33,272 bases of DNA from assembly GCA_013388835.1 (NCBI GenBank), contig JACAEL010000017.1, forward strand, positions 1 to 33,272. The letters are read 5' to 3'. Of the stretch, positions 1 to 33,272 are shown piece by piece. The position numbers were made by a program, and so were the translations under genes. Below the pieces are notes generated by a model. That model was not told where the DNA came from. It ran no database searches and saw only the letters and a list, made by a program, of their open reading frames with translations. Positions within the stretch are counted from its first letter, which is position 1, and the number at the start of each line of letters is the position of its first letter. This DNA comes from Candidatus Thorarchaeota archaeon (lineage in GTDB: Archaea > Asgardarchaeota > Thorarchaeia > Thorarchaeales > Thorarchaeaceae).

Positions 1-1
1 G

Positions 2-793
2 TTCAAGACATGGACTCTCTTTGCAGGACACGACATGCTTGCGGTCACGACATCCGCTCCTGATTTCACCGATGACATAGCCCTTGAGGTTGGAGTTCAA
101 GCGGCTGACCAGACCCGCAGAAGGGTACCCTCGCTGGGACAAGTGGCCATTGTGGATGCACACAACTCCATCAGCGATGATGCCGTCTCGGTCATGTCCG
201 GAGACCCTGAGGCGGCAATGTTTGCTGACAGCATATCTGAGGCTGCGGCGAGGACAGTGGATATGCCTCAGACATCAATCGAGGCAGGAGTGTGCCAGAT
301 CGTTCCTGAGGGTGTGACGAAGAAGGACGGTCTAGGACCGGGTGGCATAACCGCTCTTGTACTGAAACAGGCCAACAATACGACGGCCTTTGTGTCCGTG
401 GATGGTAATAATGCAGAGCCCGGCTTCCGAGAAGAGATGGTCTCGATGCTGAGAAGGCAAGGGGTCGACTCAGCCGAACTGCTTACCACTGACACGCATG
501 TTGTGAATGCAATCTCGCTGTCTAGCCGAGGGTATCCTCCGGTGGGCAAAGCAAAGAAACAGGAGGTCCTCCAAGCCATTGCTGAGGCGGTCGGGTGTGC
601 ACGCAGCAAGCTTGGTGAGGTGAGTCTGGGACTCGGCTTTGGAGCCGTACGAGGAATTCGTACATTTGGAGAGAAGGGGTTTGACACCCTGACCGGTGAC
701 ATTGTGGAGGCGGCAGGCATTGCGAAACGAACAGGGCTTCGCACCGCTCTCATCTGCTACATACTGTCGCTGGTGACTATGCTGCTGTTCTGA
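2..793 (+). CDS. DUF2070 family archaeal membrane protein, C-terminal part (5' truncated by window)
   Basis: The reading frame is open from base 2 with no stop, so the gene begins before the window; the first ATG at 35 is internal. The visible 263 residues match the C-terminal half of archaeal DUF2070 proteins as I recall them: a D-x-HNS motif (VDAHNSISDD), a GPGGITALVL stretch, an FVSVDGNNAEPGFREEM segment and a TTDTHVVNA...GYPPVG motif. The last ~20 residues are a hydrophobic segment ending at the stop, so the protein closes with a membrane span. Full family members are about 600 residues with several N-terminal membrane segments, which would lie upstream. The function of the family is unknown. 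The gene is followed by ubiX on the same strand after about 75 nt. Family call is fairly confident; role unknown. Confidence 0.8.
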   Translation, partial: FKTWTLFAGHDMLAVTTSAPDFTDDIALEVGVQAADQTRRRVPSLGQVAIVDAHNSISDDAVSVMSGDPEAAMFADSISEAAARTVDMPQTSIEAGVCQIVPEGVTKKDGLGPGGITALVLKQANNTTAFVSVDGNNAEPGFREEMVSMLRRQGVDSAELLTTDTHVVNAISLSSRGYPPVGKAKKQEVLQAIAEAVGCARSKLGEVSLGLGFGAVRGIRTFGEKGFDTLTGDIVEAAGIAKRTGLRTALICYILSLVTMLLF

Positions 794-867
794 GCCGGAG
801 CATGTAAGCAGCCACTTCAAAAGCCACATTAGGACACCGCCGGTGCTAGAGATTGCACATGTGCGTG

Positions 868-1443
868 ATGACGATGGCAAGCAAGAGAGTCTTGGTCTGC
901 ATCACTGGAGCCAGCGGTGCAATCTATGGCGTTCGACTACTCCGGTCATTGAAACGGTTAGGTCATGAGGTCCATATCATCGTGAGCAGATGGGGAGCTG
1001 TCACTCTGGCACGGGAAGCAGACACAGAACCAGCAGTTCTAACCAGAGAGGCAGATGCGGTCTACGATGAGAATGACCTGTCTGCCGGTCCGGCCAGCGG
1101 TAGCTTTAGACTCGACTCGATGGCTATCGTGCCCTGCTCCATGAAGACACTCGCCTCAGTCGCTCACGGACTCGCTGACAACCTGATCTCGAGAGCGGCA
1201 GACTGCTGTCTGAAGGAGCGACGACGACTTGTCTTGGTCCCAAGAGAGTCCCCGTACAGCATTGTCCATCTGCGCAACATGCTGCTCGCGTCGCGTGCTG
1301 GAGCTATCATACTACCTGCCAGTCCGCCGTTCTGGAGCCGCCCCAAGACCGTTGACGATTTGGTTGATGGTCTCGTTGACAGAATGCTGGTCCATCTTGG
1401 AGTCACTCAGAATACGGAGCTTGAGTGGACGCCGGAAGAGTAG
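868..1443 (+). CDS. ubiX: UbiX-type flavin prenyltransferase
   Basis: UbiX joins dimethylallyl phosphate to FMN to make prenylated FMN, the cofactor of UbiD-type decarboxylases. The protein has the family N-terminus (KRVLVCITGASGAIYGVRLL), the phosphate/FMN-binding MAIVPCSMKTLASVAHGLADN region, and the KERRRLVLVPRESPYS segment followed by HLRNML, all at their usual places. At about 190 residues it has the usual length and no tail. The start is uncertain: TTG 853, ATG 859, ATG 868 and ATG 874 are all in frame with no clear Shine-Dalgarno. The conserved block starts at KRVLV, so 868 or 874 is preferred. No ubiD lies in the window. In archaea the cofactor also serves the UbiD-like phosphomevalonate dehydratase of the mevalonate pathway, which is one possible client (inference). 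Confidence 0.93.
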   Translation: MTMASKRVLVCITGASGAIYGVRLLRSLKRLGHEVHIIVSRWGAVTLAREADTEPAVLTREADAVYDENDLSAGPASGSFRLDSMAIVPCSMKTLASVAHGLADNLISRAADCCLKERRRLVLVPRESPYSIVHLRNMLLASRAGAIILPASPPFWSRPKTVDDLVDGLVDRMLVHLGVTQNTELEWTPEE

Positions 1444-1571
1444 AACGCACCCGCAGGACGCTCATGTCCCAAGCATCACACAGAGCGGCTTCTGCCTGCC
1501 AGTCGTAGCAGTTCTCCTGGAACTGGACAATGAGACCAGTCCCATGTGGTGCTCCCATACCCAACACAACA

Positions 1572-1778
1572 ATGGAACTGCGGGCCAACTCGACACCTAA
1601 ACTGAACTGGCTGAATGGTCTCGTTGTCGCTTGCCTGAAGTGTCAACGCCCCTGCATGACGCTCAGTATGACTGGCGGCAGACGGCCGCATACCATGACT
1701 GCTTGCGGCCGAGGACACATGACGGTTCGGCAGCCCGAGCGGCGTGCCCATGGGCAGTGGTCACAGGCCTTGAAGTGA
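1572..1778 (+). CDS. Small probable zinc-ribbon protein (68 aa)
   Basis: This short frame encodes a CLKC pair followed about 20 residues later by CGRGH. That is the C-x2-C...C-x2-GH pattern of the A-type ribbons in the large zinc-ribbon protein encoded opposite (for example its FSCAKC...CQNGH unit). The text after the first pair also resembles those units in length. The chosen start is the ATG nearest the conserved part; an upstream ATG at 1530 would add 14 residues. The stop (1776-1778) lies one base from the stop of the convergent gene at 1780, a tight packing that suits two real genes. There is no clear promoter or ribosome site, and a chance frame cannot be ruled out. If real, it may be a stand-alone relative of the neighbour's ribbons. 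Confidence 0.45.
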   Translation: MELRANSTPKLNWLNGLVVACLKCQRPCMTLSMTGGRRPHTMTACGRGHMTVRQPERRAHGQWSQALK

Positions 1779-1779
1779 C

Positions 1780-4074
1780 CTAACCCTGTTCCAGATACAG
1801 TGATAGAGTGAGTGTGTGAGAGCAGTACTGACACCTGATTGGCAGTCTCTTGCCAAGCTCCTCGACCTGTTCTGGTTCAAGAGGGCCACCGCAGCGCAGG
1901 CAGATCCACGAGTCCATTGTGTCTGCAAGCTCATCGATAGTAGTTGGAAGCATGGCCACGTCCTCACCCAATGCCTCTACCTTCACCACAGAGTGTCTTC
2001 CATTGATCGGACCAGCAATCAGGATTATGACTGCTACCTTCTTGCCTGTGTACTTGCCCTCGGCGAACCCTCTCAGAGTGCCGATGAACTCCTCGCCCAC
2101 GGTCCTCTCTTCAGCATCGACCAGGTGGAAGTTCTTGGTGGGAAGAATCATCTCTGCCTTCGTGAACAGTACTCTAGCATTCCATTCCAAGGTCTGCTCC
2201 TGACCGGTCTTTTCGAGGCTAGAGAGCAACAGGTCGAAGTCCTTTGTGGTCTTGGGAGTGGGCTTCAGCAGGTCACACACAGAGCGTATGAGCAGTGGCT
2301 CCACCTGTATCGTGTGTAGCTGGTCTCTGAAGTCGATGAACGATACTGTTGCAACAATCTTTCCCTGCACGCAGTCCTTCGTGGGATACAGCGTGAACTG
2401 TGGGCTGCGGAATCCACCCACCTCGATGCGTGACATGGTCTTGACGGTCTCGCCTGCCAGCTCCATACAGTCTTGCGGATAGGCAACTATGCTCACTGTC
2501 ACATTCGTGATCACATATGGGCTCTGATTGGCGACCTTGACCTTGAAGTCGAACTTGCCACCAACAATCTCGCAGCCTCTGTATACATGCACGCCCTCCT
2601 CTGCATCTCCCTCCTCGGCAGCCGAGGGTTCAATCTCAATGGGTTCCTCTTCCTCAGAGACCTCAACGGGAGGTTTCGTGCGGTCTTTCTGAATCTCCTC
2701 ATAGGCCTGTTGCATGGCCTCTGCATGGTCAGGAGGAATGTTCAACACTACCTTCCCGTGCACGGAGCACAGGAGTACGACCCGGGACTCTCTTCCGGCA
2801 GGACTGGCATACACCAAGTCCATTGGGCCATAGCACTCAGGACAGTGATAGAGGTTCTTGTACAGTCCGACAAGCTTTTCCTTGGGTATGCCCGGCACGA
2901 AGAATCTCTTTCCCCGGTGACCATTCTGGCACTCCATGTCGAATTCTATCAGACCTCTGCGGTCTTCGACGTCTCTCAGTGTAAGTGGCATGCGGCACTT
3001 CGCGCAGCTGAAACTCCGTATCATGGATGGCACATGGTCAATCTTTGGTACCTGTTCGAGTATGTAACCGTAGACATCAGAGGGGACCAGTCTGTTCAGG
3101 ACGCCGTGTAGGGGACAGACAACTCTGAACTCAGTCATGTCCTTCTTCCTCTTCGCGTCAAGGATGTGTGTCAAGAGCCCGCAGGACTCACATGTTAGGA
3201 CTGCATGAGTTATGTGTAGTCTCACCGGTTCGCTCCACTCCAGCGGGAGAATGCGCATCGTGACATGAGTGCTAGCTGGACAGACACACCGAAGTCGATA
3301 CCCTGTCCGGTCCACATCAATCTGCGTGACCGCTAGGGGTTGTCTACACTCTCTAGAGTAGAGCATGGCCTTGACGACTGAATCCTCGGTTATCTCAGAA
3401 ACAGCAACTCTCAGTGGTTCCGAGAGTTCCACGGGTATGTCTTTCTTGACAACACCGTGAGCCGGACAAGCAGCATGTACTCGTTCGTACTTGCCACGCG
3501 TTTCCGAGGCCACAATCTTCCCGGGGAGCAGACACCTGTCACAGTGTACAACTCTCTGCAGGATTCTCTTCATCAAACCCTCGTCGAGCACGGTTGGGAT
3601 GTAGTTGGTCTCTCTGTGGCCATTAGCACATCTGACCGTCAACTGGTAGAAGTCACCTCGGGCCGCTATCTCGCTGATGGCAAAGGTCTGCTTGCACTGG
3701 GGACACACAAACGACTCAACTATTGACCTTGAGGCCTCTTCTGTGTCGGCGGCTTGCAGGTTGATCACGCCAGTGAACTCTCTCGGAAACTCCTTCCGGA
3801 CTGTACCATGACGCGGGCAGAGAAAGAGCCCTTCTGTGCGCACACCAGTAGTTTCAATCCTGAGGAGGTTCATCGCGGCCCCACAGTCTATGCATATGAA
3901 GAGCCGGGAAAAGACTTCACTGGCCATTTCCTCAGCCTGATGTTGAGCCAACCGTCTCACGGACTTGTGGCCGTTGGCGCACTGCACCTGCATCGTCAGG
4001 ATCTTGTCTTTTAGCTCAGCATCTCTGATGTTGAGCGCTTCTCCACATCTTGTGCAGACGAACAATCCTAGCAC
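1780..4074 (-). CDS. Multi-zinc-ribbon array protein with C-terminal beta-rich region
   Basis: The 764-residue protein opens with eight tandem zinc-ribbon units that alternate between two types. A-type is C-x2-C...C-x-NGH (Cys 7/10/32-His 36; 124/127/149-153; about 355-385). B-type is C-x2-C...C-x2-HG (61/64/86-89; 178/181 to about 206; about 293-320; about 410-440). A- and B-units recur with a period of about 117 residues, so the array reads as four copies of a double ribbon. The third A-unit is degenerate: it has SREC instead of C-x2-C. An acidic linker (about 465-495) leads to a beta-rich region (about 495-725), and a final C-x2-C...C-x2-C ribbon closes the protein. I know no named family with this layout. 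The beta-rich region could be an Ig-like plus platform module as in adaptin/coatomer appendages (see findings). It is probably cytosolic, since there is no signal or membrane span. Confidence 0.8.
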   Translation of the reverse strand: MLGLFVCTRCGEALNIRDAELKDKILTMQVQCANGHKSVRRLAQHQAEEMASEVFSRLFICIDCGAAMNLLRIETTGVRTEGLFLCPRHGTVRKEFPREFTGVINLQAADTEEASRSIVESFVCPQCKQTFAISEIAARGDFYQLTVRCANGHRETNYIPTVLDEGLMKRILQRVVHCDRCLLPGKIVASETRGKYERVHAACPAHGVVKKDIPVELSEPLRVAVSEITEDSVVKAMLYSRECRQPLAVTQIDVDRTGYRLRCVCPASTHVTMRILPLEWSEPVRLHITHAVLTCESCGLLTHILDAKRKKDMTEFRVVCPLHGVLNRLVPSDVYGYILEQVPKIDHVPSMIRSFSCAKCRMPLTLRDVEDRRGLIEFDMECQNGHRGKRFFVPGIPKEKLVGLYKNLYHCPECYGPMDLVYASPAGRESRVVLLCSVHGKVVLNIPPDHAEAMQQAYEEIQKDRTKPPVEVSEEEEPIEIEPSAAEEGDAEEGVHVYRGCEIVGGKFDFKVKVANQSPYVITNVTVSIVAYPQDCMELAGETVKTMSRIEVGGFRSPQFTLYPTKDCVQGKIVATVSFIDFRDQLHTIQVEPLLIRSVCDLLKPTPKTTKDFDLLLSSLEKTGQEQTLEWNARVLFTKAEMILPTKNFHLVDAEERTVGEEFIGTLRGFAEGKYTGKKVAVIILIAGPINGRHSVVKVEALGEDVAMLPTTIDELADTMDSWICLRCGGPLEPEQVEELGKRLPIRCQYCSHTLTLSLYLEQG

Positions 4075-4161
4075 CTACTCGTCGAGTTGTCGTTAACTCA
4101 TACTTGACTGGGATGACTTGTCTTAAGATGGTTTTTGGGAGGCATTGGCAGTCTTCAGGCA

Positions 4162-4593
4162 TCACTGCGGCTCGTCACTCCCCAGGCCAGTCCGGGCTGT
4201 CTTCCTGTCCCCCGCAACTCTATCAGATGCCTTTCGGGCCATCTCCTCAAACCCTTTGACCCCCTTCTGGAGGCCCAGAGCGGACGCATAGAACACTGTC
4301 ATCGTCCCTCCAGCCACATTGAAGAATGGCGCAAGCCACCAGAGAGGTGCGACATACACACCAATTGCCACGAGGAGCACGCCCACTGCTAGACCACTCC
4401 ATCCGCTATCTACTGGCCGCCTTGCGGACCCCACTGCCGACATGTAGCAGGTGAGAGCAAAGCCAGCAGCGACAAGCAACGGTCCTATCAGTATCGTGTA
4501 GTAGCCTATCAACCAGACTGCTGCGCCTGCAAGAATCCAAAGAAAGTTCGGGTCTTCTCTGACAGTACCGGTGAACTTCTTCTCTGATGTCAC
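4162..4593 (-). CDS. Small multi-pass membrane protein, unknown function
   Basis: The 143-residue product has about four hydrophobic segments: FLWILAGAAVWLIGYYTILI, a second around LLVAAGFALTCYMSAVG, a third around GLAVGVLLVAIGVYV and a fourth around WLAPFFNVAGGTMTVFYASAL. A basic and acidic C-terminal tail follows. The frame is open further upstream to an ATG at 4722, but that would overlap the preceding gene by 77 bases and add an arginine/serine-rich leader that looks like out-of-frame sequence. The GTG at 4593 gives a more natural N-terminus (VTSEKKFTGTVRED). It is probably co-transcribed with the HD-like gene just upstream on the same strand. No family recognised. Confidence 0.65.
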   Translation of the reverse strand: MTSEKKFTGTVREDPNFLWILAGAAVWLIGYYTILIGPLLVAAGFALTCYMSAVGSARRPVDSGWSGLAVGVLLVAIGVYVAPLWWLAPFFNVAGGTMTVFYASALGLQKGVKGFEEMARKASDRVAGDRKTARTGLGSDEPQ

Positions 4594-4645
4594 AGTGTCA
4601 TCCCACGCACAGACAGTCGACCTGCCATATCTGTCTTCTGCGCCT

Positions 4646-5923
4646 TCAGACCAGCGATCCTGCGGGGTCCACAGACTCGAGGATTGAGTCAGCCTCCTTC
4701 TTGACCTTCTGCCTGTAGCCACGAGTTGTATACACTCTGATTGTCATTGTTCGCTGCTTCAGGCTTCTGGCCACCACACTCAACTCATCGAAACGCCATG
4801 TCTCATAACCCCTTGAACCGCGCTCGAAGAGGACTATCTGATCGATAGCGAGTCTGCATGGGTAGAAGCTGACCGAATCCCGGTTGGGAAAGTCCACATA
4901 TACAAGTGAAGGCTCGATGCCAACAGCTTCTGCCACTTCTCTCTCGAATGAGTACGCTCCGTCCAATCGGCTCAGTCGCTCGATGAATTCGGGGTCAGAG
5001 ATGGCGCGGCTGCTTGCCTCCTTCAGTAGATACCTTCGTCGGAATGCATTGTATATCTTGCTCGCCGTCTTCATCTCTTCCGGGTCGCCCTCCGAGACCC
5101 TGCACAGATGGTCCTGAAACGTGATGTCGTCACACTCAAAGAAGTCAATGGGGCCATCACCAGGGTTCCTGAACAAGAGCCTGCCCGCGCTGTCGAGCAC
5201 TCTCAGCAGCATGAGCTCAGCTGCTCTGACTGCTCTGTGGTAGTACACGGCCTCGAACATGTTCGCGCCGGCAGAGATGTACGATTCAAGCGTGAAGAGG
5301 GAGCTTCTTTCGATGCCAATTTGGTTCTTCATCGGGCGCATCGAATTGAAGAGTCGTCTGTACTCGAGCTGGGCATACTGGACTCCACTGAAATACGCAT
5401 CGCGCATCAGCATGTCTACCAGGCGAGGGTTCACCGGCACGGTGTGAATGTCAACCCTGGTACCGTCCAGAGGCACTCCCTTCTGAATGCAGTCTACAAT
5501 CTCGTCAAGGGAGAACTCACTGGCCTGCAGCATGTCTGTTGCCGCAGACCTCCTGACCACCTCTTCCGCTCTTCTTCTCATGTCGTGGCCGCGAGTAGAC
5601 AGGTACTCGTCCATGACGTTCGACCAGGGACCTCTGGCAAGAGTCAGAAGCATCGCGGTCAGGCGTCCTCGAAGAACATCCTCGTGTTCACTCCCGAGGC
5701 TGTCGAGGAAGATCGTCACCATGTGCATATAGCCCAACATGTGACTCATCAGGGATGCCTCGGCTCCAGGATACACCAAGAACACACCTGCAGGGACGCG
5801 TATTGTTCGAGAGCGCTGACACAGCCGCAGACTCAAGAGCTGGGACTCAAGCTTCGTAAGTCCAACATAACCGTGGAGAGGGTCTCTTATTTCCACGACC
5901 TTCTCGGTTTCGCTAAGCGGCAA
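4646..5923 (-). CDS. SAMHD1/dGTPase-like HD-domain protein with lost metal-binding motif
   Basis: The N-terminus follows the SAMHD1/YdhJ-like HD family: IRDPLHGYVGLTKLE, a QRSRTIRV segment where the family has QRLR-x-I-x-Q, FLVYPGAEASLMSHMLGYMHM where the family has V-PGA-H-RFEHSLG-H, and later LVDMLMRDAYFSGVQY matching the LDYL-RDAYYTG segment. The metal-binding residues are not there. The first His of the HT/RFEH segment is replaced, and the canonical HDxGHGPFSH is LARGPWSNVM, with no His-Asp pair. The fold is probably kept, but nucleotide triphosphohydrolase chemistry is unlikely. The start is a TTG with GAGGTG about 10 nt upstream; no better in-frame start was seen. It is the first gene of a leftward group and divergent from the peptidase gene. 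Possible roles are scaffold or nucleotide sensor (inference only). Confidence 0.75.
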   Translation of the reverse strand: MPLSETEKVVEIRDPLHGYVGLTKLESQLLSLRLCQRSRTIRVPAGVFLVYPGAEASLMSHMLGYMHMVTIFLDSLGSEHEDVLRGRLTAMLLTLARGPWSNVMDEYLSTRGHDMRRRAEEVVRRSAATDMLQASEFSLDEIVDCIQKGVPLDGTRVDIHTVPVNPRLVDMLMRDAYFSGVQYAQLEYRRLFNSMRPMKNQIGIERSSLFTLESYISAGANMFEAVYYHRAVRAAELMLLRVLDSAGRLLFRNPGDGPIDFFECDDITFQDHLCRVSEGDPEEMKTASKIYNAFRRRYLLKEASSRAISDPEFIERLSRLDGAYSFEREVAEAVGIEPSLVYVDFPNRDSVSFYPCRLAIDQIVLFERGSRGYETWRFDELSVVARSLKQRTMTIRVYTTRGYRQKVKKEADSILESVDPAGSLV

Positions 5924-6064
5924 CTGTCACAACACCTCGGTCATAGTAGTGGGGTCTCCTTCTTGAACATGTCTTGCATATTACTCCTTGGGTGCACCGT
6001 GACATTGTGCCTCTGCACTACGCAGTCAATAAGGTTCTTCAGCGAATCACTCAATTCGCAGCAC

Positions 6065-7897
6065 ATGAGACTCCTCGTCATTCCACTGCTCGTGATTGCA
6101 GCTCTTCTTCCACTACCTGCAACAGCCCCTATCCAGAGCACTTGCATGATGTCTACAGGCCCGCGTGTCGCATCGAGCATCCAACAGGTCTACGGGTCTG
6201 ACTTCTCACTGAACGTGTTTGAGAGTGTAAACGAGGAGTCCTATCTTGGACACGTCAAGAAGCTCACTGAGAACGGCTCGAGATGGACTAGACTTGAGGG
6301 GCAATCGGTAATCTTGAGCGACGCGAATGTGTACGCCGGCAGTTGGATTGCAAACACACTCGAAGAGATCTCCGGAGGCAGGATCGAGGTGGAGATGCTT
6401 GGCGAACACAGATCGGTGCTCGGGAGACTCCCCGGCTGGTCAAGTAACCGCTCCGCACCCGTGTTTGTCATTGGTGGCCACTATGACAGCGTCCAGAATG
6501 CGCCGGGTGCCAACGATGATGCTTCGGGCGTCGCAGCAGTGATTGAACTCGCACGAGTCCTATCCGCATACGAGTGGCCATTGGACATATACTTCGGCGC
6601 GTGGAACTCCGAAGAGATCGGCCTCCTTGGGTCAGAGGAAGTGGCTAGGATACTCTCCCAACGGCACATCAACATTCTCCAGTACTTCAACATCGATATG
6701 CTTCTTGTTGAAGACACTACAAAGCCGAGTGACCAACGTGTCTGGGGAATCTACAATAGTGCAGCCAGGTTTCATGAGAGCAGGCTGTTTGTAGACCTGA
6801 TTCGAATGATGAGTCATAACTATGGTATGGACTTGGTGTGCCCGCGCTCCTCGGGAATGGACTCGCTCTGGTACCACTCCGACCAGTATTCCTTTGTTCA
6901 ACAGGGTTTCAAGAACGCACTCTTCATGTTCGAGTCGGGCTTCAGTCGTGACAACGCCTACCACAGACCTGCCGACACTTGGGACAATCCACTCTATAAC
7001 TACAGCCTTGGCACGGACACGACAGCTGCAATTGGAGCTGCCATCGCATTCACAATGTCAGGCGCCTATGACAAACCGACCAGCTTGAGATTCAGTGGCA
7101 CACTCAACCCGGGAGCGGAGGAGAAGTTTCTCTTCGTCAACTCAATCACGACCGAGGTAGAGGTCAATGCGACATGGGCCGGTGGTGGACTTGACTTCAG
7201 TGTCGGTGCCGAGTATACTTCGCTCAACTCATCATCATTCACACAATCATCCGACTGGACTCAGGTCTTGACTGCTCAGACCGAGTGGAACGGACTCCAC
7301 AGAGTGACTGTCAAGAATCATGGGGGCGAACCGGTGACATTTGAAATGACAGTCGAGTATGAGTCAGATCTGAATGGCAACAACATTATCGACAGCAGCG
7401 AGTACTGGATGGACTCCTTCTTCGTGACGCGGGACAGCGACTCAGATGGGCTGAATAATCTCCTCGAGAAGGAGATTGGCACCGACCCGTACAAGACCGA
7501 CTCAGATAACGACAGGATGCCAGATGGTTACGAGTACTTCAATGGACTCGACCCGCTGGTGGCGGACGGTGATCTTGACCCGGATGGTGATGGCATCACG
7601 AACTTCTACGAGTACCTGAACCAGACGAACCCTCAGTCAAGTGATACCGACTCGGACCTCATGCCCGACCTGTGGGAGATCGAGCACAGCCTTGACCCGC
7701 GGACAGGCGATGCGGATCGGGATCCTGACGGGGACTCCATCACAAACCTTCAGGAGTATCTGCGGGGGTCTGACCCACACTCATACGACCTGTACTTCCT
7801 CATGCTCCCCGGCCCCGCGTCCATCTTGCTTGGCGGAGTCATCGGAGCTGCATGCGTGATATCGATTGGAATTGTAGTGATGCGGAGGAGACCGTGA
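6065..7897 (+). CDS. Secreted, membrane-anchored M28 family zinc metallopeptidase
   Basis: The 610-residue product starts with a signal peptide (MRLLVIPLLVIAALLPLPATA). The M28 catalytic domain has all metal and catalytic motifs: GGHYDS (His and Asp, about residue 138), NDDASG (bridging Asp, about 150), NSEEIGLLG (Glu-Glu, about 182), FNIDM (Asp, about 210) and YHRPADT (His, about 298). After a beta-rich stretch comes a run of Asp-rich repeats (DSDSDG, DSDNDRMPDG, DPDGDGI, DTDSDLMPD, DPDGDSI; about 455-575) like thrombospondin type-3 calcium-binding repeats. A C-terminal hydrophobic span followed by RRRP anchors it. It should act outside the cell as an aminopeptidase on peptides. The frame is open far upstream, but that part lies opposite the HD-like gene; ATG 6065 is chosen because the signal peptide begins there. 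ATG 5969 is an alternative. Confidence 0.92.
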   Translation: MRLLVIPLLVIAALLPLPATAPIQSTCMMSTGPRVASSIQQVYGSDFSLNVFESVNEESYLGHVKKLTENGSRWTRLEGQSVILSDANVYAGSWIANTLEEISGGRIEVEMLGEHRSVLGRLPGWSSNRSAPVFVIGGHYDSVQNAPGANDDASGVAAVIELARVLSAYEWPLDIYFGAWNSEEIGLLGSEEVARILSQRHINILQYFNIDMLLVEDTTKPSDQRVWGIYNSAARFHESRLFVDLIRMMSHNYGMDLVCPRSSGMDSLWYHSDQYSFVQQGFKNALFMFESGFSRDNAYHRPADTWDNPLYNYSLGTDTTAAIGAAIAFTMSGAYDKPTSLRFSGTLNPGAEEKFLFVNSITTEVEVNATWAGGGLDFSVGAEYTSLNSSSFTQSSDWTQVLTAQTEWNGLHRVTVKNHGGEPVTFEMTVEYESDLNGNNIIDSSEYWMDSFFVTRDSDSDGLNNLLEKEIGTDPYKTDSDNDRMPDGYEYFNGLDPLVADGDLDPDGDGITNFYEYLNQTNPQSSDTDSDLMPDLWEIEHSLDPRTGDADRDPDGDSITNLQEYLRGSDPHSYDLYFLMLPGPASILLGGVIGAACVISIGIVVMRRRP

Positions 7898-7943
7898 CAG
7901 GGCCCGCTCGAACGCTGGCAGCATCCGAGTGTACAGCTGCACA

Positions 7944-8849
7944 CTATGTGAAGGTCCTCATGACGAGGTCCCACCGGTGCTGCACGAAGGCCTCTAGCTC
8001 AGCCAGTTTCTTGTCATCTCGTGTGGGCTTGAAGAGATGCGCGAATCGGCCCTGAAGCTTGAGGAACTCGTCGATGGGCTTTCTCTTTGCAGGGTCGCGA
8101 TATCTCTCACTAACAGGGTCCAGCTTGAACTCCTCTCCAATGCGCTCCCACATTATCCAGTAGCCGGTCTCGACAGCCAACTTGCCAATCTCGACGCCCT
8201 TCTCAACAGGGTAGTTCCACGCTTGAGGACAGGGCAGGAATATGTGAATGAACTTCGGTCCGCGTATTCCCCGTGCTCTCTGAAACTTCTCGTAGAGGTC
8301 TCTTGGATACGCAGCGTTGGCGGTCGCCTGATATGCTGGCTCGTGAGCAGCAACGACAAGGTCCAGTAGCTTCTCAGGTTCGGTCTTGCCATGCCAGGTC
8401 GTTGATGTCTGGGCGTGCAGGGGTGTGGCTCCAGAGCGCTGTGTACCGGTGTTGGAGTAGACCTGGTTGTTGTAACACACGTAAAGAAAGTCCGTCCGCC
8501 GCTCAAATGCACCACTGAGTGCCTGAATCCCTATGTCGAATGTCCCGCCATCACCGGCCCACACCATCACGGTGGTGTGGTCGTTCCCCTTTGCCGCAAG
8601 GGCCGCTCGCACGCCGCTCGCAGTGGCTGCCGCTGCAGCGAAGCCTGTGTTGAGGACAGGCACCGCAAGCCCTGTCTTGGGCCACAGGGACTGCACAACA
8701 CTGGTGCAGCAGGCAGGGACGACCTGTATGACATCTCCTTCCAGAGCTTTGTGCGCGTGTCGAAGAGCGACCATGTCCTGGCAGCCGGCACACGCGGCAT
8801 TGCCCTTCAGCACATATTCCTCGAGAGGCATCTCCTTTATGGAAACCAT
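7944..8849 (-). CDS. porB: 2-oxoacid:ferredoxin oxidoreductase (pyruvate synthase-type), beta subunit
   Basis: The beta subunit binds thiamine diphosphate and an iron-sulfur cluster and carries out CoA-dependent oxidative decarboxylation of pyruvate or a related oxoacid, or the reverse. The 301-residue chain shows the N-terminal CAGCQ and ACCTS cysteines for the cluster, the ThDP motif GDGGTFDIG followed by NNQVYSNTG, and QRSGATP, all typical. The start at ATG 8849 has GGTGAT 6 nt upstream; another in-frame ATG lies at 8861. It follows porA with an overlap or gap of a few bases and is the last gene of the operon, convergent with the peptidase gene. Whether pyruvate or another oxoacid is the substrate cannot be read from the sequence. 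Confidence 0.93.
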   Translation of the reverse strand: MVSIKEMPLEEYVLKGNAACAGCQDMVALRHAHKALEGDVIQVVPACCTSVVQSLWPKTGLAVPVLNTGFAAAAATASGVRAALAAKGNDHTTVMVWAGDGGTFDIGIQALSGAFERRTDFLYVCYNNQVYSNTGTQRSGATPLHAQTSTTWHGKTEPEKLLDLVVAAHEPAYQATANAAYPRDLYEKFQRARGIRGPKFIHIFLPCPQAWNYPVEKGVEIGKLAVETGYWIMWERIGEEFKLDPVSERYRDPAKRKPIDEFLKLQGRFAHLFKPTRDDKKLAELEAFVQHRWDLVMRTFT

Positions 8850-8854
8850 TGCAA

Positions 8855-10030
8855 TCACCACAAGTCGTGCCAGGTCTCTTCGCGACCAAGCTCACCCTTT
8901 TCCATGGCGTTCCATGTGTCCATTATGATCTCCTTGATGTCAGCCACAGTGACATCGCGCCCTCCCAGACCACCAATATAGCTCTTTACGAGCGGACGGT
9001 GTTTCATTGGGTAGAGCGCTGCCCGGATATCGTTCACCACTGGCCCACCAAAACCATAAGACACGCTACGGTCGAAGCTTGCAAATGCCTTGACTCTTCC
9101 ACCCAGTTCTCGGATTCTCCTGATGGGGAATGGCCTGTACATCCGAATTCTCGCATTTCCGACCCTGTAGCCCTCTTCACGAAGCTGGTCGATTGCGTCC
9201 TTCGCCTCCGCCCCGATGGTTCCCTGGGAGGTGAAGATCACTTCGGCATCCTCGCATTTGTAACAGTCAATTGGGCCTCCGAAGTGCTTGCCGAAGAGCT
9301 TCCTGTATTCCTCTTCGAGCTCTTCATAGACCGCCTGCGCCGCAAGGGCCCCCTCGTGCATCTGATAGCGAAACTCCTGATAGTACTCGGGAAACACGAT
9401 GTTGCCGTGAGAGACCGGATTGGCAGGGTCCATCACCCAATGAGGTGGCTTGTACGGCGGCAGGAACTTGTCCACCTCCTCGGGTTCGAGGTAGTCGTAG
9501 GAGGAGACCGTGTGGCTCAACACAAATCCGTCCGCGTTGACCATCACGGGCATCAGCACTCGTGGATCCTCTGCAAGCCTGAAACTCTGGATTATGGTGT
9601 GATAGAGCTCGTCAACACTCGCGACGTAGAATTGAATCCAGCCTGTGTCCCTCTTTGACATTGAGTCGTCATGGGTCACATGGATGTTCCAGCTGGGACT
9701 CACAGACCTGTTGATGTTCGCGAGTACGATGGGGAGCCGTGCCGCCGCCGCCCAGTGGAGTGCTTCGTCCATGTAGAGCAGACCGTTGGAGGAAGTCGCA
9801 GTGAATGCCCGTGCCCCAGTCGAGCTCGCGCCAATGCAGGCGAACATCGCCGAGTGCTCAGACTCCACTCTGATGAACTGGCCCTTGTAGATTCCCTCTT
9901 CATTCAGATATGCCACTTGCTCAGGGACAGTCGTTGCAGGTGTGATGGGGTATGCAGCCACCACTTCCACTCTTGCGGACACTACCGCTCTGGCAGCAGC
10001 ATAGTTGGCGCTCATCAGTTCTGTCTTCAT
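8855..10030 (-). CDS. porA: 2-oxoacid:ferredoxin oxidoreductase (pyruvate synthase-type), alpha subunit
   Basis: The alpha subunit supplies the pyrimidine-binding part of the ThDP site. Visible family motifs are the N-terminal AYPITPATTVPEQ with ESEHSAMFACIGASSTGARAF (the glutamate and the loop next to ThDP), TSSNGLLYMDE, and the VMVNADGFVLSHT segment. The second domain carries VIFTSQGTIG and RMYRPFP. At 391 residues it is full length. It overlaps porD by 4 nt (ATGA: porA start and porD stop), which implies translational coupling. Only one phase of the electron-transfer system is here: the reduced ferredoxin partner is not encoded next to it. Confidence 0.94.
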   Translation of the reverse strand: MKTELMSANYAAARAVVSARVEVVAAYPITPATTVPEQVAYLNEEGIYKGQFIRVESEHSAMFACIGASSTGARAFTATSSNGLLYMDEALHWAAAARLPIVLANINRSVSPSWNIHVTHDDSMSKRDTGWIQFYVASVDELYHTIIQSFRLAEDPRVLMPVMVNADGFVLSHTVSSYDYLEPEEVDKFLPPYKPPHWVMDPANPVSHGNIVFPEYYQEFRYQMHEGALAAQAVYEELEEEYRKLFGKHFGGPIDCYKCEDAEVIFTSQGTIGAEAKDAIDQLREEGYRVGNARIRMYRPFPIRRIRELGGRVKAFASFDRSVSYGFGGPVVNDIRAALYPMKHRPLVKSYIGGLGGRDVTVADIKEIIMDTWNAMEKGELGREETWHDLW

Positions 10031-10341
10031 GTGTCTGCCTCCTCACCCACACCTGTTCTGACCATCTCGATACACTTTCTGGGGCAGACCTGAGCACATA
10101 TCCCACAGCCCTTGCAGTAGTCAAGATCAATGTGGGGGGTCCCGTCCTCATCCACAGAGATTGTCGCTTCGGGACAGTGCAGCCAGCAGGTGCGGCACTT
10201 GCTGCAGTTCTCATGGTCTATTATGGGGTCGAACGTCCGCCAACTCCCTGTCTTTCCTGTGGACCCAATCACAGGTAGCGAATAGGAAGTCTTCGGCATG
10301 TCGGCCCTGCTCTTTGGTTCGGTGTTTACCTCGTTGACCAA
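10027..10341 (-). CDS. porD: 2-oxoacid:ferredoxin oxidoreductase, delta (ferredoxin-like) subunit
   Basis: The product has a KTGSWRTFDP lead-in, as in known PorD proteins, followed by two 4Fe-4S motifs: C-x2-C-x2-C-x3-CP starting at CSKCRTC and CKGCGICAQVCP. It passes electrons from the catalytic subunits to ferredoxin. The start is uncertain. TTG 10341 has GAGGT with 8-nt spacing and gives 104 residues, close to the family; ATG 10299 (90 residues) and TTG 10368 (113 residues) are alternatives. It is the first gene of the operon. A TATA-like CTTAAGT at about 10391-10397 lies upstream. The gamma subunit gene that usually accompanies delta, alpha and beta is absent from the window. Confidence 0.9.
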   Translation of the reverse strand: MVNEVNTEPKSRADMPKTSYSLPVIGSTGKTGSWRTFDPIIDHENCSKCRTCWLHCPEATISVDEDGTPHIDLDYCKGCGICAQVCPRKCIEMVRTGVGEEADT

Positions 10342-10389
10342 GAGAATTGACCTCGTGAACCTTGACAAGAGCGGCTCCGGCTGTAAATG

Positions 10390-10401
10390 ACTTAAGTGTT
10401 G
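10390..10401 (-). promoter_or_regulatory. Promoter-like element of porDAB (CAACACTTAAGT)
   Basis: Read on the minus strand this is CAACACTTAAGT, with a TATA-like CTTAAGT core about 50 nt before the TTG at 10341. The same 12 bases occur in the opposite orientation at 10645-10656 in front of the divergent amidase gene. Promoter role is inferred from position and from similar TTAAG boxes elsewhere in the window. Confidence 0.55.
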
Positions 10402-10644
10402 TGTTCAGACCGAGGCGACTGTGACATCGTTCGCGCTGACACAAGTCGTCAGTCGAATCGAAGTGCAGTGTAGCTCAGGGCGGCATAGCTCCACAACCAT
10501 ACCAGCTGAACAATCGTCAAACTTCAACACGACCATTCTCGACCAGTTCACAAGCGAGACCAGACATTCGAGGAGTGACCGCTCCAGTCGCACCATGCAC
10601 ATTAACACATGTCTGTCGCATGACTCACCTATTCCGTCCCCAGT
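10402..10644. other. Intergenic region between divergent promoters; no gene seen
   Basis: The whole gap between porD and the amidase gene is about 348 bases. Apart from the two outward-facing promoter elements I see no supported gene. Short open frames exist on both strands (about 77-81 codons) but have no ribosome site, no recognisable motif and unremarkable composition. No tRNA-like cloverleaf was seen. Confidence 0.5.
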
Positions 10645-10656
10645 CAACACTTAAGT
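10645..10656 (+). promoter_or_regulatory. Promoter-like element of the amidase gene (CAACACTTAAGT)
   Basis: CAACACTTAAGT lies about 39 nt before the ATG at 10690, the usual distance of TATA-like boxes in this window. It is identical to the inverted copy at 10390-10401 that serves porDAB. Confidence 0.55.
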
Positions 10657-10689
10657 GTAGACGCCATTTTGGGGTCCTGTAGTGAGCAT

Positions 10690-11496
10690 ATGGACTTCAG
10701 AGTAACCATGGTACAGATGCCGTGCAATGAGAGTGACCCTCATGAGAACAGAGCCAGGGCAAGATGGTTGCTGGATGGATACAGACCGGTGTCCGAACGG
10801 GAGTTCATCATTCTACCGGAGCTGTTCGACATCGGGTTCCGCCACTCCGACTACAAGGACTGTGAAGCGGGCGTACCAGGTCCCACATCGGAGTTCATGG
10901 AGTCCCTCGCAGCTGAAACCGGAGCGTATGTTGCGGCGACAGGGATAGAGCAAGCCGGCAATAGCAAGTACTACAATACACTCGTAGTCGGTTCACCCTC
11001 AGGCAGGACGGTCGCAGTGTACCGTAAGATACATCCCTTTCAAGAAGAGCGTCATGTGTTCCTTGGAGGGGACCGGATTGTCGCCTTCGAGGCGAGGGGA
11101 CTGAAGGTGGGCGTACAGATCTGCTATGACATACGCTTTCCAGAGGTGACACGGAGGATGGCTCTTGAGGGAGTACAGCTCGTCCTCATTCCGGCAGCCT
11201 TTCCCGACCCCAGGTCCGCTCACTGGAACACACTCCTCGCAGCGCGTGCCATTGAGAACCAGCTGTATGTCGCGGCTTGCAACAGGATAGGTTACGGCTT
11301 CGATGGCAAGACCTACTTCGGTCACAGCCAGATGGTGGACCCCTGGGGTGTGGTTCTCTCGCGCCCAAACTCGGAGGAGCGAGTACTCAGTGCGACTGGT
11401 GACACAACCGCGATAGACTATGTTCGACGCCAGATAACCTGTCTCGCGGACAGGTCCGGTAAGAGCTACGACCAAGTCCAGTGGTACTATGAGTAA
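10690..11496 (+). CDS. Carbon-nitrogen hydrolase (nitrilase superfamily, omega-amidase-like)
   Basis: The 268-residue protein has the nitrilase-superfamily Glu-Lys-Cys triad in its usual motifs: PELFDIGF (Glu44), YRKIHPF (Lys113) and ICYDIRFPE (Cys145). It also has the LIPAAFP and HWNTLLAARAIENQ segments common to NIT2/omega-amidase-type enzymes. These enzymes hydrolyse amides such as alpha-ketoglutaramate or other carbamyl compounds; the exact substrate cannot be told. It is cytosolic (no signal). ATG 10690 is chosen; the open frame reaches a TTG at 10669, but the conserved start (DFRVTMVQM) fits the ATG. It is divergent from porDAB, shares the same promoter element, and is followed by the DUF2299 gene after about 60 nt. 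Confidence 0.93.
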   Translation: MDFRVTMVQMPCNESDPHENRARARWLLDGYRPVSEREFIILPELFDIGFRHSDYKDCEAGVPGPTSEFMESLAAETGAYVAATGIEQAGNSKYYNTLVVGSPSGRTVAVYRKIHPFQEERHVFLGGDRIVAFEARGLKVGVQICYDIRFPEVTRRMALEGVQLVLIPAAFPDPRSAHWNTLLAARAIENQLYVAACNRIGYGFDGKTYFGHSQMVDPWGVVLSRPNSEERVLSATGDTTAIDYVRRQITCLADRSGKSYDQVQWYYE

Positions 11497-11555
11497 CGAC
11501 AGTGAACACAACCGTTAAGTGGAGCCCACAGCAACGGAGAATGGAGCCAGGCAAA

Positions 11556-12068
11556 ATGACTAGGACTGCTGAGGAGATAAAGGACGCCGTCAGGGACTGG
11601 TTCTCCAGAGAAGGCATCAAGGTGGAGAGCATATCCAACCCGCGGGCTGAGTTCTTGTTCAAGGTCAAGTTCATGCGTTTCTTCTTCACCGTGGTCCGTC
11701 CCAATGACCAGAGGTATATTCAGATTGAGAGTCAGGTCCTCATATCCCCTCAACACCTGAAACTGCTGACTGTTGAGAAGATGCGCCAGTTCCAGATCAG
11801 TGCCATGAAGTTCAGCTTCTCTCAGGACGTGCTGCTTGGCTTCGTCGAACCACGACCCGGACAGCCCGGACCTCAACCACCCGGACCGGGCTTCGTCGTC
11901 TCTGAGAGACTCTATGACGATGCCTTCGGCGAACACAACCTCTGGCGCACAATACGCCGTGTGCATGATGCCGTCGACATGGTGATTCATATCCTCAACG
12001 ACGTGACGGGGCAGACGACTCAGAAGCCTCACGAAGAGCCGGAGAGCGGGCCGTCCTACTATACCTGA
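11556..12068 (+). CDS. DUF2299-like protein
   Basis: The product starts with an amphipathic helix (TAEEIKDAVRDWFSREGIKVESI) followed by a beta-rich core (RAEFLFKVKFMRFFFTVVRP) and a helix (SPQHLKLLTVEKMRQFQ). This is the order I associate with the archaeal DUF2299 family, small alpha/beta proteins of about 140-170 residues with unknown function. A proline/glycine-rich loop (GQPGPQPPGPG) and a C-terminal helical part follow. ATG 11556 has GGAG about 9 nt upstream; ATG 11541 and 11502 are possible. A TTAAG box at about 11512 suggests its own promoter, though it could also be read through from the amidase gene. Confidence 0.7.
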   Translation: MTRTAEEIKDAVRDWFSREGIKVESISNPRAEFLFKVKFMRFFFTVVRPNDQRYIQIESQVLISPQHLKLLTVEKMRQFQISAMKFSFSQDVLLGFVEPRPGQPGPQPPGPGFVVSERLYDDAFGEHNLWRTIRRVHDAVDMVIHILNDVTGQTTQKPHEEPESGPSYYT

Positions 12069-12464
12069 GCACAGACTCTGTTTCCCAATACTGCCCGCCT
12101 GCGTGCAGACTGTACCTGAAAGCCGACGATTAATCGAACAGCCCTCTCCATAAGAAACCTTCATATCTCCAGTTTCCGGAGGACCAGTCGAACATCGCTC
12201 TCGCAGGTGACATACATATAACCAGCATTGGTGCTTGGTTTCCTGACGACTGGTGCACTGCCCGAGGTCATGACGGACTATGAACACTCATGCCCCACAT
12301 ACGCTGACAATAAGGATTGACACGACAGTGAGTCTTCATGCCAACCGCATTTGGGAAGCAGGCGCTCAGTGCCCAAGAGGCTCCTTGACGCTGCCCGCCC
12401 AACGGTGGACGCCACAAGGTCAGATTCGCGTCATGCTGTTCGCGTCTGAGGAGGGAGCGTCTGA
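12069..12464. other. Long leader/intergenic region before the giant surface protein gene
   Basis: About 396 bases lie between the DUF2299 stop and the GTG of the giant gene. A TATA-like ACATATAAC sits at about 12212-12220, roughly 245 nt before the start, so the mRNA may have a leader of about 220 nt. A 62-codon frame (12280-12468) lies in that leader and its TGA overlaps the GTG start. It has no recognisable motif. GAGGAGG at about 12448-12454 is a strong ribosome site for the GTG at 12465. Confidence 0.45.
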
Positions 12465-15400
12465 GTGAAGAGGCTTGTTGTCGTACTGGTATTTGTGGCA
12501 GCGCTCGTGTCAATGCCTGTCACACCCGTTGCACTCCCCACTGACGGCATCACCGCATCCTCCACCCCCACACTCGACCCGTATGAGGGGCCTGTCACAC
12601 TCCTCTCACAGGCCGGTGCGTCCGGCGCAGACATGGCCGGCGTCGCTTATATGTCCCGCACACTGACCGGGCAGCAGCTTGCCATCCTGAACACCTACGC
12701 CACACCCGCTGCACACAACGGGACGCTTGACCTCTCCACCCACCTGATACCCGGGTGGACACTGTACAGGGTCGACATGAGCCTTCAGTCGCTCACCGCA
12801 CTCCCTGAGAGAGCTGTCGTCGGTGTGCCATCGCCGGACAATAGTACCAACTTCGCAATACGCAAGTATGATACCGACACCTACTACAGCCAGTTGGCGC
12901 AGGGCTTCTACAACAGGCCGCATGATGGGCGACTGGCCAACTACTCGCTGTACTATGACTCTCCCATATACGACCCCAGCACGTATGGCACCGCCTACTT
13001 TGTGGTCCGGTCTGCGCCCTCTGCCACCAACATGACCGTTCCAGTGGCCATAGACGACAACGGGGGCACATCCAGGTGGGTCACGGTCTCAGTCACTCAG
13101 AGCGTGACTCTCTCGGCCAACACACAGTACTTCACCGTGATTGACGGCTCCGCACTCGTCGAGGTGTCTGACTATTACCCGACGATTCGGTGGCGGGCGG
13201 AGCCCTCAACAGGCTCATTCGACACATACCGATACGACACATCACCACCCCCGGGGTGGAGAGGCCCACTGAATGGCTACGAGGCGTATCTGCGCTACGT
13301 CTACACTCCATGGAACACGACGTCTGGGTCAGCACTGACCTTCTCCGACCCGCAGAGGACTGCGCTGCGAGGCAACTCCACACCGCTGTCGGGGTCCACA
13401 TGGTCGTTCACCAGTGCATCGAACAACATCACACTGTTGCGGTTCGACTCGAACCTGTCCGTCACGGTCGGTCACAGCATGACCCTGTGGTACTCCAGGT
13501 CTGTCACAACGAACACGCTCTGGGACGTCCCGACGTCCGGTCAGGCGGTGACATGGAACCAGACTCTCACGCTCAGCTACCCCTCGATTCCCACAGGGAC
13601 GGTCTCTCGGTTCGTCAACCTGACGCGGATGACCGACTGGACGCCCACCGGCCTCTATCTGGGGACCTCCACGACTGACCATGACGAGTACACGCTGTAC
13701 GGAAAGACGGTAGTCTGTGCAACCATGGGCAATGGCACCTGGACAATGGCCTACTCCGCCCACAACTATGTCACGGCCATAGACTCAGCCGCCTCCGTGG
13801 TGATGACCGGAGCTCTTGGCACGACGACACACTTCAGAGACGCCATGTCCGTCCCTGTGACCACCGGGAGTTCGAACCTCACTGTCTGGAGGGGTGGCTC
13901 AGTGGTGTCCAACCCGGCAAATGAGAGCGAGGCCGATGGCACTCGGGCCTACTCTTGGGTCCCAACCTCATGGGGCGTCACACAGAACGGTCTCTATCGG
14001 ATAGAGGTGTTCTGGGCGAACGGCACAGAGGCAGGGTATCGTACGCGGGACGTGGTGGTCTACTATCCGACGACACTGACCGCCACACAGAGCGCCATTG
14101 CAGCCCACACCGACAGCACCTTTGACATTCGAGTCTACTACAATGACACCTTCACTCCACAGGGCCTGACGGCGCCTGCAGCTGCCGTGGTGTACTCGTT
14201 CGACGGAGGACCCAACACAGCGATGACCGACCTGTCGAACGGCACATGGACCGCCACGGTCTCGACAGCGGGCAAGACCTCAGGAGCATACACGGTCTCA
14301 GTGTATGCATCAGGTTACGCCCTGCAGAATCAGACGACTGATATTGATGTACAGCTCACTTATGACACGCAGTCGCTGGCAGTGAGCTGGTCGAACGGCA
14401 ACACAGTCACATATGTGGACAGCACCCGACTGGTGGTCGCCTACAGGTCTCTGAACGGCACGCCTGTGCCCGATGCAGTGGTCAATGTGACCGACGGCAC
14501 CACCTACTGGACGCTCGCATGGTCGGTCTCAAGCGGGACCTACAACTTCACGTTCGACGGTGACATGGACCCGCCCGGTCTTGGTGCTCACGCTCTGACC
14601 ATCAACGCGTGGAAAGCGGGGTATCAGGCACGGACAGCCGCCACCTCTCTGACGATCAACACCGCCCCCACAGGCATGACGGTCTCATGGCAGCCAGCGA
14701 ACGTGACCATCTACTACACCGAGTCGCTCAACCTGACCGTGGACTACACGTACTCAGGTGGCGATGTCCCGAGCTCGGGTGCTCAGGTCAATGTGACGAT
14801 TGGCACGCACTTCTACGTTCTCACCTACACGGGCACGGTCTGGGTGGCCACCATACCGGGTGGTGACCTTGGACCCGGCACATTCACGGCGGACATCAGC
14901 GCGTGGCGACACGGCTACGACCACGCCACGAACACCACGGTCGGCATCACTGTGAAGCCAAGTCCCAACATGTTCTGGGTGGTGTGGGAGCCCTCCGGCC
15001 CCTCAATGACCTATGCGGAGACGCTCAACATCACAGTCTGTTACACCTACGCATCGGAACCAGTGCCGGGGGCCACGGTCCGGCTGTACCTGAATGGCAA
15101 CAGGGTGTATGACCTTGTGCTTGGAGGGGACAAGTTGTGGCACCTGTCCCTCTTGGGACCTGTCGTTGGGCTTGGAACATGGAATGCGACGGTACTTGCC
15201 AACAGTTCCGGCTACGACACTGGACGGGACGAGCGTGTCCTCACCGTCACTGTGGACACCTGCACACTGACCCCGAACTGGGTCTCCACAAGCATATACT
15301 ACACGCATCAGACTCAGCTCAACGTGACGATACGGGACTCTCTGGGCAATGCACTGCTCGGAGCGCTTGTGAATGCGAGCTTCAACGGTGCCAACTACAC

Positions 15401-18104
15401 CATGACCCATGTCTCACACGGTCTCTATCGACTTATGCTCAGTGGTAGTGTCGGCCTCGGCTCCTACCCCATCAGGGTCTATCTGCTCCAGTATGGCTAT
15501 GTCAACTCCACCACCGATGTGTCACTCGATGTGATTGACACACCCACTACGACCACAGTCAGTCTGATCTACACGGGTCATGACGGACAGCAGTGGGCGA
15601 CACTGTACAATGACGGTGGCCTGCTCATCCGGATATACTGCGAGGATGTGGACGCCAATCCACTCACGAGCCTGACAGTGACAGTCACACTGAACTCCAG
15701 CGTGTATCCGACCACCAACCATGGGAACGGGACGTACACATTCACAGCACAGGCGACGCTGTTTGGCATCGGCACCACCATGGGGAGCGTCCAGTTCACT
15801 GTCTATGGCTACGAGGACGGCAACGAGCCTGTCTCATTCTCAGTCCTGCCGGTGCCGACCCACATCACCACCAGCATCCCGGTCCCTGCAACGATGTACC
15901 TGAACCAGACCATTGTCATCTCACTCCAGTACATAGACAACCACACCGGACTGGCCATTGATGCGGTCAGTGTGAGCATGGTCTGGGACGGCGCCCACAC
16001 ATGGGAGAAGACCGGAGTGGGGACTTACAACGTCACCTTCTCCTCACAGTCGCTGTCACTCACACAGCACGCATTTAGCGTGACACTGACCCGGACGAAC
16101 TACTCGACATCTGTCTTGAGCCAGACGGTCCTTGTCCGTGCGGTCCGTACGAGCCTTGTGGCAGCAGCGTCCTACTCGCAGTATGAGTACGAGCTGATTG
16201 AGCTTGCCGCCACGTACACCGACCTTGACCATGGCGTGGCCATCACTGGCGCCACAGTGACTGCGACGATAGGCACACAGGTCTACACGCTCACCCACAT
16301 CGGAGGTGGTGTGTACAGCCACTCGCTCAACCTGACAATCACACCCGGCTCCGGGTATCAGGTCCAGTTCTCGGCTTCAGCACCGGGCTGCAGCACCAAC
16401 TCCACAGTGTCCTCTCTGGTCGTCTATGCAAAGACGCGGGTATACATCACACTTGTGACCTTTGCTCCCGTTCAGGGTCAGTCAGTCACCGTCGGAGCTG
16501 AACTCCGTCAGAACGACACCAACACCCCGGTGTCACAGGCGGTGCTCGAGTTCTGGATTCTGGCCCATCTGAGAAACGGTACCGAGGTCTCTGCGGTCCT
16601 CACAGCAACCACCAACGCACAGGGATACGGCAGTCAGGCATACACAGTGCCCTTTGAGGCGGTCAGTGTGGACATCACAATCTACTACGCGGGTCAGGAC
16701 TCCATATGGTGGGCGGTCTATGCCGTCAAGTCAGTCACCGTGCTTTCGCAGCCCTCACTTCTGCTCCTATTCCAAAATCCCGTAATCCAGTTGGCCCTCA
16801 TCTCGGTCTTTGTCACGGTCGTGGCTCAGATGGCCTACAACCGGAGAGTCAAGCCGAAGAAGATTGCAGCACTAGCAAAGCTGAAGGCGCAGCTGAAGGC
16901 GTTCAAAGACCTCGGAGCCCTTCGCCACTTTATGGCCGTATATGCTAACCGTGGCACCTGCGTCTTCTATTACCCATTCGGAGAGCAGAGGATCCAACCG
17001 GACCTCATCAGTGGCTTCATCTCTGCAGTCACCTCAGTCTATGGTGAGATCAAGGGCGACGGCGTGCAGGGAACACTCGAGGAGATTCAGTATCAGGGGC
17101 TTCGCGTGAACAGCTACAGTGGAAAGCACATCATCGGGATTCTCATCCTGGAGGGCGAGATGTCCCCCCTATTGCGCGAGCGGCTCCAGTTCTTCGTGGA
17201 ACTCTTCGAGAGTCAGTTTGGTAACTACCTTGATGACTGGACTGGACTGATCGACTGCTTCGACCCTGAGTGGATAGTCTCAACTCTCAATACCACACTC
17301 AACTACAAGTGGCATCTTCCGCACAGGTTCGGGCATGTTGGAAAGCTCAAAGGCCTGGAAGGCAAGGTTCTCGAGGCTGTGGGAAAGATGCTTGACGAAA
17401 GAGGAGAGTTTCTCTTCTCAAGAGTACTTGAGCCTCTCTCCGACCAACTTCAGAGGACTCAGGCGGAGTTACTCAACATTCTGGTTCGCCTTGAAGAGTC
17501 TGGCGCAATCGTGCCAATCAGTGTTCAGACCGTGCTGCAGCGACAGGGTCTCGGCCTGCCAGGTATTGCTCCAACAATCCAAGAAGAGACAACAGGTGAG
17601 GCGAAGGAACCGATGTCCTCTTCTCAATCAACGGCTGATGAGATTGGGCGGGTCGAGCCAATCGCTGCTGCAGAACCAGCCAAGGGAGTCGCTCCCGTAG
17701 AAGCCTCGCATGAGACTCTCCCGCCAGACGCCGTGACTACCCGCAAGGAGGGCAGAGGCAAGCGCAGCACCCGCGCATCAAAGACTGATCACATCGAGAC
17801 TCCCACCCCTGAGAGACCAGCTGAGGAAGTGCCCGCGCCGGAGAAGCCAGTCCCTGAGAGACCAGCTGAGGAGACAACCGCTTCTGCAAAGCCAGCTGAG
17901 GAGAAGCAAGTCGAGGAGAAGCCATCGTCTGATGCGGACGCATTTCTCCGTGATGTGGAGGTCTTGCTTTCAAAAGAGGCGGATTCAGCTGGACCCAAGT
18001 CTCAGACAAAGCCGGTTGACTCAGCTGAGGAGTTTGTGCGTGAGGTCGAGGACTTGCTGAGGAAGGAACCAAAGAAGAAGAAGAAGGGCAACAGGCCTGA
18101 ATAA
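12465..18104 (+). CDS. Giant Ig-like repeat surface protein with single membrane span and cytosolic longin/roadblock-like domain
   Basis: This gene encodes 1,879 residues from a GTG start with GAGGAGG about 10 nt upstream. In order: signal peptide (about 1-24); a beta-rich ectodomain (about 25-530); about eight or nine Ig-like repeats of roughly 100 residues (about 530-1420), each with a T-V-x-Y-x-T/S-x-x-L-x-V start, GA-V-x-VT in the middle and a GTY/GLY turn; many N-x-S/T sites; one membrane span (about 1430-1455) followed by RRVKPKK (inside). A cytosolic alpha/beta domain follows (about 1484-1615; YANRGTCVFYYPFGE, then DLISGFISAV) with the beta-beta-alpha-beta3-alpha pattern of longin/roadblock folds. 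Next come a helical segment (about 1630-1690), a Pro/Glu/Lys-rich tail with ERPAEE repeats, and two copies of a helix motif near the C-terminus. The layout is receptor- or adhesin-like. Ligand and partners are unknown; the longin call is by pattern only. Confidence 0.85.
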   Translation: MKRLVVVLVFVAALVSMPVTPVALPTDGITASSTPTLDPYEGPVTLLSQAGASGADMAGVAYMSRTLTGQQLAILNTYATPAAHNGTLDLSTHLIPGWTLYRVDMSLQSLTALPERAVVGVPSPDNSTNFAIRKYDTDTYYSQLAQGFYNRPHDGRLANYSLYYDSPIYDPSTYGTAYFVVRSAPSATNMTVPVAIDDNGGTSRWVTVSVTQSVTLSANTQYFTVIDGSALVEVSDYYPTIRWRAEPSTGSFDTYRYDTSPPPGWRGPLNGYEAYLRYVYTPWNTTSGSALTFSDPQRTALRGNSTPLSGSTWSFTSASNNITLLRFDSNLSVTVGHSMTLWYSRSVTTNTLWDVPTSGQAVTWNQTLTLSYPSIPTGTVSRFVNLTRMTDWTPTGLYLGTSTTDHDEYTLYGKTVVCATMGNGTWTMAYSAHNYVTAIDSAASVVMTGALGTTTHFRDAMSVPVTTGSSNLTVWRGGSVVSNPANESEADGTRAYSWVPTSWGVTQNGLYRIEVFWANGTEAGYRTRDVVVYYPTTLTATQSAIAAHTDSTFDIRVYYNDTFTPQGLTAPAAAVVYSFDGGPNTAMTDLSNGTWTATVSTAGKTSGAYTVSVYASGYALQNQTTDIDVQLTYDTQSLAVSWSNGNTVTYVDSTRLVVAYRSLNGTPVPDAVVNVTDGTTYWTLAWSVSSGTYNFTFDGDMDPPGLGAHALTINAWKAGYQARTAATSLTINTAPTGMTVSWQPANVTIYYTESLNLTVDYTYSGGDVPSSGAQVNVTIGTHFYVLTYTGTVWVATIPGGDLGPGTFTADISAWRHGYDHATNTTVGITVKPSPNMFWVVWEPSGPSMTYAETLNITVCYTYASEPVPGATVRLYLNGNRVYDLVLGGDKLWHLSLLGPVVGLGTWNATVLANSSGYDTGRDERVLTVTVDTCTLTPNWVSTSIYYTHQTQLNVTIRDSLGNALLGALVNASFNGANYTMTHVSHGLYRLMLSGSVGLGSYPIRVYLLQYGYVNSTTDVSLDVIDTPTTTTVSLIYTGHDGQQWATLYNDGGLLIRIYCEDVDANPLTSLTVTVTLNSSVYPTTNHGNGTYTFTAQATLFGIGTTMGSVQFTVYGYEDGNEPVSFSVLPVPTHITTSIPVPATMYLNQTIVISLQYIDNHTGLAIDAVSVSMVWDGAHTWEKTGVGTYNVTFSSQSLSLTQHAFSVTLTRTNYSTSVLSQTVLVRAVRTSLVAAASYSQYEYELIELAATYTDLDHGVAITGATVTATIGTQVYTLTHIGGGVYSHSLNLTITPGSGYQVQFSASAPGCSTNSTVSSLVVYAKTRVYITLVTFAPVQGQSVTVGAELRQNDTNTPVSQAVLEFWILAHLRNGTEVSAVLTATTNAQGYGSQAYTVPFEAVSVDITIYYAGQDSIWWAVYAVKSVTVLSQPSLLLLFQNPVIQLALISVFVTVVAQMAYNRRVKPKKIAALAKLKAQLKAFKDLGALRHFMAVYANRGTCVFYYPFGEQRIQPDLISGFISAVTSVYGEIKGDGVQGTLEEIQYQGLRVNSYSGKHIIGILILEGEMSPLLRERLQFFVELFESQFGNYLDDWTGLIDCFDPEWIVSTLNTTLNYKWHLPHRFGHVGKLKGLEGKVLEAVGKMLDERGEFLFSRVLEPLSDQLQRTQAELLNILVRLEESGAIVPISVQTVLQRQGLGLPGIAPTIQEETTGEAKEPMSSSQSTADEIGRVEPIAAAEPAKGVAPVEASHETLPPDAVTTRKEGRGKRSTRASKTDHIETPTPERPAEEVPAPEKPVPERPAEETTASAKPAEEKQVEEKPSSDADAFLRDVEVLLSKEADSAGPKSQTKPVDSAEEFVREVEDLLRKEPKKKKKGNRPE

Positions 18105-18149
18105 GACTTATGAGCCCACCGACTTGCAATCTCGCAGGAGTCAATCGGA

Positions 18150-18506
18150 TTGTCGTGGACCGTCGAGAACTACTACATGATTGGATCACGCATCCTGTGC
18201 GTCGAGATCACAGCTCCGCTCATGGACTTTCTCTTCGTTGAGATTGACGACGTCAAGGAAGCATGGTTCGAGATGCTGCGCCAGTTCGCCAATGAGCGAC
18301 CCGGCTACGAGTTGTCGTGGGCCATGGAACCAAGAGACAATAATGCGCTGGTCACAATTCGCATAGCAAAGGCAGGGCACCTTCAAGACTTCACCCGGCA
18401 GGAGGTCAGCGATGCGCTCACCGCCACAGACGCACTCTTCGACAGAGAGTCAGGTTCGACAAGGAAGGCGCCAGCGAAGCGCAAGTCATCACATTCCTCT
18501 GCCTAG
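18150..18506 (+). CDS. Small protein of unknown function (118 aa)
   Basis: I do not recognise this protein. It has an alternating beta/alpha core (RILCVEITAPLMDFLFVEIDDVKEAWFEML, split here by helix-like residues) and a strand NNALVTIRIAK, then a basic serine-rich tail (RKAPAKRKSSHSSA). It looks soluble. The start is a TTG with AGGAG 9 nt upstream; ATG 18177 is an alternative. It follows the giant surface protein gene by about 45 nt on the same strand and is probably co-transcribed with it, so it may work with that protein's cytosolic part (inference). Its end overlaps the end of the convergent LarA-like gene by 18 bases. Confidence 0.7.
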   Translation: MSWTVENYYMIGSRILCVEITAPLMDFLFVEIDDVKEAWFEMLRQFANERPGYELSWAMEPRDNNALVTIRIAKAGHLQDFTRQEVSDALTATDALFDRESGSTRKAPAKRKSSHSSA

Positions 18507-19769
18507 CACAGGCACAGTACTGCCACCGTCTGGGATGACTGCTACTGTAGAGTCCTGTCCGGCAATGGTCAGAGCAACCTCGACACCCTCGTCAGGGTCC
18601 TTCACATGTTCTGAGTGAAGTCGTTCAACCACCATGCCCGCCCTCAGCCTCGTACACAAGACTACTCTGCGCGACTCGAGGACTCGCCAGAAGTACCAAG
18701 CCTTCTCCATGCCCTCGAGATACCTCAGTTCGGAGGAGAGGAGCACTTCGGAGGAGGAGCTGTTTTCGGACACCCCTCTCAGAAACCCGTCCGGGCCGCA
18801 CCCCTGTGAACACTCAGTTACCAGTACCACGACACCGTCTCGTCGCGTTGCGGCGACTCCAGCCGCCAGTGCATCCACCGAGTCATAGAGCGTCAAGTCC
18901 CTCGGTGTGCCGCCTGCACTGACAACCGCAATGTCGAACAGACGGGGAATGGATGCCTCAGCAAGCCCTCTGCAGGAGTTCAAGTCGTCACACCATGCAC
19001 TCTCCGGACTTCCAACTATCAGCTTTGTGCAGTTTCCAGTCCAGTCTGGGATCGAGTTCACCGCGAGACACGGACCGGCCATAATCGCGCACTCGACGGC
19101 GTCCCTTGCACACGGCGTGTCTGTACTCAGTAGCCCCATGTTGCCGAGTGCCAGCCGCCTGTTCTTGATACGACTCCGCTCTGCAGCAAGCCCAGGGAGG
19201 ATGGACACCGGACCCGCAGAGACCCCTGTTATGAGACTTGGCCTCGCTGAAGCAATCACAATCCTGACATCGGACTCGACATATGTTCTGTCTAGCTCAA
19301 CTGGTGTGGAATATGAGGCGGTCTGGCCAATACTCACTACCTCCTCCGACCGTGAAGGGACATGCGTACTCACATGACAGCCTAGCTCCTCAATCTCCTC
19401 TGACAGCGCCCTTGGCAGTTCCACCATCAGTCCAGAGTCCAGAGTTGACGTGATGACGACGTTGGTGTTTCGAGGCCGCACCCCTCTTGAGACAAGATAC
19501 GACTGGACTGCAGACAAGACCGTGCCACCTGCGCTAATCCATCCGGGATTGTCAAGCACAATGCATCCCGATTTGTCTGGCTTCTCAGCCTCACTACCAC
19601 CAAAGATGCCCCAATGCTGCTCCAGCAAGGCCCATACATCCATCTTGACCTCCGGCAGGGCTGAAGCACTCATGGGCAGTATCTCAGCAAGACTTCTGCA
19701 TCTGTCCTTGTCAAGTCTGAGGAAACCCTCCCCGTACTTCGGGTCTAGACTCATTCTCCGATTCATCAT
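18489..19769 (-). CDS. LarA (nickel-dependent lactate racemase)-like protein lacking the known catalytic residues
   Basis: The 426-residue chain follows the LarA/DUF2088 pattern: a SIGQTASYSTPVELDRTYVE segment, VRIVIASARPSLITGVSAGPVSILPGLA where LarA has I-x-IG-x-x-x-PH-x-x-GFSGG-K-x-ILPG, and a C-terminal half with LFDIAVVSAGG, YDSVDALAAG and VVLVTECSQGCG, like the LarA LARAGG...S...L-D motifs. The His of the PH motif and the Lys that carries the nickel-pincer cofactor appear missing (AGPVS in place of GG-K), and the first-domain GtH motif reads TSTLDSG. So lactate racemization is unlikely unless other residues serve. The start MMNRRM lies about 26 nt after a TTAAG box, which suggests a near-leaderless transcript. 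No larB/C/E genes are nearby. Confidence 0.75.
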   Translation of the reverse strand: MMNRRMSLDPKYGEGFLRLDKDRCRSLAEILPMSASALPEVKMDVWALLEQHWGIFGGSEAEKPDKSGCIVLDNPGWISAGGTVLSAVQSYLVSRGVRPRNTNVVITSTLDSGLMVELPRALSEEIEELGCHVSTHVPSRSEEVVSIGQTASYSTPVELDRTYVESDVRIVIASARPSLITGVSAGPVSILPGLAAERSRIKNRRLALGNMGLLSTDTPCARDAVECAIMAGPCLAVNSIPDWTGNCTKLIVGSPESAWCDDLNSCRGLAEASIPRLFDIAVVSAGGTPRDLTLYDSVDALAAGVAATRRDGVVVLVTECSQGCGPDGFLRGVSENSSSSEVLLSSELRYLEGMEKAWYFWRVLESRRVVLCTRLRAGMVVERLHSEHVKDPDEGVEVALTIAGQDSTVAVIPDGGSTVPVLGRGM

Positions 19770-19893
19770 GCTGTCTGAACGGCCCTCCTCTTAAGCTTAG
19801 CAGGTCCTCTTGCCGTTGGTTGAGGAGCTCACAGGTGGTATTAATTAGTGATTGATTTCGCCGACACTTGAGGAACATGATGGTGGTGTCAAC

Positions 19894-20619
19894 TTGAGGA
19901 GTGCAGACTGGGCGCTGGTCATCAGCCTGCTGTTGCTGCTGCTGTACTGGTTCGCAGGCTCGGCCCTGCCGTGGATGGCGAGCCCGACTGTCCTCGTCTA
20001 TCAGTGGCTTCTAGAGTTCTCATTAATGTCCGGGTACTTGGGTGCAGCAGTCATCTCCTTCTTCGGCAATGCGACTGTGCTATTCCCGTTTCCATACGTC
20101 GGAGTGCCCTACATCCTGGGGGGAGTCAGGGACCCGGTGACCATGCAGTTCGTCTTTGACCCGATGGCAATCGGTCTGGCGGCAGGAGCCGGTGCCGTCA
20201 CAGGAGAGATGACAGGCTATCTCCTTGGCTATCTGGGAGGAGAGGTCTCTCCAAAGAGCTCGGCGGCAGTCCGTTCCTTGATGTCGTCACATCCCAGACT
20301 GATCCCAGCGGTGCTCTTCCTCCTTGCAGCAACACCCATCCCCGATGACATGGTGGTCGTCCCTCTCGGTCTTGCCAAGTACGACTGGAGACGTGTGCTT
20401 GTCCCGCAGTTACTTGGCAAGTGCTTGTTCCTCACAGGGGTCGCATGGGCAGGAAGAATTAGTCTGGGCTGGGTTGATTCAATCCTGTGCTCGCTTGACC
20501 CAACAAATCCGGTCTCACGGGCTGTCGAGGTCGTGGCGATTGCACTTATTGTCGTGGTGATCTACTTCGGTGTGAGGTCCGGCGGACAGACACTCTCCTT
20601 CACAAGCCGGACGGAGTGA
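19894..20619 (+). CDS. VTT/DedA (SNARE-associated) domain membrane protein
   Basis: The product is a multi-pass membrane protein with the VTT-domain marks: a re-entrant segment with GEMTGYLLGYLGGE and a later ATPIPDDMVVVPLGLAKYDWRRVLVPQLLGK helix-loop, which corresponds to the family's PGP/P-x-G...F-x-G motif region. DedA/VTT proteins include lipid scramblases and transporters of polyprenyl phosphates. A role in archaeal lipid or dolichol-phosphate movement is possible but not shown. The start is set at TTG 19894, since a TATA-like TATTAATTAG at about 19839-19848 puts transcription start near 19865-19870 and GGTGGTG lies just upstream. The upstream TTG at 19852 would be too close to that box. 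Confidence 0.8.
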   Translation: MRSADWALVISLLLLLLYWFAGSALPWMASPTVLVYQWLLEFSLMSGYLGAAVISFFGNATVLFPFPYVGVPYILGGVRDPVTMQFVFDPMAIGLAAGAGAVTGEMTGYLLGYLGGEVSPKSSAAVRSLMSSHPRLIPAVLFLLAATPIPDDMVVVPLGLAKYDWRRVLVPQLLGKCLFLTGVAWAGRISLGWVDSILCSLDPTNPVSRAVEVVAIALIVVVIYFGVRSGGQTLSFTSRTE

Positions 20620-20859
20620 CCGACGTGGAAAGAGGACTCTGCAGACCGAATCGAATCACAACTCACACAGGGCATTTACGAGTTGGCGAGTTGTCGTACT
20701 TCTGACGGACGACTGCCCCGGCTGACGCTGAAACCGATAGACCAACATGAAGGCCCACTTCTGCTCGCCGGGCAGGGCATGGAGCGGCCGGCTGAGCCGC
20801 TCCCGCGCTGTTCATCTTCAAGTGGTGAACAATCGAAGTATGCTGGAGTTAATGCAGAC
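20620..20859. other. Intergenic region between convergent genes; no gene seen
   Basis: About 240 bases lie between the VTT gene and the DUF35 gene, which end toward each other. Open frames here are extensions or shadows of neighbours. The only structure I see is the inverted repeat at 20781-20803. Confidence 0.5.
20781..20803. repeat. Perfect inverted repeat (8-bp stem, 7-nt loop) between convergent genes
   Basis: GGAGCGGC (20781-20788) and GCCGCTCC (20796-20803) are exact reverse complements. The loop overlaps a second small palindrome (CGGCT-G-AGCCG). It lies between two gene ends, where a transcript-end hairpin would make sense. Archaea rely mainly on U-tracts for termination, and no strong T-run follows, so this may be an RNA processing or stability element instead. 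Confidence 0.4.
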
Positions 20860-21249
20860 CTAGGCGGGTCTGAACGCCAGATAGGTCTTCCCAGACTTGC
20901 CCTGCACATAGTCGAGGACAAGCCTAGTACCAAGCTTCACTTCCTGTGGCTTCAGTGGATCAAAGCCCGCCAGCCTTGCTGCCACCCGAGCTCCCTCGTC
21001 AAGTTCGACTATGGCAACAAAGTATGGGGCCTCAGCGACGAACTCGTCGGGAGCCACATGTATCACAGTAAACGAGACCAGTTTCCCCTTGCCTGAGACG
21101 CTCGTCCACGTCATCTTGCTGCCACCACAGGCGTAGCATACTCCCAGCGGTGGAGCAATGACCGCTCCACAGTCCATGCACTTGTATGCCTGAAATGCTC
21201 TCTCGGCAATCTTCTTCTTGTACTTCTCTACGCTAGGCAGTTCGCTCAT
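20860..21249 (-). CDS. DUF35 zinc-ribbon/OB-fold acyl-CoA-associated protein
   Basis: The 129-residue protein has an N-terminal helix, a C-x2-C...C-x2-C zinc ribbon (CMDCG and CYACG), and an OB-fold (GKGKLVSFTVIHVAP, YFVAIVELDEGARV). This is the DUF35/OB_aCoA family, whose members bind CoA thioesters and sit beside thiolases. In archaea one such protein bridges acetoacetyl-CoA thiolase and HMG-CoA synthase so that the intermediate is passed on. Its ATG overlaps the thiolase stop by 4 nt (ATGA), so the two are coupled and likely form a complex. There is no HMG-CoA synthase gene in the window. Confidence 0.9.
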   Translation of the reverse strand: MSELPSVEKYKKKIAERAFQAYKCMDCGAVIAPPLGVCYACGGSKMTWTSVSGKGKLVSFTVIHVAPDEFVAEAPYFVAIVELDEGARVAARLAGFDPLKPQEVKLGTRLVLDYVQGKSGKTYLAFRPA

Positions 21250-22418
21250 GCATCAGCCCTCCTGAATACGTTACACACGCATGTTGCACCCGTCCCACCG
21301 AAGTTGTGCTGTATGCCGGTCGTGTGGTTGGCGACCTGATTCTTGCCGGCCTCTCCGATTAGCTCTCTGTACACGACCACGGCCTGTTTGACACCAGTTG
21401 CCCCCACTGGGTGACCCACCGCCTTGAGACCTCCGTCAGGGTTGATTGGTCTGTCCCCATCCAGTGCAGTCACGCCATCTCTGACGGCCTTGGCACCCTC
21501 GCCGGGCTTGAAGAAGCCTATGTCCTCACTGGCGATTATCTCCGCAATGGTGAAGCAGTCATGTACTACTGCGAAATCCATGTCCTTGGGACCCAGTCTG
21601 GCCATGTCGTAGGCCATCTTGCTTGCCTTGACCGACGCCTCAAAGGAGGCAAGCTCGGTCCTGCCGGAGATGTTCATCGAGGCCGAGGCTTGTCCCGTTC
21701 CCACGATGCGCACGGGCGTGTCCGTGTACTTCTTGGCAACGTCAGCCGACGTGAGTACGACAGCCGCAGCACCATCGGAGATTGGAGAGCAGTCGAACAG
21801 CTTCAGCGGCCATGCGATGTACCTTGGTGTGAGAGCCTTCTCAAGAGTGATCTCCTTGTTGAACTGAGCATACGGGTTGGTCGAGGCGTTCTTGTGTGCC
21901 TTCACAGCCACTAGCGCCATATCCTCTTCCGTGGTCCCGTACTTCTGCATGTGTGCGACAGCTGCCATACCAAATACCCCGGGGAACGTGAGCCCAATCC
22001 CTGATTCGAAGTCGTCATCAGCTGCAGCAGCAAGCGCCTCTGTTGCCTTGCTTGTGGGAACCCCGGTCATCTTCTCGGCTGCGGCCACCAGCACGACGTC
22101 GTAGAGCCCTGACTCTATGGCCATGATTCCGGCCCTCAACGCGGTCGCACCAGACGCACACGCTGCCTCGTGTCGAGTCGCCGGCAGTCCGCGCAGACCC
22201 GCGAAGTCAGCCAGCAACGGTGCAGTATGACCCTGATGTACAAGCATCTCCGGTATGAAGCTCCCGACGAAGACAGCTTGGATGTCCTTCTTGGGGATGT
22301 CCGCATCGACTGTCACGCGGTTCACAGCCTCTGCAAACATCTCTCTGAGCGTGACACCTTCTAGCACACCGAACTTCGTCTGTGCTCCACTCACAATGCA
22401 AGTCCTCTTGAGCGGCAC
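21246..22418 (-). CDS. Thiolase (acetyl-CoA C-acyltransferase, SCP-x-like archaeal type)
   Basis: Thiolases join or split acyl-CoA with acetyl-CoA. The 390-residue chain has the nucleophilic Cys in ACASGATALRAGI, the VVHDCFTIAE His-containing motif of the SCP-x-type group, and GHPVGATGVKQ, with a VLVAAAEKMTGVP motif between. No N-terminal signal is present. The start is GTG with GAGGG about 9 nt upstream. It is the first gene of a two-gene operon with the DUF35 protein, divergent from the acyl-CoA dehydrogenase gene over 144 bases. It may serve acetoacetyl-CoA formation for mevalonate, or fatty-acid/acyl-CoA breakdown with the neighbouring dehydrogenase; the context allows both. Confidence 0.93.
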   Translation of the reverse strand: MPLKRTCIVSGAQTKFGVLEGVTLREMFAEAVNRVTVDADIPKKDIQAVFVGSFIPEMLVHQGHTAPLLADFAGLRGLPATRHEAACASGATALRAGIMAIESGLYDVVLVAAAEKMTGVPTSKATEALAAAADDDFESGIGLTFPGVFGMAAVAHMQKYGTTEEDMALVAVKAHKNASTNPYAQFNKEITLEKALTPRYIAWPLKLFDCSPISDGAAAVVLTSADVAKKYTDTPVRIVGTGQASASMNISGRTELASFEASVKASKMAYDMARLGPKDMDFAVVHDCFTIAEIIASEDIGFFKPGEGAKAVRDGVTALDGDRPINPDGGLKAVGHPVGATGVKQAVVVYRELIGEAGKNQVANHTTGIQHNFGGTGATCVCNVFRRADA

Positions 22419-22522
22419 TTCGGTTTTCCCTCGTGATTGAGAATGAGCTGCGTCAAGAATTGCACCTAATAGGAGTATCGCTTCAACTGACTCCCATCAG
22501 TATGTCACAGAATGGACAACTG

Positions 22523-22530
22523 ATTTAAGC
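22523..22530 (+). promoter_or_regulatory. TATA-like box of the acyl-CoA dehydrogenase operon
   Basis: GATTTAAGCC lies about 38 nt before the ATG at 22563, a good match to an archaeal TATA box. The same TTAAG core and spacing recur at other gene starts in the window. Confidence 0.5.
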
Positions 22531-22562
22531 CACGAGACAAGCGACGAGGCCGGTCGAATACT

Positions 22563-23765
22563 ATGGACTTTGGACTATCGGATATGGAGAAGAAGCTCTT
22601 CGAACGAGCAAAGCAGTTCACGCGCGAACACATCACGCCAAAGGCAGCCGAGCTGGAAAAGCGTGGAGAGTTCCCAATGGAAGTTGTCCAGAAGGCGTAT
22701 GAGGCCGGTCTCATGAACCTCCACATACCAACGGCGGCAGGCGGCCCGGGACTGTCTCTGCTCTGCGAAACGCTGGTCTCTGAAGCAACCGGCTATGGAT
22801 GCGCTGGACTTGCGACAAGCATAATGTGCAACAACCTTGCATTCGCGCCGCTTGTCATCGGTGCCACGACTGAGCAGTTGCAGAAGTACGTGCAGCCCCT
22901 GATCACTGGGAAACAAGTCAAGTTCGGAGCCTTTTGCCTGACCGAGAGGAAGGCCGGTTCCGATGCTGGTGCGGTTGCGACCAGAGCTGTACGTGACGGC
23001 GACGAGTACGTCATCAACGGGGTGAAGTGTTTCATCACGAATGGGCCTCAGGCGTCGCTCTTCACGGTCTTCGCCTCGACACAGCCAGAGCTCAAGAACA
23101 AGGGCATCTCTGTGTTCATGGTGCCAAAGGGCAAAGGAGTCAAGATTGGCCATATTGAGAACAAGGTTGGTCAAAACAACTCAGTCCAGAGTGAAGTAAT
23201 ATTCGAGGACGTCCGGGTGCCACAGGAGTGCCTGGTGGGCAAGGAGGGTGAGGGATTCAAGATTGCCATGAAGACACTCGACAAGACTCGTGCAGGCATT
23301 GCTGCCATCGCAACAGGCGTGGCCCAGAGAGCCGTGGACGAGGCCGCAAGGTTTGCAAACGTCCGACAACAGTTCGGACAGCCCATTGGAATGTTCCAAG
23401 GCATCAGCTTCATGCTGGCAGACATGGGTGCCAGGACGGAGGCAGCCAGGCAGCTCACAAGATATGCAGCTTGGCTTGCAGATGCTGACGCACCGGTCTC
23501 AAAGGTGTCAGCATATGCCAAGTTCTTCGCATCCGATGCTGCGATGCAGAACGCAATCGATGCAGTGCAGATAATGGGTGGCTATGGTTACCTCGATGAG
23601 TATCCTGTGGCGAAGCTGATGCGCGACGCAAAGCTGCTGCAGATATACGAAGGCACCAACCAGGTTCAGCGGGTGGTTGCTGGTGGTGCTGTGATAAAGG
23701 AGGGCGCAGGTCTAGACACTGGCTTCCATGTCAAGTATCCCGGCCGTGACGCACCTATAATGTAG
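22563..23765 (+). CDS. Acyl-CoA dehydrogenase
   Basis: The FAD enzyme oxidises acyl-CoA to enoyl-CoA. The 400-residue chain shows the three domains: N-terminal helices, the middle beta domain with AFCLTERKAGSDAGA and KCFITNGPQASLF (FAD-contacting), and the C-terminal helices with RQQFGQPIGMFQGISFMLADM and IMGGYGYLDEYPVAKLMRD. The catalytic base is the Glu of LLQIYEGTNQVQR, the short/medium-chain position. It has the usual length. It opens a five-gene rightward run. No ETF genes are seen, and the next gene is a cysteine-rich Fe-S protein, so electrons may go to that protein or to ferredoxin (inference). Confidence 0.95.
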   Translation: MDFGLSDMEKKLFERAKQFTREHITPKAAELEKRGEFPMEVVQKAYEAGLMNLHIPTAAGGPGLSLLCETLVSEATGYGCAGLATSIMCNNLAFAPLVIGATTEQLQKYVQPLITGKQVKFGAFCLTERKAGSDAGAVATRAVRDGDEYVINGVKCFITNGPQASLFTVFASTQPELKNKGISVFMVPKGKGVKIGHIENKVGQNNSVQSEVIFEDVRVPQECLVGKEGEGFKIAMKTLDKTRAGIAAIATGVAQRAVDEAARFANVRQQFGQPIGMFQGISFMLADMGARTEAARQLTRYAAWLADADAPVSKVSAYAKFFASDAAMQNAIDAVQIMGGYGYLDEYPVAKLMRDAKLLQIYEGTNQVQRVVAGGAVIKEGAGLDTGFHVKYPGRDAPIM

Positions 23766-23798
23766 TACGCGAAGAGAGAAATCCAGGTGGGGTCTCCT

Positions 23799-24602
23799 GT
23801 GACACGTCCGGCGACCCCGCCCCGTCTCATTCGGCGAGTGCTGCTGTTTCTGCTATCATATCCCAGAGTCGGGCGTGCTGTCTCGACACTCCTCGGAGCA
23901 CTTGAGGTCCCACTTCTGGACACAATCTCGTTTCTGGAGCAGCACACCCGTGTCTCATTCTGCACGATGATGCGAAGTTTCACGAGAGTCTACGGCAGTC
24001 GCGTGATTCCCCTCGATGTCACACTCGGTCTGACCCCGGTTCTATCACCGACCGAGGAAGTGCTCCAGCTGGTACAGCGTGTCGAGAGTCTTGCGATAGG
24101 ATACTGCTACTGCCGGACAAAGTACAGAAACTGTCAGAACGAGCTCTGGACTTGTATCCATGTGGGGACGGCTCAGAGCATCACAGAACTCTCAAGGCGA
24201 CTGCCGATGAGACCGGCCAGTCTGCAGGAAGTCGAGGACCTGATCAGAAGGTGCGACCGTGCCGGGCTTGTGCATCAGCTCATCACCGCCCCGACGAGCC
24301 AGTATGTCTACGTCATCTGCAATTGCTGTCCCTGCTGCTGTGTAATGCTCCGTAGCGCAATTCGATATGGAGTGAAGAACACCGCCCTCGCCAGCAGTTT
24401 CATTTCCGAAGTGGACTTTGCAAAGTGCACTGCGTGTGGGGAGTGTGTACGGCGATGTCACTTCGGGGCCAGACAACTGAGTGACAAGAGACTCACTCAC
24501 ATCCCGGAGCTCTGCAGCGGGTGTGGGCTGTGCGTGAGCAGCTGTGCCGCTGGTGCGACGAGACTTGTCAGGCGGCAGATGTGGCTCCAGCTATCTACTT
24601 AA
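23799..24602 (+). CDS. Cysteine-rich protein with C-terminal 2x[4Fe-4S] ferredoxin domain
   Basis: The 267-residue protein has an N-terminal amphipathic part, a CYCRTKYRNC motif with a further Cys (WTCIHVG), a helix pair ending in AGLVHQ, an unusual VICNCCPCCCVML cluster, and a C-terminal ferredoxin domain (CTACGECVRRCHFGA and CSGCGLCVSSCAAGA). This combination occurs in a widespread family of 4Fe-4S proteins without a settled role. Electron transfer is likely. The N-terminal Cys motifs could hold a further cluster. The start is set at GTG 23799, with AGGTGGGG 6 nt upstream; GTG 23787 is possible. The position directly after the acyl-CoA dehydrogenase gene suggests it is a redox partner (inference). 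Confidence 0.85.
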   Translation: MTRPATPPRLIRRVLLFLLSYPRVGRAVSTLLGALEVPLLDTISFLEQHTRVSFCTMMRSFTRVYGSRVIPLDVTLGLTPVLSPTEEVLQLVQRVESLAIGYCYCRTKYRNCQNELWTCIHVGTAQSITELSRRLPMRPASLQEVEDLIRRCDRAGLVHQLITAPTSQYVYVICNCCPCCCVMLRSAIRYGVKNTALASSFISEVDFAKCTACGECVRRCHFGARQLSDKRLTHIPELCSGCGLCVSSCAAGATRLVRRQMWLQLST

Positions 24603-24630
24603 GAGCGATTTCCACGAGACCGCCACAGTC

Positions 24631-24641
24631 ATCTAAGGAGA
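24631..24641 (+). promoter_or_regulatory. Strong ribosome-binding site deciding a TTG start
   Basis: TCTAAGGAGAC ends about 9 nt before the TTG at 24651. It supports that TTG as the true start of the nitroreductase-like gene, since no in-frame ATG is found near the conserved N-terminus. A TTAAG box at about 24599 gives a possible internal promoter. Confidence 0.55.
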
Positions 24642-24650
24642 CCGGTCAAC

Positions 24651-25397
24651 TTGGACGATAATGAGACCCTGAAGACCATCAGAGAGAGGCGAGCCATTCG
24701 GGACTACGACACAGCACGGGATGTCCCGGACGAGCTGATTCGCAGAATCATTGAAGCCGGTGGGTATGCGCCCAGTGCAGAGAACCAGCAACCGTGGAGG
24801 GTCATCGTTGTGAGAGACCCCGAGCTACGAAAGTTCATTGGCCAGATTGCGGTTGACAGGACGGTACAGCTCTTTGGGAGGGCTACACCACGGCAGGAAC
24901 TTGAGCGGCGTCTCAGCTACATCGAGTCGAAGGCGTCGTTGGAACGGACAATAGAAATACTGATCACGGGACAACGCTTCGAGTATATCAAGGGAGAAGC
25001 AAAGACCAACGGAGCCCCGGTCCTTCTTGTCCTGGCTGTCGACCAGACTCATGTGGGCAACTCACAGCCTACACTTCGCGGTACCGGTGGGGTCTTTGGC
25101 TGGTCCGGACCAAGACATGCTGTGATTGCGGGTGCAATGATGATGCAGAACATGGCATTGGCAGCTGCGTCACTTGGAATCGGCAGCTGCGTCTCATCAG
25201 TGCAGTTGGACCACTTCGACGATGTCGGAGCGATATGCCAGAAGCTAGGAATCCCATTCCCTCACTGGGTACCAATTCTGTGTCTGACACTTGGATATGC
25301 AAAGGCTGAACGGACCCTCGGTCCACCTAGGCAGCCACCCGAGGAGATTGCCTTCTTGAATCACTGGGGAAAACCGTTCACCGTAGGGAGGCGATAG
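24651..25397 (+). CDS. Nitroreductase family flavoprotein
   Basis: The 248-residue FMN protein starts with TIRERRAIRDYDTARDVPDELIRRIIEAGGYAPS in pieces typical of the family (the RRAIRDY phosphate/flavin-binding arm), then AENQQPWRVIVV and a later AASLGIGSCVSSV flavin-binding stretch. The middle part holds an insertion (about 80-150) that is not part of the minimal family. Such proteins reduce nitro groups, quinones or other acceptors with NAD(P)H, or serve special reactions. The substrate cannot be told. The start is TTG. The stop is two bases before the next gene's ATG, so the two are closely coupled. Confidence 0.88.
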   Translation: MDDNETLKTIRERRAIRDYDTARDVPDELIRRIIEAGGYAPSAENQQPWRVIVVRDPELRKFIGQIAVDRTVQLFGRATPRQELERRLSYIESKASLERTIEILITGQRFEYIKGEAKTNGAPVLLVLAVDQTHVGNSQPTLRGTGGVFGWSGPRHAVIAGAMMMQNMALAAASLGIGSCVSSVQLDHFDDVGAICQKLGIPFPHWVPILCLTLGYAKAERTLGPPRQPPEEIAFLNHWGKPFTVGRR

Positions 25398-25399
25398 TC

Positions 25400-25948
25400 A
25401 TGGAGACATTGGAGATTCTACGCACCGGTTTCGTGGCGTTCATTGACGGCCTCTGGTGGGGCCTGAGAGACAACGTGGGAGCCCTGTCCATGTATGAGGG
25501 GTTCTCGTCCGCGTTCAAACAGATGGGCAAAGAGATAGCGCAGCTGTCGGGAGGAAAGGGCCCTCAGGACGGGGCCAGAATCGCCGCCCTCGCCATGAAC
25601 GCAATCGGCCTCGACGTTGGACAGGAAGGCAACAAGGTCACCGTGAGGTCCTGTCCCATATGGAACCGAATCCTTGAGCGTGGACTTGAATACGCCTTCC
25701 ACATAGAGGAGATCTGCTGGCTGCCGATGATGCAGGGCATAGGAGAGGTGGTCGGAGCAAAGCCGTCGTGTGACGCATCACTGAGGCGCATACACCTTGA
25801 GAAGGCCAAAGTCGAGTACAAGGTCTCCAAGGCAGAGGAGGCGGCGAAGCAGGGCAGGATCACGCAGGAGGAACTGCAGAAGCAACTGGCGACGCTCAAA
25901 GACAGCCTCAAGCAGCTGCCCGCGGCTGGTGGGTATCACTTCGGGTAG
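25400..25948 (+). CDS. Unknown cysteine-bearing soluble protein
   Basis: I cannot place this 182-residue protein with confidence. It has an N-terminal helical part (LWWGLRDNVGALSMYEGFSS), a middle with VRSCPIWNRILERGLEYAFHIEEICWLPMM and later KPSCDASLRRIHL, three cysteines spaced as in V4R or ATC-hydrolase-like small-molecule-binding domains, and a C-terminal coiled helix rich in Lys/Glu/Gln. There is no signal or membrane span. It begins two bases after the nitroreductase stop and ends about 24 nt before the homocitrate-synthase-like gene, so it belongs to the operon. A ligand- or metal-binding partner of the nitroreductase is possible but unproven. Confidence 0.75.
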   Translation: METLEILRTGFVAFIDGLWWGLRDNVGALSMYEGFSSAFKQMGKEIAQLSGGKGPQDGARIAALAMNAIGLDVGQEGNKVTVRSCPIWNRILERGLEYAFHIEEICWLPMMQGIGEVVGAKPSCDASLRRIHLEKAKVEYKVSKAEEAAKQGRITQEELQKQLATLKDSLKQLPAAGGYHFG

Positions 25949-25972
25949 AGAAGCCGAGGAGGTCGTGGACGC

Positions 25973-27238
25973 TTGGAGTCGCTTGAGAAAGCAGGTCTTG
26001 CAGTCAACTACAACAGGGTCAGCTCGACTCGTGGAAAATGCCTGCCCGCCAGAGTGCACATCTGGGATGAGACTCTTAGAGATGGAGAGCAGACTCCGGG
26101 CGTGGCGCTGACAGTAGACGAGAAGATCGAGATAGCCAAGATGCTCGATGACATCGGCGCTGCAGTGGTCGTCGTCGGTTTTCCTGCCGTTAGCGAGGCT
26201 GAGAAGAAGGCTGTGGCGGCAATTGCACGCGAAGGCCTGTCAAGAGCTGTCGTGGGCGCACCCGCAAGGGCAGTCATCACGGACATTGACGCATGCATTG
26301 AGGCGGACGTGAAGGAGGTGCCAATCTTCATCGCGACCTCCGACTTCCGACTCAAGTACCAGCTTCGTATGACAAGAGAGGAGATGCTTGACCGACTGGT
26401 AGAGTGCGTGGAGTACGCAACCAGCCATGGCCTCAGCACGACCTACATCGCAGAAGACTCTACGCGTAGCGACATGGACTTTCTCTGCAAGGCCTACCGT
26501 TCCGCCATTGACGCAGGCGCCAAGAGAATATGCATCGCCGACACGGTGGGGTTTGTTCGCCCAGAAGTCATGAAGTACATAGTCGCTGAGGTGAGGAGCA
26601 GGGTATTGAGTTCAGGCCGATACAACGTGCCGCTGTCAGTACACTGCCACAACGACTTCGGACTTGCCACAGCCAATACGCTGGCCGCTGTCGAAGAGGG
26701 TGTGACCTATCCTCACGTATGTGTCAATGGCTACGGAGAGCGCGCCGGAAATGCGCCGTTCGAAGAGGTTGTCCTCGCACTAGAGGAGCTCTATGGAGTT
26801 GAGACCGGCGTGAAGACCGAGAATCTGTATCGCCTGTCTATGCTCGTAGAGCGCCACTTCCGCATACCGCTCCCTCTACACAAGGCAATCTCTGGAGACA
26901 ACGCTTTCAGGCACTCCAGCGGCATCCATTCGCATGGACAGCTTACACACTCGATGACCTACGAACCCATCAGCCCTCTGCGAGTGGGCAGGAAGCGAGA
27001 GTTCCATCTGGGCAAGTTTGTGGGACGACACTTTGTCGAATACCTCCTCAAGATGGGCGGGGTGAGAGCCACACCCGAACAGGTGCGCCAGATAACCGAG
27101 CGCGTCAAGGCCACTCATGAGGATCAGAAGACCGCTCAGTCCGCAGAGGCCTTTGACAGGCTCAAGTCAGAACTAAGCTCTCTGCGGACCGGGGTCTCAG
27201 AACGGCAGTTCTGGAGCATCGTCTTTGATATCATTTAG
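25973..27238 (+). CDS. Homocitrate synthase/2-isopropylmalate synthase family protein (HMGL-like)
   Basis: Enzymes of this family condense acetyl-CoA with a 2-oxoacid. The 421-residue chain has DETLRDGEQTPGVALT (catalytic Arg and metal-binding Asp), SVHCHNDFGLATANTLAAVEEG (the metal-binding HxH), NGYGERAGNAPFEEV, and the C-terminal HSSGIHSHG element. It lacks the LeuA allosteric domain, which points to homocitrate synthase (or citramalate-type) rather than feedback-regulated isopropylmalate synthase. The start is TTG with GAGGAGGT 9 nt upstream. It is the last gene of the five-gene run, and its stop overlaps the end of the convergent membrane-protein gene by 8 bases. No other lysine-pathway gene is nearby, so substrate assignment is open. 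Confidence 0.9.
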   Translation: MESLEKAGLAVNYNRVSSTRGKCLPARVHIWDETLRDGEQTPGVALTVDEKIEIAKMLDDIGAAVVVVGFPAVSEAEKKAVAAIAREGLSRAVVGAPARAVITDIDACIEADVKEVPIFIATSDFRLKYQLRMTREEMLDRLVECVEYATSHGLSTTYIAEDSTRSDMDFLCKAYRSAIDAGAKRICIADTVGFVRPEVMKYIVAEVRSRVLSSGRYNVPLSVHCHNDFGLATANTLAAVEEGVTYPHVCVNGYGERAGNAPFEEVVLALEELYGVETGVKTENLYRLSMLVERHFRIPLPLHKAISGDNAFRHSSGIHSHGQLTHSMTYEPISPLRVGRKREFHLGKFVGRHFVEYLLKMGGVRATPEQVRQITERVKATHEDQKTAQSAEAFDRLKSELSSLRTGVSERQFWSIVFDII

Positions 27239-27920
27239 TGTTCAGTCTTCCACGCAGTCTGCGACTCATTAGAACGCCTGCGTCCATCACCAGCACTGAC
27301 AGGATGAACAGGGAACCAACTAGCAAGAGGAAAGTGGTGTCAGTCAGCAACGCGGCCTGCGTTAGCCAGTAGTACACCTCGATGACCAAGAACACCGTGG
27401 CAACAAGAAGGCTGAGTTGGATGCCTCGCTGAAACACAGTGGTCACTCTGTTAGCAGCTCTTACCAGTGGCGGCAGCTCAGGCTTACTCCCGGTGGTTCC
27501 GACCCGTACGAACGCCTTCTCTGAGACCTGCTTCCTGACAAAGTCCTCCAGGTATTCTGTGCGGACCTTGGTCGGGTCCATCTCTATGAAGGTGCCTCTT
27601 AAGTACTTGAACGCGGCGCCTCCCGACAACACACCAAGCACCATCATCACGATGAAGAAGACTACAAGCTGCCAGAAAACGAAAGCGGCCAAGACGATGG
27701 CCATTATCACAAAGACGAATACGATGTCGAACAGCCCTCCGGCAGATTCAACGCCCCCCACAAACAGAAAACCAAGTCTTCTCATCACGGAAACATTCAC
27801 CCACGTTGAGTAGACATCTGGGGATTCACCACTGCACAGGTACGCACCTATGTCCGGATCTACAGCCTCTTTGTTTCTGCCGTAGATACTGATACGAATC
27901 TTTTCCTTCGGCGTGCTCAC
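27231..27920 (-). CDS. Membrane protein of unknown function, about four spans
   Basis: The 229-residue protein starts with a charged soluble part (PKEKIRISIYGRNKEAVDPD), has two adjacent hydrophobic segments (FDIVFVFVIMAIVLAAFVFW and LVVFFIVMMVLGVLSGG), a cytosolic-type middle (FIEMDPTKVRTEYLEDFVRKQ), and two more spans (LSLLVATVFLVIEVYYWL and FLLLVGSLFILSVLVMD), ending with basic residues. No family recognised. GTG 27920 is chosen because GGAGGT lies 9 nt upstream and a TATA-like GCATAAGAG near 27970 puts transcription start close by. The ATG at 27965 would lie too near that box. Confidence 0.72.
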   Translation of the reverse strand: MSTPKEKIRISIYGRNKEAVDPDIGAYLCSGESPDVYSTWVNVSVMRRLGFLFVGGVESAGGLFDIVFVFVIMAIVLAAFVFWQLVVFFIVMMVLGVLSGGAAFKYLRGTFIEMDPTKVRTEYLEDFVRKQVSEKAFVRVGTTGSKPELPPLVRAANRVTTVFQRGIQLSLLVATVFLVIEVYYWLTQAALLTDTTFLLLVGSLFILSVLVMDAGVLMSRRLRGRLNTK

Positions 27921-28078
27921 TTCATGCGACCTCCAGTCACCACGGTACAAGTGTGCATAGCGCACTCTTATGCGTTGCTAGGCCTGCTCATGCAGACTTA
28001 CTTTCAGTCTGCAGGGGATGTCTACACGACAATGACCATGTGACCCTTTTCACTCGCTGTGGCTCACTGACATGCCAC

Positions 28079-28279
28079 ATGAGGAACCTGCGGTCCAGAC
28101 TCCCAGTGGGTCAGGTGAGAATCAGAATCCTCTTTGAAGGCGTTGAGAGTGACTGGTTTGAACTGCTGATGTGCTCCCCTGAAGAGATGACCGGTCTCGC
28201 CCGCCATTCGGGCTGGTCTTTGGGGCAGGTCATCGGACCGAGAAGTCTGTATGTCGTAGTTCTGGAGAAACATCACTAA
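28079..28279 (+). pseudogene. 3' remnant of a SAM-dependent methyltransferase
   Basis: The 66 codons read like the very C-terminus of archaeal class I methyltransferases: RSRLPVGQVRIRI, then DWFELLMCSPEEM, ARHSGWSLGQVI and a final YVVVLEK. In whole proteins these motifs follow the Rossmann domain (SAM-binding GxGxG). No such domain precedes them; the upstream bases instead hold the promoter of the divergent membrane protein. The frame extends back to an ATG at 27953, but that part shows no homologous look. I judge it a decayed leftover of a gene, though a stand-alone small protein is possible. Confidence 0.45.
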
Positions 28280-28326
28280 GTAGAAGCTATCAATGCTTAA
28301 TAGACGTCGGGAAGCAGCTTATTGCA

Positions 28327-29034
28327 ATGACTGCTGAGACCAACCAAACGGGAAAGTGGGAGAGGCTGCGCGAGGCTGTCCTGAACCATGACGAAAGCCG
28401 CAAGTTCTCCATCGCCTACATCCTCGCGGCAGTTGTGCTCAGCATTGTCATCAGTCTATTCTGGCTTGTCGCTGTTGTTGCTGTACACTTTGCTCTTGAC
28501 ATGGTGAAGAACTACCACGATACTTCATCCTTGGTCCAGAGTACGAAGGACTCTGCCTATGCTCTAAAACTGGACATCTCCTTCATCTTCTTCGCACTTG
28601 CAGCCTCAGTGTATCTCAACGTCATGTTTGGCGTCGCGGGTGTGGCGAGAAGTGCACGGCTGTCACGGCTGCCGCGCGCTGGAACGCAGGTGAGTCAGGC
28701 ACTGGGCGAGGAGGCACTCGGGTTTCAGCGTGTGATAAAGGGAGTCATGATGTCTGCGGATGACGTGGCGCAGTGCGCCAAAGGCGCAGCGAGGTTGAAG
28801 TCCGGAATCAATTTCAATCCTGAAAACCCGCTATACTCTGCCACTGGTTTCGTCGCGGAAGCACAGCACAACCCCTCATCCGATTGCCGTCGCTCAAAGG
28901 GCGATATCGCATCCATTCTTCTAGGTGTCATCTGTATCGGGCTCTTGATACTCGCTCCCGTCCTAACAGGCATCGACTACCTGTCCATTCTGGAGATGCT
29001 AGCCGATGAGCTCCAGCCGTTTCCTACGGGGTGA
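28327..29034 (+). CDS. Membrane protein of unknown function, about three spans
   Basis: The 235-residue protein has an N-terminal cytosolic-type part (KWERLREAVLNHDESRKFS), a long hydrophobic segment (IAYILAAVVLSIVISLFWLV and onward), a second (ISFIFFALAASVYLNVMFGVAG), a soluble middle (RVIKGVMMSADDVAQCAKGAARLKSG, split by a helix break), and a final span (IASILLGVICIGLLILAPVL). No family recognised. A TTAATA box at about 28295-28300 lies 27-32 nt before the ATG, a good promoter position. Confidence 0.72.
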   Translation: MTAETNQTGKWERLREAVLNHDESRKFSIAYILAAVVLSIVISLFWLVAVVAVHFALDMVKNYHDTSSLVQSTKDSAYALKLDISFIFFALAASVYLNVMFGVAGVARSARLSRLPRAGTQVSQALGEEALGFQRVIKGVMMSADDVAQCAKGAARLKSGINFNPENPLYSATGFVAEAQHNPSSDCRRSKGDIASILLGVICIGLLILAPVLTGIDYLSILEMLADELQPFPTG

Positions 29035-29167
29035 GGTAGGTCGACCTCACGGCATGACCAATCACTCTCATACGACCAACTGGTTCTCTCGTGCATATGC
29101 ATCAGCTACAGTCATTGACGCATGCGTGAAGCCCCCTTATGCATTGAATGTGTATGATAACCTGAGA

Positions 29168-29365
29168 ATGAGTCGCGGTGCGACAAGACAGGAGATGAAG
29201 CGACTGATGACGGAGGCGATGGCTCTTCTGGCGTTCATGCCTGTGCTGTCTACCATGCTGGCGATGGCCCTTCTTGCAGCGCGCTCAACTAGGACGCCCA
29301 CGCCCGTGAGCGAAGATGCAAGAGCGAAGGTCGTCACAGCACGACCCGAACCTAGCCAGGGATGA
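29168..29365 (+). CDS. Possible small single-span membrane protein (65 aa)
   Basis: The frame encodes a short basic N-terminus (SRGATRQEMKRLMTEA), one hydrophobic segment (ALLAFMPVLSTMLAMALLAA) and a polar tail. A TTATG box lies about 33 nt before the ATG. Nothing else supports it. The longer open frame back to 29006 overlaps the preceding gene and seems an artefact. Base composition and codon use look ordinary. Could be a chance frame. Confidence 0.35.
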   Translation: MSRGATRQEMKRLMTEAMALLAFMPVLSTMLAMALLAARSTRTPTPVSEDARAKVVTARPEPSQG

Positions 29366-29813
29366 AGTGCGGCAACTGACCTCTCTGATGAAGAGGCAGG
29401 CGGGAAGGGGGAGTCTCTCTATCGGTGTGTGAGCCTGGGAGCATCAGTCGCCCACTCCTGTCTGCGGTCACCGCAACTCTTCTCAAGGTGGCGGACCGAG
29501 GCCGTGGTGGTGGAGGAGGTAGGAGGGGGGGACCCTCTGAGGGCCAGTCTGCGGCTCTGGGATGTGCGCACAGACACAGCAAGGTCTTGTGACAACAACG
29601 ATAGGGGTGGTCAGAGTCTGCAGGGCTCAACTGGTAGGAGGGGGGAGTTTTGAGGGCATGTTACAGAAAACAGGTTGCCCTGCGAGCCACCTGACCACCG
29701 CCTTCTATTGGGAGGAGGTTCCTAATAAGCAATGCTCCATCATTGGCCCCAACATGCGAACACAACGCAATCCTCTTGTGCGCCATGGAGGCCACGCAGG
29801 CACCGTGTAGACA
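29366..29813. other. G-rich intergenic region; no gene seen
   Basis: About 448 bases lie between the small membrane ORF and the OsmC-like gene. The plus strand holds G-runs, including a GGTAGGAGGGGGG segment that occurs twice (from about 29519 and from about 29633), next to GGTGG/GGAGG clusters. Open frames here are rich in proline or low-complexity residues and look like noise. A TATA-like CCTAATAAG at about 29720 is too far from the OsmC start to be sure of its role. Confidence 0.45.
29502..29533 (+). repeat. G-rich tract with several GG/GGG runs (possible G-quadruplex)
   Basis: Runs of two or more G recur at short intervals (GTGGTGGTGGAGGAGG and onward into a run of seven Gs). A related G-rich segment follows about 110 bases later (29633-29646). 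The two share GGTAGGAGGGGGG. Confidence 0.4.
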
Positions 29814-30254
29814 ATGGCCGAAGAACACCGCTACCAGATAAGGTCAAAGTGGATCAAGGACAGAATCGTCGAGATAAGTATCTCACAGAAACCGGACTTC
29901 AGAGTGGCCCCGCCTCTTGACTTTTGGTCAGAGGCTCCGGCGGACCTGCTGTCACCAGAAGACCTCTTTGTTGCATCAGCGGTGTCCTGCTACGGAGTGA
30001 CGTTGGTTGGCACTGCATCGAGGTTTCATGCAGAGTTCACTGGCTTCACTGTCAGTGGCACAGGGACACTGAAGAAGGGAGAATATGGGTGGGAGTTCGA
30101 CGAGATTCTCATCGACTCAATCGTGTCCGTCAAGTCGCTTGACGACAAGGCAAAGATGGAGAAGGCGGCTGAGAGAGCCCATCGCTACTGTCTGGTGTCA
30201 AACTCGATGAAGTGCCCAGTACGCCTGAGGAGCGAAGTGATAGTCGTCGATTGA
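29814..30254 (+). CDS. OsmC-like protein
   Basis: The 146-residue protein has the OsmC layout: an N-terminal beta hairpin, a long helix with DLLSPEDLFVASAVSCYGVTLVG containing the first Cys, a middle beta sheet (VSGTGTLKKGEYGWEFDEILID), and a C-terminal part with HRYCLVSNSMK holding the second Cys. In OsmC/Ohr proteins these two cysteines reduce organic hydroperoxides. The active Arg and Glu residues that support this cannot be set by eye. The protein is the usual length. It faces the zinc-ribbon gene tail to tail with a 5-base gap. Confidence 0.85.
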   Translation: MAEEHRYQIRSKWIKDRIVEISISQKPDFRVAPPLDFWSEAPADLLSPEDLFVASAVSCYGVTLVGTASRFHAEFTGFTVSGTGTLKKGEYGWEFDEILIDSIVSVKSLDDKAKMEKAAERAHRYCLVSNSMKCPVRLRSEVIVVD

Positions 30255-30259
30255 CCAGC

Positions 30260-30634
30260 TCATCCCAGCTGGGGCAATGGTACCTCGATTGAGAACTCAG
30301 TCCCGCACTGGCACTTGACCCTCGCAGACCAGCGTTTTGGCAACGGGACCTCGAGCTTCTCGTAGCACTCTGAAACACTCTCCTCTATCTTTGCAATCAG
30401 AGTGACATAAGCACTTGCGAGCCTGGTCACCTCCTCTGCAAAGTCGAGGTCAGAGAAGTAGAGATAGGGCCTGCCGCATGTGGGACAGGCTGAGAACAAC
30501 ACATGGGTCCTGTCACCACACTTGTCGCAGGTGAACTCAGTCTGGCAGATACGAGGAGCAGGATGTGTGTTTACATCTTGGGTGAGCGCATTCCCGCAGA
30601 TGGCACAGAAGTAGCGCAGAGTCTGCTTTGTCAT
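30260..30634 (-). CDS. Zinc-ribbon protein, unknown function
   Basis: The 124-residue protein has an N-terminal CAICG and a second pair CDKCG, then CPTCG, and later VKCQCG, so up to three ribbon half-sites. A helix (DFAEEVTRLASAYVTLIAKIEESVSECYEKLE, split here by the reader's choice) separates them. The start is ATG 30634, since a TATA-like CCTATATCTTA lies about 25-30 nt upstream, which points to a leaderless or short-leader transcript. The longer frame to 30706 would start inside that promoter. No named family recognised. Confidence 0.7.
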   Translation of the reverse strand: MTKQTLRYFCAICGNALTQDVNTHPAPRICQTEFTCDKCGDRTHVLFSACPTCGRPYLYFSDLDFAEEVTRLASAYVTLIAKIEESVSECYEKLEVPLPKRWSARVKCQCGTEFSIEVPLPQLG

Positions 30635-30736
30635 TGCGTGCTCACTGCACAGAGTAAGATATAGGTATAGTGATGGGCAAACTGACCCGGTCGCGCTGTA
30701 GAGCACGGACAGCTACGACAGCGGAGGCACGCTCTG

Positions 30737-31126
30737 TCACATCATAGTGCGGCATGACCCCGCCCCTCTCGGATTCACCATTCCGTTCGAATCTGATGAA
30801 AAAGACCTGCACTCATCCAGGATGTCACCGAACACCCTGCAGAAGTACTTGGCCGCTTCGGTGAGACCGGACCGGCCTCTTTCCGTCAGGGCATACACCA
30901 CTTCTCGTCCTATCGTGGTTCCCTCAATCAGTCCCTTCTGCTTCATCTCCTTTAGAGCTGGATAGATTGTGCCTGGCGTCGGTTTCGTTCCCCGACGTCG
31001 CTCAATCCGCTCGGCGATCTGCTGACCACTGAGGTTTCCCTTCCGGAGCTCCCACAGGATCTGAAACGTCAGGAGACCTCTCATGTCACAGCAACCAGCA
31101 GGACAGCATCTGTTGTCGTCTGGCAT
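30737..31126 (-). CDS. PadR-family winged-helix regulator with N-terminal cysteine cluster
   Basis: The 129-residue protein starts with RCCPAGCCDMRG (Cys 7, 8, 12, 13) followed by a PadR winged helix: LLTFQILWELRKGNLSGQQIAE, then the recognition part KPTPGTIYPALKEMKQKGLIEG and the wing with GREVVYALTERG. Two further cysteines follow (YFCRVF, DECRSF). A metalloid-binding role is suggested by the cysteine cluster and by the divergent arsM gene 72 bases away. It probably represses arsM and itself and lets go on As(III) binding (inference). A TTAAG box about 30 nt upstream of the ATG is its likely promoter. Confidence 0.82.
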   Translation of the reverse strand: MPDDNRCCPAGCCDMRGLLTFQILWELRKGNLSGQQIAERIERRRGTKPTPGTIYPALKEMKQKGLIEGTTIGREVVYALTERGRSGLTEAAKYFCRVFGDILDECRSFSSDSNGMVNPRGAGSCRTMM

Positions 31127-31161
31127 TGTGCATAGTATTGGTCATCCGATAGACTTAACTG

Positions 31162-31186
31162 TACTGCCCCACTTATTGGGCGTACA
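31162..31186. promoter_or_regulatory. Imperfect inverted repeat in the padR/arsM divergent promoter (possible operator)
   Basis: GTAC-T-GCCC (31162-31170) and GGGC-GTAC (31179-31186) pair as a dyad with one bulged T and an 8-base spacer. It lies between the two start codons and near both TATA-like boxes. This position is what a local repressor site needs. Confidence 0.4.
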
Positions 31187-31197
31187 ATATTACGAGC

Positions 31198-32004
31198 ATG
31201 ATGAAGATGAGGAAACGAGTGAGCCAGATGTCGGAAGACGAGGTCAAGATGGAGATAAGGAAGAGGTATGCCAAGGTAGCACGGCACCAGCTCGAACGGG
31301 AAGACTCCGCCGCATGTTGTGGGGCTGGTGGCGAAGCAGATAGCGTCGAGACCAGCTCTTGCGGATGCAGTGCCACGGCGCAGTTCAAGACACTTCTTGA
31401 GTCGATTGGTTATCCTGTCAGCGACCTGCCCTCATTCTTCACGGAGTCATTTGCAGGTTGTGGAAACCCGGTCGCAATCGCTGAGCTGAGAGAGGGCGAC
31501 ACGGTTCTCGACCTAGGCAGTGGAGCAGGCCTTGACGCATTTATCGCCGCTAAGAAGGTCGGTCCGAATGGGCGCGTGATTGGCATAGACATGACACCGG
31601 AGATGGTCGAGAAAGCCAATACTAATGCCGCGCGCGTGGGGGCCTCCAACCTAGAATTCAGACTCGGAGAAGTAGAGAGTCTGCCAATAGAGGATGACTC
31701 CGTCGACGTTGTCATTAGCAATTGCGTCATCAACCTCGTACCAGACAAGACTCGTGTGTTTCGAGAGGCCTTTCGCGTTCTTAGAATGGGTGGAAGGCTT
31801 GTAGTCTCGGACATCATCCTTGAGAGACCGCTCAATGATGCCGTTCGTGATAACATAGACGCATACACCGCCTGCATCAGTGGGGCCATTCTGGAATCGG
31901 AGTATCTGAAGATCATCGCAGATGCAGGATTCCGAGACATCAGGACCATGTCGAAGCATCCATACGGGCCGGCAGCGAGTGTCATAATACGGGCAATGAA
32001 ATGA
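31198..32004 (+). CDS. arsM: Arsenite S-adenosylmethionine methyltransferase
   Basis: ArsM methylates As(III) with SAM. The 268-residue protein has the SAM site VLDLGSGAGLDAF and IGIDMTPEM, and the three As(III)-binding cysteines at 88 (FAGCGNP), 176 (SNCVINL) and 226 (ACISGA); the last two keep the 50-residue spacing of algal ArsM. Extra cysteines occur near the N-terminus (CC at 40-41, CGC at 55-57), a feature of several ArsM proteins. The start at ATG 31198 is one of several; ATG 31228 gives the more usual N-terminus SEDEVKMEIRKRY. It is divergent from the PadR-type regulator. It works in the cytosol. Confidence 0.93.
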   Translation: MMKMRKRVSQMSEDEVKMEIRKRYAKVARHQLEREDSAACCGAGGEADSVETSSCGCSATAQFKTLLESIGYPVSDLPSFFTESFAGCGNPVAIAELREGDTVLDLGSGAGLDAFIAAKKVGPNGRVIGIDMTPEMVEKANTNAARVGASNLEFRLGEVESLPIEDDSVDVVISNCVINLVPDKTRVFREAFRVLRMGGRLVVSDIILERPLNDAVRDNIDAYTACISGAILESEYLKIIADAGFRDIRTMSKHPYGPAASVIIRAMK

Positions 32005-32352
32005 GGAGATGTCCACGCACGACCTCTGCCAATAGGATGCGCAGACGTACCGAGAAGTGAGAACAGGAATAAGAGTACTCTGTACCCAGCCATGAGTCAG
32101 ATGGAAGCATGACAGACCTGCGGAAACTGACCTCAGCTGAGAGCTAATGCCCATGACATGAAGAGCTCCACCAAGAACTGCCTGCCACTAGCTACCGTGG
32201 GAGTGACTGTCGCAGACCCCACAGACGAGACGCCCATGCCTTCTCAGGTTGTGGCTCATCATTCATAGCCCGCGAGTGGTCGCAGTTCTTATTAGGGTGT
32301 ACGGTGTAGAATATGGTCAAACACACAACTGTGGCTGTGCGGGTGAAGTCAG
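32005..32352. other. Intergenic region after arsM; no gene seen
   Basis: About 348 bases. I see no supported gene, tRNA-like fold or repeat. Frames on the minus strand here are extensions of shadows of arsM. A TATA-like CTTATTAG near 32288-32295 may serve the downstream transport gene. Confidence 0.5.
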
Positions 32353-33272
32353 ATGAATCGAGAGGGGTTTCGAACTCATACTCTATTTGTCGTCCTTGTG
32401 ACTATCTCGCTCCTGATATGCTCCATACCGCGGTCAGCTGCAGTGGAGCTGGGGGTATCGCCCACAGCCTCAGAGTCCGAGTACCAAGGAGTGGGACCAT
32501 CTATCGACACACTAACATTCAACGTCATACCCGGGATTGAACAAAAGATCGAGGCACTGGTCAATGATGAGATTGACATCATCGGATCTGAAGTCTACCC
32601 CGCCTATCTTCCCACCCTTGAGGCGGCAGAGAATGTCGAGGTTGAGAAGAGTCCGAGAAACGGCTGCGGCCAGATGATTATCAATTGTGCGAAGTACCCA
32701 TTGAACATCACAGCTTTCAGACGTGCACTGGCCTTTGCGGTGGACAAGCACAGGATTTCTGAAGACGTCTGGGACGGGTTAGCACAACCGCAGGACAGCT
32801 GTGTCCCATCAGGAAACCCGTGGAGCTCCGAAGGTAAGCTGGGATACGACTACTATCAGGCAAATGCCTTGCGCGGAAACCAAATCCTTGACGCTGCTGG
32901 TTTTGTCGATCTTGACTCGGATGGCATCAGGGAGGCACCCAACGGTTCGGAGTTCAGTGTAGTGATTGAGTGTGCATCGTCCTCCGACGTCGCTATCGAG
33001 ACTGGTGCGATTGTGGCAGAGGCTCTCCAGGCCCTCCACATAGACGCGACATCGATGGCGGTCGACTTCTACGATTACCTCGACCGGCTGTACATCCACG
33101 GAGACTTTGACATGTGCTTCATTGGAAAGAGCTTCAACGACTTTGACGTTGATTGGCTTGCATACGAGTACTGGAGTGAGTACGCAGACGAACCCTACTA
33201 CAACTTCCCAATGTTCAAGAACGCCAGCTATGACTCATGGCGCGACCAGCTGCTTCACTCAACTGACTATGA
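32353..33272 (+). CDS. Family-5 extracellular solute-binding protein of an ABC transporter (3' end cut by window)
   Basis: The frame is open from ATG 32353 to the window end (306 codons). It starts with a signal-type N-terminus (RTHTLFVVLVTISLLICSIPRSAA), then short strands IDTLTFNVIPGIEQKIEALVNDEIDIIG, AFRRALAFAVDKHRI and LDAAGFVDLDSDGIREAP. These are marks of SBP_bac_5/DppA-OppA-like proteins (the fR-AL-AiDK and A-GW/F-D-DGIR motifs). Such proteins bind peptides or sugars outside the cell for an ABC transporter. The N-terminal lobe part before the first motif looks shorter than usual, so the first ~100 residues of a typical member may be missing here. The substrate cannot be told. Confidence 0.82.
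   Translation, partial: MNREGFRTHTLFVVLVTISLLICSIPRSAAVELGVSPTASESEYQGVGPSIDTLTFNVIPGIEQKIEALVNDEIDIIGSEVYPAYLPTLEAAENVEVEKSPRNGCGQMIINCAKYPLNITAFRRALAFAVDKHRISEDVWDGLAQPQDSCVPSGNPWSSEGKLGYDYYQANALRGNQILDAAGFVDLDSDGIREAPNGSEFSVVIECASSSDVAIETGAIVAEALQALHIDATSMAVDFYDYLDRLYIHGDFDMCFIGKSFNDFDVDWLAYEYWSEYADEPYYNFPMFKNASYDSWRDQLLHSTDY

Follow-up and report, generated by a model that had tools for sequence, protein, structure and literature searches.

The gene at 12465-18104 (+) encodes a giant protein for which the evidence shows or strongly supports export by a signal peptide, an outside head on an Ig-like stalk, one membrane span, and a longin and a winged-helix domain inside the cell. It lies in a stretch of 33,272 nucleotides (hereafter the window), contig 17 of a Candidatus Thorarchaeota genome of 3.0 Mb and 97.6% completeness. 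The most likely reading of its sequence is a surface protein of type I, a receptor or adhesin from an Asgard-wide family, whose longin platform would bind small GTPases under the control of outside contact; our confidence in this reading is evenly divided.

Layout and sidedness of the window protein

The gene is one open frame, and its features, together with a small downstream gene, are as follows.

12465..18104, + strand: whole receptor-like gene, 1,879 amino acids, GTG start, ribosome-binding-like GGAGGGAG at 12450-12457
12465..12536, + strand: signal peptide, hydrophobic peak at residues 4-22
12552..14069, + strand: ectodomain head, residues 30-535, 37-47% identical among Thorarchaeia
14070..16712, + strand: nine tandem Ig-like (Big-type) repeats, residues 536-1416, by self-trained profile and PDB 2yn3 match
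16758..16814, + strand: single membrane span, residues 1432-1450, by hydropathy
16905..17261, + strand: longin domain core, residues 1481-1599, by sequence homology
17292..17534, + strand: predicted winged-helix domain, about residues 1610-1690, by AF2 blocks, NirD-like HTH and PDB 4ch7
17562..18101, + strand: charged, low-complexity cytosolic tail, residues 1700-1879
17928..17987, + strand: tail motif copy 1 (DADAFLRDVEVLLSKE), putative docking helix, by conserved pattern in tails
18015..18077, + strand: tail motif copy 2 (DSAEEFVREVEDLLRKE), by conserved pattern in tails
18150..18503, + strand: gene encoding about 100 residues, starting 45 bases past the receptor gene, called partner for its co-occurrence with the receptor in Thorarchaeia

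The hydropathy profile of the protein contains two peaks only, at residues 4-22 and 1432-1450. The former bears out the signal peptide proposed in a first-pass annotation of this DNA, and the N-terminal hydrophobic stretch is shared by the orthologues whose start is present on the contig. The latter, which is followed by YNRRVKPKK, agrees with the single span that had been placed near residues 1430-1455 and before basic residues. Around the span, the mean number of lysines and arginines in 49 family proteins is 1.0 before and 6.2 after it. Together, the signal peptide and these basic residues past the span place the head and the repeats outside the cell.

N-x-S/T sequons provided an independent test of sidedness, with the expectation obtained by shuffling the same letters of each region. 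The annotation had noticed such sites in the repeats; 41 of the 42 sequons lie N-terminal to the span, where 16.2 were expected, and the inside holds 1 against 0.9. The same counts over the 49 family proteins were 2,306 observed and 902 shuffled outside (2.6-fold), and 57 observed and 61 shuffled inside. Sequon richness is maintained on the outside only across these 49 members, in agreement with an outside ectodomain, which is probably N-glycosylated. The topology first proposed, with an alpha/beta domain and a charged tail in the cell, was upheld by the sequon counts and by the lysines and arginines after the span, the domain core being at residues 1481-1599. Taken together, a surface adhesin or receptor layout is present in the protein, with a signal peptide, tandem Ig-like domains outside and a membrane anchor.

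Four elements are new relative to the first-pass annotation, namely the conserved head of about 500 amino acids, the winged helix after the longin, the duplicated tail motif and the partner gene. The head matched no Pfam family or PDB structure; its final ~190 residues are also present in proteins of other Asgard families. For the stalk, about eight or nine repeats of some 100 residues had been proposed. A profile trained on the repeats themselves resolved nine of about 95 residues each, every one detected at E values from 5e-4 to 7e-28, and gave zero matches to shuffled ectodomains. Against the PDB this profile matched 2yn3 (E 1.5e-6), and the Pfam families Invasin_D3 and Big match the repeats below cut-off. 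By these matches the repeats are Ig-like. Their number among Thorarchaeia is 8-11 in some and 5-6 in others. The bacterial giant adhesins to which 2yn3 belongs share the tandem Ig-like stalk; unlike the window protein, they carry neither longin nor winged helix and are anchored otherwise.

The longin domain, the winged helix and the tail

Longin domains handle small GTPases in eukaryotic membrane traffic. The inner domain had been described as longin- or roadblock-like, and of this the longin half stood. No Pfam model matched the window domain directly. Many related domains occur in the same genome and in relatives, and they build one coherent profile. Fuz_longin_1, the Pfam model of the first longin in FUZ, MON1 and HPS1 (cut-off 26.1 bits), finds matches in 25 of 29 Asgard relatives, six of which exceed the curated cut-off, whereas all 14 control genomes lack a match. 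The window core matches two of the proteins above the cut-off, L170 (E 1.8e-9) and L169 (E 1.4e-7), which score 27.7 and 32.3 bits respectively with Fuz_longin_1. Since both match the window core and exceed the cut-off, transitive homology supports a longin identity for the inner domain. In both, an Arf-like GTPase domain comes after the longin (Arf E 1.1e-23 in L170 and 1.9e-21 in L169), so that elsewhere among Asgard genomes the longin family of the window is found joined to Arf-like GTPases. Unlike the window protein, these fusions are small and soluble, with longin and GTPase on one chain of about 300 amino acids. Longin-GTPase fusions have been reported previously (PMC10933270).

A roadblock identity was never significant. 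One member reached E 0.077 with Robl_LC7, and the roadblock structure PDB 9jue, at E 0.015 with family profile A2, fell to 1.3 with the broader profile A5. Because two homologues exceed the Fuz_longin_1 cut-off and roadblock is never significant, the sequence matches support longin as the better fit.

Two AlphaFold models of the longin core, built from 12 close sequences, had low mean pLDDT values of 52.9 and 47.3 and speak neither for nor against a longin fold; at this low confidence, their predicted elements run in the longin order beta-beta-alpha-beta-beta-beta-alpha-alpha, except that strand 3 is missing. A fold search with these low-confidence models gave nothing significant, the top match of the second being the AP-3 small chain, a longin-fold adaptor, at E 0.36. 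A profile search of the longin against the PDB gave weak matches only.

Two eukaryotic groups invite comparison. FUZ, MON1 and HPS1 supply the closest curated longin model, but these proteins are soluble subunits with several longins per chain and without signal peptide or ectodomain. Longin R-SNAREs such as VAMP7 do hold the longin within a single-span membrane protein; they differ in having a SNARE helix and a C-terminal anchor and no ectodomain, whereas no SNARE family matched anywhere in the window protein, whose longin is located after the span.

Past the longin, a winged-helix domain is predicted with good confidence. AF2 pLDDT was 77-91 over the last ~60 residues, a NirD-like HTH model matches 7 of 25 members (best E 8.8e-5), and the profile matches the NirD-like structure PDB 4ch7 (E 7e-4). 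Longin and winged helix together make up a cytosolic module of about 230 residues. The same order, longin then winged helix in one chain (residues 1481-1599 and ~1610-1690 here), occurs in Npr2/Npr3, the GATOR1/SEA subunits, which have three winged helices (PMC3521125) and are linked to small GTPases and membranes. Npr2/Npr3 are soluble and eukaryotic, whereas the window protein is a single-pass receptor with one winged helix, and among the matches listed for the members of family profiles A2 and A5 none was to the Pfam models NPR2 or NPR3.

The tail carries a motif of the approximate form D-x-F-V-x-D-V-E-x-L-L, found in 29 of 31 Thorarchaeia tails against 0.01 expected from shuffled tails, a comparison that overstates independence because the pattern was picked after the tails had been viewed and the sequences are related. 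The tails are otherwise unalignable. The motif occurs twice in the window protein and once or twice in Thorarchaeia, and a search of eight genomes gave strong matches to it nowhere but in the receptor. It resembles a putative amphipathic docking helix.

The partner gene is present in 18 of 19 Thorarchaeia genomes that have the receptor and in 0 of 6 that do not (25 genomes; Fisher p 4e-5, uncorrected for shared ancestry). In genome G015 it is present even though it lies about 670 kb away from the receptor. Its product matched no family or structure.

Relatives in Asgard archaea and genomic surroundings

The first-pass annotation had suggested a survey of Asgard genomes for Ig-like repeats, a span and the same domain; the genome searches made here covered the Asgard phylum. 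A match to the combined longin and winged-helix profile was found in 168 of 228 genomes at E <= 1e-25, a count that includes non-receptors, some members in other genera being without a span near the longin; among better-quality genomes the figure is 36 of 45. Layout was examined in 21 proteins from 20 loci chosen to span many Asgard families. A signal peptide, a long sequon-rich ectodomain and one span just before the longin were found in 20 of them, the exception being the soluble protein of locus L135. Judged by these profile matches and layouts, similar longin receptors are widespread in the phylum.

Within Thorarchaeia the longin and winged-helix pair is about 50-66% identical and is better conserved than the stalk. 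Ectodomain size varies across the family, the longest open frame having 3,033 residues. In the domain tree, whose resolution is weak, receptors cluster more than under shuffled labels (8 changes, compared with 22.2), and the receptor layout may or may not have a single origin. In a stringent all-species scan, which detects close relatives only, the nearest relatives by receptor gene were Candidatus Thorarchaeota; no relatives were found in viral contigs. A copy 59% identical to that of the window occurs in L047 (JALVPN010000133.1), whose record title reads Lokiarchaeota; the label may be wrong, and the genome (G012) is placed in the window's own family.

Several related proteins depart from the receptor layout or accompany it. 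A second giant with a similar ectodomain lies directly upstream of the receptor in L039 (91-6249), L041 (114-5876), L044 (16-6312), L049 (6049-12885), L050 (13-4986) and L054 (69-4526). The cytosolic tail of these upstream giants mostly comprises little beyond a winged helix; that of L054 has a longin-like stretch and two HTH regions. The soluble protein of L135 (5352-8420, genome G129; 1,023 amino acids) combines the same longin with an FG-GAP/BBS7-like propeller, a DDRGK/UFL1-like match, a PCI match and a zinc ribbon, and resembles a mixture of BBSome, KICSTOR and UFM1-ligase parts. L079 (8338-10614) and L080 (8392-10614) encode proteins predicted to span the membrane 13-14 times, with the same longin at the end and no Pfam match; they are possibly transporter- or channel-like proteins with a longin.

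Small-GTPase binding by the window longin is something we infer indirectly, from the Arf-like GTPase fusions of its family. The source genome has many small GTPase-sized matches. A motif scan found no small GTPase gene within the window; in loci of other Asgard families it found a few GTPase genes near receptor genes, with no obvious enrichment. One family has an Arf-like GTPase gene in a similar position, a few kilobases from receptor genes, in three of its genomes (L131, L132 and L134).

The receptor of the window is flanked (7944-10368 on the - strand, and 18489-27238) by genes for oxoacid:ferredoxin oxidoreductase, a LarA-like racemase, a VTT-domain membrane protein, thiolase, acyl-CoA dehydrogenase, nitroreductase and HMGL-like proteins, and many receptor-flanking genes keep their order in Thorarchaeia. 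Farther off, 1780-4074 (-) encodes a protein of 764 residues that shows numerous but weak similarities to zinc ribbons and fits no clear family.

Proposed role and rival explanations

Longin dimers serve as small-GTPase platforms in eukaryotic complexes (PMC10933270). For a contact-controlled GTPase platform, the following course may be proposed. The head would bind a surface or a partner cell. Receptors clustered or pulled by this outside contact would present paired longin domains at the membrane, which would bind a small GTPase of the Arf, Rab or Rag type and alter where it sits or which nucleotide state it is in. Further proteins would be recruited by the winged helix and by the tail motif, the latter perhaps together with the 100-residue partner, and outside contact would in this way set the site of GTPase-driven membrane or cytoskeleton work.

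A simple alternative is that the protein is a giant adhesin or cell-coat stalk, in which longin and winged helix form a sorting, dimerising or anchoring tail and no GTPase signalling takes place. Most of the protein is indeed stalk, with Ig-like domains akin to those of bacterial giant adhesins; surface proteins protrude from Asgard cells, which have no ordered S-layer (PMC9834061); and the longin domains of SNAREs perform tasks besides the regulation of GTPases (PMC10933270). However, it is the longin and winged-helix pair, not the stalk, that is the more conserved in Thorarchaeia, and its retention across many families goes beyond the needs of a passive anchor; we therefore regard this explanation as rather unlikely. 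It seems improbable that the protein is a membrane-tethered transcription regulator, with a winged helix that binds DNA or a transcription factor and a longin that acts as a dimer or ligand module. The presence of the winged helix would fit, as would the sibling giants upstream in several Thorarchaeia with little else in their tails, one of which has two HTH regions besides its longin-like stretch, but the longin is the better conserved part, and winged helices also mediate protein contacts in ESCRT and in Npr2/Npr3 (PMC10936438, PMC3521125).

Asgard proteins described as ESCRT-linked combine longin, Ig-like, HTH/PCI and Vps28-C domains (PMC10936438), a domain vocabulary similar to that of the window protein. 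Together with a tail motif that looks like an amphipathic docking helix, this would suit a cargo receptor for ESCRT- or coat-like remodelling whose longin and tail motif dock adaptors. The ESCRT-linked proteins, however, are defined by Vps28-C or a steadiness box, are patchy in distribution, and have not been described with a signal peptide, ectodomain and span. Vps28-C, steadiness-box and adaptin regions were not found in the window protein, nor was an ESCRT gene recognised in the window, and a cargo receptor is accordingly a very unlikely explanation.

Returning to the GTPase platform, its parts (longin, winged helix, Ig-like stalk) are known, and their order was not found described. The first-pass annotation knew of no family with such an order, and the searchable literature, which leaves subscription journals and supplements outside its scope, likewise yielded no description of a signal peptide, ectodomain, span, longin and winged helix in one protein. 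We tentatively suggest, as a possibility somewhat weaker than an even one, that phylum-wide Asgard giant receptors couple outside contact to small GTPases through a longin-winged-helix module of their own, a platform undescribed in prokaryotes and eukaryotes and a possible birthplace of modules of the Npr2/Npr3 kind.

Asgard archaea are close relatives of eukaryotes, and longin, roadblock and small GTPase genes abound in their genomes. To our knowledge, what such systems respond to in a cell that lacks endomembranes is not known. Receptors that carry a longin at the inner side of the plasma membrane offer a testable answer: part of this machinery may be at work on the cell surface and be governed there by partner contact. 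Contact with syntrophic partners is thought relevant to the origin of eukaryotes. At its small size the cytosolic module can be expressed, and the small GTPases of a genome are few enough for a full binding screen. In addition, cryo-tomography of Lokiarchaea has revealed protruding surface proteins (PMC9834061), for which the receptor family provides candidates. With longin receptors so widespread, a built-in path may lead from outside contact to the GTPase machinery in Asgard cells; if the GTPase link is true, the family would represent a new kind of receptor.
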